Assembly: GCA_963920635.1 (NCBI GenBank)
Contig: OY987302.1
Coordinates: 32,339,278-32,403,277, forward strand
DNA: 64,000 nucleotides
DNA from: Pseudeuparius sepicola
Lineage: Eukaryota; Arthropoda; Insecta; Coleoptera; Anthribidae
Direction: 5' to 3'
The first letter of the stretch is position 1. Each line of letters starts with the position of its first letter. A program made the position numbers and the translations under genes. The notes below the pieces were generated by a model. It saw only the letters and a program-made list of their open reading frames with translations, was not told the DNA's origin and did not search any database. Positions 1 to 64,000 of the stretch are shown here, piece by piece.

Positions 1-155
1 ATATTTTAAACCAAAAACCATTATCAAAGAAAATGAAAACGAAATAATAATGTAGGTCGTGAAAACCTTTAGGGTTTTACGCTCTTCAGCAGAGGTATTA
101 TATACGGGCCATAGACTAAGAGCAAACACTTCCTACTTGTATTCAATAAAGATCA

Positions 156-518
156 GTTCTTTTTAAAAACGACTTTGCGTCAACCCGCCTCGTAACTTGT
201 GCCTAATGTTACGGTACCATAATGACGCTGCTCCCTGTAGAAGAAAATGAAGGTGAGGCAGTAGGTGGTCGCAGCACAGGTGTTCGATCTCGCACATTTC
301 TTCTATTGTCTCTAGAAATTCGACCGGGTCATTTCGGCCATTGAAACGGATATTCCATCGGGTGATGTCAATTTTCGGGGTTGGATGGCAGTCGGCTGAG
401 CGGTAACGGTCTGGTTGTCTATATCTTTATTTCTAAGGTATTTCCATCCTACTGAGTCTGAACTACGGTGGGTAACAGTCGGTTCGGTGGCGGTGATCGG
501 ATTCAAGGTCTGTTTCAA
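156..518 (-). pseudogene. Retrotransposon Gag relic
   Basis: Read on the minus strand, about 405 to 156 encodes a typical retrotransposon Gag core. It has a W..RFNGRNDP segment, then VEFLETIEEM, and ends with LLQGAASLWYR. This order (RF.G..dpveFLe, then lL.GaA..WyR) is the usual signature of insect gypsy/BEL Gag proteins. The frame shifts near position 375; upstream (to 518) another frame is open. No pol partner is visible to the left. It is probably an old fragment unrelated to the elements further right. Confidence 0.5.
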
Positions 519-1718
519 GTATTATATGATTATTAGATTATTATATGATTTTACGAAAACGAAAACCTATGGTTTGATATGTCACGAAGGTCCGGAAATG
601 CGGAAAATTTCGGTTCGTCTGTGGCAGACCGATATTCACAGCCGGAGGTGGAAATGACAATTTGACAGTGAAACCCGATTTAGTGACCCCGAAAACCTAC
701 GAAATGGTAATTCTCTAACTGTATGTATAAGCTCAGGGGCGGTACTTGGGAAGTCCCGATAATTGCAGTCGATACTCCCAAATAACTGCCGGACAGCGGG
801 CGGAAATATATACAAAAGGGGCGGTGTAAGATAGTCCCAACAATTGCTGCCGATACTATCTTACTGCCGCCGTTCGGACAGCGGACTGCCGGTTATCTTG
901 ATACGACTACAGCTTAATTGGTTCGGCGGAATCTGGCTTCGAGTAATTGCAGGCACGAACCAAGGTTCAGCCTTATCGGGAAAGCTTACTCCCAGTATAG
1001 GTCTGGCCTACCTAATGGTCATCGGCGTAAGACAACCAACGGTCTGATCGGCCGAGGATTTATTGCCGGGTTACTAAGGCCTTCCGCGGGCCCCTGGCGC
1101 CATCTATCGGCGGTTCGGGCGGACCAGGCGGACCCGCGAAAAATGACGGGGAGTGCTACTGGTAGACTAAGTATCGGCGGTAAGATGCAAACGGAAAATC
1201 AAGGAGAAAAGCGTGGTAGCCTTATTATAAGCGGCGATTGATGAGAGAATTAAGGAGAGAAGCGCGGTAACTTCGTTACAGTGTTATATTACTTACTAAT
1301 TTTTGAAATTTATCGATTGTTGTTTGCAAAAGAGATAATTGATGCAACATACTTGTTTTCATTTTTCCTTGACTATTTTGTAAATTTATAATTTAAGAAT
1401 CATATTTTTCAACGTTGGCTTGGTCTAAATTTCCAGTTTTGCATTTTAAAAGTGAACCAAGTGCGTTGAAAATCACGTTTTTGTCTAAGATTTTCGATTA
1501 ACGGATGAATTTGATTTATTTGTTTCTTCGCTTTTCTAAAGTCATCAAAGGATTGAAAGTATTGAAATATTCGAGTAATTTTTAATTTTGCTTACTATGT
1601 TATTTTATTGTTTTTTTAAGTAAATAAAATTCATCAACAATTGGAGTTAAGTCAAAAACTTGTACTAATGATCAATAACTTGAAATAATTTTGCTTTTCC
1701 GAGTTTATATGGTAGGAG
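519..1718. other. Intergenic, no gene seen
   Basis: The first half (about 600-1250) is richer in GC than the surroundings and holds short related blocks around 745-790 and 815-870. I see no protein family in any frame. The second half is AT-rich and featureless. Confidence 0.4.
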
Positions 1719-2570
1719 CTGGACCAACACTATATTAAAGACCCGAGCATGCCGTCATATTTCATTGTTGTTTACGGATTGGGGTGGCGCTACACGACGA
1801 AAAAAATTATAGGTTATAGGAGGGCATTCTGGGGCTATTGGGATGTCAGTTTCTGACGTTTAAAAAATCCAAAATTTTAAATATCCAGCTTTTTTACGAT
1901 TTACCTTCTTTTTACGGTAACGAATTGTCTTTGCATCCAGTATTTGGCAGTTTTATCCCATTAATACGGCTTTTCGCGGTAGATTTGTTTGTGATAACAT
2001 GAAATTTTCGCGTACATGAAGAAAATGTTATGCACAGACCAATAGGTGAATTTCAGAAGAACAAAAATACTATTTTGGAATTATGGTATGATCTGATCAA
2101 CCAGCTGCAGAAGCGAAAATTAAAGATATTATTTTGGAAGAGTATTTTTTAACGTATGCAGGAATGAAAATAGAACATTTTGTTTATAGCTTCAAAGCGA
2201 ACCAATAGTCCTCCATATAAAGAAGAAACTGAAAAATTTTTTGCTTACTTACACTACAACTAGCCATGGACTGCGTTTCAAACCAAAAGGTACCAAATAC
2301 TCTTGCTTGCTTTTTAGACTCGCTTTTCTTAGAAAATGTATGGAAATATGCCATGTGAACTTGTCAAATTAGAGGGACATAACAAACAAATATTTTATTT
2401 TATTTTGAATATTAACTTCGTTGTAACAGACATATTTGCAGTTTATAAAAGATTCTGCAACAATGGTGTTTTAACTAAAACCACCGCGTAAATTTGTTTC
2501 GTCGTGTAGCGCCAGTGGCGATCGCTTGAAACAGCGCTATGCACAGGTCTTTAATATAGTGTTGGTCCAG
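1719..2570. mobile_element. 852-bp TIR element (MITE-like)
   Basis: The ends are a perfect 25-bp inverted repeat (CTGGACCAACACTATATTAA and five more bases at the left, its complement at the right). It is flanked by a direct 7-bp duplication GTAGGAG (1712-1718 and 2571-2577). A second inverted pair lies subterminally (GGCGCTACACGACGA near 1787; complement near 2499). There is no long ORF. TIRs plus subterminal inverted repeats and a 7-8-bp duplication recall hAT- or P-like elements, but the superfamily is inference. Confidence 0.75.
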
Positions 2571-2606
2571 GTAGGAGTCCAGGATATTGGTTAAAGTCGT
2601 GGAAAG

Positions 2607-3761
2607 TCACGTCGCTTGCGACGAGGTGGAGGGTAGTCCATCTGAAACGTCGTAAATATCGGGGTTAGAGTCGTTGTCATTATTTTCGTCGGAATTTTGC
2701 ATTATTTTTGTTTCATTTATATGAACAATTTCTTTCTTTTTGGTCGTTGGGTGTTCAATTTCAATTTTACTGTTTTCTAAAATGGCATAGGGACCTAGAA
2801 ATTTGTTCAATAATTTTGCTGAACGTGATTCAGATTTTTTATAAACATTAGATCCAATTTTTAATTTTAATGCTTTTTTATTTTGATTGATTTTATCAAT
2901 TATTTTTTGTTTTTCTGTAATGACTAATTTTTTACCTTTTCGTATAAAGCTTGAGTGTTAGTTCGATGGTTGTGAATATATTCCGTATAAACTTGAGTAG
3001 GAATTAAATTAATAGGATCACGAGAATCAGTGTGTCCAAAAATATAAGTTCATAAGGGGTGAAATTTGTGTTTGAATGTATGGTACTATTATATGCAATA
3101 ACAGGATATGGCATTAAGGATAAGACAGAGGATTGCTTGTTAATTTCTTTTAAGAGTCTAATATGCTCAATAAGAGTAGAATGAAATCTTTCGATTGGTG
3201 AATTTGTTTCGTGATGTCTTGCAGTAGTAAAATGTACGTCAATTTTATGTAATTTTAACAAAGCTTTAAAATGTTCATTTTTGAATTCGGAGCCGTTATC
3301 AGTTACTATTTGTTTTGGAGTTCCGCAACAAGAAAAATATTTTATTAAGTTTTCACAAGCCGAAGTTGCATTTCCGTCGTATGGTAATGCTTGCGTGTAT
3401 TTTGAAAATGTATCTATGATCGTGACCATTTAAGGGTTGATCTGGTGGATGACAATGATATTTTGCCTTTTGGAATATTTCGCAGTTATTAATAAATTTT
3501 GATATATCGGATTTCATGGATTTCCAATAATAGTTGTTTTTAGAAATTTGTACCTTCATGTTTGTATTTTATTAAAAGTTCTCTTTCGTCTGGTAACGCG
3601 TTATTAATTAATTTTGTACATTCAACCAATTTTAAATTTGGAAAGTGTAAAGCAAGCGCTTTTTGAAAAAGTGTTCTTAATTCTTTTGAGAAAAAGTATA
3701 TGTATGTTGTCTTGTTACCCAAATATTGTTTCAAAAAATCTACTATAATTTTTAGATCCAT
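2607..3761 (-). pseudogene. Element C integrase, frameshifted
   Basis: Three overlapping frames carry a gypsy-type integrase. The zinc-binding end shows NNCEIFQKAK (about 3480). The core shows IIDTFSKYTQALP (about 3415), the second catalytic Asp in IVTDNGSEF and the catalytic Glu in SPIERFHSTL. The stretch between the zinc region and the IIDTFSKY segment is shortened, so the first catalytic Asp may be missing. The C-terminal part (2810-2607) has the FLGPYAILE segment typical of the IN C-terminal SH3-like domain (N-K-F-x-GPY). Not functional as read. Confidence 0.75.
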
Positions 3762-3808
3762 TGGTAAGGAAGCTTTGACGATATGGTGCCCTTCAAAAGT
3801 TTCGTTTT

Positions 3809-4630
3809 CTATGTTTGTATAGGAGAGTAAGGAGATCTTTTTATAATTAATTGATTTGATTTATTATTTACAATATCGTCCAAAATTGGAATTTCCGCAA
3901 AATCGTCGAGTTCATTATTACTATGAATAGTTTGGGACGTTTCTGTACGAGGTGGTATAATCTGAATCTTTTGTAAAATTTCAATTTTAGGTCTCGTTAT
4001 ATTTTCTAAAGTTTGGGAAACATCGTCAGGGTTTAGAGCATTAGGATCAAAATCTGTGAAAAGTTCAGGTTCTAAGTTATCTGGGGCATTAGGGTCAATG
4101 TTTTCTAAAAATTTGTCAATTTCAGTATTAATATCTCCAGGATTATTAACTACAGATTGGGTTTCAAGGGCGTTCAATGAAATTCGTGAAAAGGCGTCCG
4201 CATTAGTATTTTGTTTACCTTTTTTATAATTTTTTTCGAAATCGAATTCTTCAAGTCTAAGTCTGCAACGGATTAATTTTGAATTAGGTTCCTGGAGGTT
4301 AAAAAGCCAAACCAGCGGTCTATGGTCTGTGTAAATTTGAAATTTCCTGCCAAATAAATATGGACGAAAATATTTGCATGACCAACAAATGGCAAGCAGT
4401 TCCTTTTCTATTGTGGAATATTTTTGTTCTGTCTCATTCAAAGTTCTAGAGGCGTACGCAATGGGGTTGTCGTTGGGAGGTGTTCCTTGTGATAGAATAG
4501 CACCAAGAGCCACATTGGAGGCGTCTGTTGTTAAAACAAATTGTTTGTCCAATCAGGGTATTTTAAAATAGGTGAATTAATGAGCAGTTCTTTTAATTTA
4601 TTATAAGATGCTATAAATTCGGGAGAGTGT
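3809..4630 (-). pseudogene. Element C RNase H domain
   Basis: The RT-connected RNase H of gypsy elements. It shows [17 protein letters not shown] near the start, [21 protein letters not shown], then [11 protein letters not shown], and NADAFSRI at the end. The catalytic TDA and TDH aspartates are present, unlike in elements A and B. The link to the RT is cut by an insert at about 4640-5500. A downstream acidic, proline-rich stretch (about 4130-3820) joins it to integrase. Confidence 0.8.
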
Positions 4631-4639
4631 TTGATGTGG

Positions 4640-5500
4640 AGATCTCAGCCCTTGTTGGTGGTAGTTGGCGAGCGGATTTATACAGGGTGAGCCACAATAT
4701 ACTTTTTAGTGTGGGCCTAAGGGTGTATGACGGAAACACAGGAATAGTTTGATATGTATATTAAAATTAAATACGATACCCTACATTGGGTTAACAAAAT
4801 ACAGTTAAGTAGGAAGTTTAAAAACATGTGCAATAATTATTATTGAATAAAATTAAAAATCTATAAGTTCGTACAATGCTACACTCAAGATATCTGAAAT
4901 ATGACCCTTTTCTAAGTAACAAAATTCAAACGTTTCAAAAGATACACTGATATGATAGGCAATAGAATTTAAAATAAGAAACAAGACAATATGACAAAAT
5001 GGCACAAATACATAACTATGGCATAAAATGACAAACCTTCAGATTAAAATACAAAATTTGCAAAAGATTCCCCAAAAGAATAAAATTACTTGATTTCCTA
5101 AATAGAATAAAATTACTTGACTTTGTAAAGCTTTGCTTAATTTCCAGCACAAGTTTGTATAAGAATGTAATTCAAAATTTACTCGAAATTTCTGACATAA
5201 AATAGTTCAATTTAAAAAACAAAATATAAAATTATTTCTGCTTGAATAAAATAAAAACTCTGACATCTACAGTAAAATAATATGGTTCCAAATAAATTCC
5301 TAAAAATCATAATGCAGTTCACAAAATATATTAAATTATTTTTAATTAATTAAAAATGCACAATAAAGTCAATTTCTCTAAAAGTTTCCAAAATAATTCA
5401 AAATTCAAAAATAAAAAGGCAATTCAGACACAAAGGAATCAAAACACAAATATTTGGCTTTTTGGTCAGCCCGAACTTACTGCGGTGCTTAGGAGAGTAT
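4640..5500. mobile_element. Unidentified insert in element C pol
   Basis: Pol homology stops near 5505 (RT thumb/connection) and resumes near 4635 (connection to RNase H), leaving about 860 bp of unrelated AT-rich DNA. It contains a TACAGGGTGAGCCA sequence at about 4679 similar to ends of short insect DNA elements. No ORF or clear TIR was found and exact borders are uncertain. Confidence 0.5.
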
Positions 5501-5504
5501 TTAT

Positions 5505-6240
5505 TTCTTGATTTTCTTCATTTTAAACTGGGTGACGTTCTGCGGCTGGATCTTAGCAAAATCCTTGATAAAACGTCGATAAGTATCATCCTAATCCAAG
5601 GAAGGATATGATTTCTTTTTGGGTGGTAGGTATTGGGAAATTTGTGACAGCTTTGATTTTGTCGGGATTAGGTTTAACTCTGTTACTACGTGTCCTAAAT
5701 AGGAGACTTCTTTCCGGAGAAACTCACATTTATCGAGTTGCACTTTAAAATTGGAATTTCTTAGGCGATTAAATACAGCAGTTAATTTTTCAATGTGTTC
5801 TTTGAGTGAAGTAGAAAAAATTATAATGTCATCGAGGTATACAAGACAATATTCGTTTTGAAGGCCACGGAGTACATTATACATAACTCTTTGGAATGTA
5901 CTGGGAGAGTTTCTGAGAGCAAATGGCATGCGTTTAAATTGATAGTGACCAGTTCTGTAGAAAAAGCCGTTTTGGGTATATCTTCTGGTGACATCTCGAT
6001 CTGGTGGAAACCATTTGCTAAATCTAGGGTTGTAAAGTAGTGAGCTTTGCCTAATTTGTCAAGTATCTCTGTGATATTTGGTAATGGAATTTTATCTTCT
6101 ATAGTTTTTAAATTTAGTTTTCGAAAATCAATTACCATGCGCCATTTCTTTTTTCCGGATGCGTCTAATTTTTTGGGCACAATCCAAATAGGACTGTTCC
6201 AGGGAGAGTTTGAGTGTTCTATAATTACGTTTTTTTAGCA
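5505..6240 (-). pseudogene. Element C reverse transcriptase
   Basis: A gypsy-type reverse transcriptase with [32 protein letters not shown], the [16 protein letters not shown] block and the catalytic YLDDII box (about 5835). One frameshift lies near 5930-5940, and the frame is lost again by about 5590. It would copy element RNA to DNA in cytoplasmic particles. The frameshifts and insert say it is defunct. Confidence 0.85.
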
Positions 6241-6257
6241 TTTTTTAATTTGAGAAT

Positions 6258-6642
6258 TTACTTCTGGTTTGTATATTTCAGGGTATCTATAGGTCTTTGT
6301 TGAAATTCAAAGCAAAGTTTTCTTATAGCATAGTATTCTTCCGAGTTACAATGATTTAATCCCAATTTTTTTAAATTGGCTTTTAATAGATTATCGTCAA
6401 TTTCAAGAAGTTCATTATCTGTTTCTATTTTGTCTAAAAAATAGTGTTCGTCTTCGTGCAATGTTTCAATATTAAGAGGTTCATAAAACTTGATTTTAAC
6501 AGGCGTTTCGTTCGAGTTTGTTATTGTCGTAAGAGCGAAAGAATCTACATTTACTATTGCTGATGGCATCTCAGTTGAGTTTCCAAGGTCCGTGTAATCT
6601 AATATACCTATACCATGTGATAAGGTCACTGGCACGTTAACC
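6258..6642 (-). pseudogene. Element C protease-RT linker
   Basis: The segment between protease and RT, starting VTLSHGIGILDYTDL and containing the NVDSFALTTITNSNET stretch that in gypsy Pol proteins precedes the RT. It is joined to the protease region only across the hAT insert at 6643-8149. It carries no macrodomain, in contrast to element A. Confidence 0.65.
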
Positions 6643-7077
6643 CAGCCCCGGATCTAGAGGGGGCAAACCGGGGCACTTGCCCCGGGCGGCACTTTCAGGG
6701 GGCGCCAAAATCATAATAATATGTTTGAAAATTGATAACAAATTATTAAAAAACATATTTTTTAAATAATTTGGTAACCTTAATTATTCATAAAATAAAT
6801 TATTTAAATTCAAGTTCCGGCGATTATATTGTACATCCTAAATGTAATATATCGTCGGTGAAGTGCTAGTAACTTTTAACTAAACTAACAAGAAGAAACA
6901 ACCGCCGATGCAAATTTGAACTTTTATTTTGAACTATTTGCTATAGTACTGGTTCTGCTATGTCCCATTTGACTTAAATTTTGTAGCTAAAGTTCTAGGT
7001 GGGTAATCTGTGTAAAGTACATAATATTTTTACATTGTAATTATTGGTTAATCAGTAAATTCCTCGTTTGTAAATAC

Positions 7078-7840
7078 AGGGTGTCCCAGGATAAGCGAAA
7101 CCAGAGGTGTAAAAGTCCATAAATTTTCGAGTTTCAATTTAGACATTTTCGATCCAAGCCCTGCTTGTCTATAAAATAATGTTCACCATATTTTTAATTT
7201 TAAAAATCAAGTTTAGGCCTTGACAGGAACGATTTATTTATTTTCTTTTTCGACAATATATCGAAAAATGTCATTAGAAAAAGTTGCTGAGAATTTAAAA
7301 TTATGCCCGTGTCAATTTTCAAAATAATTGGCCTACTTTGATTTTCATCCATTTTATTTCCTATAGGTAGGACTACCCTTGCCGTTTAAGATAACAAAAA
7401 ACTTCATTAGAAAAGACTGCAAAATTTGGACTAATTCTGTATACTTTGATTCGTTTGAAATAATACAAGTTCAATCAAAGTAGGCCGAACGAGTCAAAAT
7501 TTCGCAGTCTTGCATACTTTTTTATTCTGAATAACTTTTTCTAATGAATTTTTTTGTTGTCGATAGTTTACCTACCTGTAGGAAATAAAATGGAAGAAAA
7601 TCAAAGTTGGCTAATTATTTTGAAAATAGACACCGCACAGGGACATAATTTCCAATTCTAAGCAATTTTTCGATATCTTGTCGGGAAAAGGCACTTTCTT
7701 TATACACAGAAAATAAATAAATCGTCTCTGTCAAGGCCTACTTGATTCTTCAAAATTAAAAATATGGTGACTATTATTTTCTAGACAAGCAGACTTGTTG
7801 GAACTCGATTTTTTTTTGTTGATTTTTGCAAGGAACAAGG
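7078..7840. repeat. Foldback repeat nested in hAT relic
   Basis: The two halves are imperfect reverse complements centred near 7480. For example 7165-7240 (CTGCTTGTCTATAAAATAAT ... TTGACAGG) pairs with 7715-7795, and the internal TTTTCATCCATTTTATTTCC pairs with a block near 7580. The start TACAGGGTGTCCCAGG resembles ends of many short insect elements. No coding content. Confidence 0.6.
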
Positions 7841-7841
7841 A

Positions 7842-7973
7842 ACCGTATTTAAAGCGTTTCTTAATGTTAGTATAGCTTTAAGAATATACTGCACATTACC
7901 TATGACATCTGAAAGCTATGAGCGAAGCTTCAGCAAACTTGTCGTCACACAAATGAAAAAGTTATCAGAATAG
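7842..7973 (+). pseudogene. hAT transposase C-terminal fragment
   Basis: A short plus-strand reading frame reads VSIALRIYCTLPMTSESYER followed by SFSKL, then a stop at 7971. This matches the C-terminal dimerisation region of hAT transposases (la..l.iP.tS...ERsFS.l). The upstream catalytic part is missing, replaced by the foldback repeat. It supports the hAT assignment of the surrounding TIRs. Confidence 0.7.
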
Positions 7974-8159
7974 GTAATAAAGTGTACAAATTTATTAATG
8001 GGTTTTTATTCTCCCCTCCCGGGAACAAAAAAATGCCACCCATTATATATTTGTGAGTTTTTTTTAACAATTTCTCTCGAACGCTAGAGAGAGGAGGCGC
8101 CACTATCAAGTTTCTGCCCTGGTTCGAAAAAATCGTAGATCCGGGGCTGTTTTAATCTT

Positions 8160-8470
8160 CTGTGCTGTGCGAGGCAGAACAGTAATTTGCGTCGGTTTAA
8201 AATGTGTTTTTTGATTAATTTGAGATTTAATATGTGATTGACAAATTTCGTTTTTGGGATCTTGTATATAATGTATAATGTCAAGTTATAAATTGGTTTT
8301 TCCTATTTGAATATTAGTGTCGAATGTTTTTAAAAGGTCAATTCCTAATAGTATGTCAAATTTGGTGAAAAATCAAAAAGAAAGTCCATGTGGTACCCTA
8401 ATTTTTGAAAAATAGGAAAGAAAGGAATTTCAGCTACTTCTTCATAGTCGTAGGAGTCATAGTTAGGAAT
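8160..8470 (-). pseudogene. Element C protease region fragment
   Basis: Minus-strand frames give NYDSYDYEEVAEIPFF and then a degraded FD.LLG.DLLK-like segment (8340-8290). This is what follows the catalytic part of a gypsy protease (flap and ILG.D.L motif). Several frame changes. The catalytic D-T/S-G itself is not recognisable. Confidence 0.5.
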
Positions 8471-9452
8471 GGGCACATTTCACGTTTTTTTTCTGATAAG
8501 CTCAGATGATAGCTTTGACTAAAATATACTTATGGATTTTTTTTTTCAAATTTTTTTGAAGGCCCGTTTGGCCGAAAAAAAAATAAAAATGTCCACGGAG
8601 TGAGTATAGGTAATTTTTGTAGGTCCGGCAACGCCGCAAAATGGTCAGGTTCAAATTTAAACAGCCCGCCCACCCCCCGCCCACCGCCCACAGCTGTGAC
8701 CTATTTATTGTAAGAGTAGCCTGGCTAAACTTCGCCGCTAACACCTCTCACTAGTGAATTGTAGTGCCTTGCACCAATTTGCATCTATAAAGACATACTA
8801 TCATTATTATTATTATTATTTATTGCATTGGTTTGTTTTTGTTGGTTATTCGTTATTCGTTTGGTTAGCCATCGTTTACGTTTTGTTGTGAGTTATTGCT
8901 TAATATAATAGTGTTCAGCATGGAAGACGGCTTTGTTAAAGCATTGTTTAGTTTTCATAATGAAAAATGAAAAAACTCTCAACACAAAGAACAAATCACC
9001 AACTATCGATGAGGTTAACTCCGACTATGTAAGACGTAAACAATCGAAATGACAGTGGTGCTATGTTGCCGACTATTTTGTCGTCTACCTGGGAGGGTTT
9101 ATTACTTTAAAATGTCCTATTTAAATTACATCATAAAACTATAATTATTAAACTACAATCTGGTTATAATGGTGTGCCATATAATTAATACACCCCAGTT
9201 GTATACCTTTTATTAATAATAAGTGTTACAAAACAAGTAAATCTATTAAATTTTTTAGCCCGAACTTATGAAACTGATTGGTAAAGGGTCCAGCTGACGT
9301 CAGCAGGACCCCGATTTTCAAATTTCAATTCTAATTTTTGGCCTAGTTAAAGATAATAAAAACAAACGGGTGGACTTTTTGGGACTTTGAAGACATAATA
9401 CATAAAGTAAACGCAAAGAAAACAAAAAATTTTTTTTATGAAATGACCCCAT
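8471..9452. repeat. ~980-bp interspersed repeat, copy 1
   Basis: This block is the reverse complement, at high identity, of 58077-59045. Ends are short imperfect inverted repeats (ATGGGCACATTTCACG at the left, ATGAAATGACCCCAT at the right). It splits the Gag/protease junction of element C exactly between YYPTEYYS and NYDSYDYE. It contains an ATT microsatellite and no convincing ORF. I see no target duplication. Confidence 0.75.
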
Positions 9453-9990
9453 TGAGTAATATTCTGTGGGATAGTAATCGTTAAAATCGTCACATTCAGC
9501 GTTTGGTTCTGGATAGTATTGATAGGGGGTATTGATATTATTGATTTCATCTTCTGGGCAAAATTCCGTTTGTTCAAGGTTGAGTTGAGTTCTGTTGTTC
9601 AACTAAGTGGTTATTTAAAGGATGTTCTCTAATAGATTGAAATTTTGGTTTAAAGGATTGTTTTGTTTGTCGAGTGTACATTTTTGTTACCGTGCTTGGA
9701 GTTGTTTGTATCCATGGGTTCTGGTTTATAATCAGAATAATTATTAGGTTTAAATTGTAAAGTTGACATTTGACTTCTGGGTGGATTTGGAAAATTTCTA
9801 AATTGTCCTGATTGAGTTTGATTTGAAAATCTCAGCGAATTATTTTGAAAATTAGGTTGAAACAAAGGCTGTTGTTGAAATGTTGGTCTAAAATAATTTG
9901 ACTTGTGATAGAATTTTGAAGGTTGAGGAACAAACATTGGTTGTGGTTGATACGTAGGTCTGAAATTAGTCTCAGCCAATGTTTTCTAAA
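9453..9990 (-). pseudogene. Element C Gag C-terminal fragment
   Basis: A Gln/Pro/Asn-rich Gag tail (FRPTYQPQPMFVPQPSKFY and similar), then, after a frameshift near 9640, TQLNLEQTEFCPEDEINN leading to the protease. The capsid half of Gag is absent: the 5-prime end is truncated at about 9990 against a rearranged duplicate of the protease-RT linker. Confidence 0.6.
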
Positions 9991-9999
9991 AATTGTTCT

Positions 10000-10092
10000 A
10001 ATCTACTACATTTATTTGTCTAATCTACTACATTTACTATTACTGTGGGCATCTCAGTTGAGTTTCCAAGGTCCGTGTAATCTAATATACCA
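10000..10092 (-). repeat. Displaced duplicate of element C linker
   Basis: 10039-10090 repeats, almost base for base, 6563-6607 of the same element (GGCATCTCAGTTGAGTTTCC ... AATATACC). Just before it TCTAATCTACTACATTTA is itself doubled. This looks like a template-switch or recombination scar at the truncated 5-prime end of element C. Confidence 0.65.
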
Positions 10093-12834
10093 TAACAAAC
10101 AATAATAACAAACAAGTTAGTAACAAGCGCAATTCAGAAATTTAAAAAATATTCCAGTTGAATAAATTTAAAGGTGGACAAGGCACCCTAACATACTCTT
10201 AAATAATTTCTGACTACCAATTGTTTCCATGGCTAGCTAGATTTCGAAAAATGATTAGAAAAAATTCCATGTTTTTTTACATATTTGACCCTGTATATTT
10301 TGAACAATAAAAGATACTGAAAATCTTTCCCTACAAAAGTTGTCGAGAATGATAAGGAATTTCAATATATAGAGAAAAGCTGGTATGTTTCTGGGAAAAT
10401 AATATCGATGACGTCACAGCGGCCATTTTCCCAAATATCAAAAAAGCTAATTTTCGGTCGAAATTAGAATTTAAGAACCCCTTTTCGAAATTTTATTTTG
10501 AGTTTTCGTGTTCCCGCTGTAGGCCTGGGGCGTCGAGTTTGGATCACCCTGTACGTACATTGCCTGACACGAATATTATTATCTATCTATATATTGTTAT
10601 CTGTTATTTCTAATGTAAATTTTAAATAAAGTTAACGTTAAACGTTGTTATTGTTATTGTTATTGTCATCATTATCATAATTTTATATCAAAATGAACTA
10701 CCTACCCACCTACTGCATGTTATTATTCAGGTAATTTTGAAATTGTTTTGTTTTATTGTATATTGTTAAACCTTTTTTATACCTCAAAAGAGATACTATA
10801 ACTACACCTACTAGAATTTACTTTGGTAATAATGTTTATTGTTGACAGACTTGAATTTGGTGGTAAGAAATTCCAGAACAGCTGATCTCGTACTATAAGT
10901 CAAATCAGAATTTCTAGAATACTTGCACGTCTTTTTTGATTTTTATTTCATTTTCAAAAATTGTTGAAGTGGTCCCTTTTACAACATATCTGATAAATGT
11001 CACATTCGAGCCCGACTAGGTGCAATCTGGAGGCGTCCTCTGGCCAATCTCTTGCAGTCTACAAAGATTACTTTGTTATAGGTAACAACTCCGCAAAGAA
11101 AATGAGAAGTTAAATAATAATTTATTGACCAGGTTTTGAATATCTGGCCACGTTTAGCGGGCGATGGGTCCATGTGACCTTTGACCATCTGACCTTTGCC
11201 CATCTGACCGTTGACCATCTGACCATTAAACAAAGTGTAAATATGTCAAATAGTTTTAGACAAAAAAATTATAGTGAGTAGCAGGATACACCATACCATA
11301 CACTTTAGGGAACCAAAATAATATATAGTAAGAGTAATACACTAGGTATAGGTTAATTCTAATTTACCTCGTTTGAAGCAGCTAGTAAAGAATTAGAGCT
11401 CATTTTAAAATTCAAAACTCAACTATTATAACGGTGCGGAACGAACGAAAACTGACACGAGAAACTTACAATAAAATCTAGGTTTATCGATTGCGTTTTA
11501 GAAGGTAGGTACATCATGGTACAAACTGAGCATGTCGATCGGAATGCGGAAAATCTCACGTTTTCAACAGAAATGTAAAGCGCATGTTTTCTACTTATTG
11601 TAATGTTTAATCGTCAGTTGTTTTCTAAGGAATAAAGGAATAAAGAACTATTCTGTTTTTACATATTTGAGCTTATAGGGGAGAGAAAAGTTGTGGAACC
11701 GTGACCGTGAGAAAGTTCTTATCAGTTTGAGGTCAGTCTTGAGGTCAGGTATTAATTACAGGTCTGTCTAAGACGCCATCAGCACAGGGCCCTCGTGGCA
11801 CGTAAAAATTCGCGCATGCGCCGATCTTCGGTGTACAGAGAGAGTGTTAAAAATATCGAAAAATCATTTGTTCCTCACTTAGGGCCCCAATAATTTAGTT
11901 ACACGACATCGTAGAACTAAGAACAAAAATACATATACAGGCTGGACATAAAAACGTACGCATACCTAATACCTACGTTTTCCTAACAAAAACTCATATA
12001 CAGGAAGGGACAAAAGGTCCTTAATCCTCGCGAAAAAGCTAGGTTAGGTAAAAAATTCAAATATACGCTAAAAATGCGTGTACAGAGGTAGGTAGGTAAT
12101 ATGTTTTGTGACATATAATTTTAACATAAAAATCTTAAATACGGTATGAATATATTTTTGTGAGTCAATGGTATAAAAAAAACCGTCTCGACGCCGCCAC
12201 GAATTATTTGGAATCTTTAAAACTTTATCGCGGGAGATCGGCGTTAGGTAGAACGAAACCGTTTGCTAAAAATTGTTCAGAGGGTCGAGGAGAATCCGGA
12301 AACGTCAACTTCCGTTGTCCATTCGGGTGCGGGGCAAATGCCCTTGCGGCACATCGTTGGACTCGTCTCGACGCCGGGAACAAGAATTTAACATAAAAAA
12401 CTTTCGTTTAACTAATGGGCTGGGTATCGAGGAGAATCCACAAACGTCAACTTTTCGGAGCCCATTAGCATAAAAAGCATAGCAAAAATGCATATGCATA
12501 CGTACGTAATATGTAATGCATACGTACGTATAAATGCTCTTGTGTGGCACCTCGCTAGAATCGTCTCGACGCTACGAATTTAGCATTAAAATCTAGTATT
12601 ATTAATATAATATATATAGGTTGGAATAAAAATTCAACAGAAACTTAGTTGTTTCTTATGTATATAAGCTTCTCGATTTCAACATGTAATTTTATTGTGT
12701 GTTTTAATTTTACAAAAATGGAGACAAGATTAACTCGCGACTTTCGTCCATTGAAATTTTAATATTTACATAACTTTGCCAGTTTTGTACATGCAGTTAG
12801 ATAACAACAAAAACGATATTATTACCCATATGTA
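10093..12834. other. Intergenic, repeats only
   Basis: No gene recognised. It holds fragments of short elements: about 10170-10556, ending TTTGGATCACCCTGTA. It also holds an iterated ~11-bp block of the type GACCATCTGACC at 11165-11225; the preceding GGTTTTGAATATCTGGCCAC is echoed at 60217 as GGTTTTGAATATTTGGTCAC. Confidence 0.4.
12180..12600. repeat. Degenerate ~185-bp tandem repeat
   Basis: Three diverged units share a CGTCTCGACGC core followed by CACGAATT/ACGAATTTAGCAT (near 12183, 12365 and 12558), and two share GAGGAGAATCC.AAACGTCAAC (12290 and 12430). The cores are about 185-190 bp apart, like a decayed satellite. No coding signal. Confidence 0.5.
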
Positions 12835-13260
12835 TGTTACGCCGGTGCCAGTGAAAATGACTTTTAAAAAAAAGGAATATTTATTTGTTTTAACTTTGTA
12901 CACTGGTTTGCGATATTAGCTCGTCGAATGGCACACAACGTAACTTGAAGTAGTAGAAACTAACTCGACTAAGAACTAGGAACTGAGAAGAAGAACTAAG
13001 AACTATTAAGAACGGAGAACTATTACGACTGAGAGCCCTCGGTTTCTGGGTTTCGAAGTATTTATAGGGAGACAAAATGCTTAGGCAAGCTTCTGGATCT
13101 TTTCTAGAGAAAAACATCTACAAGTGTAATTTGATTAAGGAACTATTGTCTGCAGAAATCTGAATACAGGAAAGAGTCAGCAGTTCTTAAAAGTGGTAAA
13201 CATGATAAGTAAAGTAATGCGTAGTTTTCGTGAAACGTCAGGAATATTCTGGATGTAACA
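12835..13260 (-). repeat. 3-prime LTR of element A
   Basis: 426 bp, starting TGTTACGC and ending GGATGTAACA (short TGTTAC/GTAACA inverted ends). Nearly identical to 25905-26330. The internal neighbour at 13261-13285 (ATTACTTTCCCCTATTTTAA) is the complement of a purine-rich tract, as expected beside a 3-prime LTR. Confidence 0.9.
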
Positions 13261-13501
13261 ATTACTTTCCCCTATTTTAAAAAAGTTGGTGCCATGCAAC
13301 AGCTTTTCAAAGCTTATGGTAAAATATGACAATATAAAATTATCAATTAGTAAGGTTCCAGATTACAATATAAAATAATAATATTATAATATAATTAAGT
13401 AATAATAGGTATATAGATTAGTTACAATAAGCAATAGGTATAGTAATAAACAATAGTTAAGTAATAATGAGAGTAAATACAATTAATATCTAATATGATT
13501 A

Positions 13502-14404
13502 TTATACAGTGGATTTATTTAAATTTAATTCCATATCTTCCCCTTCCTCGATTGGTTCGCCAATACGAACTGATCTAGGAATAGGCTTCCTCTTAGTAGG
13601 TATAAACCTTTTTAATTTTTGGATTACAGTTTTGTCTGGAGGAAAAGGTGGATAGTCGTCACCTGAGTTTTCGTTCGCAATACCTATCTTTAGTCTAGGT
13701 ATAGGTTTCTTACGACATTTACAAAATATATAAAGAATTATTAAGGATATAATTAATGTAATAGTTAAATAAGTAAACCAAGGATAATATTTGTCAACAA
13801 AGGTTTGATTCATTAAATCGTCGATATCTTTGGAAAATTGATCTAATTCATGTTTGGCCACTTCAAGATTTTGGTAATTAATATTATTCATTTTTAATGG
13901 TTTTAGTTCTGGTAACTTAATGTCTTCAGGTAAATTGTGACAACAATCATATGGTATCCTTATTGGTTCGTAGGGATAGGTAATGTTCGTAGTTTCTTCA
14001 TTTTGAGCTTTTATATAAATGTTTCCTATATAAGCGAAACAATTTTTCTCCATTGTTAAAATTGAGTTTTCTTTTATTACGAGGGAAGTCGTCTTGTCGT
14101 CGCACTTAATGGTCGTTGGTAAGTTTTCGACAGTCACTATTAACCATGTGTTTGTGGTTAAAACGTAGATATTGTATCCTTTCATGTTCACTACTACACT
14201 TTCACAAGTTTGTGGCATCTGGATTTGGAACTTTAAAAGTTGTGCTTCGCAGACAGCGCCATTGTCTATAGGCACGGGCACTAAGTCTTTACACAGTTTC
14301 ATATTTTGTTGCATGTTTTTACAATTTTCATAATTTTGGATTGATATACAGGGTGTATCTTTGATAGGTACAGAAATTTTAACCACGTAATCGGGGACGT
14401 TCAT
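13502..14404 (-). CDS. Element A Env, C-terminal part (F-like)
   Basis: An open frame of 300 codons. It carries regularly spaced cysteines (CISIQNYENC, MKLCKDL, CESV, CDDK, CFAY, CCHNL), a helical region (VAKHELDQFSKDIDDLMNQT), a transmembrane segment at about residues 210-232 (YLTITLIISLIILYIFCKC) and a charged cytoplasmic tail. This is the membrane-anchoring part of the baculovirus F-like envelope protein of errantiviruses. It starts without the fusion-peptide half, which lies at 18989-20122 beyond 4.6 kb of other DNA. The first ~20 residues overlap in homology with the end of the upstream half. Confidence 0.75.
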   Translation of the reverse strand: MNVPDYVVKISVPIKDTPCISIQNYENCKNMQQNMKLCKDLVPVPIDNGAVCEAQLLKFQIQMPQTCESVVVNMKGYNIYVLTTNTWLIVTVENLPTTIKCDDKTTSLVIKENSILTMEKNCFAYIGNIYIKAQNEETTNITYPYEPIRIPYDCCHNLPEDIKLPELKPLKMNNINYQNLEVAKHELDQFSKDIDDLMNQTFVDKYYPWFTYLTITLIISLIILYIFCKCRKKPIPRLKIGIANENSGDDYPPFPPDKTVIQKLKRFIPTKRKPIPRSVRIGEPIEEGEDMELNLNKSTV

Positions 14405-15584
14405 AAAACCGAAAAATGAAAAAAAAATTTTACTCGATGTTTAGAAATAGGGGCAAATCAATCTTTATCCGTGCTCAATGCACGCCGCTGGATCATCACT
14501 AGAAGCGCTTAGAGGGGAGGTCTAACCTCTCCCTAGGAGATGGAGGGGAATAACGTTAGATTAGGAAGGGGAATACCGCGACGTTGCCGCATGTCAGAGT
14601 GGAATAAATCTGCTTGCAGAATTAGGTACCTAGGTACCTTTGAAAATTTGTGGTTTCGCAAAAATTATTCTTCTTCTTTTAATTTTTTTCACCTTTTTCG
14701 TGTTTCACTTTTTTCTTTTTTTTTCAATTTTAAATAAAAAGAAAAACAGAACCTGGGAATTTCTTTCTGGAAAATTGCATACAAGTTCAAAATTTCACGG
14801 CAACCACTTTTTCTTAATAACTCTTTCAATATTTCTAGTAAAAATTATTTGCCCTTTTTTTTCCAGGTAATCGATACTCGTACCGGCAATCTTATTTGAG
14901 TATACGAACTAAACACCAACTGTAGTAATAAAACTCAATCCATCATTTTATAAGGGTGACGTTCAACAAATTAGAGACAAGATGCAATTTGGCATGTTAC
15001 TTTGTTTAAAGGTGCTAAATATCATCTAAAACCCCAGCGCTGAGGCTAAAACTGAGCATTTTTACCACAGTTTAGATAATATACCCAGTTATTGCACATG
15101 CTGTCGGAGCTGGTAGGTATCCACGTTTTTTTTTATGATGTCGGTTGCTGTGACGAACTGTTTATTGCTTTCTTCACAGGCGCACACAATAATTTAACAA
15201 ACACGTCAGTTTTTATCACTTTACTGTTATTTTAAGTCCCTAGGCAACAGAAATGTATCCGAGCGCCGCTCGGAGAAGTCATTGCTAGAAAACTCATTGC
15301 TGATTTCACACTCATAATTTTTTGACAAGTCTTTTGTGGAGTAGGTATCTATCTACCTACCTATTTTACAACTGATTTTCAGGCCGCAATTTTTTTATCC
15401 TAATAATTAGCCATCTCTTGGGACACCTTGGGATAATAAATTTCTGATCGGCAATCAACTGAATAAAGTATTTGTTTTAAAATACAAATTATCTGTAAAA
15501 ATTGCAAATTTCCACAACCACCCATGAAGTAGAGCAGCGGCGCGTTACTTTTTTTTAGCGGGTGTTCGCCTGTAGCCCTATCAT

Positions 15585-16100
15585 CCCGAAAAAAGTGGGG
15601 GAAGACTGTAATTTGACGTGAATTTAACGCGCGGCTTCGATTTGTTCATAGTTTTTAATATTTTTCAACCCTTGTCCGATAGTGCGCCACCTTTAAACCC
15701 CCTCAGGGTTGTGGTCCTATGTATTATCTACTTTTAAAAAATTATTCGTTTCCGAAAAAAGTGGGGGAAGACTGTCATTTGATGTGAATTTAACGCGCGG
15801 CCCCGATTTGTTAATCGTTTTTAATATTTTTCTACCCTTGCCCGATGGTGCGCCACTTTTAAACCCCCTCAGGGTTGTTGTCCTGTCTATTGTCTACTTT
15901 TAATAGTATATTACACACCGAGGTGTCTCGAGATAAAGTAAACTTTCCACCCGGGCGGGAGGGCGGGAAGTAAAAGTCAAAAAATTTACAGTTTCAAACT
16001 TCTAAAAAGTCAGAAATGTCGACATTACATACATGGCTGTAAATAAAAAATTATTCGGTTCCGAAAATAGTTGGGGAAGATTGTCAAATTGGCGTGCTTA
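15585..16100. repeat. 167-bp tandem repeat, 2 units plus remnant
   Basis: The unit beginning CCGAAAAAAGTGGGGGAAGA recurs at about 15585 and 15752 (period 167). It includes AATTTAACGCGCGGC and AAACCCCCTCAGGGTTGT. A diverged third start (CCGAAAATAGTTGGGGAAGA) lies at about 16061. No coding potential evident. Confidence 0.7.
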
Positions 16101-17974
16101 TCATTTCCGCATTTTTTAACCCTTTGCCGTTTCGGAACTCTCTCAAGTTAATTCCTTACCATTCCTCTTACTTTTCGTAAAAATTTCGCGAAATGTCGCG
16201 TAATGTCCCCAAAAACCGAAAAACATCGACTCCTCCTGGTGAATTTAAGCTTCTGCGTGCCCTTGACCACGCCCTTGACTACTGCCCGACATTCCTTCGC
16301 CGAGATTCGCCAGGCGCGGGCGAGGCCAACGATAAAGACAGGCCACGGCGCTAACGCATAATAGCGTAGTCACGTGACCAACTTAGTCGTATATAATAAA
16401 AGGCATTTTTGGAGATAAGTAGAAAAAAAATAATTTCGTAACAATTTGGCAAGTTTTCTTTCATATATTACATTATTGGTTTTGTGCATCCAAGCTTTCT
16501 CTAATGGTTTTTTTCAAAATTTTCAACCTGCCTCAGCTGTTTTAGGCTGAGAGTTAAACGGCACTGCACTCACAATATTTTGGCACATTCTCAAAAATTG
16601 TTCCTTTATAGCTTAGGTGATATTCTCTATAGGTATTTTCATCCCACAACACATTTGTCCACTTTAATTGTTTCACTTTCTTGAAAATGTGTTAGCCACA
16701 CATACTTAAGGGTTTTTTAGAAATTAAATCTCAGTTGGGATTTGACGAATCCATTTTTGGCGGAAATTTTCATCCCGAGGCAAAACAAATGTTTATTATG
16801 GCGACACTTTCTTCCTGGCTTTTGTAATATGTATAAATATAATATAAACAGACCCAATATTTGGTATTTAGGTTATTTTTTACGAAATAAAAATGAAATA
16901 AAAATGAAAACTAACCTCATAGGTACTGTAAATACTGACGAGGTCTCAGTTGATCGGCAGCGTGCAAGACCGAATAGAAACCGTATCAGGGCGTGGGTCG
17001 ACAACGAAAATCCTCGAGTACGTTACAACACTGATTTATTTCGCACAAGGTGAATGGTGAATACAATAAATACACAAACCCGAACGTGGTCAACGGGAAC
17101 GGCTTCCAGCCACCCGGACCGTCTGAACTCGCGGATCTCCCGTAAGCAGTTCATCCCTCTGTGTCTCAGGCTCCACTGTAATTACAGCTGGGCGAGGAGC
17201 GCAAGCGCGGGGCGCCGGATACCCACTTGACAAAGACATTACAGGTGATCCCCACTACTCATAACTTGTGCGCGATATTAGCCAATCGCGGCTCGCGGCC
17301 CCTACTTCTCTCGGGGCGGCGCTACTATGTTGCCAAGTGTGCTGAAAATTTACCTGATTTAGTAATTTAATTCCGTATAAATTTAATTGTGTAGTGGATT
17401 TTTACATGGATTTACCCGTTTTTGTGCGTAATAATTATACGAGATAGTAGATTAACTTATAACGAATGAAACCCCGTATAAATCCGCGAAAATAAAAAAT
17501 CGGATTTAAGGGACTTTAAGTCAGTTTGGGGACCTGTCGGCATAAACGGCAACACCGAATAGTGGTATTGGATGGTATGGGGGAAAGCTTGTGCGCACGC
17601 ACGCCGTCTCCGTCACCGTACCGCCGCGCCGTAGCCGACGCGCTAGTCGAAGATCGTCCGTCCGATTATGGGATTTAACAGCTGATTGATATCGATCCGC
17701 GTCCGCCTGTAATTTTTGGGAGCGCCAGCTTCAACAAGCAATTTATTATTATACAGAATGCCTTACGTGTGGCTATTCTGTGGTATAACAATTCTGTTTC
17801 CAAAACGTGGACGCGTATGCAAACGTCGCGTCTTGCTAACCGATATTGTTCCGTTGCTTTGCTTTGTTTTACGAACTGTCGTCGGAAGTGAACCTGCTTC
17901 TGTACATTTTTCCAGATCCGTTCGCCATTTTTTGGACCAGCAGTGATGTCCAAACCTGTTGCAATTGCCGCTAC

Positions 17975-18790
17975 GAATTTGCAGTGAAATAACAAGTGAT
18001 TTTTTCATATTTCCGTTAAGAAATGCAGTGTTAAACGTTCGCGGCCTTCGTATGAAAACAGTGCTAGTTAGGTTCCTACTAGGTACCCCAATTACGCGCG
18101 AGGATAAAAGAAGCAGCTTCAAGGGTTCGCGAAAATTCGGGTTTTATTAGACGCATACGGTATGGATCTAATTGTACAATCCACCTAGTCGAGTCCCCGT
18201 TGGAATAAATCAGCTGAGGGAAACCGAGACGTCCCTAGTATTTGGCATCGCGCCGCTTTAAGTGTGCAGTGAAAAAAAAAACAAGTGTTTTGTTCGTATT
18301 TCCGTAAAAAGAGACTACGAAGTGTTATACCTTCGCGACCATCGTATAAAAACAGTGCCACTAGTTAGGTAGGTACTTAGTGCTTTATGTGATTTTGTGA
18401 AAATTTTTGGATAGTATCTAAACACAAGAAAATAGTAAAAATAATCGATGCATCTCAAAGGTAGGCTTTTTCATGCTATTCGTCGAGCTATTCGCTAAAA
18501 GAACCTTTAAGGAGTTGTCCAAAAATTATTTATTTATTTATTTAATCTCCACATACACCAAATGATACATGGTTGCGTCAATATTCTTCAAATACTGCGA
18601 AAAAGCCTCGGAAAAAGCGATTCGACTGGCAACCAGTTACCTAGTGCTTCTTGTGATTTTCGAGAGGATTTTTGGATAACATAAGAAAGGAGTACGACAC
18701 CCGCAAGGAAAATCATCCAGGCATCCGAAAGGTAGTTTTTTTGCATGCTATTCGCTAAAAGAACCATTAAAGATTTGTTCAAAAATTAGT
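17975..18790. repeat. Diverged direct repeats
   Basis: Block 17980-18075 (GCAGTGAAATAACAAGTG ... GTATGAAAACAGTGCTAGTTAGG) is echoed at 18260-18375. Block 18400-18520 (GTGATTTTGTGAAAATTTTTGG ... GCTATTCGCTAAAAGAACC) is echoed at 18650-18770. So an old ~280-bp unit pattern exists inside the env insert. No gene found. Confidence 0.55.
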
Positions 18791-18988
18791 TGAAAGACTA
18801 TTCCTGAAATACTGTGAAAGAGTCTGACAACGCTGCACGGCGGAATTGGGGGGGATCCGCCGGAACCGGCCTCAGTTCCAGCTGGTCCCGGCAAGGTCAA
18901 GGAACCATGGCCGTAGCGTCGGAAAAAGGAGTTTTAATAGCGTTTTAAAAAAATTATTTCTGACGTTAATATGCACTTTAGAAAAATT

Positions 18989-20122
18989 TTAATTGCATAG
19001 GCGTAACAAGTGCATTTTTCCCGACCTGCCCTTAAAATTTCTGTACTTATCAAAGTTACACTCTGTATAAAGGCTTGAATCATCATTTCTGCCAATATAT
19101 GGTTTATTCGAACTGGGAAATAGAGTATGAACTAAATGCGTTCTTTGGTCTTTAATTGTTATCGGATAGATACGAAAGATTGTATAAGTTTGAGGTTCAA
19201 CAAGTGGTATTTCTATTGCAAAAACTAAATTTCTTTCAGTTTCAAATGCCTTTAATTCAGAGATATCGAGATAATATCCTATAGTTTCTAGTTGTACTGT
19301 AAAAGGCAATTGATTTCTACTCAAATTTTCAGAAATTCGTTTTAGTTCGCTGTGAAGGTCCATAGGAGAAATTATTGAAGTATGTGTTTAGTCTAGCAAA
19401 AGTAATTGAATTTAGCATGTCACTTAAAGACGTTTCGATAAAAGAGTATGATTCCATCAGTTGCTCAGCAATCTCCAATATTTGTAATTTAGCATCATAA
19501 AATTTTAGGTTATCAGTAATATCGTAAATAGACTCTTCAATTTGTTTTATATCATCATTAAATGTTTCTTCATCGACTTGTAATTTTCGTAAGGTTTCAT
19601 TGAAATTTTTAATAACTGAAGTTGTAACCGAGATTTGTTTTTTCATAAGATTTTCTAGTTCGTGTTCGTCTCTAGCTAATTTATTGATACAATTATTATA
19701 GTATTCACCATCAGAAGAATCAAGATTTCCGGTTATAAATTTAAAAATTGAACCTATGCCATTAATTAAACCACGTTTCGATCTTTTACTAACATCGTAT
19801 TTTAAATCTCTAAATTTTGAATTAATGTCATTCGAAATTTGGTGAAGTAAGCTTAAATGAGTTTTTATTTCTGTTCTGAATCTTTCCATACGTGGATTCG
19901 GGGTATATAAAAAGTTATCGAGGTCTATTAAAATTTGTTCGTTATAAAAGTAAGCATTTTTAAGAGAGTATATACCAAAATAGTCCACTTATCATTAGAA
20001 ATTTTTACATTAGAAGTTTGGTGAAAATAAAGCCCTACAGTGTTATAAATCGTTTTAAGAGAGTATTGTGTCGGATTTTCTGCATATTCTGCTGAGATGA
20101 GTGTACCAATGCCGAGGTACAT
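18989..20122 (-). pseudogene. Element A Env, fusion-peptide half
   Basis: N-terminal half of an F-like envelope protein. After a short leader (MYLGIGTLISAEY) and one frameshift near 19985, the frame shows a furin-type RSKR site directly followed by the GLINGIGSIFKFITG fusion-peptide-like segment. A long helical region with LMKKQISVTTSVIKNFN comes next, then a conserved YTIFRIYPI segment. A second frameshift falls near 19360. This is the fusogen of infectious errantiviruses in family terms; here it is broken and separated from its membrane anchor. Confidence 0.8.
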
Positions 20123-20167
20123 AAACCTGAAACAAAATACTTTAGTCAGCCAATGCTGTTGTGTTGA

Positions 20168-21449
20168 CTAATCATCTTCTGAACCTACTGACCTAGTTTC
20201 TTCTATATTGTCCGTTTCATTTAAGTTTGTTTGATTCAAATTTTGTTCTTTGCTATAGCATTCTTTCAACATATCAAAATTAACTTTAGTTGTTTGATCA
20301 GTTATTGGATTATAGATTAGACAAGAATTTTTATAAATTTCTCTAACTTCGTAAGGTCCATTAAACTTGTTTGCTAATTTGTTTTTGATTTGTGATTCCT
20401 TTAACCAGACTTTATCTCCTCTCTTAAATTCATGTTGGGTTGGATTCTGTTTGTCAAATCTTCCTTTGGCTTTTTGTTTTCTTAGATCAGTACGATTTCT
20501 AGCAATTTCATAATAATGTTTTACTTTGCCATTTAGATCTCTGACGTATTTTGAAATTAATTGTTCTTCGTTATATAACGTTTCGGCGGGGCGACTAGCC
20601 GTATGTCCAAAAACTAGTTCATATGGTGAATAACCTGTTGTATGATTGATAGAATTATTATAACAAATACAAGCATAAGGTAATAATTGTAAAGGGTGTT
20701 CTCCAGGTTGTTCTAAAGTCATTGTTCTTATCATTTCAAGTAATGTCGCGTGAAATCTTTCTAATGAGCCGTTAGATTGAGTGATTGATACTAGAAAATG
20801 TTAATTTAATATTATATAGTGTACATAAATCTTTCATTAATTGATTATTAAATTCTCGTCCGCTATCACAATGAATTCTTAAGGGTGTACCGTAATGTTG
20901 AAAATATGAAATTAAGACGTTAACTACATTTTTTGCAGTTTTATTCTCAACAGGATATGCTTGTGTAAATTTAGTCAATTCATCGCGAACTGTTAGAACT
21001 AAATGTCTTGTTGGAATTTCTAAAATGTCTAAATTTATTCGTTCAAAAGGGGCTCGAGGTGTTTCAGTAATGACCAAAGGATTTGATAAGTTTTTCCTGC
21101 AAATTTTAGCTTTTTGGCATATCTCACATTGTTTTATAAAATTTTCGACGTCTTTTGTCAGTCCGGACCAATTATATTTTTGTCTTATTCGTCTGATTGT
21201 TTCATTAATTCCTCTGTGAAAATTTGATTTGCCTGAATGGTAATTATCTATCACTATTGGGATTTGGTCTGCATCCGGGATTTCGACAATATTTTGGCAA
21301 ATTATAAACCTCATTTCTTTATCTGAATAAATAAAACTTAACATCTCTAATATTGGGAAATCTGTATTATTTTCAACATAATAAGTTTTAGAGCTGGTTA
21401 GAACATCTTTATCTCTATCCAAAGAAACGAAAAGTAATTGTGTAGCCAT
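20168..21449 (-). pseudogene. Element A integrase
   Basis: Gypsy-type integrase in two frames. The zinc-binding H..H..C..C end is seen as HRGINETIRRI then QCEICQKAK. The catalytic core shows first Asp in NLDILEIPTRH, second Asp in IHCDSGREF and Glu in GSLERFHATL, reached after a frameshift near 20770. The C-terminal part has NKFNGPYEVREIYKN and ends at 20168 with an acidic tail (NETDNIEETRSVGSEDD). Unlike element B, no macrodomain follows; env begins directly afterwards. Confidence 0.85.
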
Positions 21450-22015
21450 TTCGAGATTATAAGGTAAAACAATAATATAATATGTTCTTCTTGAGCTTGA
21501 GTCTTGTATAAGTTCATAAATCTAGCAAATTCTTTGTCTAGTTCATTTATATCTTCATCAGTTAATTCAGGTTCTTTAGAGGTTGAAGGTTCATTACTTA
21601 GATTAGTATGAAAAATTACAGCTTCTTCAATAGGGTTGATTTTGATTCTTGATAATGCATCAGCGTTTTTGTTTATTTTGCCTGGTTTATAAGTTATTTC
21701 GTAATTATAGTCTTCTAATTTTAAACGCCACCTTGCAAGTCTACTTCCTGGGTCTTTGATTGAAAAAACTAATTTAAAACTCCTACCATAAATGTAAGGA
21801 TGAAAGGTCTTACAGGCCCATACAATTGAGAGTAATTCTTTTTCTACTACGCTATATTTTGATTCAGCTGTATTTAGTGTCCTTGATGCGTATGCTATTG
21901 GAAGATCTTTACCGATTGGTCCTTGCGATTGCGAAGGCAGATGCATCAGTAGTTATTACAAAAGGTTCTTCAAAATCTGGGTACTTCAAAATTGGACTGG
22001 TAGTTAAAGCTATTT
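21398..22015 (-). pseudogene. Element A RNase H, TDH motif missing
   Basis: RNase H domain following [43 protein letters not shown] and KNADALSRIK are present. The usual TDHKPL.WLF stretch between FK and FSIKDP is absent, which removes one active-site Asp. The early LTTDA part around 21950 is frameshifted. The same stretch is missing in element B but present in element C. Confidence 0.75.
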
Positions 22016-22952
22016 TTAATTGATTAAAAGCATTTTCACAATCATCATTAAAATTAAATGGAACATCTTTTTTAGTAGGGTAGTTAATGGTTTTGTTATT
22101 TTCGCAAAATTTGGGATAAATCTTCTGTAATATCCTGCCAAGCCTAGAAATGATTTAATATCTTTCGGATTCTTGGGAGTAGGAAATTTAATTACAGCTT
22201 CTACTTTTTCGGGATTTGGTTTTACTCCGTCTTTAGTAATAATATGACCAAGGTAAGCTACTTCTTTTCTAAGGAATTCACACTTATCAGGTTGAATTTT
22301 CAAATTTGAATTTCTTAATCGATCGAAGACTTCAGAAAGTCGGGAAACGTGTTCTTCTATAGATTGAGAGTAAATAATTATGTCGTCCATATATACAAGA
22401 CATCGCTCATTCTGAATACCTGCAAGTATGTTATCCATAACACGCTGAAAAGTACTGGGCGCATTTTTTAACCCAAATGGCATCCTTAAAAATTCCCAAT
22501 GTCCGTTTTCTACCGAAAATGCAGTTTTTTTCCATATCTTTTTGATCAATTTCAATTTGATGAAATCCTGACGCTAAATCAAGAGTAGTAAAATATTGAC
22601 ATTTTCCTAGCTGATATAACAAGTCTGTTATGTTTGGTAAGGGATATTTATCATCGACTGTTACTTCGTTAAGCTTTCTGTAATCTATTACCACACGCCA
22701 CTTTTGTTTTCCACTGGCATCTAGTTTTTTGGGCACCACCTAGACTGGTGAGCTCCAAGGTGAAATAGAAGGTTGTATAATTCCTTGTTCCGACATCTTT
22801 GCTATTTGTGACTTTACTTCTTGCTTATGTATTTGTGGATATCTGTACGATTTAGTGTATATTGGTTTCGACTCGTTTGTATTTATTGAATGTTTGATTT
22901 TATTTGTAAAAGTTAATTGGTCACCTAGGAAAAATATGTCTGAATATTGCAA
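22016..22952 (-). pseudogene. Element A reverse transcriptase
   Basis: Complete gypsy RT by homology: the SYRYPQIHKQEVKSQIAKM entry, [51 protein letters not shown], the catalytic YMDDII box (about 22385) and [15 protein letters not shown] at the end. A TGG to TAG stop interrupts it at 22740, and a one-base insertion lies in a run of seven T at about 22525. The homopolymer location raises the possibility of a sequencing error. Confidence 0.88.
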
Positions 22953-23379
22953 ACAAAGATCAGCAATAATTTCTCGTTCTTCCTCGTTTAAGTGTTTTAA
23001 GCGTAAATTATCTGTAATAGCGACTTGCCTATCAAATGAAGAAATATTAAAAATTTGAACTGTTCTTGTTGTTTTAGAAATTTATCTAGTTCTGCTTCAA
23101 AATTAAAATTAGGATTATTTGGAAATTTTTCTTTAAATGTAGCTTTATTTTTGATGGTAATTTTATTTCCTTGAACTATTCTTTCTTTATTGATTTCAGG
23201 TTGTTCTTTGAATTTTATTTCCCTAACGATTTCCTTCTAACGAAATTTGTATGTTTTTAGGTTTAATATAAGGTTCACATCTTACATTTCTTTTTCTATT
23301 TATATCAGAAATTTTAGAAGAGATTGGAAAAATTTGTATTTGTGATTCTTTAAAATTTTGGCTTATTTTTGAAATTTCC
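22953..23379 (-). pseudogene. Element A Pol linker between macrodomain and RT
   Basis: Minus-strand frames give a Lys/Ile/Asn-rich spacer and then NLRLKHLNEEEREIIADLCL, the conserved approach to the gypsy RT. One frameshift near 23070. No additional domain recognised. Confidence 0.5.
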
Positions 23380-23781
23380 AGTTTGCAAATAATTATTTCA
23401 ATTTCTATATTGCGAAAAACAAAATGTATCATTCTTTTGACTTTGGACCATTTTAGTTTATCAATTCCACAAGTGTTTGACATTATTTCTTATAATATGT
23501 TCCCGTAATTCCTTTAAACAAACCCATAAAGAACTATACGTTGGTTTCTGCCAAAAATATCTTTTTGTTACTAGATAATACACAAAACTATTTGGATTTT
23601 TAAGAATTGCAATTTGTCCTACATTATTAACTTGCTTCTTTAAATACTTAATTTGATTATATTTTTCTTTAAAACTAGCCGCGATTCCTGCGCTCATTTT
23701 TAAGTCTAAAGAAACACAATGCGCTAGCGAATATCTTTCTGGCATATCAAATAAATTATTGTTAACTTCAATTATCTTAGG
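23380..23781 (-). CDS. TARG1/OARD1-like macrodomain in element A Pol
   Basis: In frame with the protease ORF (residue ~232 onward) lies a macrodomain of the TARG1/OARD1 (ALC1-like) class. It shows NNLFDMPERYSLAHCVS, the DLKMSAGIAASFKEKY loop, VYYLVTKRYFWQKPTY and, after one frameshift near 23470, CGIDKLKWSKV. In cellular TARG1 enzymes the TK lysine and the CG.D aspartate form the active site that hydrolyses ADP-ribose esters on proteins or nucleic acid; both residues are retained here. It occupies the protease-RT linker, preceded by acidic repeats. Function in the retroelement is inference: removal of ADP-ribose laid down by host PARPs on element proteins or nucleic acid is one possibility. 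Confidence 0.85.
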
Positions 23782-24480
23782 ACAATCTAAACTTTTACTT
23801 TTCTTAAATTCTTTATACTCATTATCATTTTTTATATCAATAATACAAAACTTAGTAACATTATCAGCAATAAAAACATCATCGTCATCAATATCTTCAT
23901 AGACTTTATTTTCATCAACTTTACTAACTTCATAATTATTATATTCATCTACTCTCATAGTAGGATAAGTATTATTTTCATCTACCTTTTCAGTAGGATC
24001 AACATAAATCTCAGAAATACTTACTTCGTCTTCATCTACTTTATTAGTAGGATCATTGTAATTATTTTCATTATATGATTCTATTTCTAATTCCTTAAAA
24101 TTAACTACCTTATTAGACTCGTTATTATTTAAAATTGTTGTAATAAATTCTCCATTATTATCTATCTGAACTAAGGCATTAGGTAAATAAACATTTTCAA
24201 CATTTTTTGCTGAAACAATAGCATCAGTATTTTTATGTTTTAAAGTTCTAAGCTTACATATCTTTTCTACTCGAGGTTCTATCGAAATTATATTTTCTAC
24301 ATTTTGTGGATAATCATCTAAGATACAATGCAGTGATACTATTCCTTCATAAGTTATTAATGGAGTTATAACTTTATTTAAATGCCGAATTACATGAGGT
24401 TTTATTAATGAAATAGACGCACCAGTATCAATTAAAGTAGTATAGTAAAGTTCTTCGTTTGGTTCGCAATGCAAGTTTAC
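23782..24480 (-). CDS. Element A protease and acidic repeat linker
   Basis: The frame opens with the retroviral-type aspartic protease motif LIDTGASISLI (DTGA active site, about residue 16). It continues through the usual gypsy spacer (RTLKHKNTDAIVSAKNVENV ... TILNNNESN). It then runs into imperfect repeats of the form D-P-T-x-K-V-D-E-(N/D) (about residues 140-200) and a strongly acidic patch (IDDDDVF) before the macrodomain. The protease would cleave Gag-Pol during particle maturation. The repeat linker is not a family feature I know and may simply tether the extra domain. Confidence 0.8.
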
Positions 24481-25639
24481 TTTGTATACAGGTTCTATTT
24501 TGAGGACATATTCAGATTCCTCATTTGTGAAGTAATGTCCGAGGCTGGTTGAGTAAAATTTACTTTAGGGGAAGAATTTGGAGTTATAGAGGGTGCTCTC
24601 GAAGTTGAAGGAGTTGGATTTGAGTTCCAAGGGAAAGTTGGTTTTGCATTTATGTGATGAGTTCTAGGAGAGTTATTTTGAAAATTAGGTCTAGAATTTT
24701 GTTGGAGAAATTGCCTCTGATTTGAAAAATTTTGGAAATTGTTACGAGGGAAACTAGAGATGAAAAATTATTCGGTCTATTAAAATTATTATTTGGTCGA
24801 GAAAAATTATTTGATCTAGAGAAATTATTATTATTATTTCTTTGGAAATTAGAACTGTATCTTTCATTTTGATTTCCATAAGAATTTTGGAAATGATTAC
24901 TGGGTGCATTATGTCTTTTATTTTTACTTCTGCATTCTTGAATGTTATGCCCTTGCTTTTTGCAATATGAACAAAATTTTGGTTTAGAAAATTTTTTATT
25001 TTGATTATTAAAGGTATTATTTGCATAATTTTGTCTTGGAAGTCTTTGATTTTCGAAATATGTAAGTTGAAGTTCTCTTTTTATTCGGTTTACAGCTTCT
25101 AGTACGGTATCTGGATTACTTGCTCTAATTATTTGACCAATTTTTGGTTCAAGACCTGTTAAAAGAGTATTGAGAGTCATATCTTCGATAAGTTGGGATT
25201 GCGCTTGCTTTTGAGCATTAGTTAAATTTTGTTTAGTAATTGCGCTATGCATTCTAGAATTTACATTTATTAGACGATTGCAGAACGTTAATGGATTTTC
25301 ATTTGGCATTTGACGTAATCTCTGAAGGTCTGAAATCAAAGCATTTAAATCTCGCGGATCTCCGAAATGTGTTTGTAATAAATTATTAATATCATCCCAC
25401 TTGTCTAAATCTCTACTATTAATAAGTTGCGCTGCCTTTCCACGGAGTTGATTTTTAATTCTAATTGTTACAAATAATTTCTTTTCCTCATCGCATATTT
25501 GGAATGCGGTTTTACATGCGCTAATAAATATGTTTAAGTATATTGGATCTCCGTCGTATTCTGGTATTAAAGCGAAAATGTCTCTTAAATTGTATTGTGG
25601 TTCGTTAGTTCCTACTACCTCTTCTTGTTCGTTAACCAT
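24481..25639 (-). CDS. Element A Gag
   Basis: Starts at ATG 25639 (VNEQEEVVGTNEPQYNLRD). The capsid-like region shows IPEYDGDPIYLNIFISACK, IKNQLRGKAAQLI and LQTHFGDPRDLNALISDLQ, typical of errantivirus Gag. A CCHC zinc knuckle (CSYCKKQGHNIQEC, about residue 225 of this start) and an Asn/Phe/Arg-rich tail follow. The frame changes near 24750 and then runs to the protease. It forms the particle core and binds RNA. It sits ~265 bp downstream of the LTR. Confidence 0.85.
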
Positions 25640-25883
25640 TTTGAAAAAATGATGATTCGAAATAAATAAAATAAACAAATACACAAAAATAAACAATGCA
25701 ACATAAAATAAAAGTTTTAAAAGTCAAAATTGCCTCTCACAAAATCTGTAGTTTCATCTGTGTTGCTCAGGAACTCGTTGCTTCAGGAACTCGTTGCTCA
25801 GGAACTCGTTGCTCAGGAACTGTAATATCTTCGAAGTGTAGATTGGGATCCACTGGGTGTCTTCTTAACCTCTCTTCTAGTGG

Positions 25884-25901
25884 ATCCCACCGCTGCCACC
25901 A
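25884..25901 (-). other. Primer binding site of element A
   Basis: Minus strand TGGTGGCAGCGGTGGGAT begins three bases after the LTR. TGG matches a CCA tail and the rest fits the 3-prime end of a tRNA-Leu type acceptor stem. tRNA identity is from memory, not searched. Confidence 0.6.
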
Positions 25902-25904
25902 AAT

Positions 25905-26330
25905 TGTTACGCAGGTGCCAGTGAAAATGACTTTTTAAAAAAAGGAATATTTATTTGTTTTAACTTTGTACACTGGTTTGCGATATTAGCTCGTCGAATG
26001 GCACACAACGTAACTTGAAGTAGTAGAAACTAACTCGACTAAGAACTAGGAACTGAGAAGAAGAACTAAGAACTATTAAGAACGGAGAACTATTACGACT
26101 GAGAGCCCTCGGTTTCTGGGTTTCGAAGTATTTATAGGGAGACAAAATGCTTAGGCAAGCTTCTGGATCTTTTCTAGAGAAAAACATCTACAAGTGTAAT
26201 TTGATTAAGGAACTATTGTCTGCAGAAATCTGAATACAGGAAAGAGTCAGCAGTTCTTAAAAGTGGTAAACATGATAAGTAAAGTAATGCGTAGTTTTCG
26301 TGAAACGTCAGGAATATTCTGGATGTAACA
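25905..26330 (-). repeat. 5-prime LTR of element A
   Basis: 426 bp, TGTTACGC to GGATGTAACA, two differences from 12835-13260 by eye. It would carry promoter and polyadenylation signals. Followed by the TGTA duplication and then immediately by the LTR of element B. Confidence 0.9.
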
Positions 26331-26334
26331 TGTA

Positions 26335-26764
26335 TGTTACGGCGACGTGAAGACGAAGACTTTTAAAAAAAACTTTTATTTCGATAACGCGAGTTACAGA
26401 GTTTTTACTTAGACTACAGACAAGACTAGAATGACACACTCTTACTTGCTAGGCCTATTTATACAGATCTGTTATGCTGAGCTGTTGTGGTTCTCATGGG
26501 AAAAGAATATTTATTATATTAAGAATGTTATTATATAAAGAGAAGATCAAATTCTGCAATTCTTGCAATAAGCAAGTTTTAACAATACTCAAAACGAATA
26601 TGATATGTTCTAGTAATCATTCTAGAACAATATACAATGGAAAATGATATCTTTATAGTCAGCATCTTGAACAATAGTGAATGAGAACATAATATCCAAC
26701 AGTAAACAGAATCAAGGGTAAAACAAGGTTATGATTAAGGTGATGCTTGAGGTCGGATATAACA
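26335..26764 (-). repeat. 3-prime LTR of element B
   Basis: About 430 bp, TGTTACGGCGACGTGAAGAC to GAGGTCGGATATAACA, inverted ends TGTTA/TAACA. Close to 52896-53296 apart from several small indels (for example around 26505-26540). The adjacent CCTTCCCCCTTATG is the complement of a polypurine tract. Confidence 0.88.
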
Positions 26765-26869
26765 CCTTCCCCCTTATGTTAAAAATTTGTGTTAACAAAT
26801 GTTGTGTGTTATGTTAAAAATTTGTGTTAACAAATTTTTGACATTAAATTAGGCATATGTTTTAGTATT

Positions 26870-27157
26870 AGAATTTAGTTCAATTTCTTCTTCTTCGCGG
26901 GGTTCGTCCAATCTATAAGAAGGTTTTCTTTTGACAGCAACAAATTTTCTTAAATTTTGAAAAACGTGATTTCGAGTTCTAGGTGGTTATGGAGGATCGT
27001 CTCCGTTATTAGTAGTAATAATGCCTATTTTAATGTATCTGGACTTTTTACATTTGAAATAAAAATAAACAATAATTAAATGTATGATTAAAGCAATAGA
27101 TAGATATGTCATTATTGGCGTATACTTATTTACAGTTGGTTCATTAATAATATTATC
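26870..27157 (-). pseudogene. Element B Env, C-terminal part
   Basis: Minus-strand frame gives a transmembrane segment (YLSIALIIHLIIVYFYFKC), then a basic tail ending EEEEIELNSN. This mirrors the Env tail of element A (TLIISLIILYIFCKC ... EEGEDMELNLN). One in-frame stop lies at about 26990. The rest of this env lies beyond the Polinton insertion, from 43682 on. Confidence 0.75.
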
Positions 27158-27163
27158 AAGATC
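27158..27163. repeat. Target site duplication of Polinton, left
   Basis: AAGATC, repeated exactly at 43676-43681. Six-base duplications are the rule for Polinton/Maverick integration. Confidence 0.85.
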
Positions 27164-27268
27164 AGTAGTAAGACAAGGAGAGTTCTAAGCCAAACCTGTC
27201 AGACTTGTCTGGCTTAGAACTCTCATAGGGTTTTGGTGGTGGGAGAGCTCCCCCACTACAAGAATAGC

Positions 27269-27276
27269 TATATAGG
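27269..27276 (+). promoter_or_regulatory. TATA-like box of TIR gene
   Basis: TATATAGG lies 45 bp before the ATG at 27314 and is conserved in the right TIR. It is followed by CAACTAAGAGCATCAGTGCAG, a plausible arthropod initiator region (ATCAGT at about 27298). Confidence 0.5.
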
Positions 27277-27313
27277 TGCGTGTGGTTCAACTAAGAGCAT
27301 CAGTGCAGCAAAC

Positions 27314-27604
27314 ATGTCCTTCTTAAATAATTTAAACAAGAATTTGTTGTTAAAAAATCTGGTGAACGTTCGAGATTTGGAAGTAAATGAAAAATTTGAG
27401 ATTCAGAGTTTTAAGAGAATAAGTACTAAGTTTGGAGAGAAGGTGGTTGTGGAGTTTGCAGACTTCAAGACCATTCTGCCCCAGCGGTTTACGGATGAAC
27501 TAACTCAAGAACGAATTGACAGTTTGAATGGTGACAAAAAAAGGCGCTTTTTAACCAGCTTGGGCCCTGTCGGCGAAACGACTAATATTATTTTTTCTGA
27601 ATGA
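27314..27604 (+). CDS. Small TIR-encoded protein, OB-fold-like (left copy)
   Basis: 96 aa from ATG 27314. The pattern is MSFLNNLNKN, then IQSFKRISTKFGEKVVVEFADFKTILPQRF, then FLTSLGPVGETTNIIFSE. A homologous protein of 108 aa is in the right TIR and a diverged one of 100 aa in element E (55061-55363). The short beta-rich layout with conserved TK/RYGEKV.VEF and LP.RF suggests a single-stranded nucleic-acid-binding OB fold, but this is inference. Two copies per element could mean early, high or end-linked expression. This copy stops 12 residues earlier than the right one because of a deletion. Confidence 0.75.
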   Translation: MSFLNNLNKNLLLKNLVNVRDLEVNEKFEIQSFKRISTKFGEKVVVEFADFKTILPQRFTDELTQERIDSLNGDKKRRFLTSLGPVGETTNIIFSE

Positions 27605-27695
27605 GAGCAACATTATATGAAGGTTTAGAAATGTAAAATTGTGAAAATAAAAATATTATTTGTTTGTGTGTGTTTTACTAATATTTTTGGGGGGC

Positions 27696-27703
27696 TATAA
27701 AAG
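27696..27703 (+). promoter_or_regulatory. TATA box of penton-like gene
   Basis: TATAAAAG, 36 bp before the ATG at 27732. The same octamer precedes the next two capsid-region genes. Confidence 0.6.
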
Positions 27704-27731
27704 TGGTACTTGAGGTTGGAATTCATCAATC

Positions 27732-28442
27732 ATGTCGCTGCTGTTCACCCTACAAGGTTTTACTTCCACACTTTCTATTGACTTTAATATTCCTATACAT
27801 TTAGAACCAGATTTTGAGTATGGTTTGGCACTGCTAGGATTTCACACATATAACAGCATACCCAATATAGATGTTGGTGTCAATAAATTTTATTATATAA
27901 ACGCTGATGGATATCGAAAATGTTTAGTTATTCCCACAGGGTCGTATGAAATTGAAGCCTTAGAAGATTACATAGTTCGAGCTTTAAGAAAAGAGGAACC
28001 TGATCAGAAAAATCCAATTTCAATAAAGGCTAATAATAGTACCTTACAGTGTGAAATTTACAGTGATAAATATACAGTAGATTTTCTACCAACAGACTCT
28101 ATTGGTCATGTGTTAGGGTTTTCTCCTACACGATTAGAGTCTGGACAATTGCATACTTCCGATATATCTGTAAACATCGTGAAGGTCAGAACTATACATA
28201 TAGATTGTAACGTAACATCTGGAGCATACTATAAAAATCAACCAACTCATACGATTTACGAGTTTGCAGTTAGCTGTGATCCTGGTTACGCCATAGACGA
28301 GTCTCCGAAAAATTTGGTGTACATGCCAGTTGCAAAGCGTGAGATTAATAATTTAACGCTAACTATTCTCGATCAGAACTTTCAACCTGTAAATTTTAGA
28401 GGCGAGGAAATAATTGTGCGGTTGGAGTTGAAGCGTGTATGA
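27732..28442 (+). CDS. Penton-like minor capsid protein
   Basis: 236 aa, start ATG 27732 (MSLLFTLQGFTSTLSIDFN). Beta-rich throughout, with FEYGLALLGFHTYNSIPNI, IPTGSYEIEALEDYIVRAL, HVLGFSPTRLESGQLHTSD and a C-terminal LTLTILDQNF...GEEIIVRLELKRV strand pair. Size, beta content and its place just upstream of the major capsid gene fit the single-jelly-roll vertex (penton) protein of Polinton-like elements. Many insect genomes encode homologues of this type beside double-jelly-roll capsid genes. Role as the penton is inferred from order and fold, not from a decisive motif. ORF intact. Confidence 0.65.
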   Translation: MSLLFTLQGFTSTLSIDFNIPIHLEPDFEYGLALLGFHTYNSIPNIDVGVNKFYYINADGYRKCLVIPTGSYEIEALEDYIVRALRKEEPDQKNPISIKANNSTLQCEIYSDKYTVDFLPTDSIGHVLGFSPTRLESGQLHTSDISVNIVKVRTIHIDCNVTSGAYYKNQPTHTIYEFAVSCDPGYAIDESPKNLVYMPVAKREINNLTLTILDQNFQPVNFRGEEIIVRLELKRV

Positions 28443-28491
28443 AAATTTCGCTATAGAGATGGTTTTGGTTTTTGGTGGCAGATATCACCCG

Positions 28492-28499
28492 TATAAAAG
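28492..28499 (+). promoter_or_regulatory. TATA box of major capsid gene
   Basis: TATAAAAG, 106 bp before the capsid ATG at 28598. It is followed at 28500-28597 by an untranslated leader with no competing long ORF. Confidence 0.55.
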
Positions 28500-28597
28500 T
28501 CAATCACAATGCTTTAAAAATTCACTAGTGAGTAAATCATCGAAGAGTGCAGATCGTCTCTCGTTGGAAAATCAGCAATTTTTGAAAGCGCTTGGTT

Positions 28598-29815
28598 ATG
28601 TCCTTAACACCTCAAGTGTTTAATGTGCATCGCACACCCACATATGACGAATCTATTCAACGCTTAGAGAAGCGTACCTATTACCCATTTGTAAAGTCAT
28701 TTAGGAATAATGATATTGTGGAAATAACCATTAATCAGGGTGATGCATGGTTGTTAATGTTTGACGCGTCGATTTTTGTCAAAGGAAAAGTGACTAAGAA
28801 ATCTGCTACCGGCGATTGTACATTAGCCAACAATGGTGCCGCATTTCTCTTCGATTCTGTTTCTTACGAACTAAATGGTAAAGAGATTGAGGTGGTGAGA
28901 AACCCGGGAATTGTGAGCACGATTAGATCATATCTTTGCTATACTGCTAATGATGAAAAATGTATGTCAACAGCAAGCTGGGTTGGGGTTAATAAATCTT
29001 TTGCTGTTAACAATGATGGAACATTCAATGTAAGGATTCCGCTAAAACATTTGTTTGGGATATTCAACGACTATCAGCTGGCAATTTGCGGTAAACAGAC
29101 GTTGAGATTGACGCGAGCTAGAAATGATAACAATGCTTTGCTGCTACAAGGTGCAGATGCCGATGCTGAAATAACAATTTACAACATTGAACTAAAGGTT
29201 AAACATATTCAGCCGAATGATATGATTAGATTGGATCTCCTTAAATCTATAAAAATTGATCGTCCAATTATAATTGCGTTCCGCAAGTGGGAGCTACACG
29301 AATTACCAAATCTTACTATAAACGCCCAAAGGGAAATATGGGCTGTAAAATCATCGTCAGCAGTGTCAACCCCTCGATACGTCATCGTTGGATTTCAGAC
29401 TAATCGGAATGAAGATTCTAAAACTGACCCCACGGCATTTGACCACATAAATACGACTGATGTAAGATTAATTGTAAACGGTGAATATTTTCCATTCGAA
29501 CGTCAGAGGCTGAATTTTGCTGGTAATGACTTTCTGGACGCCTATCACAATTATGTTGAATTTTATCCAAGTTACATGAATGCGATGGAGAGTCGACCGC
29601 TACTTAGCTATGCAGATTACAAAAATAATGCAACCCTGTTTGTTATAGATTGTTCTCGCCGGAATGAATCTATAAAAATAAATACAGTTGACGTTAAGCT
29701 GGACATAGAAAACAGCAATGGCTTTCCTGATAAAACTCGAGCCTACTGCATAATTGTTCATGACTGTGCCATGGAATATTTGCCCTTGAGTGAAACTGTA
29801 CGAGATTTATTGTAG
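28598..29815 (+). CDS. Double-jelly-roll major capsid protein
   Basis: 405 aa from the first ATG, 28598 (MSLTPQVFNVHRTPTYDESI). It has the layout of the insect DJR-like capsid family. The N-terminal jelly roll shows NDIVEITINQGDAWLLMFDA, FLFDSVSYELNGKEIEVVRN, GIVSTIRSYL and GTFNVRIPLKHLFGIFNDY. The second jelly roll shows IAFRKWELHELPNL, DVRLIVNGEYFPFERQRLNF, FVIDCSRRNESIK and YCIIVHDCAMEYLP. It should form trimeric capsomers of an icosahedral shell. The frame is intact over its full length. A diverged, internally deleted homologue is at 63534-63999. Confidence 0.85.
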   Translation: MSLTPQVFNVHRTPTYDESIQRLEKRTYYPFVKSFRNNDIVEITINQGDAWLLMFDASIFVKGKVTKKSATGDCTLANNGAAFLFDSVSYELNGKEIEVVRNPGIVSTIRSYLCYTANDEKCMSTASWVGVNKSFAVNNDGTFNVRIPLKHLFGIFNDYQLAICGKQTLRLTRARNDNNALLLQGADADAEITIYNIELKVKHIQPNDMIRLDLLKSIKIDRPIIIAFRKWELHELPNLTINAQREIWAVKSSSAVSTPRYVIVGFQTNRNEDSKTDPTAFDHINTTDVRLIVNGEYFPFERQRLNFAGNDFLDAYHNYVEFYPSYMNAMESRPLLSYADYKNNATLFVIDCSRRNESIKINTVDVKLDIENSNGFPDKTRAYCIIVHDCAMEYLPLSETVRDLL

Positions 29816-29828
29816 AACCACATATCTA

Positions 29829-29836
29829 TATAAAAG
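29829..29836 (+). promoter_or_regulatory. TATA box of 29866 gene
   Basis: TATAAAAG, 37 bp before ATG 29866, and only 14 bp after the capsid stop codon. Gives the same distance as for the penton-like gene. Confidence 0.6.
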
Positions 29837-29865
29837 AACATTGTCACATTTCAGTTATAATTAAG

Positions 29866-30291
29866 ATGTTGCTGAGACTGGGTCACGTTATATTATTCCC
29901 ACTAATAAATAATGTGTTCTATATTTACAACCCAGAAGATACTAAGATATCTATTTGCGAGCGGGATAAATGTTTCCCATTTAAGGCGGTAGTTGGAAAA
30001 ATTTCAGTAGCAAGACTATCCAAAAATGCTACTCAATTTAAACTTCATGCAGTATTCCAAAACCATACGACTGTTGAAACTGTGTGGAGGGAGATTCCAC
30101 ATTTCACCACACTCACAATGGACATGCTCAGAGAGCTCCCCACTCAAGATCATCATATAAAAGATCTCGCATTTGTACCACTCATTTACTACATTACTAT
30201 ATGTTCTTCCTTGTTAGTAGCAAAATTATTTATTGAAATAGTAAGAATATTACTGAGTGAGCAATGGAACGTAATTACGAGAGTCTTATAA
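29866..30291 (+). CDS. Small membrane protein, unknown
   Basis: 141 aa, family not recognised. It has a hydrophobic start (MLLRLGHVILFPLINNVF), a central polar domain with a Cys pair (ICERDKCFPF) and a C-terminal hydrophobic helix (FVPLIYYITICSSLLVAKLF, about residues 103-122). That suggests a single-pass membrane protein with the polar domain on one side. It sits between the capsid and IAP-like genes and overlaps the latter by 28 bp. A virion or assembly role is possible. Confidence 0.6.
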   Translation: MLLRLGHVILFPLINNVFYIYNPEDTKISICERDKCFPFKAVVGKISVARLSKNATQFKLHAVFQNHTTVETVWREIPHFTTLTMDMLRELPTQDHHIKDLAFVPLIYYITICSSLLVAKLFIEIVRILLSEQWNVITRVL

Positions 30292-30686
30292 GAACGTTTG
30301 AAAACTGGTCAAGCCCCCTATTAGCAGAAAAGCTTGCTCGAGCTGGATTTTTTTATACGAATTATGAAGATATTGTCCAATGTCCATTTGGCAATATTGA
30401 AGGATATAAATGGGAAAAGAATGATGATCCATGGCAAGATCATGCTAGCTGGAGTCCCAATTGCCCGTTCATTAAAGGTGAAATCAAGCCTGTGGACATC
30501 CCACCTGAAAAAGTTGACATTGTCAATCCAGACTTTTTATGTATAGTATGCTACTGCAAAAACATAGAAGTCTTGTCAGTTCCATGTGGACATTTGGCAT
30601 GCTGTATGGGTTGTGCAAACTCCATGGAGAAGTGCCCGCTGTGTAGGAGTATTGTGCAACAGAAGATTCGAGTTTACATTCCTTAA
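30264..30686 (+). CDS. IAP-like protein: degenerate BIR plus RING
   Basis: 140 aa. The N-terminal half is a single BIR-type domain (about residues 8-72: LIRTFENW, LARAGFFYTNYEDIVQCPFG, DDPWQDHASWSPNCPFI). The C-terminal 45 residues are a C3HC4 RING (C-x2-C-x11-C-x-H-x3-C-x2-C-x6-C-x2-C: CIVC, CGHLACC, CPLC). The canonical second BIR zinc ligand is a glycine here (CPFG rather than C..C), so that zinc site is incomplete. In family terms BIR-RING proteins bind caspases or pro-apoptotic factors and act as ubiquitin ligases. The RING looks complete. Baculoviruses carry analogous genes; a role in delaying host-cell death is inference. Confidence 0.85.
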   Translation: MERNYESLIRTFENWSSPLLAEKLARAGFFYTNYEDIVQCPFGNIEGYKWEKNDDPWQDHASWSPNCPFIKGEIKPVDIPPEKVDIVNPDFLCIVCYCKNIEVLSVPCGHLACCMGCANSMEKCPLCRSIVQQKIRVYIP

Positions 30687-30749
30687 ATTTATTGTAATAG
30701 TTGTAGAAAATAAATATTCTTAATTGAAAACTGTTTATTATTTACATCC

Positions 30750-30751
<2 letters not shown>

Positions 30752-30821
<70 letters not shown>

Positions 30822-30873
30822 GATGTGGTTCGATGTGCATCTTGTAAACATCTAAAAATATAGCATGTGCTTG

Positions 30874-30935
<62 letters not shown>

Positions 30936-30991
30936 CAAGCACATGCTATATTTTTAGATGTTTACAAGATGCACATCGAACCACATCAACT
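30752..30991. repeat. Inverted duplication in (AT)n at ATPase start
   Basis: A 62-bp segment, 30818-30879, is the exact reverse complement of 30930-30991, the first codons of the ATPase. The arms are separated and flanked by (AT)n runs (30752-30817; 30880-30929). The whole would form a cruciform. It could be a true foldback duplication or an assembly artefact at an AT microsatellite. Confidence 0.85.
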
Positions 30992-31798
30992 ATCTTTACC
31001 AATAGAAAATTTAGATTTTGCTCGAAGTGAGAAATCTAAACATGGCTTGCTTTTGCCAAACTCGATTAGAGCAATATTTTGCGGTCCTAGCGGTTGTGGT
31101 AAAACAAACAGTCTACTTAGTTTAATATTCAACGAGAATGGCTTAAAATTTAAGAACATCTACCTTTACAGTAAATCTTTATATCAACCTAAATATCAGT
31201 TACTACAAGACGTGCTTAAAGAAGCAAAATGTGTTGGATATTTTCCATTTAGCTCAAACGATGACGTCATTGCACCATCAGAGGCTAGAGAAAATTCAAT
31301 TTTTATTTTCGATGATGTGGCTTGTGGGACACAGGAAAAAATTAGAGAATATTACTCCATGGGTCGTCATAAAAATATAGATGCTGCATATCTCTGCCAG
31401 ACATATTCAAAAATACCTAAGCAATTAATAAGAGACAACTGTAATATAATCGTTTTGTTTAAACAAGATGATGTGAATCACAGGAAAAAATTAGAGAATA
31501 TTACTCCATGGGTCGTCATAAAAATATAGATGCTGCATATCTCTGCCAGACATATTCAAAAATACCTAAGCAATTAATAAGAGACAACTGTAATATAATC
31601 GTTTTGTTTAAACAAGATGATGTGAATCTTAAACATATTTTTGACGAGCATGTGTCACCAGACATCTCATACGGAGACTTCAAGAATCTCTGCTCGCTCT
31701 GTTGGAATGATAATTTTGGAACGCTGGTTATTGTCAAAGATTTCAAAATGAATGAGGGTCGATATAGAATAGGATTTGATAGGTATATAACGTTATAA
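30930..31798 (+). pseudogene. A32/FtsK-like packaging ATPase, duplicated segment
   Basis: P-loop ATPase with Walker A GPSGCGKT (about 31080) and Walker B SIFIFDDV (about 31300). The layout is that of the genome-packaging ATPases of Polintons, adintoviruses and poxvirus A32. Possible starts are ATG 30930 or, more conservatively, 30969 after the AT repeat. A 149-bp tandem duplication (31330-31478 repeated at 31479-31627) shifts the frame: the first frame stops at 31529 and the normal C-terminus is in another frame to 31798. If real this copy is non-functional; the perfect duplication may be recent or an assembly error. Confidence 0.85.
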
Positions 31799-31806
31799 TA
31801 TCCACA

Positions 31807-32736
31807 ATGCTCTTATTATTAATCGAGATGTCGATGCAAGAACAGATTCAAGAAGCGCAGCGCGCAAAGAAAATCAGCGAACTAGCTCGCTCGATTAGAA
31901 AAAAATATACAGCATTAAAAATAGGTAAATTTGATGAGGATGAAACTTTGAAAAAAATTTTCAAACCTGTGACAAGCTCTCTAGCAAATCTACAAGTTAA
32001 GCAAGAATTAAAACCGGAAGTAAAAAAACACAAAGTTGAACCGAAAGTTGAATCATTTATGGAAAAGTGGCGCGAGTCGTTGAAAAGTCCAGTTGCACTT
32101 TTGGGAGAAATGAATGAAACGTTAAATGATGTTGAGAAAGGAATTGACAAAGTGTACAGGCATTTTGATACTGTGTATCCTAAAGTAGCTATACCGTATG
32201 TAACAGACTTTATGGATAATTCGCTTAAAATCGATAGGGCATATGGTCCTAAGTATGACGAAACCAAATCTGTATGGATGCTAGGAAATAAGGATATTGA
32301 TTTTGAAAAAGTGTCTGGTGACATAATCATCAACAATAATCGATTCACGGGAACTGATGGTCTCTACCAGCTAATTTTCTATAATAATCCAAAAAATACT
32401 AACGATGATTTGAAAAGTTACAGAGATATTTTAAATCTCACTGGTGTTCACCTTACTTCAAACGGACGATTAAAATCTAGCTATAAAAATAAGTACATTA
32501 ATATTATTAAACCTCTAATGAAAGGTCCGGTGGCTACCTCCACACCTGCGAAGGGTTCCGGCATGCACCTCAAGTATAACACAAAGCCTGTGGAATATGT
32601 TTTCTGGGATGACCCTAATGAACTTGTAGAGAGATTAAGGTTATTAATTGCATCAAAAGATGCCGGAAATACTTCCCATGAAAACGAAATAACCGCAATA
32701 ATCAATGAGTTGAAAGAAGCGAAAATTATTCTCTAA
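31807..32736 (+). CDS. DUF8207-type protein
   Basis: 309 aa. The N-terminus is helical and charged, with a likely coiled coil (EQIQEAQRAKKISELARSIR). The core (about residues 150-235) shows the conserved pattern YGPKYDETKSVWMLGNKDI, then GDIIINNNRFTGTDGLYQLIF and DDLKSYRDILNLTGVH, that marks the DUF8207 family of insect proteins found with DJR capsid genes. The C-terminus has VEYVFWDDPNELVERLRLLI. Function is unknown; the constant neighbourhood suggests a structural or packaging part. ATG 31807 lies 8 bp after the ATPase frame. Confidence 0.75.
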   Translation: MLLLLIEMSMQEQIQEAQRAKKISELARSIRKKYTALKIGKFDEDETLKKIFKPVTSSLANLQVKQELKPEVKKHKVEPKVESFMEKWRESLKSPVALLGEMNETLNDVEKGIDKVYRHFDTVYPKVAIPYVTDFMDNSLKIDRAYGPKYDETKSVWMLGNKDIDFEKVSGDIIINNNRFTGTDGLYQLIFYNNPKNTNDDLKSYRDILNLTGVHLTSNGRLKSSYKNKYINIIKPLMKGPVATSTPAKGSGMHLKYNTKPVEYVFWDDPNELVERLRLLIASKDAGNTSHENEITAIINELKEAKIIL

Positions 32737-32758
32737 CTTACAGCATGTTATTTGTAAG

Positions 32759-33082
32759 ATGCCTTTAAACAAGTTCGGACGTGTTTCAAGGACTAGTCCC
32801 TCTTTGAATGACGGGAATTGTTTTTTCAAAACCCGCAGACTGTGCAACGTTAATTATCCTATTAACAGCAATGATGTTGGCACAAAGCAATATGCGGACA
32901 AACAAATCAATGCAACATTCAAAACGTTTAACATCATTCTCGAACAACATAATGTTAATATTGAGACTATCGTGAAAGACGTTTTCGAGAAAGAGATAGA
33001 TGAAATAAGAAAATTTGTTAAAATTGTCAAAGAGTGTTGTTTAAAAATGGATGATGAACAGTCCGGTCAACTCCCAAATTAA
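32759..33082 (+). CDS. Fibre-like protein 1
   Basis: 107 aa. It starts MPLNKFGRVSR, a segment repeated in the next gene. Then FKTRRLCNVNYPINSNDVGT KQYAD resembles the R(I/L)SNV..P....DA.TK.YVD motif found in tail-fibre and spike proteins of phages. The rest is helical (TIVKDVFEKEIDEIRKFVKI) and may form a trimeric coiled coil. It is tandem with a paralogue 41 bp downstream. A surface or attachment role is inferred from the motif only. Confidence 0.55.
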   Translation: MPLNKFGRVSRTSPSLNDGNCFFKTRRLCNVNYPINSNDVGTKQYADKQINATFKTFNIILEQHNVNIETIVKDVFEKEIDEIRKFVKIVKECCLKMDDEQSGQLPN

Positions 33083-33123
33083 TAGATTTAGCACCATAAT
33101 GAACCATTCAAGCTAGTTAAAAG

Positions 33124-33528
33124 ATGTCCTTAAACAAGTTCGGACGTGCTTCAAGACCCAAGAACAGGTCTTGCCCACCTGTTTACACATTAAATTTGAA
33201 TCTAGAAGGAAACTATGATTGTAACAACCGCAGACTGAGCAACGTTAATCCCCCGATCGATGACAGCGATGCCAGCACAAAACAATATGTCGATGATGGG
33301 GTCATTCATGCATTACAATATTTTTACACAAATCTTAAACAGCATACTGAGGAATGCGATCTTCATATTCGCAACACAATGATAGCCAATGTTCAAGATA
33401 AGATCGATGAATTGAGAGAGTTGATTAAAACCATAGAAGATTATTATTTAAAAATAAGTGGTAAGCGTATGCAATCCTTACTGTCTCTCAGAATAGTAGA
33501 GATCCTTGAGGGTGCTAGTCATGCATAG
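33124..33528 (+). CDS. Fibre-like protein 2
   Basis: 134 aa, paralogue of the preceding gene. It opens MSLNKFGRASRPKN and carries a longer beta-like stretch (YTLNLNLEGNYDCNNRRLSN) leading into the clear fibre-type motif RRLSNVNPPIDDSDASTKQY (about residues 39-58). A helical C-terminus follows (QDKIDELRELIKTIEDYYLK). Gene 1 seems to have lost part of the N-terminal region kept here. It overlaps the integrase ATG by 8 bp, suggesting co-transcription. Confidence 0.55.
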   Translation: MSLNKFGRASRPKNRSCPPVYTLNLNLEGNYDCNNRRLSNVNPPIDDSDASTKQYVDDGVIHALQYFYTNLKQHTEECDLHIRNTMIANVQDKIDELRELIKTIEDYYLKISGKRMQSLLSLRIVEILEGASHA

Positions 33529-34447
33529 TAAAGAAAAAATTCAAGTAGTTAGGGAATTACATAAACCAGCTCGAAAAAATTATCCACGTCGTCGAACTAT
33601 CATTAAAGGTTTAGACGATTTGTGGCAAGCTGATCTCGCTCAGTTAGATCAGTATGCTAGTCACAATAATGGTTTCAAATTCATACTGGTTGTAATCGAT
33701 TGCTTCTCTAAATTTGTTTGGTGCAGACCGCTCAAATCCAAGTCTGCTGAAGATGTTACCAGCGCCTTCGCTGATATCCTATCGAGAACTCGAAAGCCTC
33801 GCAACCTTCAAACTGATCAGGGCAAAGAGTTTTATAACTCTCGATTTCAAAATTTGATGCGAAAATTCAAAATTAATCATTACAGCACTTTTAGCGTCAC
33901 GAAAGCCGCCATGGCCGAGAGAGTGATACGAACTCTAAAGGAACGATTATTTAAGTATTTTAGTCTAAATGGTAAATTTAAATGGGATGATTATTTGCCT
34001 ACTCTAGTTGCCGAGTATAATAACAGACAACATAGAGTGATTCAAATGAAACCTAGCCAAGTTAATAAAACCAATGAACAATATCTGCTTAAAAAAGTGT
34101 ATAGTCACGTGAAGATTTTTAGAGGTAGAAAATTTAAGGTTGGAGATATTGTAAGAATAAGTAAAGAGAAACATGTATTTGCCAAAGGTTACTTGCCTAG
34201 CTGGAGTACAGAATTGTTCAAAATAATGAAAGTGCAAATTACCAATCCACCTACATATTTGCTAGAGGATTTAAACGGTCGACCAATAAAAGGTGGATTT
34301 TATCGTGAAGAATTACAAAAGACTGAATATCCTGATGTATATCTGGTTGAAAAGGTGCTTCGTAGAAAGAGGGGGAAGGTGCTAGTACGATGGTTGGGCT
34401 TTGATAAAGAGCATGATTCATGGATCTCTGAGTCAAACGTCGTGTAG
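33521..34447 (+). CDS. Polinton integrase with chromodomain
   Basis: 308 aa from ATG 33521. Retroviral-type (rve) integrase core: first Asp in DLWQADLAQLDQY, second in LQTDQGKEFYN, Glu in AAMAERVIRTLKERL (D,D-35-E). An SH3-like part follows (FKVGDIVRISKEKHVFAKGY). The last ~45 residues are a chromodomain (VYLVEKVLRRKRGKVLVRWLG then HDSWISESNV) that could bind modified histones and bias integration. It lacks a clear N-terminal HHCC finger, as in many Polinton integrases. It would insert the linear genome, giving the 6-bp duplication seen. Intact. Confidence 0.92.
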   Translation: MHSKEKIQVVRELHKPARKNYPRRRTIIKGLDDLWQADLAQLDQYASHNNGFKFILVVIDCFSKFVWCRPLKSKSAEDVTSAFADILSRTRKPRNLQTDQGKEFYNSRFQNLMRKFKINHYSTFSVTKAAMAERVIRTLKERLFKYFSLNGKFKWDDYLPTLVAEYNNRQHRVIQMKPSQVNKTNEQYLLKKVYSHVKIFRGRKFKVGDIVRISKEKHVFAKGYLPSWSTELFKIMKVQITNPPTYLLEDLNGRPIKGGFYREELQKTEYPDVYLVEKVLRRKRGKVLVRWLGFDKEHDSWISESNVV

Positions 34448-34463
34448 AGCTTTAAGTGGTACC

Positions 34464-35096
34464 ATGGTTGACAGCGGCTACGAATCTGATGGTAGCAATC
34501 ATGAAGAAGTAAACAATGTAAGAGAAGATTCTCTGATTTTATCATCATGCTTCACATTGCCTACATGTACTATTAATAATGGTTTGAGTATTATGAGATA
34601 TTTCAAACCGCAAGTTAATATCCGATCAACAGTGCGACGAAATGTGATTTCGCTGGACTATTTGGAATGGAAAGAATTAGTGAATCATTTAAACAACTTT
34701 ACCAACAACTTGGGTACCCCAATGTTTATAAGATTCAACGATATATTGTTAAGAACGATGTTAACTGCAGATGGAAATCAACGAGTGTTGCTTGCAAAAA
34801 ATGATGTTTGCCAATGGTTTTCCATAGCAGAGGTTTTCGAGTTATTAAATATCGAACCATATGTGACTTTAGGGATAAGCTTTTTGATTAATTTTAAATT
34901 GTATGATTTTTACCTTAGTTTTTTAGATAAGGTCAATGAACTATTAGTACGTAGTAACTACGGCATAAATGTAATGGAAATTGTATTTTTAATGTGCCAT
35001 GCAGTATGTAGCATGGAAACATATTGCATTTTTGAACTCTACTGTTATTATAATCAATTTTTGTTAGCAGACTTGTATAGAAGAAGGTTGGAATAA
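34464..35096 (+). CDS. Unknown protein downstream of integrase
   Basis: 210 aa from ATG 34464, 16 bp after the integrase stop. The N-terminus is acidic (VDSGYESDGSNHEEVNNVRE). The middle shows VISLDYLEWKELVNHLNNF and NDVCQWFSIAEVFELLNIEP; the C-terminus is hydrophobic and Cys/Tyr-rich (VMEIVFLMCHAVCSMETYCI, FELYCYYNQF). Family not recognised. AATAAAG directly overlaps the stop and may be the polyadenylation signal of this gene block. Confidence 0.6.
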   Translation: MVDSGYESDGSNHEEVNNVREDSLILSSCFTLPTCTINNGLSIMRYFKPQVNIRSTVRRNVISLDYLEWKELVNHLNNFTNNLGTPMFIRFNDILLRTMLTADGNQRVLLAKNDVCQWFSIAEVFELLNIEPYVTLGISFLINFKLYDFYLSFLDKVNELLVRSNYGINVMEIVFLMCHAVCSMETYCIFELYCYYNQFLLADLYRRRLE

Positions 35097-38000
35097 AGCA
35101 ATGATTAAAAATATGACTTTTATTGTTTATTCAGGTCCCTCATCACAACCCATATAGTGTAAGCAGAGCCATGACCAATCTGGCAACTTCACAAGAGAAG
35201 TGGTGGGGGTGTCAACCCAATCTTCTAGAATTTGAGACTTCAGACATTGCTTGCTAATTTTCTTACATTAAAATCTAGCATAAAATAGACTGACAACTTT
35301 ATTTTCCAAATAAATATCGACTTTATTAAGACGAGTTTCAGTCATGAATTGCCTTAACCCAGTCTGAAATATACAGGGTGATCATTTAAATGTGCAACAT
35401 ATGGGACATTTTTTTATTATTTGTACAATCAAAATATAGACATTGCCGAAAGTCGATGCATGTTCAGTAACATATAGATGCACTTAGAATAATTGTAAGT
35501 TAAACAGCATACAGGGTAGGTCAAAAAATGTAAAAGGCAAAATGTTTTTAAGAAAAGTTGTTTAGAATTAAAAGCTATACCTAAATACCAAAACATAACT
35601 GTCTAAGGAAAAAACTTCCTAAGAAAAAAATTTTTTTTCGACGATGAATTTCCAGTTTCTTAATAAACATTTAAAATAAATATTTTGCATCTTACATTAG
35701 AGTTTTAATATACACATTATTACTAATGTTTTATCATTTTCATAAGAATGTTTGCGAAATTTTAAAGTTTTGTTTAAGGAGCTTCAATGGCGTCGTTTTC
35801 CATAGTACTTGAGTGAATGCTATCCTAGTTATTTCGCGAAAAAGTCAACCCTAGCCGCATGTGGTTGCTTCTGGGGATAGTCCTAGTATTGTGAGGGTGA
35901 GAATTATTATTATTATTATTATTATTATATCGTTGCATCAAACATGAAGTTTGTGATTCCCTAAAAAATTAAAAATCTAAGTTAATAGGATACTTGACAA
36001 TATTTTTAATTGCTCTAAATTGTACTCTGTTTACAGTAGTACAGTAGATGTACCAACATAACACGTAATAAATGAAACAACGGCTTTTAACCCTTATTTT
36101 TTATGATAATTAAAGACAAAGTTGCACAATTTTGTTCAGACTGAAATCTACAGTTTCATCGTTCTATTGTCCAGAACACCAAACGTGGCAACTCTGTGCC
36201 TCTCAGGAGAAACGGAACTGTAACGTTGCCGGTACCCGTTTGCAATCATTCTGGGAACAAAGGCAACATTGCAGTTTTCTATTCAAGTATCTTCAGCTTG
36301 CCTATGGAAAATCTGTTACTTAATGTATTGAAACCTTTGAGCTTTAACTAACCCAATTGCACACGCAAATTTTGTCACATAAAGACTTTTTATTACGAAT
36401 ATGTTCCGTATATTGACTCCTCTATATCAAAATGGTGTTTGTTTAAACTGCACACGCTGGAAACTATATCCTTCATCTCTGCCACGTAGCAATTTAGTTA
36501 AAACCAACCTAGCCCAAAAAATTTACAGAAAAACGATTGAATAAGTATTAACGAAAAAACCCTTCTTGACTAAAATTGTCGATGGAGGAAGGAATCAATC
36601 AACGCTAAAAGTGGTTTGACGGAGCATCATAAGTCTGGGAGTTTGAGGTCAGAATTTTGAAATTCAAACTTTCCTTGCAACTTTCACTGCCGAATAAGGT
36701 TATGTCTCAGAACACTTCAGTGGTATCGCTATGTTGCCAAATTGCCGTTATAAAACACTTGTGACGTCATAAGTGCTTTCCCTCCAAACTTCGAAGAAAG
36801 TCTAATACCTTGCTAATTACGTAAATATATATTTTTTAAATAATCGTAGGGTCTTAGGCAAGTGTCCAGGAATTGTTTTTTATCAAGTTTGCAAATTTTC
36901 TTCAAGTAGGTACCCTATTTTACAAATATGCGTGAATTTGAACAAAGTTATGCGAAATTGATATATTATTAAGAGGTAATGTTTTGGTACTTAGGCATAA
37001 CTTTTAATTCTAGACAAATTTCCTTAATAACATTTTCTGAAATAAGGGTACTTTATTCTTGTACAATTTTTATATTTTTTGACCTACCCTGTATGCTGTT
37101 TGACTTGCGTTCATTCTAAGTGCGCCTAATATGATTATCAAACATGCACCAGCTTTCGGGAATATTTGTATTTTCGTTGTGCAATTAATAAAAAAAATCC
37201 CATCTGTTGCTCAAATTATCACATTGTATACAATATTAGCAGTATTTTTAATATCTATAGCAAGGGAATTATATAGAGCCGGAACTACATAACGCCACCT
37301 GTATTTCTGTTAAACATTGGTTATTATTATTATCATTATCATTATTACTATTATTATTATTATATCCTTGCAATAAACATGAAGTTTGTGATTCCCTAAA
37401 AAATTAAAAATCTAAGTTAATTTTACAAATATGCGTGTATTTGAACAAAGTTATGCGAAACTGATATATTATTAGGAGGTAATGTTTTGGTATTTAGGCA
37501 TAACTTTTAATTCTATACAACTTTTCTTTATAACATTTTACTGAATTTTCTGAAATAAGGGTACTTTACTCCTGCACAATTTTTATATTTTTTGACCTAC
37601 CCTGTATGCTGTTTGACTTGCGTTCATTCTAAGTTCGCCTAATATGATTATCCAACATGCACCAACTTCCGGGAATATTTGTATTTTCGTTGTGCAATAA
37701 ATAAAAAAATCCCATATGTTGCTCAAATGATCACACTGTATACAATATAAGCAGTATTTTTAATATCTATAGAAAGGGAATTATATAGAGCTGGAACTAC
37801 ATAACATCACCTGTATTTCTGTCAAACATTGGTTATCTGGAGTATCCCGATGCTAATTTGTTGGTATCTATTTCTAACGAATTTCTGATCTGTAATTTCA
37901 TTACATTATGTCCACACACCCTCGTATCAGTGACTATAGAAAGGATTCTATAGTCACTGCTCGTATTTACCATAATTCTCGGCTTCGTAGCGTTTCGTTA

Positions 38001-38810
38001 CTAGCAGAGTACTCTAGCGGATATTTTCAGTACTCCCACGTCGCTACGTAGGTTATCGATCGACGCATAGGATCGCGATAAAGCGTCCCTTAGTTTCAGT
38101 ACCTACTAATTAAAGGGTTCTAGCGACACCGTCACACCACTGGATGTTGTCATTATCGATCGTATGCGTTTCACTTCCCTAGCGGTTAGTTGTCTATATA
38201 TAGAATCAGTGGCGGAGCTATGCATAAGAAAAATATTATCTGAATTGAGAATTTTATTACTTAGATAGTTTTATTTTAAGTTTAAGTATCTTTTTGTGAT
38301 ATTGGAGTTTTTTATTTTGTTTGCTATGGAATATTTTATGTTTTTTATAAATAATAAAAGGACTGATTCATTTAATGTATTACATACTTAGTTAATTTTA
38401 AGTTTACTTATTTTTTGTGATTTGGAGTTGTTTTTTATATTGTTTGGAATAGAACATTTTTTATAAAAACTGATTCATCGTTATGGCAGAAGTTTACAAT
38501 TTTCGAATGTCTCCTAATGTTCATATTATCTTTGAGGAGAGGGGGAACTTTTTACTTTTTGCTTATGACTCAAGGTACTCAAACACCGCCACTAGAACAC
38601 TATTTTATGTTTTCTAGCAATCCCCACAGTAAAGTTTGAAAGTTGACTAATACCCACTTTGTATGTTTTCTTTTTAGCAAATTAGTATTTTATTATACAA
38701 AATATTATAAAATATATAAATATATACAATAATATACAAAATATACAAAAAATATAAAATATATAAATAAATACTAGAAATAATATTTACAGGTTGTAGA
38801 ACACATATTT
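35097..38810. other. Non-coding Polinton interior with repeats
   Basis: No gene. 35374-35620 is an inverted copy of about 36960-37240, and 36905-37330 is repeated directly at 37420-37840 (TATGCGTG.ATTTGAACAAAG ... CACCTGTATTTCTGT). A further shared block, ACATGAAGTTTGTGATTCCC, lies at 35941 and 37378. A perfect 13-bp hairpin (AGTGACTATAGAA / TTCTATAGTCACT) lies at 37929-37960. Probably short DNA elements inserted where other Polintons carry genes. Confidence 0.55.
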
Positions 38811-39334
38811 TTATATTTTACGTCGCACAAATTCAGCGAAGAACATTAACTCCACTCGCGGGCAATGAACTGGTTTCCCACAACTCACGATGTGTCTTTC
38901 GCATTGATTCACTTTCACACTTTCGTAGAACTTCTTTTGTTGTTGAACCAGAACGTCAAATTTGGGGCAGCCCAGAAGTTCTATATTGTAGCCTAGATGC
39001 CCGTACCCTGCTGCTTGCAGAAGATTCTTTTCGATCTGCCCGCCCTTATAGCTGATTAGATTCTTACCAGCAGATTCACCAAGGATTTGAAGTACTGCTA
39101 TCACGTTTTCCTGAGGTTCATCAGTATCACAGTCGGAGAATCTTAAGCCAAATTTTTCGTAACCCAACGAGCACTGCAGGCGTCCTTAGAGGAGAGTGAG
39201 TTATATGACCCCACACGGAAGTAGCGAGAACTGACTTGGCGCGATTTTAAATCATAGATAGCCAACTCCTTGGTAAGAAACTTTCCGTTCACTTGAAACC
39301 CGTCAGCGTCAATAATGTATCGTATACCCGACAT
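38811..39334 (-). pseudogene. Exonuclease-like protein, frameshifted
   Basis: The first frame (39334-39143) starts MSGIRYIIDADGFQVNGKFL then TKELAIYDL. After a frameshift near 39160 the second frame gives LISYKGGQIEKNLLQAAGYG, ELLGCPKFDVL and a C-terminal CERHIVSCGKPVHCPRVEL segment with FFAEF. The D-x-DGF ... KELAI start and YKGG.IEK.LL segment recall RNase H-fold (DEDD-type) exonuclease-like proteins seen near DJR capsid genes, but I am unsure. One indel breaks it; otherwise it is well preserved. A TTTTATATT box lies ~55 bp upstream (minus strand). Confidence 0.5.
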
Positions 39335-41595
39335 GTTATAGAAAATATGAAATTTTAATTTGGAACTAACAGTGAAAGCGTCCGGATCCCGCTTTTATAT
39401 TCTTGATCCAGTATGATATAGTGGGAGCACCATCCCTAACATTTAAAAAACGTCGTTGATCTGGCAACGTTGCGCTTAGATATCTTGGTCTGCGGCGGCA
39501 GATGCTGGATGTTTATTGGATACAGTTACGAAGGGGATCTCACCCTTAACTTTATTTCTTTAAATTTGACTCTTTGACTGGTTCAGACAGCTGTAAGTAG
39601 AATTTTTTTTTACAAAACTTTATTATTTTTAATAAATTGAAACTATTGAATTTAACTTTTGTATCGCCTTTGCAATTTATTACAGTACCTTCATACTTTC
39701 TATAAAAAATACATAATAACTTTTATTACAAACACTAAACACTTATTTACAGCGTCTTACAAACTCCGCGAAAACCATCGTTTTTCCATTATTTTTAGAA
39801 ACTGATTTTTAAAGGAATTATTTTTCTGACAATGTGATAGTTTTAATGTTATCACTAAATTATTACTAAAACAAGCTGTATCGACGTGAACTGTTTTACT
39901 TGTCAGATGAAGTGAATAGTTTTAATAAAATATATCGGTTTGTTTTTATTATAAAGAGTGTTAAATTAATTTTAACAAACTTAGAAAACGATTCTGTTTG
40001 ACATGGGGCTCATACTCTTTGATGAGATTATAGTTTTAAGGTCTTAGCTTTTTGTTTTAGGAAAAATATATTTACAGAGAGTTACTTTGCAAATTTGAAT
40101 GATTGAGAACCATTTCCGTTTACTTAAAAAATTAACAGGTGTAGTTCTGGAATTACTACGGTTTTCTAGGGTTTTCACTAGTACTTGAGCGAATGCTATC
40201 CTAGTTCTATCGGGAAAAAAGTCGCAAATGATAACGAAGACAAAATAATAGTAATTGTTTCCCCACAAGCGCTTCTGCCATACTCCTAGTTTGGAGCATT
40301 GCGAGGGAGAGAATTATTATTATTTATATTTTCAAACTGAATCTATTACTCTCACACTGTCGCTTTACTCGATGTATCATACCAAATTTTTTTATCAATA
40401 TCTTTTGCAGTTTTTAGAATTAAAAAATCAATAATTTTAACATCCAATAAACAAAGTTTATTTAAAAAGAATCTCTCAAGGTGACGTAATTTCTGAATCC
40501 CCCTGTATATCCATACTACATATTCCTATTAAAATTCTCAGACTTAAAAAAATGTAAATCTATATCTCTCTGGAATATGGTCTCATGTAAACCACTTATG
40601 CACATGTGTGTTCAATAAAAGGGGAGATTTTAAAATTGAGACCTCAAATTGAGACAGGAAACATTCTCAGACCGTGGGACCCCCATGAGTATATGTCTAG
40701 ACACATTTTTTTGTTCACTGTTGTTTATAGCTTGCGATCCGTGGGAAGTCGCATCTCCCCCAAAATATTATATGTGTCCGACAAAAGCTGGATTCATATG
40801 GGATTGTTTTTTATTTTTGGGCTAAGATGAAACTACTCTGGGGTGATCATCTCCGCTTCAAAAAGATTTGAAATCATTAAACGTTGTGACGTTAACATAC
40901 CTGTCAAAAACGACATTTAATTAAATAAATGATCAAAACACGCTTTGTGATTTTATCGAAAAAAGGTATTTGAAAATGTTGAAATTTTACCCCTATGTGC
41001 AGACAAAAATTCCGACAATGATAAATTTTTAAAAAAATATAGTGGTCGGCAGAAAGTTGTAAAATTTTATTCTCGATAAAAGTTGAGGCAACATTTCAAA
41101 CTCAAAACGCCCATATCAAAATTTAAATATTTCTTCGGATACGAGGTAGATTCAATATGTCAAAATAAGAGTACCCTTATTTTTTAAAATACGGTCAAAA
41201 GTTACTTACAAAAGTTGTTTGGAATCAAAGGCTGATGTCAGATTTAAAGTCATAGCCACCTAGTCAAAAAAAGAAACTTTTTGTATTTTTTCAACCACCG
41301 TGTGCATTACAAAATACTGCAAATGTAACTTATCACCGGATAACAAATTTAAATTAATCTAAATCAGAGTTTAAAAATATTAAATTTTTGCAACTTTGTG
41401 CCGGTCCCTGTATAAAACTAATAATTTTTTTGTGTGCCATATTTGACTTTAGAACTCAACTAACATGGTTCCAACTTTTTGACTGTCACTGTACGCTGTA
41501 CGTCTAGAGCCGACTCTGTTGTATAAAATTTGAACTTTTTAAAATATATTAGATTGGTTAAAAATATAGTATTATAAATTATTTTTTAATTTCAG
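39335..41595. other. Non-coding Polinton interior
   Basis: No gene seen. Short ORFs here show no family features. Includes the phrase GTACTTGAGCGAATGCTATC (about 40181), similar to GTACTTGAGTGAATGCTATC at 35805, so the same short repeat is present twice. Confidence 0.4.
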
Positions 41596-42205
41596 CCAAC
41601 TGACGCTGAAATTGAAGAAGCTGTTTCCACAATAATGACTCCTGTAAGTTTGTGTTAATAAATAATATTGTATAAATAATATTCCCATTGCTTTTATAGC
41701 TAACAGATATCGAAAGATTGTTTGAGCCATATGTCCCGATGCCCCTGGTGAGAGCTGAGCCGACGCTGCAAGCACAAGTCTCAGTACACTCCAAAAGCGA
41801 TTCTGTAAGTTAGTTCTACAACAACGAATCACTGTTCTTCAAATTGTTTCCTTCTTACAGTTAGATGTATCGTCAGCGTCACCACGTCCTTCCAGCTCAC
41901 GAGTGGTATCACAAACAATGAAACATGAATCAGCGAAAAGACCAGGGGGCGGAAAAAATTTAAATTTATTAAATATCCTAGGATCTAAGCCCACTTCTAC
42001 GAAGGATGATGTTCGTAGCAGTCTTAGAGAATTAATTGGAGAGATGAACGCCCTGGTGGATGGACGAATTTCAAGCGTGAAAGAGGATGTGAGAAATTCA
42101 GAGCGGGAGATGAGACGATTAAGAAAAGAAATATCAGTCTGGGAAAAAAAACTGGTAGCAACAAGAGAGAGCTATCAACGAGAAAGAAAAAAACGAAACC
42201 TATAA
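41596..42205 (+). CDS. Spliced coiled-coil protein gene, 3-prime exons
   Basis: Three exons join in the same frame: 41596-41643, 41700-41804 and 41861-42205. Introns are of 56 bp with GTAAGT donors and TTTTATAG/TTCTTACAG acceptors, and all junctions are phase 0. The deduced protein is acidic at first (PTDAEIEEAVSTIMTP), then Ser/Pro-rich, then a lysine-rich nuclear-type stretch (HESAKRPGGGKNLN) and a long charged coiled coil (DVRNSEREMRRLRKEISVWE). No start codon exon was found, so upstream exons probably exist. Family not recognised. Introns are unusual for a virus-like element; it may be a captured host or other transposon gene. Confidence 0.55.
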
Positions 42206-42468
42206 GAAAGAGGCTATGGAGATGGAGAACATAAAAAGAAAACTCGCATAATAATTATATAATGTACATATTTTAGATGTAAGTGTATTCTTTTAATTTG
42301 AAATGTTTATATTTTATTTTAAAATTAAGTTTTCTTAGCATTAAGTGTATTATGAAGATATTTTAGTTTATTTAGTATAATATACAATAGATACGTGTCT
42401 CTCGTTTTTGGGGATGGGAAAAGAAAAATCACACTTCATATTTTCAGATTTTTATTTCTACAGAAACA

Positions 42469-42828
42469 TTACAGGTTCTCATTTTTTAAGAAATTTAAAC
42501 ACAAATTTCCACAGTTTATTTCGTTATAGTTTTGATAAGAATTATTGTTATAAAATACTTCTATATCACTCCCTAAATATCGAATCAGTTCCTTTGGGGG
42601 TTTCAAATTGCCAAAGCTGTCAAAATATTGACACCTTTTCCCTCTTTTGCGATACGCCACCCAATGAGATCCGGAATTTTTCTGCACATCCAAATTTAAA
42701 ATGGCCGACTCATTTTTTCTCGGTTTTTTAGGTAGTGAATCTCTCATATACACACCTCTAAAATAAGGAATTCCGTGGGCAAACCTAATTAAATCTAGGT
42801 TGGATAAAGGTCTGTTGGGTGGCTTCAT
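42469..42828 (-). CDS. Adenain-type cysteine protease
   Basis: 119 aa, start ATG 42828. It has the catalytic set of the adenovirus-type (C5) protease: His55 in GSHWVAYRK, Asp70 in YFDSFGN, oxyanion Gln99 in NSYQNYNE and Cys106 in NCGNLCLNFL. It is shorter than adenovirus proteases (about 200 aa) mainly after the active Cys, like other Polinton proteases. It should process capsid precursors during maturation. The ATG overlaps the stop of the upstream pX/pVI-like gene (TAATG), so both are read from one transcript. Confidence 0.88.
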   Translation of the reverse strand: MKPPNRPLSNLDLIRFAHGIPYFRGVYMRDSLPKKPRKNESAILNLDVQKNSGSHWVAYRKRGKRCQYFDSFGNLKPPKELIRYLGSDIEVFYNNNSYQNYNEINCGNLCLNFLKNENL

Positions 42829-43043
42829 TAGTTTTTTTGTTTCTTTAAAAAAAGACCGAAACCACGCCTACTTTTCCGCAAATAGAGTCCAGAACCGATG
42901 ATCTTCGTAGCTTGCTTTCCATTCCCCATCAGCTTTTTTGTATTATTTACGTCAATTATAGTTTTAGCTATACTGCTAGCACCTCCGGCTATTGATCCAA
43001 GGGCACTCAGACCAGCTAGTATGTAACCCGCTCCCTTTGACAA
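42828..43043 (-). CDS. pX/pVI-like small virion protein
   Basis: 71 aa. N-terminal Gly/Ala-rich amphipathic or membrane-active helix (AGYILAGLSALGSIAGGASS IAKTI) and a basic C-terminal motif (GSGLYLRKSRRGFGLFLKKQ). Such small proteins beside the protease in Polintons and adintoviruses are compared with adenovirus pX or pVI (core or membrane-lytic), and they are usual substrates of the protease. Assignment rests on composition and position. A TTATATAG box lies upstream at about 43084 (minus strand). Confidence 0.6.
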   Translation of the reverse strand: MSKGAGYILAGLSALGSIAGGASSIAKTIIDVNNTKKLMGNGKQATKIIGSGLYLRKSRRGFGLFLKKQKN

Positions 43044-43110
43044 GCAGCATTAGATTGACTCAAGTTTATTCAATCACTCCCTCTTATATAGGTTTAAAAA
43101 AAAACAACAT

Positions 43111-43675
43111 ACAAACAAATAATATTTTTATTTTCACAATTTTACATTTCTAAACTTTTTATTTATCTCGTACATAGTAACCATCGTTTTCAGCTTTTTC
43201 AATTCCTCCACATGACTTCGCAGTCTCTCGTTAATTCTTCAGAAAAAATAATATTAGTCGATTTGCCGACAGGGCCCAAGCTGGTTAAAAAGTACCTTTT
43301 GTTGTCACCATTCAAACTGTCAATTCGTTCTTGAGTTAGTTCATCCGTAAACCGCTGGGGCAGAATGGTCTTGAAGTCTGCAAACTCCACAACCACCTTC
43401 TCTGCAAACTTAGTACTTATTCTCTTAAAACTCTGAATCTCAAATTTTTCATTTACTTCCAAATCTCGAACGTTCACCAGATTTTTTAACAACAAATTCT
43501 TGTTTAAATTATTTAAGAAGGACATGTTTGCTGCACTGATGCTCTTAGTTGAACCACACGCACCTATATAGCTATTCTTGGAGTGGGGGAGCTCTCCCAC
43601 CACCAAAACCCTATGAGAGTTCTAAGCCAGGCAAGTCTGACAGGTTTGGCTTAGAACTCTCTTTGTCTTACTACT
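43111..43675 (-). repeat. Right terminal inverted repeat of Polinton
   Basis: Reverse complement of 27164-27668 with few differences, plus ~90 extra bases in 43140-43240. It encodes the second copy of the small protein. Ends TTGTCTTACTACT followed by AAGATC. Confidence 0.9.
43199..43525 (-). CDS. Small TIR-encoded protein (right copy)
   Basis: 108 aa from ATG 43525, almost identical to 27314-27604 (for example STKFAEKVVVEF and SLGPVGKSTNIIFSE). It continues 12 residues further (ELTRDCEVMWRN), where the left copy has a deletion that creates an earlier stop. It probably represents the undamaged form. Same proposed nucleic-acid-binding role and same conserved TATATAGG upstream. Confidence 0.75.
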   Translation of the reverse strand: MSFLNNLNKNLLLKNLVNVRDLEVNEKFEIQSFKRISTKFAEKVVVEFADFKTILPQRFTDELTQERIDSLNGDNKRYFLTSLGPVGKSTNIIFSEELTRDCEVMWRN

Positions 43676-43681
43676 AAGATC
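43676..43681. repeat. Target site duplication of Polinton, right
   Basis: AAGATC, identical to 27158-27163. Confidence 0.85.
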
Positions 43682-45600
43682 CTTTACATATTCGTTTAAT
43701 TTATGCTTTGCGGCATTTAAATCGTCATAATTAAATTTATTTAATTAAATTTACAGTTGTAAAGGTTTTAGATCAGGAAATTTTATTTCATTTGGAGTTT
43801 CTTTGCAACATTCAAATGGAATATTAATTGGGTGAAATTTATAGGTTTGATTAGATTTATTTAAATTTTTCGTTTGAACTTTAGTACTTTCGATATAAGC
43901 AATGCAATCAGATTTTAACGTTAAAATTGAAGCTTTGTCTAGCATTATAGTCAAAGGATTTTGATTTTTACACTTAATAGTTATAGGAAATATTTCACTT
44001 AAAATTATTATATTATATTTTATTTTATTATATTTCACTTAAAATTATTAACCTCTCTTGAATCAATTGTACATTGTAACTTTTAATTGAAATTGTGACA
44101 ATGTCGCAAGTATTAGGTAAATGGGTTTTTACCTCTAGCAAAATTGAGCTTCACATCTTGAATAGGAGTTGGATATAAATCTTTACACATTATTAATTCA
44201 AATGCTAGTTCCTTACAATTTTTTATATCATAAAGAATTGCATAGAGAGCTGGGTCATCGCTTTTTGCTACATATTTAGTATCTATATATAGTAGTATAT
44301 AATGGAATAGGATAAATTCTATAAAGAGTATACCATTGAGGTTCTACTAAAGGAATGTATAATATAAAAACAAGCCCATTTTTTGTTTGAAAAACTTTTA
44401 GCTCTATAAGGTCGAGATAAGTTGCAACATTTAGAAGTTGAGGAGTTAAGGGCAAGTTATTTTTGTTTAAAGTCTGAGCGATTATTTGCAAATGATGAAC
44501 CAGGTCTTCAGGAGTTATAACTGGCGTGTCAATAATGCGTAGCTTTGCAAAAGTAATAGAGTTTAGAATGTCATTTAAATTGCTTTTGATAAAGGTATAG
44601 GATTCTAGGAGTCTTTTGGCCATCTCTAGAATTTGTAATTTTGCAGTGTAATAGTTAAAATTATCAGAAATGTTATAAATATAATTTTCAATTTGTTTTA
44701 TGTCATTATTAAAAGTAATTTCATCAATTTGTAATTTGTTAATGGAGTTATTAAAATTTTTGATAACTGACGTAGTAACTAAAATTTGTTTTTTCATTAA
44801 TTTTTCTAATTCGCGTTCATCTCTGTTTATTTTGTCCATACAATCGTTATAATACTGTCCGTCTGAAGCATCTAAATTTCCTGTAATAAATTTCCAAACT
44901 GACCCTAAACCATGAATTAAACCTCTTTTATATCTTCTTACATCAATAGCTAATTCTTCAAATTGAAGCGCAATGTTTTCGGAAAGTTGGTTTAGTAAAG
45001 TGAGATGTGACTTAACTTCGTTTAGAAAGGCGGCCATTCTTACGTCTTTTGGTTGAATTACAAATTGCATATTTTCTAAAATTTTATTATTATTTTCGAA
45101 TGTTGTTTTTAGATATTTTTTGGTTTAGTTTAGTTGGGAAAAGGGTCAAAACGCTATTAAAAACACTATTTCTTCGCCAACGTTTCGATTAATGTATAAT
45201 CTTCATCAGGGCTCTAAAATAAAATACAATCTAGTATATAAAATGAATATAAACTAAAAATAAGAATTTAAGAAGAAAGGTTTTCTGGCACATGATATAA
45301 ATTTATAAATAAAAATAAGACTTACCAGAAATAAGATTGATGATTTTGAATTGTAAGTATATTAACGTTTTAACTGTCTAGTTTTTACTGCCTAGTTTGT
45401 TTCTGTTATGTAAATATTTAGTAAAAAATTTATAATATAATATTTGTATATTCAAAGTCAGTGTCAAAAATATTAGGTATAGGTAAAGGTATAATTAATA
45501 ACATGAAATGTTTTTAGAGATGAAATGACTTTATAAACTAATAAACTCTACTTGCCATTAGAAATTTTGAGTCCAGATTGTTCTTGATAGAACACGCCTA
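43682..45600 (-). pseudogene. Element B Env, N-terminal and middle parts
   Basis: The best frame (45070-44276) shows RRYKRGLIHGLGSVWKFITG (cleavage site plus fusion-peptide-like segment), EKLMKKQILVTTSVIKNFNN and YTLYRIYPIP, matching element A. Cysteine-containing parts follow in shifted frames (about 44260-43751, IKNCKEL, ECCKETPN). A ~430-bp foreign stretch (about 45120-45550) separates the N-terminal leader. The C-terminal anchor lies at 26870-27157. Dead env. Confidence 0.75.
45120..45550. mobile_element. Short insert in element B env leader
   Basis: Env homology is interrupted here. The DNA carries CAACGTTTCGATTAATGTATAATCTTCATCAGGGC, a phrase type seen in short insect elements, and an AT-rich remainder. 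Borders are uncertain and no TIR was found. Confidence 0.4.
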
Positions 45601-45630
45601 TGGTGGTGGAACTAGGTTCGATATAACAAA

Positions 45631-46047
45631 TTATTTTAATATCAGTATTTTTGAAAATATAATATATGTAACTGTGTCCCAATCTAATTTATCTAATCCA
45701 CAGGCTAACTTGGGGATAGCTATAACTTTATCCTTTTCATCAGTACTCTCGAGGCAAATTGCTCGTAATTCCTTTAAACAATTAAATAAATTAGCATAAG
45801 TTGGTTTATAATAGAAAAATTCTTTAGTTATTAAATAATAAATATTTCTTGTAGGAAGTTGAGGTACTGCTATTTCACCAATTGACTTATTTTGATTTTT
45901 TAGTTCATCTACGTGTCCATATTTATTCTTAGACTCTTTCGCAAATCCTGCATTCATTTCCAGGTCTTTAGATTTAGATACACAGTGAGCTAATAAAATA
46001 TTTTCAGGGGCATCAAATAAATTGCCCAGTTCAATGGAAACGTTATT
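45631..46047 (-). CDS. TARG1/OARD1-like macrodomain fused to element B integrase
   Basis: The last ~138 codons of the integrase frame (residue ~166 onward of the open frame) form a full macrodomain: LGNLFDAPENILLAHCVS, DLEMNAGFAKESKNKYG, IYYLITKEFFYYKPTY, IAIPKLACGLDKLDWDTV. The TK lysine and the CG.D aspartate of TARG1-type ADP-ribosyl hydrolases are both kept. The frame runs unbroken from integrase through the macrodomain, so it would be made as a Pol C-terminal domain directly before env. Element A ends Pol without it and carries its macrodomain in the protease-RT linker. Activity is inferred, not shown. Confidence 0.88.
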   Translation of the reverse strand, partial: NNVSIELGNLFDAPENILLAHCVSKSKDLEMNAGFAKESKNKYGHVDELKNQNKSIGEIAVPQLPTRNIYYLITKEFFYYKPTYANLFNCLKELRAICLESTDEKDKVIAIPKLACGLDKLDWDTVTYIIFSKILILK

Positions 46048-47340
46048 ATTTTCAATAGGGATTTTTCTATCTAGAGTATAAAAGAATTCTTTAACAGTTA
46101 GTTCTTCTTCTTCCAATTCGTGACATTTCTTAAGCATATCAAAATTCATTTTTGTAGTTTGATTAGTAATTGGGTTATGTAGTAAAGCTGAATTCGTATA
46201 GATTTCCTGAATTTTATAGGGTCCATTAAATTTGTTAGCTAGTTTATTTTTTATTTGGGACTCCTTGTCATAGACCTTTTTTTCTACGCGAAATTGTCGC
46301 TGCTCCGCAACGTGTGTATCAAATCGCTGTTTTGCCTTTTGCTTGCGCATATCCGTACGCTTTCTTGCGATCTCATAGTAATGTTTAATTTTATTGTATA
46401 ACTCGCGAACGTATTTAGAGATTAATTCTTGCTGATTATACAAAACTTCTGGAGGTCGAGACGAGGTGTGGCCGAACAGCAATTCATAAGGTGTAAAGCC
46501 CTGTGTTTTATTTATAGAATTATTATGGCTATACAAGCGCAAGGAAGCATTTGAAATTGATGCTCGTTAGGATTTTCTGTACTACATGCACGTATCATTT
46601 CAGTTAAGGTGGCATGAAATCTTTCTAAGGAACCATTTGATTGCGGATGACTAACACTGGAGAAAGTTAATTTTATATTGTATAATTTACAAAGATCGTT
46701 CATTAATTGATTATTAAATTCTTTACCTGCATCGAAATGGATCCTTAAAGGAGTTCCAAAATGTTGAAAATAGAGTAAAAGAGCGTCTACTACAGATCTC
46801 GCTGTTTTAGTAGGAAGTGCATAAGCTTGTGTACATTTCGTCAGTTCGTCTCTTATAGTAAGGATATTATTTTTCACTGGGATTTCTAGGATGTCAATAT
46901 TTATTCTTTCGAAAGGAGTTTTGGGAGTTTCAGTAATGACTAAGGGACTGTCCAAATTTTGCCTAAAAATTTTTGTCTTTTGGCAGATTTCACACTGCCG
47001 AATAAATGTTTCAACGTCTTTAGTTAGTCCTGTCCAATTATATTTTTGTTTAATACGTAATAGTTTCGTTTATTCCTCGATGTAAGTTTGTCATGCCTGA
47101 ATGAAATTGATCTATTATTATTGGTATTTGGTCTTCGTCTGGTATAGTCGCAATGTTCTGACAAATTGTTAATTGGAAATTTTTATCTGAGAACAAAAAA
47201 TTAAAAATTTCTAAAATTGGAAAGTCTGGATTGTTTTCAATATAATAAGTTTTGTTTTCTTCGAATATATCTTTACTGTAATAAAGAGATATGAAGAGTA
47301 CTTGTATTGCAGTTTCAAAATTAAAAGGAACAGGAATTAT
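46048..47340 (-). pseudogene. Element B integrase
   Basis: Gypsy-type integrase in two or three frames. Zinc-binding end about 47085-46985, core with NIDILEIPVKN (first Asp), IHFDAGKEFNN (second Asp), GSLERFHATL (Glu), then GFTPYELLFGHTSSRPPEVL and NKFNGPYKIQEIYTN. Frameshifts fall near 47065 and 46540. The C-terminal part is in frame with the macrodomain. Confidence 0.82.
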
Positions 47341-47399
47341 ATAATATTTCTTTTAGCTACAGTTTGACTAGAAAGAACATTTGCTTTATTATAGTTAAA

Positions 47400-47899
47400 A
47401 TCAGGATTTAGCTCAAGTAAATCATCAATAACTTTTTCGTGAAGGTTGCTTAATTTGTCTTGTTGGAAAATTAGTACAACGTCTTTGTGTGTTTTGTCTA
47501 AAAGTTGATTATTTGTGTCTTGTATAAATAAAAAAATCTGTCAAATTCATTACATATTATAGCAATTTCGCCAGTTTCATTATTGTCAATAGGTGGGTCA
47601 ATGTCTTCAGGATTATCATAGGAAGTAGATGGTTCGTCTGGGAAGTATGAAAGGACACAGCTTCTTTTATATGACTGATTTTGATTCGAGACAATGCGTC
47701 GGCATTTCGATTAATTTTTCCAGGTTTATAAATTATTTGATAATTATATTCTTCTAATTTAAGTCGCTAACGTGCTACCGGGGTCCTTTATTGAGAAAAG
47801 CCAGGTTAAAAAAAAGATAGGGTCTAAAGTTTTTTACGGCAGCAATTATTATTGCCAAAAGTTCTTTTTCGATAACGCTATATTTCATTTCTGTATAAC
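47400..47899 (-). pseudogene. Element B RNase H, 3-prime part
   Basis: KYSVIEKELLA, then a damaged RPYLF stretch running straight into the F-IKDPG-type segment without the TDHKPL motif, then YNYQIIYKPGKINRNADALS. Frameshifts and stops are present. Cut from its 5-prime half (TTDASAFAVGAVLSQG, about 49830) by the insert at 47900-49723. Confidence 0.65.
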
Positions 47900-49723
47900 C
47901 AAAATGGTTATCTTTGAACTTTTTGGTATTTAAATAAAATAACACATTTTCCTATTTACAATATATTTACAAGTTGAAATTGTACATAAAAATGGTTACA
48001 ATAAAGTTGGTAAACTTAGTAGTTAAATTTGATTACTTATAATTTATAATTTGTAAAAAACTGAAAACTGTTTAAGGTTTATACAACATCGGAGATGTTC
48101 TTGAGCTTAATAAAAAAATACAAGTACCACAAAAAGTTCACGTGAGCGTTTAAAGTCCTGTTTACGAGCACTTTGAAAATTTGGACGACTGAGTTCAACA
48201 GAATACCTTAAACGTTCTGGGTCGTTGACACTAGTGAGTCGCCACCGTTGCTCCAAACTTCTTATACCTCGGCTAGACTCGAGACTCAAGTTGGGTCGTG
48301 GACGTACCAAGCTGGGGCTAGACGATGTGCGACCACTGTCAGACCTGTGTCGTAGGATGGTGTGTATGTCCGTACTCAGATGGTTGTTCGCTCACGAACC
48401 AGAGTGCATGTAAAAAAAGACACAGCGAAAGTCTCCGAAAACACAGCAGTCGCAAAATCGATGCGTTTACAATGTTCAGTGTTAAGTTACTTAACAATAG
48501 TTACATAAAAATAAACTATGAAGCAATCTGTACAGATTCGTGACTTAAAGTTTACTTATACTCAACGTTATAATCTCAAGACGGATTACGAGACGTAACT
48601 TTGACTTAATGACCCCTGACTATGAAATAGATTAAAAATTGATAACCAAAATGACCAATTATCTTGACTAAACCTGTCTTATTAATTTACTATACAATAT
48701 TTACAAAATAGAAGGTAACATTAATAAAATGTAAAAAGTTTGGCGACTTCCCCATTCGGTATCAAAACACAAGACGAAAAAATATAACAGCCCGAAAGCT
48801 AGATGACAGAAAAAAGGAACCATAGTAAAATTAACGTGTATCTCGGGCAACTTAAGGGTTCGTTTCACTAGGTCTGTGCTAATAAACAAATTTACAACCA
48901 AATTATGGCCACAGCCTGCAGCGTGAACCCACAAAGAAAAGGCGTAACAGGCCTAGGTGAGAGTAGCTCAAGAAGTAGTCAAAATGACGTTATTAATAAG
49001 AAATTATTAAAAATTTAGCAGCTACTCACCTAGACTATGTTTCCAGAGGTCCTCTCCGTGGCTCCACCTGCAGCAGGTCACTGTTGAACTCGAAAAATGC
49101 GTGGAAATCATCCACTCCCACAGCCTAATGCCACGTGCTCGCAAGACACATGTAAAGAACAGAAAACCTCAACTAATAACACACTTAATAACACACGCTA
49201 TACAAAACCACTTAAGCTGACCATAAAGTGGGAAATTAGGCTTGAACAGCTAAATCTATGTAGAAAAACAATCGGAAATCGCAATTTAAGACGATGATGA
49301 CAGGCCAGGGTGTCAACTGTCAATTCTGCCAAACTTTTACCACTGATATTAGACTAGTAGAAACGTTGAACACACAGAGTGACGTTAGTAGTCAATCGCA
49401 TAACTGAATAAAGTGAATATTGACTGTGATTTACGTCAGACAATGATTACAACAATGTAGTTGTTCTAGTAATACATACCTTAAATTGATGAATGGAATT
49501 TAAACACTTTTGCGACCGGCACATACCCTTTTATAAATGGTTTGTTTAAGTGTTTAAGAACAACAAGGTAGGCAACTTATTATGCATCAGCTTGTATAGG
49601 TGGTTGCAGATATTAGGGCAACATTTTTAAAAATGGAACGTGTAAACGCGGGGTCACGAATGAATTGGAATTAAATAATGCATTTAAACGCTTTAACGGA
49701 AATTAGATAAAATTTTCGTTACA
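47900..49723. mobile_element. 1.8-kb insert in element B RNase H
   Basis: RNase H coding is split between AYFSRTLSTA and KYSVIEKE by unrelated DNA. Its left edge reads TATAACCAAAATGG and its right edge ATTTTCGTTACA; TCTG occurs at both borders (CATTTCTG / ACATCTG). No ORF family recognised. It could be a solo LTR or a DNA element; I cannot decide. Confidence 0.5.
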
Positions 49724-50779
49724 TCTGCTGTACTTAAGGTCCTTGAAAAGTATGCTATGGGAAGATCGTTTCCAATAGGTCCTTGAGAAAGTACCGCGCC
49801 TACAGCAAAAGCGCTCGCATCTGTAGTTAAAACAAATTCTTTTTCAAAATTAGGATGTATTAAAATTGGTGAGGTTATTAACGCATTTTTAAGTTGTTCA
49901 AATGATTCGCGACAATCTTTATCAAAAATAAATGGTACGTCTTTTCTTAAAAGTCGAGTTAAAGGCTTTGTCATTTTTGCAAAATTTTAAATAAACTTCC
50001 TCTAGTACCAGTAAGACCCAAAAATTGTTTGATTTGTTTAGTATTAATAGGTTAAGGAAAATCGATTACAGCTTGTACTTTTTGTGGATTTGGTTTAACC
50101 CCTTCAGGTGTAATAACATGTCCAAAATAAATTACTTCTTTTCGTCAGAATTCAGTAATACGAGAGATATGTTCATTAATAATTGTGGAAGAATAAATAT
50201 TAATGTCGTCCATATAAACTAAACATTTTTCGTTTTGGATCCCCATTAGCATATTATCCATAACCCTCTGAAAAGTTGAGGGCGAATTACAAGGGCCAAA
50301 GGGCATACGTAAATATTCAAAATGAACATTTTCAACGGAAAAAGCAGTTTTCGGAATATCTTCTGGATTCATTTCAATTTGTTGAATCCAAGAAGCCAAA
50401 TCTAAAGTGGTAAAATAATGGCAATTACCCAACTGATCTAATATATCTGAAATATTAGGCAGTGGATACCTGTCATTGACTGTTAATTCATTAATTTTTG
50501 ATAATCAATTACGATTCTCCATTTTTGTTTGCCTGAAGCGTCTAATTTTTTTGGAACGACCCATACTGGGGACGACCATGGTGAAACAGCAGGTCTAATA
50601 ATTATTCCTTGAGAAAGCATTTTATTAATTTGTGTTTTTACTTCTTCCTTGTGAACTTGTGGATATTGATAAGATTTAGTAAAAATTGGCTTAGCGTCGC
50701 CTGTATCAATAGTATGTTTTATTTCATTAGTAAAACTTAGGAAATCTCCGTGAAAATAAAATATATCTTCAAAATTCAA
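49724..50779 (-). pseudogene. Element B reverse transcriptase
   Basis: [74 protein letters not shown] and the catalytic YMDDI box (about 50215), then RNase H start LTTDASAFAVGAVLSQG. Frameshifts near 50480, 50150 and 49980. Conserved parts agree closely with element A. Confidence 0.82.
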
Positions 50780-51167
50780 GTATAAATTAGTAATTAGTTC
50801 CTTTTATTCTTCGTTTAAATGTTCTAACCTTAATAATTCTTTTATTTCCTATATTCTACATTTTGTATTATTGAAATTACAAATAATATTAGTACTATCA
50901 TTCACTTCTCTGATGTAAGGTTCAAATTCAAACTCTTCGAAACAAATATCCCTTGTTATGGCATTAGCGTTTAATATTGTCGTATAAAAATTACCTTCTC
51001 CGTTTATTTTTACTATAGCGTTTGGCACGTATACTTTTTATACTCGTTGTGCGCATAAAATCATTTCTTTATTCGTATAATTATTAGTACGAGACTTGCA
51101 TATTTTTCGCATCGCGGTTCTATAACTCATGTTTTCGTTTTCAAAATTATTTATATCATTCGTATAA

Positions 51168-51199
<32 letters not shown>

Positions 51200-51540
51200 T
51201 CGCTCATAAGCGTTTATATGAAGGCTATCGTATCTTTCGTCAACATTAACTTGTCTTTTATAAACAACTCGATTATTATTATCATTATTATTCGCAAGCT
51301 CATTAAATTCATCTCCCTTGAGTAATTCATGTACTTTATAGTACGTAATTAATTGTTTATTCCTAAAATCCACTACTGCACCTTACCTTTCTAAAAAGTC
51401 AGCGCCTAAAATTCCGTCGAATCCTATATCTAGATCGCAAATATAAACTTTATGGGGAGAAAGAGGACCAGTAAAAGGAACAATACCGCTTCAGTAATAG
51501 GAATTGATTGACCAGAAATACCTTTAATTTGAAAATTTTC
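50780..51540 (-). pseudogene. Element B protease remnant and linker
   Basis: IKGISGQSIPITEAV (about 51540-51490) and an F-G-ILGADFLE-like segment (about 51420-51395) are the C-terminal half of a gypsy protease. The catalytic D-T-G part is not visible. The linker (51373-50860) is Asn-rich, with a ten-Asn run from an ATT microsatellite, and contains KVYVPNAIVKINGEGNFYTT. There is no macrodomain in this linker, in contrast to element A. Confidence 0.65.
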
Positions 51541-51599
51541 TGGACATCGATTTAAAAATTGTTGGGCCGTTTGTTCTGGGGAAGTTATTTCTTGGAGCA

Positions 51600-52553
51600 T
51601 TATTAGAAAAATTTCTTTGATTGATTTCTTGATTGGAAGGTTTGAGGTTGATTCCTAGGTTGGAAAGGAGAGGAATTTTGGAAACTATTTTGAGGAGAAA
51701 AAGATGTACCTACTCCAAGGTCTTTGTTGTTGGAATCTATTTTGGGAAAAATTATTTCTTTGGGAATTATTTGGGAAATTGTTAGAGACCAATCCTGTAA
51801 GAATTGTATTGATTTTTAGTTCGACATTCATTTATTGTATGTCAATTTCTTTTGCAATAGTTACAAAATTTTGGAAAATTATTATTGGTTCTCTTCGTGT
51901 TATTAGTGAAGACATCAGTCGTGTACCAACACGATTTTGCCTGTGAAATTTATGATTTTCCTAATAAGAAAGTTGCAATTCCCTTTTTATCAAAGCAATA
52001 GCATCCATTTTTTTTGCTAGCACGAATTAATTGCCCTATCCTTGGTTCTAGACCCGTTAAAACTGTGTTTAAACACATGCTATCAATTAGAGTAGCTTGT
52101 GATTCTTTTTGTTCCCTAGAAGGCTTTGTTTCCCTATTGCGGCGTACATTTTTGAACAGTGAGCCTGAACTCTACCTACAAAAGTTAAATCGTTTTCGTT
52201 TTGCTACTGACACAATCTCTGTAAGTCTTGGATTAAGGAAGTTAGATCACGAGGATCGCCAAAATGAACATTAAGTAATTGTTTTATCTCTCGCCACTTA
52301 TTTAGATCTCTTGAATTAATAAGTTGGGCTGCAGTCCCTTAAATTGATTTTTTATTTTTATAACTAGTAAAATGGCTTGATCTCCAACAGTCATTTGCAT
52401 GGCCCTATCGCATGCAATAATAAAAGTATTTAAATTTATTTGATCCCCATCGTATTCAGGGATGATAGAAAATATTTCGCTCAACTTAAATGGTACGTTA
52501 TTTGAAGCGTTTGCTTCATTGTTTACATTCGAGTTTATAGCTTCGTTATTCAC
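51600..52553 (-). pseudogene. Element B Gag
   Basis: Starts MNNEAINSNVNNEANASNN, FKLSEIFSIIPEYDGDQINL, then frame loss near 52320. Further recognisable parts run to about 51620: HFGDPRDLTSLIQDLQ homology around 52270-52210, TGLEPRIGQLIRAS around 52060-52025 and an Asn/Gln/Phe-rich tail. The capsid domain is homologous to that of element A. Many frame changes and small deletions. Confidence 0.75.
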
Positions 52554-52874
52554 CTTGTTGAAATCAAAAAGTAATATAGTTTATAACGTAAAGAGTTCAA
52601 TAATAATAACGTAGAAAGTTCAAAATTCACAAAATAGAAATTCACTTCAAGTTTTTCACTTGCAATAGTATTAACTTCATGCTCTCTGGATGTCGTTGAT
52701 GCTGCTGTTGTTGCTGGATGCTGGCCTCAAGAGACTGTCCTTCTCAGTGCCTCCGGATGTCCCTGTTGAAGACCCTTTTCAGCCGGATCCAATTGTAGTG
52801 GTGTGGTGACCCCCGAGGAGACTGTCCTTCTAAGTGCCTCCGGATCTTCCTCGTTGAAGACCCTTTTATCGAGG

Positions 52875-52892
52875 ATCCCACTTCTGACACCA
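52875..52892 (-). other. Primer binding site of element B
   Basis: Minus strand TGGTGTCAGAAGTGGGAT, three bases after the LTR, fits a tRNA-Leu 3-prime end (another isoacceptor than for A). tRNA identity is from memory. Confidence 0.6.
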
Positions 52893-52895
52893 AAT

Positions 52896-53296
52896 TGTTA
52901 CGGGCGACGTGAAGACGAAGGCTTTTTTTAAAAACTTTTATTTCGATAACGCGAGTTTTTACTTAGACTACAAACAAGACTAGAACTTACTTGTTAGGCC
53001 TATTTATACAGATCTGTTATGCTGAGCTGTTGTGGTTCTCATGGGAAAAGAATATAATAAAAAACAAAGAGAAGATCAAATTCTGCAATTCTTGCAATAA
53101 GCAAGTTTTAACAATACTCAAAAGGAATATGATATGTTCTAGTAATCATTCTAGAACAATATATACAATGGAAAATGATATCTTTATAGTCAGCATCTTG
53201 AACAACAGTGAATGAGAACATAATATCCAACAGTAAACAGAATCAAGGGTAAAAACAAGGTTATGATCAAGGTTATGCTTGAGGTCGGATATAACA
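52896..53296 (-). repeat. 5-prime LTR of element B
   Basis: About 401 bp, TGTTACGGGCGACGTGAAGA to GGTCGGATATAACA. Differs from 26335-26764 mainly by deletions around 52955-53070. Confidence 0.88.
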
Positions 53297-53617
53297 TACA
53301 TGTTATATCCGATGTATGTTATATCCGATATATGTAAATATATATAAAGATATCATTTTCCATTGTATATTGTTCTAGAATGATTACTAGAACGTATCAT
53401 ATTCCTTTTGAGTATTGCCGGAGGCACTGAGAAGGACAGTCTCCTGAGGCCAGCATCCAGCAACAACCGCAGCAACAGCGACATCCAGCGAGCATGAAGT
53501 TACTACTATTGTAAGTGAAAAACTTGAAGTGAATTTCTATTTTGTGAATTTTGAACTTTCTACGTTATTATTATTGAACTTTTTACGTTATAAGCTATAT
53601 TACTTTTTGATTTCAAC

Positions 53618-54221
53618 ATGGCGAATAACGAAGCTATAAACTCAAATGTAAACAATGAAGCAAACGTTTCAAATAACGACGAAGTACCATTTAAGTTAAG
53701 CGAAATATTTTCTATCATCCCTGAATACGATGGGGATCAAATAAATTTAAATACCTTTATTATTGCATGTGATGGGGCCATGCAAATTACTGTTGGCGAT
53801 CAAGCCATTTTACTAGTTATAAAAATAAAAAATCAACTAAAGTGACGTGCAGCCCAACTTATAAACTCAAGAGATCTAAATACCTGGCGGGAGATAAAAC
53901 AGTTACTTAATGTTCATTTTGGCGATCCTCGTGATCTAACTTCCTTAATCCAAGACTTACAGAGAATGTGTCAATCGCAAAATGAAAACGCTTTGAATTT
54001 TGTAGGTAGAGTTCAGACTCACTGTTCAAAAATGTACGCCGCAATAGGAAAACAAAGTTTTTTCACTAGGGAACAAAAATAAACACAAGCTACTCTAATT
54101 GATAGCATGTGTTTAAACACAGTTTTAACGGGTCTAGAACCAAGGATAGGGCAATTAATTCGTGCTAGCAATCCACCAAACATGATGGATGCTATTGCTT
54201 TGATAAAAAGGGAATTGCAGC
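53618..54221 (+). pseudogene. Gag of fragment D, capsid part
   Basis: MANNEAINSNVNNEANVSNN, FKLSEIFSIIPEYDGDQINL, then a TGA (about 53843) and a TAA (about 54080) interrupt an otherwise single frame. That frame includes RAAQLINSRDLNTW, HFGDPRDLTSLIQDLQRMCQ and TGLEPRIGQLIRASNP. The frame ends at the Polinton-like insertion. Continues at 57909 with the zinc-knuckle part. Confidence 0.82.
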
Positions 54222-54254
54222 AGTAGTATAGCAAAGGGTACTCCAGGGCGGAAG

Positions 54255-54262
54255 TGACGTCA
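54255..54262. promoter_or_regulatory. CRE/ATF-type palindrome in TIR
   Basis: TGACGTCA in the context GGAAGTGACGTCACAAGATG, followed by GGCCGCC; mirrored in the right TIR at about 57869-57876. TGACGTCA is the consensus bZIP (CREB/ATF) site. Use by the element is inference. Confidence 0.45.
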
Positions 54263-54308
54263 CAAGATGGCCGCCAAGGCGGGAAATTTGAAAATGGCCT
54301 TGACCTGC

Positions 54309-54604
54309 GGGTTCAATGAACTTTAAGGGGTCACGTTCAGTTAACCTTGACCTGAAGGTTATCTAGAGGTCAAGGGGTTATCAGATCGATAACCTTTAAT
54401 GGGTCATTGACCCGCGGGTTCAATGAACTTGAAGGGGTCACGTTCAGTTAACCTTGACTTAAAGGTCAATGAACTTTAAGAAGTCACCGTTAACCTTGAC
54501 CTGAAGGTCAATGAACTTTACGAGGTCACCGTTAACCTTGACCTAAAGGTCAATGAACTTTAAGAGGTAATCTTGTTAACCTTGACCTGAAGGTCAATGA
54601 ACTT
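54309..54604. promoter_or_regulatory. Cluster of ecdysone-response-element-like palindromes
   Basis: Seven inverted-repeat-with-one-spacer (IR1) sites: GGGTTCAATGAACTT at 54309 and 54416, GGGTCATTGACCC at 54401, and AGGTCAATGAACTT at 54463, 54505, 54547 and 54591. The EcR/USP consensus is RGKTCA-N-TGAMCY, and the Drosophila hsp27 element core is GGTTCAATGCACT. One more (AAGTTCATTGAACCC) is in the right TIR at 57807-57821. The match is seen in sequence; hormone response is inferred. Confidence 0.55.
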
Positions 54605-54817
54605 TAAGAGATCACCTTGAGTTAACCCCTGAAGATCAGTGATCTTGTCACCTTGACACTTGGACCTTGATATAAAAAACGTAAACAAAAATTATGCTGA
54701 AGTTTGCACTAAAACAGTTGACGTAGCATTTAGGTGGGGGGAGGGATTGGGGTTATAAGGAGGATGCCGTTGGGAGAGCTCGCTATACCCAGTCAACAGC
54801 GCTTGAATAATATTGAA

Positions 54818-55062
54818 ATACGAGACCAGAATCATATCATTTGGCCCAGCCAATACTTGTTACACTATTTAATTTAGTATCCTAAGCATATATATCAAGT
54901 TTTCTAATTATAATCTTAGTAAAAATTGTTTATAAAAATGTCTCAAATTACAATAATAATAGTTTGATTTAATAGTTTTCTTTTGTTTTTAATAATAGTG
55001 TCTAAAATAAAATAAATAATAAAATATTGGCTGGGCCAAATGATATGATTCTGGTCTCGTAT
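54818..55062. repeat. 245-bp foldback element
   Basis: Perfect 38-bp inverted arms (54818-54855 and 55025-55062; ATACGAGACCAGAATCATAT ... CCAATA) flank 169 bp of AT-rich DNA. The right arm ends CTCGTAT and its last two bases are the AT of the next gene start codon. Probably a small inserted foldback element. Confidence 0.85.
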
Positions 55063-55363
55063 GTCTTTTCTCAAACAGTTAAACGAAAATAACTTCGTAA
55101 AAGAAATTGTGAGTGCAAGAGAGTTAGTGGTTGGTGAAAAACATAAAATTTTATCTTTTAGAAGAATTGAAACAAGGTACGGGGAGAAAGTGTTCGTCGA
55201 ATTTGAAAATTTTCAAACTGCGCTACCTGCACGGTTCATAAAGGAATTTACGTCTGAACGCATCGAAGACATAAACCGGGAAATCACCAACGGAAAGAAG
55301 ATCTTCTTGACGAGTCTGGGCCTCATTGGTAGGACAACGAATATTAAATTTGAGGAAGAATGA
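55061..55363 (+). CDS. Small Polinton protein, OB-fold-like (E copy)
   Basis: 100 aa, homologous over its length to the TIR proteins of the 16.5-kb element: MSFLKQLNENN, ILSFRRIETRYGEKVFVEFE, FQTALPARF, FLTSLGLIGRTTNIKFEEE. The open frame is intact despite divergence, which suggests selection. It lies just inside the left TIR, the same relative place as in the large element. The foldback element directly upstream may have replaced its original promoter. Proposed nucleic-acid binding is inference. Confidence 0.72.
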   Translation: MSFLKQLNENNFVKEIVSARELVVGEKHKILSFRRIETRYGEKVFVEFENFQTALPARFIKEFTSERIEDINREITNGKKIFLTSLGLIGRTTNIKFEEE

Positions 55364-56958
55364 ATCCCACTGACAAGAGGCGACGCAGACAACACTACAA
55401 AAGAAGATTGGAATTTTATCTAAGATCTCCTCAAAATTTGAAATATGAAATTCAAATGTATGAAATAAATAAAAAGTTCAAAAACATAAATTTAGAAAAT
55501 TGTAAAAAATAAAATATGAAACCTAGTCTATCTTTTATATATTTTTTTATTTTTATTATATAGGTTTAGTTATTTTTTTAATAAATAATGTTAGTGAAAC
55601 CAACTTTCTATGCTTTTATTTCACTCTGCAAAAAGAAAATACCTAGTGAAACATACAAATTACCCATGTGAAAGTGTTGTGTGAAGCTGCAGATAAGATT
55701 CAAATAATGTAAGTATAGTTTTTATTTTCTAATATCAAATCGAAAATAGTCACAATCGAATCGTTTGACTAGTCTTTAATGCGATATTGCATTTTCATGC
55801 ACTAATTTTTTGTTGTTCATATTTTCATTCTCGCTTTCTAGAAAAAAGACATATATAATTTAAAAATATGCTCCCATAAAGACCTAAAAATAAAATAAAA
55901 TGCCCAATAGAAGATATTTTACCTAAAAGTGCGCATCTCTTTAACATGTCGATAAGGAATTGTCTGTATTACACTGAAGAAAATACATCTCCACGTAATG
56001 GCATCGAAAAAGGCACTTTCTTTTCATTTTTGTATTTGTTATTTGCATTTTAGCTTTCTAGAAAACAAGAGATGTACATAATGTAAAAATATATCCCTAT
56101 AACGATGTAAAATTAGCGGCTTATTGTTAATTTGATAAAAGACACGTACTGCTTTCCAATTTCTGCAGAAAAAAAGTACTTACAGTTTCGCGGGCGATTC
56201 CCTGGTTTGCAAATATCTAGTGCGAAATGTATTACGTAATTTAAGTATCTTATTATTGTATTAGGTAATCTGGGTACATGCACGGAAATATCAAGTTATA
56301 GTATCAATGCTCTGGACTGAGGTCAAACGGCTGGTATAAATATTTTAATATATGTTCAACTTTTCTATGTTTTAGCGTCAATTTTTATTACTTGAGTTTG
56401 TCATATTAAAAGAGATCGAAATTTTTATATTGATAACATTGACAGCTCTTGAACCATGTACAGGGTGTTCCCGTATATTTTGATCCACCCAGGCTTTTGT
56501 TTACTTAGAAAAAAAAATTACAGTTGTAAGATTTTTCTGAAGCGCTAGGATCTGTGATTAGATCAAACAAATTATTTATATCATGCTTAGAGCAAATATA
56601 CAATGTTTTAATCGGAATAATCGGTATATTGCAAAAATCTATAAATATACAGAGTGTTCCATTAAAAAAAGCAAGTTTATATATTTTTTCACAACTTTAC
56701 TATGCTCATTTGTTTCATCTGATAACAGATTTTAGCGCTTCAGAAAAATCTGACAACTGTAGTTTTTTTCTAACTAACCAAAAGCCTGGGTGGATCAAAA
56801 TATACGGAAACACTTGATACTTGTACAAAGATTTCATTCAATAAATCCTTGACATTTTTGTAAATTTCAGATTCGTTTCGATATGAAATTTAATAAATAT
56901 TGTGATAATGCATAAAAAAAAATCAGTATACAGTAAATAATCTTTATTCGGTTTATTT
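55364..56958. other. Element E interior, no gene
   Basis: AT-rich. It holds an inverted pair, CAGGGTGTTCCCGTATATTT TGATCCACCCAGGC at about 56461 and its complement GCCTGGGTGGATCAAAATAT ACGGAAACAC at about 56785, i.e. the ends of a ~350-bp short DNA element (56460-56815). Confidence 0.5.
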
Positions 56959-57546
56959 CTAACCATATCGATTTTTCTCAAAACTCTGCATCCTTGCCCG
57001 TTCTTGGTTGCGGAATTCTCGTCGGGCAGCTCTGCTCAAACCTGGAGGAACTTGGCGGAGAACGTTTCTCTCCTCCGCTCTTGGTTCGTAGCACCCCTCC
57101 TCGCCCCAGGAGTCCCAGTAGTGATCTTCGTGAACACGCTGCTCATCCCAGGATTGATCTTGATTCTTAGCGTCTTCACCCCATGACTGCCAGTAGTGGT
57201 CACTCCTACCAGCTCCTTCGCCCGAGGATTTACCCCAGGATTGATCTTCGGCCATACCAGCGCCTTCATCCACGGATTGGTCTTCACCCCAGGGTTGGTC
57301 TTCAGTTCTACCAGCGTCTTCACCTCAGGATTGGTCTTTCTGCTTAGCGTCCCATGAGTTCCAGTAGGGATCAGTAGTAACAGTGTCTGCCCAGGAGGCT
57401 CTTCCATGGCGACGATCGCAGTCATGAGATGGTTGCCAGATGTTGGTTGAATCTTCTGCCTCTTTGACTTCCATCTTGTCTTCAATGCACTCCCACTCCA
57501 TAGGGGTGGTGTTTGTTGTTGTTGAACGGGTATTGATATAACTCAT
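56959..57546 (-). pseudogene. Trp-rich repeat protein with premature stop
   Basis: The reading frame from ATG 57546 to the stop near 56959 is open for about 195 codons except for one TGA at 57325-57327 at a position where the repeats have TGG. The N-terminal part is acidic (WECIEDKMEVKEAED). The middle consists of repeats of DQSWGE and DHYWxSWGE type. The C-terminal part is basic and Arg-rich (GLSRAARREFRNQERARMQS). Not a family I know. It lies at the right end of element E, opposite the small TIR protein, with a TTTATATATT box about 35-45 bp upstream. Alternating Trp and acid repeats could drive self-assembly or host-protein binding; this is speculation. Confidence 0.6.
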
Positions 57547-57719
57547 AGCTGAACTGAATGAATTTGTTCACGAACGTACAGCTTTATATATTGATAGAAA
57601 TGCCTAAATCAACTTTTTTAATGCTGATGTCATCACAATCATTTTTGTATATCTAAACAAAAATATCTGCAAGATTGCAAATCACACAATTGTAAACCTA
57701 ACCTCTAAAATGCAGACTA

Positions 57720-57908
57720 AGATGACCCCTTAAAGGTCTTTAGCCTTTAGTTAAAGGTTACGTCAAGGTGACCCTAAGGTCAAGGTTAACTCAAGGTGAC
57801 CCCTTAAAGTTCATTGAACCCGGAGGTCAAGGCCATTTTCAAATTTCCCGGCTTGGCGGCCATCTTGTGACGTCACTTCCGCCCTGGAGTACCCTTTGCT
57901 ATACTACT
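57720..57908 (-). repeat. Right TIR of element E
   Basis: Reverse complement of the start of the left TIR: AGTAGTATAGCAAAGGGTAC to GGGTTCAATGAACTTTAAGG, then a shorter array of AAGGTCA-type blocks. Followed by TGCAAC. Confidence 0.85.
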
Positions 57909-58076
57909 TGCAACTTTCTTAACGAAAATCAAAAATTTCTCAGGCAAAATCGTGTACCAGTCTTCACTAATCACAATAACACAAAGAGAACCAATAATAA
58001 TTTTCCAAAATTTTGTAACTATTGCAAAAGAAATGGACATACTATAAATGGGAATGTCGAACTAAAAATCAAAATA
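57909..58076 (+). pseudogene. Gag of fragment D, zinc-knuckle part
   Basis: Reads NFPKFCNYCKRNGHTINGNV: a CCHC knuckle in which the last Cys region is altered. Joins 54221 across element E and is cut by the ~970-bp repeat. A remaining 160 bp of Asn/Gln/Phe-rich tail is at 59046-59205. Confidence 0.7.
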
Positions 58077-59045
58077 ATGGGGTCATTTCATGAAAAGATT
58101 TTTTTGTTTTCTTTGCGTTTACTTTATGTATTATGTCTTCAAAGTCCCAAAAAGTCCACCCGTTTGTTTTTATTATCTTTAACTAGGCCAAAAATTAGAA
58201 TTGAAATTTGAAAATCGGGGTCCTGCTGACGTCAGCTGGACCCTTTACCAATCAGTTTCATAAGTTCGGGCTAAAAAATTTAATAGATTTACTTGTTTTG
58301 TAACACTTATTATTAATAAAAGGTATACAACTGGGGTGTATTAATTATATGGCACACCATTATAACCAGATTGTAGTTTAATAATTATAGTTTTATGATG
58401 TAATTTAAATAGGACATTTTAAAGTAATAAACCCTCCCAGGTAGACGACAAAATAGTCGGCAACATAGCACCACTGTCATTTCGATTGTTTACGTCTTAC
58501 ATAGTCGGAGTTAACCTCATCGATAGTTGGTGATTTGTTCTTTGTGTTGAGAGTTTTTTCATTTTTCATTATGAAAACTAAACAATGCTTTAACAAAGCC
58601 GTCTTCCATGCTGAACACTATTATATTAAGCAATAACTCACAACAAAACGTAAACGATGGCTAACCAAACGAATAACGAATAACCAACAAAAACAAACCA
58701 ATGCAATAAATAATAATAATAATAATGATAGTATGTCTTTATAGATGCAAATTGGTGCAAGGCACTACAATTCACTAGTGAGAGGTGTTAGCGGCGAAGT
58801 TTAGCCAGGCTACTCTTACAATAAATAGGTCACAGCTGTGGGCGGTGGGCGGGCTGTTTAAATTTGAACCTGACCGTTTTGCGGCGTTGCCGGACCTACA
58901 AAAAGTACCTATACTCACTCCGTGGATATTTTTATTTTTTTTCGGCCAAACGGGCCTTCAAAAAAATTTGAAAAAAAATCCATAAGTATATTTTAGTCAA
59001 AGCTATCATCTGAGCTTATCAGAAAAAAACGTGAAATGTGCCCAT
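58077..59045. repeat. ~970-bp interspersed repeat, copy 2
   Basis: Reverse complement of 8471-9452 with a few substitutions and small indels. Inserted in the Gag of fragment D just after the zinc knuckle. Ends ATGGGGTCATTTCATG and GTGAAATGTGCCCAT. No ORF family and no target duplication seen. Confidence 0.8.
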
Positions 59046-59786
59046 TCTTACAGGAATGGTCCAAATCCTCCTAGTTTTTCTAACAATTTCCCAATTAACT
59101 CCCAAGGAAATAATTTCTCCCAAAATAGATTCCAACAACAAAGAAATTGGAGTACATCTTTTCCTCGTCAAAATAATTTCCTAAATTCCTCTCTTTTCTA
59201 ACCTAAGAGTCAACCTCAGTAGTATCTGTCGGCAGGTACCATTACACATTTTTATATTTTTGCTAAAAAAAACTCCCTGCGTGAACCCCTAGGTGGGTCC
59301 TTCTATATTGACCTTTATCAAGGTATATGATCGATGAAGAAATGTGAAAGGGAAGTAGTTATGCAAATTTGGTGATGCACCAACCGATCAATAAAAATTG
59401 CGGGTGCATTTTGATGTAGCTACTTATTTGTTAATATTATTATTATTTATAGAGGCCAAGCTTGTAACGAAAATTCTGGCGATTTTCCGTTCCATGCTAT
59501 TTTTATTTTGATTTAATTCTTTTGACTTATTGAATGGCCCTCTTATTTGTAATTTTAATAATCTGCAGTAAAGAAAAATTTTATTAAGCCGGAAAAGTGC
59601 AGTTTGTTCAAGAAAAAATAATTTTGGTGCAATATCCAATATCTAAATATTGTTCTCATTTGAATAAATTAATTTTATATCTTCTAACATGCTTAAAAAT
59701 CTTTTTCTAGAACCAAGTGTACCAATAAAAGTTCAAATGATTTTAAATCATAAATAGAATATTTCTAAGTTAAATAATAGTTATTT

Positions 59787-59906
59787 ATGTACCAAGGCAC
59801 TGAAGTTCAACTTTTTATGACTCATGTGGAATTTAGTTGCCGAGGCCTCTGGCCGAGGCAAATAAACCACATGAGTCATAAAAAGAACTTCAGTGCCGCG
59901 GTACAT
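59787..59906. repeat. 120-bp near-perfect hairpin
   Basis: Arms of about 58 bp pair around a loop at 59846 (GAGGCCTCTGGCCGAGG). The stem includes ATGACTCATGTGG / CCACATGAGTCAT and CACTGAAGTTC / GAACTTCAGTG with a few mismatches. A small foldback element or a folded RNA source. Confidence 0.75.
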
Positions 59907-59965
59907 ATTATATTTTTTTTGAAATCGAGAAAAAAAATGTTTTATTAGGCAAGAAAATCATAATA

Positions 59966-60050
59966 AGGGATCACCCGTCTATGAACCGACTACGCGCGGC
60001 GTTGCTTGACTTTGACGATCGCTCTACCCTAGGTCAAGTATGATGAGACA
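59966..60050 (-). repeat. 5S rRNA-like sequence (SINE-type relic)
   Basis: Read on the minus strand it gives AAGTCAAGCAACGCCGCGCG, TAGTCGGTTCATAGACGGGTGATCCC. This follows the internal promoter region of 5S rRNA (A-GTCAAGCAACG-CG-GC-TAGTC..TA..T.GATGGGTGACC) with substitutions. The rest of a 5S gene is not evident, so a 5S-derived SINE or 5S pseudogene is most likely. Confidence 0.6.
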
Positions 60051-60299
60051 CGGCACCTTCTGACAGAAAAACCAAACTGCTGCTTCTTGTGCAGCCTACA
60101 CAACAAATCTATTGATATTCAAATTTACTAAAATATGTATACTGAAGGATTGCGCTTCTATAGAAAACAATTTCGCAATGTGTACGAAAGGTTAAATGGG
60201 CCTTTATCGGCCGGGTTTTGAATATTTGGTCACTTTTGACGGGCGATTTCTCCGCGTCTGACGTTTGATGTTTACATCTCGCCAAGGCCTACTTATTGA

Positions 60300-60339
60300 A
60301 AAAATCGTACAATAATGGGCTACATTATTGTACGATTTC
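60300..60339. repeat. Perfect 16-bp-stem hairpin
   Basis: AAATCGTACAATAATG, spacer GGCTA, then CATTATTGTACGATTT. Rho-independent termination does not apply in this eukaryotic context; meaning unknown. Confidence 0.6.
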
Positions 60340-63300
60340 TGTGCTTTTAATGACGATTTTGGGACACTTTACTGCCGATTTCAAGAAAAATCAGTTCTTG
60401 TATATTTCGGGTTTGAAGGAAAAATTTCCATTTCACTTTTTGCGTAGTAGCGTCGGCGATCGATATTCCGTGTGTTTTTTTTGTGTACGGACTTGAGTAT
60501 AAATTCGGCGGCGACTTTTGCCTTTGGGTCTATGTGCCACCATCCGTTCCTGAACAACAAGGGGTAAGAATTTGATCATTTATCTATTTTTATTTGCTTA
60601 TAATTTGCCTATATCATCATGTGTACTTGCTAAGTGTTTATTTGCCAATAATTTTTAGACAGAAATTGCATTATCTATTTTTTCTTGTTTTTTATGGTTA
60701 CAGACCATTGTTTATGCTACATTTAGTGTAGTAGTTTGTGGATTTTTGAAATCTGAATTTTGTTTGACTACCTGCTTGAAACTTAAATCACGTATTTTAT
60801 TTTCCACTGTATGTCGAATTTTTCTAAGAATTAAGTTGTATTTTTAGTCGTGCTTGCTTGCAGGTCTGCCCAGTTCAAAATTTTGACTGAAGTACTTATT
60901 GTTTTGTTTAAAGAAAATTCACAGCAGGGAAAATTACTAGTGAAAGGAAATGGGAAATAATTTTATCCTTGGATAATAAAGTACCTTTGTACAAATTTGA
61001 GTTTCCTGTTTTTCCTATTCCAACAGTCATTAGGTAATTCAATTTTTGTTTTTGTTAATTCTGTCTAAATTTTACTGGGTTGTGTTCTTGGCATTATTGA
61101 TCAAATTCGAACCTTGCCCGTTGTATATAGGAAGCGGTTGGGACACAAAGTACCACGGGAGTTTTTTTGTTTATTATCACTTCTGTTAAAGTTAAGTTTT
61201 CTCCTCCCAAAAAATTCCACGTTTTTGTAAATTTTAAATTTTTAATATTCATAAAAAATATATATAGACCTTTCTTTTTGACCTACATTTATTAATTAAA
61301 TAATTTATTACGTCACTATATTTTTTTTTTTGAAAAGAATAATGAATTAATTTCATCCATTGGTATTTGGTAAAATTTTAGTAACGATTCTCACGCAGTA
61401 AAATTTTCAAATATCAAATTTTGCCTCAATTCAATAACACATTTTTGGTGATATTTTTTCTCTCTTGTTTTCCCATATACCCTACCACACGAGCTCAAGG
61501 ACAAGACCTGCGAAGACGACATTGCACATTGCACACTGCACGTTGCACATTGGTTTTGGTCGAGGAAGCTCCCAACACCGGAAAACGTCAGGAAAAACGA
61601 AGCAAACCAAGCAAAGAAGACCCTGCTAAGCCTGCCAACAGCTCAACTTAAAGAAGGAGGGTAACACTCTTTTATTATTGTAAAAATCGCCAAAAATGTT
61701 ACAGTTTTAACTTCCCACGATTAACTTGAGATTATTGTTAATTATTTTCTTTGTGTTTCTCATGCTCAATTAACAACAATAATTGCTTACTGTGTGATAA
61801 TTTTTTAAATATACTTGTTAATTTTTTTGTGTGTGTGTGTATTATTTCTTGCTAAAAAGGTGACTCAATCTAAGGCCGCTAGTCGGAGCTAAAACTTAAC
61901 GTGTTTGTTGTTGCAAGCTCCTTCGGTGTTGACCTTTTAACAAATTTGGGGATGCACCAGATGCAACTAATTTTAAATGTATTGTGAGTTTCTGTTATTA
62001 CTTATCTAATACTCTTATAGGCGAAAAGTATATGCGTGTTTCCGGGCGGGTGGCGAGTGGCCAAGAACAGACTATGTAAGGTCAGTGCTGCTAGGAAAAT
62101 ATCTAATTTTAAAATAAAAGGTACAGTGAAGGTGGTGACAGCGCCATCTTTCAGCTAATAGAATAAAGACAGCTACTGTACTCTAAAGTAAATATCGGAC
62201 GGTACAGAGTAATATGTATGAAATCACAAACACTGTTTTCTACTATGGAACTTGTAACTTTCACCCAAAGAGGGTGCCGGTTGTACAAAATTCTTAAATA
62301 ATGATAATATTCATAATATTTGTAAAAATAACAGCAATATTAAGAGATTTGTTTCAAAGCTAAAACAATTCTATGACCAGACTCTAAGAAAAATGAAAAC
62401 AACATAATAAATTTCATTTATTTAAATTTATGAAACTTATCCAAAATTCTTAGTATTCTATGTACATGAAAAATTTTACATTTCGTACAATACTGGTTAG
62501 GATTGAAGTTGCTTTCCCTTTTCACGGAAATATTTGAAATTTTTCCGCTTCTGTCACATATGTAGTGGATGTGTAAAAACATAATCTCGTCCTTGCAACG
62601 TAAGTCCATGGTAAATGCTGTACTCGGTATATGTTTAAATTAAATATTTATCATTTAGTTCTTTTTATAGTAATAGTTTTGGTGGTGGTGGTAAATGTGA
62701 GGAAGGATATTAGAAAGTAAATTGAAAAAGTATTTAACTTTGGTAATATCTTGAGATTATTTAATTTTATACATATTAGTAGTAAATTAGAATGTCTGAA
62801 TTTACAAGTGTCTTCGATACTATGAGAGAACTGATTAATACCCTAAATAAAGGTCAGTTAAAACTGTTACCACTGTTATTTTTTAGAATGTGTCAATCCT
62901 TTTGTATTTGGAGAAGAATTGGTTCAAATTGATTGAATCGTATAGAAGGAATAGCGATCTCCAGAAAAAACTTCCTTGTCGAATCCATTACAATAGGAAC
63001 AATGATACAACAGATTTGGATGGTCCACTCCACCAAAAAGTAAATGTCCCATGTGTTTATCTATGTAATTTTGTAATAATACATTATATTTATTAATAAC
63101 GAGAACAATGTGGTTTTAATTACTTTGATCTGAATAATTTAATTTATTGATATATATTTACATGTCATTTAAACATTATTAACAGTTATACTAATATGGT
63201 TACAATTTATGTTCAATACACCTAGAAGATCCTATAATTTCTTATTCCTAGCAATTATTATAATAAAAATTATTATTATTATTATTAAAATCTATAATTA

Positions 63301-63533
63301 TTACATCATATAAGTTTATAATGTTAAGGTAGTAGGTACACTTTCATTTTTGAATTTATGTCTTAGCTTAGCCTATTATTTAGCTGAAATTTTTAAACAT
63401 GACAATTTTTTGATTATACTACGTTTTAAACTATGCAGATAAATTTGATGTTTAAGTTCTTGTAGACACTTCTGGTAGCGTAATAGCCTGGCATGGTATT
63501 GATCCCTGGTGTAGGCAGGCATATTGCAAAATT

Positions 63534-63999
63534 CTAGAGTTGTCGCACAATTTTAGTTAATGGATTGTAGCTAAATAGTTTGTCATGTAATATGAGGCAA
63601 CAGGCAGTGGTCTGAGCTTTTATTTTGGTTGCAGTTTCGAATTCAACGCGCATTATAACAGAACCTGTTTCGATGGAATCTTTTTGATGGGAACAATCTA
63701 TGTAAACTATAGGAACGTTATTGTTTTACGTTTAACAAAATTTTTCGATAATCTTCAAAGAAACCCATAATCATTTTTAGAGGTATACAAACGTTAAAAT
63801 GACCCTCGTCGTTAATTATAGGAGCTGTACCCTCGTTTGGAAACCACCCTGCATTTTGTAGTTTAGTACTCTCATTTGAATTATACGAAAGATAATTTTT
63901 TAATGTGGTAGTAATTCCAACATCCCGTACCGAGTCTATTGTAACACCATTTAGAACATACCTAATTTCTTTAAAGAGAAAAGTTAAACCGTTTTTTAT
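63534..63999 (-). pseudogene. Double-jelly-roll capsid relic, internal deletion
   Basis: From the window edge, minus strand: LTFLFKEIRYVLNGVTIDSV, GITTTLKNYLSY, GHFNVCIPLKMIMGFFEDY. This aligns with the first jelly roll of the 28598-29815 capsid (FLFDSVSYELNGKEIEVV, GTFNVRIPLKHLFGIFNDY). A stop near 63718 and a frame change follow, then IVYIDCSHQKDSIETGSVIM, CCLILHDKLFSYNPLTKIVR, matching its C-terminus. Roughly 180 residues of the middle are missing. The N-terminal part lies outside the window. It shows yet another Polinton-like insertion. Confidence 0.75.
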
Positions 64000-64000
64000 T

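What the first reader, a model, noticed from the sequence alone, without database searches (positions are those of the whole stretch)
23380..23781. Macrodomain inside the protease-RT linker of an errantivirus-like Pol
Seen: motifs of a TARG1/OARD1-type macrodomain (NLFDMPERYSLAHCVS, MSAGIAASFKEKY, YYLVTKR...KPTY, CGIDKLKW) follow the DTGAS protease in one frame. Known: this class hydrolyses ADP-ribose esters using a Lys and an Asp, both retained. Inference: the retroelement acquired an ADP-ribosylhydrolase, possibly to counter PARP-dependent host responses or to act on ADP-ribosylated nucleic acid. Viral macrodomains with such roles exist in RNA viruses; I do not know of a described one in this position in a gypsy Pol.
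Basis: partly seen in the sequence, partly recalled or inferred. Interest (0 to 1): 0.88.

Follow-up and report, generated by a model that had tools for sequence, protein, structure and literature searches.

The report
ADP-ribose eraser inside retroelement polyproteins
Several families of virus-like mobile elements in this genome carry, inside their replication polyprotein, a domain related to a cellular enzyme that strips ADP-ribose tags, and related families carry it at three different places, which suggests a movable tool for getting past host ADP-ribose tagging.

The parts
23464..23793 (-). Element A: N-terminal part of TARG1-class macrodomain, in frame with protease
   Evidence: Lys in YYLVTK
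23367..23483 (-). Element A: C-terminal piece of the macrodomain (CGIDKLKW...) in another frame after a lesion
23461..24474 (-). Element A: ORF with protease (DTGAS), acidic linker and macrodomain
   Evidence: weak Asp-protease profile hits below cut-off; same order in sibling copies
24650..25696 (-). Element A: gag (Ty3-capsid-like, CCHC knuckle)
   Evidence: below Pfam cut-offs; 53.6% to a second gag at 53648-54229
22019..22739 (-). Element A: reverse transcriptase in two frames
   Evidence: PF00078 E 5.8e-27 and 5.5e-11
21401..21946 (-). Element A: RNase H
   Evidence: PF17917 E 3.3e-18
20168..21449 (-). Element A: integrase, two ORFs; no macrodomain hit at its end
   Evidence: PF17921 5.2e-17, PF00665 1.2e-9
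18989..19988 (-). Element A: start of env (baculovirus F-like)
   Evidence: PF12259 E 4.5e-7 for 19332-19988
13502..14404 (-). Element A: rest of env, separated by about 4.5 kb that looks like a later insert
   Evidence: 38% to B env, 47% to 26912-27172; no Pfam hit
25905..26330 (-). Element A 5' LTR (TGTTAC...GTAACA), followed by TGTA
   Evidence: 99.5% to the other LTR
12835..13260 (-). Element A 3' LTR, preceded by TGTA
45634..46077 (-). Element B: TARG1-class macrodomain fused in frame to the integrase C-terminus
   Evidence: (PDB TARG1 E 6.8e-26)
45631..46542 (-). Element B: 303-aa ORF, integrase C-terminal part plus macrodomain
46108..47352 (-). Element B: integrase
   Evidence: P0114, 57-76% identity in pieces
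49693..50779 (-). Element B: RT and RNase H pieces; further RNase H pieces at 47632-47891 beyond a nested insert
50888..51373 (-). Element B: end of protease and PR-RT linker, no macrodomain hit
   Evidence: 42.7% to A residues 63-144
43676..45070 (-). Element B: env (Baculo_F, Gypsy env)
   Evidence: PF12259 E 6.8e-19, PF07253 2.5e-7 for 44279-45070
52896..53296 (-). Element B: 5' LTR; related LTR at 26335-26764 (88.9%) is probably its 3' LTR, parted from it by the Polinton-like insert
   Evidence: assignment inferred

Best explanation
Errantivirus-like gypsy elements in this genome captured a TARG1/OARD1-class macrodomain and carry it as an in-frame enzyme module of Pol. Related families hold it at three domain junctions: between protease and RT (A), between RNase H and integrase (D1, D2), and after integrase (B). 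In A and D the macrodomain with its short leader peptide probably moved as one cassette. Mechanism (inferred): made as part of Pol and so carried with the protease, RT and integrase that handle the element's RNA and cDNA, the domain uses its Lys/Asp pair to remove ADP-ribose that host PARP-like enzymes (or TRPT1) attach to the element's nucleic-acid ends or to its proteins, keeping cDNA and RNA ends usable and blunting an ADP-ribosylation response. Shown: domain, positions, copy number, recency of D, selection, retained residues. Inferred: activity, substrate, purpose.
Against: No activity was measured; a conserved active site does not prove turnover or substrate. Whether PARPs attack this element's cDNA or RNA is unknown. 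Window copies are broken (A in the domain itself; B in many places). Many of the dS values are near saturation. B's macrodomain does not group reliably with A/D: joined with A in one tree (96/77, with a long-branch warning), not joined in another, with P0034 in a third (92/74); a single clade is not rejected (p-AU 0.375) but not shown. With B, dN/dS is 0.17-0.51 in 4 of 6 pairs and not computable in 2, 0.41 for window A-B, so constraint there is weaker. B copies other than the window's were not read. The host OARD1 gene, the presumed donor, could not be searched.
Confidence: 0.6

Rival explanations
1. Reader, not eraser: the macrodomain binds ADP-ribose on chromatin or at DNA breaks and guides integrase or the preintegration complex, as chromodomains do at the integrase C-terminus of chromoviruses.
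For: B and P0034 have it at the integrase C-terminus, D before integrase; macrodomains in general bind ADP-ribose (recalled).
Against: The Lys motif is kept in 46 of 50 loci and CG(I/L)D in 42 of 50, which binding alone would not seem to need; A has the domain far from integrase. Insertion sites were not tested for bias.
Confidence: 0.2
2. Separate captures: A/D and B (and P0034) took cellular OARD1 genes independently, rather than one captured cassette moving through Pol.
For: Tree: A, A2 and D form a clade (99/96) next to beetle protein P0103 (94/70); B pairs with P0034 (92/74). Viruses of several kinds, some named after arthropods, appear among BFVD matches, so repeated capture is plausible.
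Against: AU test does not reject one clade of all eight element rows (p 0.375); synonymous difference A-B in the macrodomain (0.56) is lower than in the rest of the elements (0.74; 1% of resamples as low), though excess codon identity is only borderline (P 0.05) and B against D or A2 shows none (pS 0.66-0.81).
Confidence: 0.45
3. Passenger: a host gene fragment that happens to ride in the elements without use.
For: The window's own A copy is broken in the domain and yet has 99.5% identical LTRs.
Against: Low dN/dS, 138 of 150 and 149 of 150 scored matches without a stop, recurrence at three positions.
Confidence: 0.04
4. The domain serves a conflict with other agents instead, for example removing ADP-ribose put on DNA by DarT-like enzymes of symbionts, and only rides on the element.
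For: TARG1 reverses DarT modification (PMC8501950 abstract); DarG is the next structural match.
Against: No such enzyme was looked for; the domain is inside Pol, not free.
Confidence: 0.05

Closest known systems
TARG1/OARD1 (C6orf130) ADP-ribosylhydrolase
   Different: here embedded in a retroelement Pol polyprotein
Macrodomain ORFs in teleost epsilon-like endogenous retroviruses (Basta et al. 2009, seen only as cited in one passage of PMC4977317)
   Same: macrodomain carried by a reverse-transcribing element
   Different: there additional ORFs of vertebrate ERVs; here an in-frame domain of Pol at three junctions of errantivirus-like elements. Macrodomain class in the fish ERVs not known to me
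Captured enzymes in LTR retrotransposons: AlkB m6A demethylase in orchid Ty3/Gypsy (PMC9289625, abstract and section 12) and cytosine methyltransferases (PMC5890265, search listing only)
   Same: cellular enzyme captured by LTR elements, discussed as part of conflict with host control
   Different: different chemistry; AlkB is an additional ORF
Errantiviruses such as gypsy and ZAM
   Same: gag-pol-env, Baculo_F-like env, 4-bp TSD, LTR ends AGTTA..TAACT in D
   Different: no macrodomain described that I know of (recalled)
Viral macrodomains of alphaviruses and coronaviruses
   Same: macrodomain in a polyprotein of an RNA-genome virus

Membership tests
TARG1/OARD1-class macrodomain | sequence and fold closer to TARG1 than to other macrodomains | tested here: met
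TARG1/OARD1-class macrodomain | catalytic Lys (TARG1 Lys84; PMC8501950) in ..TK motif | tested here: met
   A and B in the window; 46 of 50 loci by strict motif
TARG1/OARD1-class macrodomain | catalytic Asp in CG(L/I)D (Asp125, recalled) | tested here: met
   B in frame; 42 of 50 loci; in the window's A only out of frame
TARG1/OARD1-class macrodomain | ADP-ribosylhydrolase activity | not testable with these tools
   needs an assay
Pfam Macro PF01661 | gathering score | tested here: not met
   A no hit, B 16.5 of 22 bits; P0103, P0050 and P0019 also stay below it; P0034 (28.3) and P0038 (24.2) pass
Errantivirus-like Ty3/gypsy provirus | gag, PR-RT-RH-INT, env in one LTR element with TSD | tested here: met
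   A; D: (no PR hit with A's PR at E 1e-4 in D loci)
Errantivirus-like Ty3/gypsy provirus | place in an RT tree among named errantiviruses | not tested
   no tree with named reference RTs was made
Chromovirus-type integrase C-terminal module | chromodomain at integrase C-terminus | tested here: not met
   B ORF: macrodomain there, no Chromo hit at E 1

The most novel reading that the evidence does not exclude
A TARG1-type ADP-ribosylhydrolase is a movable, exchangeable counter-defence cassette of endogenous retroviruses of the errantivirus kind: it relocates between Pol junctions (PR-RT, RH-INT, INT-end) and is swapped between families (D1 and D2 are 66% identical in the macrodomain but 89-95% in RT, RH and INT), which points to ADP-ribosylation of retroelement nucleic acids or proteins as a host defence.
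Probability: 0.37. Interest if true: 0.88.

Novelty: new variant of a known kind. Interest (0 to 1): 0.77.

Why it matters
It would make a concrete, testable case that ADP-ribosylation restricts LTR retroelements in animals, with the elements themselves naming the chemistry. It also shows an enzyme domain that differs in place within Pol between related families, which bears on how Pol tolerates new domains. The D1 form without an RT match that keeps macrodomain and integrase in one open frame is a natural experiment on which Pol parts must stay.

Tried and rejected
Chance or host-gene insertion into one copy: rejected by sibling copies. Phage or bacterial origin: 12 phage records match (A 33-42% identical to the five proteins read), but trees put the element domains on the side that holds the named animal OARD1 proteins (100/100; 100/98). 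One origin for A and B: undecided. Searches without hits: the search for homologous proteins with A alone, IMG/VR scans. Literature: ten searches of the open PMC library showed me no macrodomain in a gypsy Pol; subscription papers, among them Basta et al. 2009, are not held; a term search in PMC12992720 found no 'macro' or 'ADP-ribos', and in PMC8672886 no macrodomain passage. One row (macro-INT spacer) was read out of frame and is dropped; one line (A INT C-term) was out of frame. My notebook says 14 of 17 LTR pairs; one search shows 15 of 17. On rechecking I lowered the novel case from 0.40 to 0.37, because a gag piece of D1-D2 is also high in synonymous difference, which weakens the exchange reading.

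Full report
What is there. On the minus strand, ORF 24474-23461 carries the protease motif and, after a long acidic linker, a macrodomain. The piece 23793-23464 matches human TARG1/OARD1 with E 1.2e-21; identity 41/103. The last part of the domain, with CGIDKLKW, is in another frame (ORF 23483-23223), and the strand before it is missing, so this copy of the domain is broken. The element around it (A) has gag, RT, RNase H, integrase and a baculovirus-F-like env, LTRs 12835-13260 and 25905-26330 that are 99.5% identical, and TGTA on both sides. Its env is in two parts with about 4.5 kb between, probably a later insert.

A second copy in the window. tblastn of the domain against the window found another at 46077-45763. 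It belongs to a related element, B, and is fused in frame to the integrase C-terminus (ORF 46542-45631). Integrase-only relatives from metagenomes, P0062 and P0114, end close to where B runs on into the macrodomain. B's PR-RT linker gave no macrodomain hit. Protein identity A-B: integrase 62-73%, RT 54% over a gapped stretch and 64-76% over aligned pieces of 50 or more residues, macrodomain 53%, PR-linker 43-44%, gag 41-44% to B's own and 54% to a second gag beside it, env 64%.

Copies in the genome. With A's domain: 830 candidates, 150 scored, 150 matched; by my count of the listing 42 are 79-100% identical and 108 are 56-64%; 12 of 150 have a stop inside; 53 of 150 lie in open frames of 1000 aa or more. 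With B's domain: 836 candidates, 150 scored, 150 matched at 91-100%; 1 of 150 has a stop; 48 of 150 lie in open frames of 1480 aa or more, most of these 1498. The tool calls such counts lower bounds. B copies other than the window's could not be fetched, so that their long frame contains integrase is inferred from the window's B and from their likeness to it.

Three positions. I had 30 A-like loci and fetched 20 further places chosen by me from the list, mostly for long frames; they are not a random sample. Of the 25 loci printed (5 of the 30, all 20 others): L011, L018, L023 and L031 have PR (in L031 its second piece), macrodomain and RT in one frame, L007 PR, macrodomain and the first RT piece; 16 of 20 have RNase H (in part), macrodomain and integrase in one frame (L036-L049, L054, L055), 9 of these with RT in the same frame and 7 (L036-L042) without an RT match; L050 and L053 are broken D-like copies; L051 and L052 are broken copies with PR-macro-RT order (A2). 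LTR pairs: 15 of 17 loci examined (15 of 16 D, 0 of 1 A2); 6 of 15 pairs 100% identical, 14 of 15 at least 99%, L049 95% by gaps; ends AGTTA..TAACT and an exact 4-bp TSD at the printed boundary in 12 of 15; length 8.5-8.6 kb (L048 8.1), or 7.6-7.7 kb for the form without RT match.

Selection. Among six copies of A, A2 and D, 13 of 15 pairs give dN/dS 0.06-0.20 and 2 (A-A2, D1-D2) are not computable; with B, 4 of 6 pairs give 0.17-0.51. Many dS values are near saturation; the least saturated pairs (L036, L050, L053 among themselves, dS 0.48-0.59) give 0.16-0.20. Within families pN/pS is 0.31 (26 A copies), 0.21 (13 D1 copies) and 0.24 (3 D2 copies). These are Nei-Gojobori counts on 113-141 codons between copies.

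Movement and exchange. The leader before the macrodomain in A (PR-RT linker) aligns with that in D1 and D2 (RH-INT): score 50, reached by 0 of 3000 and 19 of 3000 shuffles. That the leader came from the RH-INT spacer is only hinted at (shuffle P 0.04 and 0.09; A's own spacer against A's leader shows nothing, 0.87). Between D1 (L043) and D2 (L047) the macrodomain is 66% identical with pS 0.80, while RT, RH, INT and an env piece are 89-95% with pS 0.51-0.59; along the DNA from RT to env, identity falls to 65-74% over leader and macrodomain and is 76-93% elsewhere. Between A and A2 the macrodomain is 63%, RT 85-97%, integrase 83%, but a PR piece 49% and pS is high throughout. This suggests exchange of the cassette in D; against it, a gag piece of D1-D2 (90% identical) has pS 0.88, and faster change of the domain is the alternative. 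D's RT is 66-74% like A's but its integrase only 35-36%, so Pol parts have probably been recombined. In the tree, A, A2 and D form a clade (99/96) with the Zophobas morio protein P0103 next (94/70); B goes with P0034 (92/74). P0034 is a metagenomic 237-aa protein with SH3_Tf2-1, Integrase_p58_C and Macro, all above cut-off: an INT-macro fusion in another kind of element. One search had placed A with B (96/77) using the truncated A; one search did not. One capture or several is open.

How it probably works. TARG1 removes ADP-ribose from Glu/Asp, from thymidine in DNA, and from phosphate ends of DNA and RNA; its Lys84 is needed (PMC8501950, PMC6582358; abstracts and passages). PARP1-3 modify phosphates at DNA breaks (PMC6582358 passage). 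A retroelement makes linear DNA with free ends and has an RNA genome; a Pol-borne eraser would be carried with both. That is inference. BFVD matches include viruses named after or known from arthropods (Kadipiro virus VP8, thrips-associated virga-like viruses, two iridescent viruses, an entomopoxvirus), in line with recurrent use of such domains there.

Novelty. Macrodomain ORFs in fish ERVs and captured enzymes in other LTR elements are precedents. Not found in ten searches of an open library (listed under tried and rejected): a macrodomain inside a gypsy Pol, or one domain at three Pol junctions of related families.

Noticed in passing
27164-43675: Polinton/Maverick-like element apparently inserted in element B's env: inverted terminal repeats 27164-27601 and 43238-43675 (97.9%), double jelly-roll capsid protein, Pox_A32-type ATPase, rve integrase; chromodomain and adenain-like protease hits below cut-off.
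   Followed up: partly
2634-5992: Remnant of a third errantivirus-like element (to A: RT 52%, RNase H 44%, integrase 37-38% in the main pieces); no macrodomain hit there.
   Followed up: no
L036-L042: Shorter D1 copies (7.6-7.7 kb) without RT match keep macrodomain and integrase in a 1280-1281-aa frame, with LTRs 99-100% identical: a probably non-autonomous form that spread.
   Followed up: partly
L043 and L047 against window A: RT 66-74% but integrase 35-36% identical between D and A: probable recombination within Pol.
   Followed up: partly
53418-54229: Inverted second gag of B type beside B's 5' LTR (92.5% to 51974-52756), so a rearranged or second B copy.
   Followed up: no
phages: AY682195.1, JN638751.1, OQ808965.1, OP172811.1, MF787246.1: Free-standing TARG1-like proteins in Lactobacillus, Bacillus G, Fusobacterium and Lysinibacillus phages.
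   Followed up: partly
P0064, P0066, P0103, P0050, P0057: TARG1-like domains with N- or C-terminal extensions that I did not identify, P0103 from Zophobas morio.
   Followed up: no
23870-24100: Acidic VDEN-type repeats in A's linker before the macrodomain (more of them in L023).
   Followed up: no
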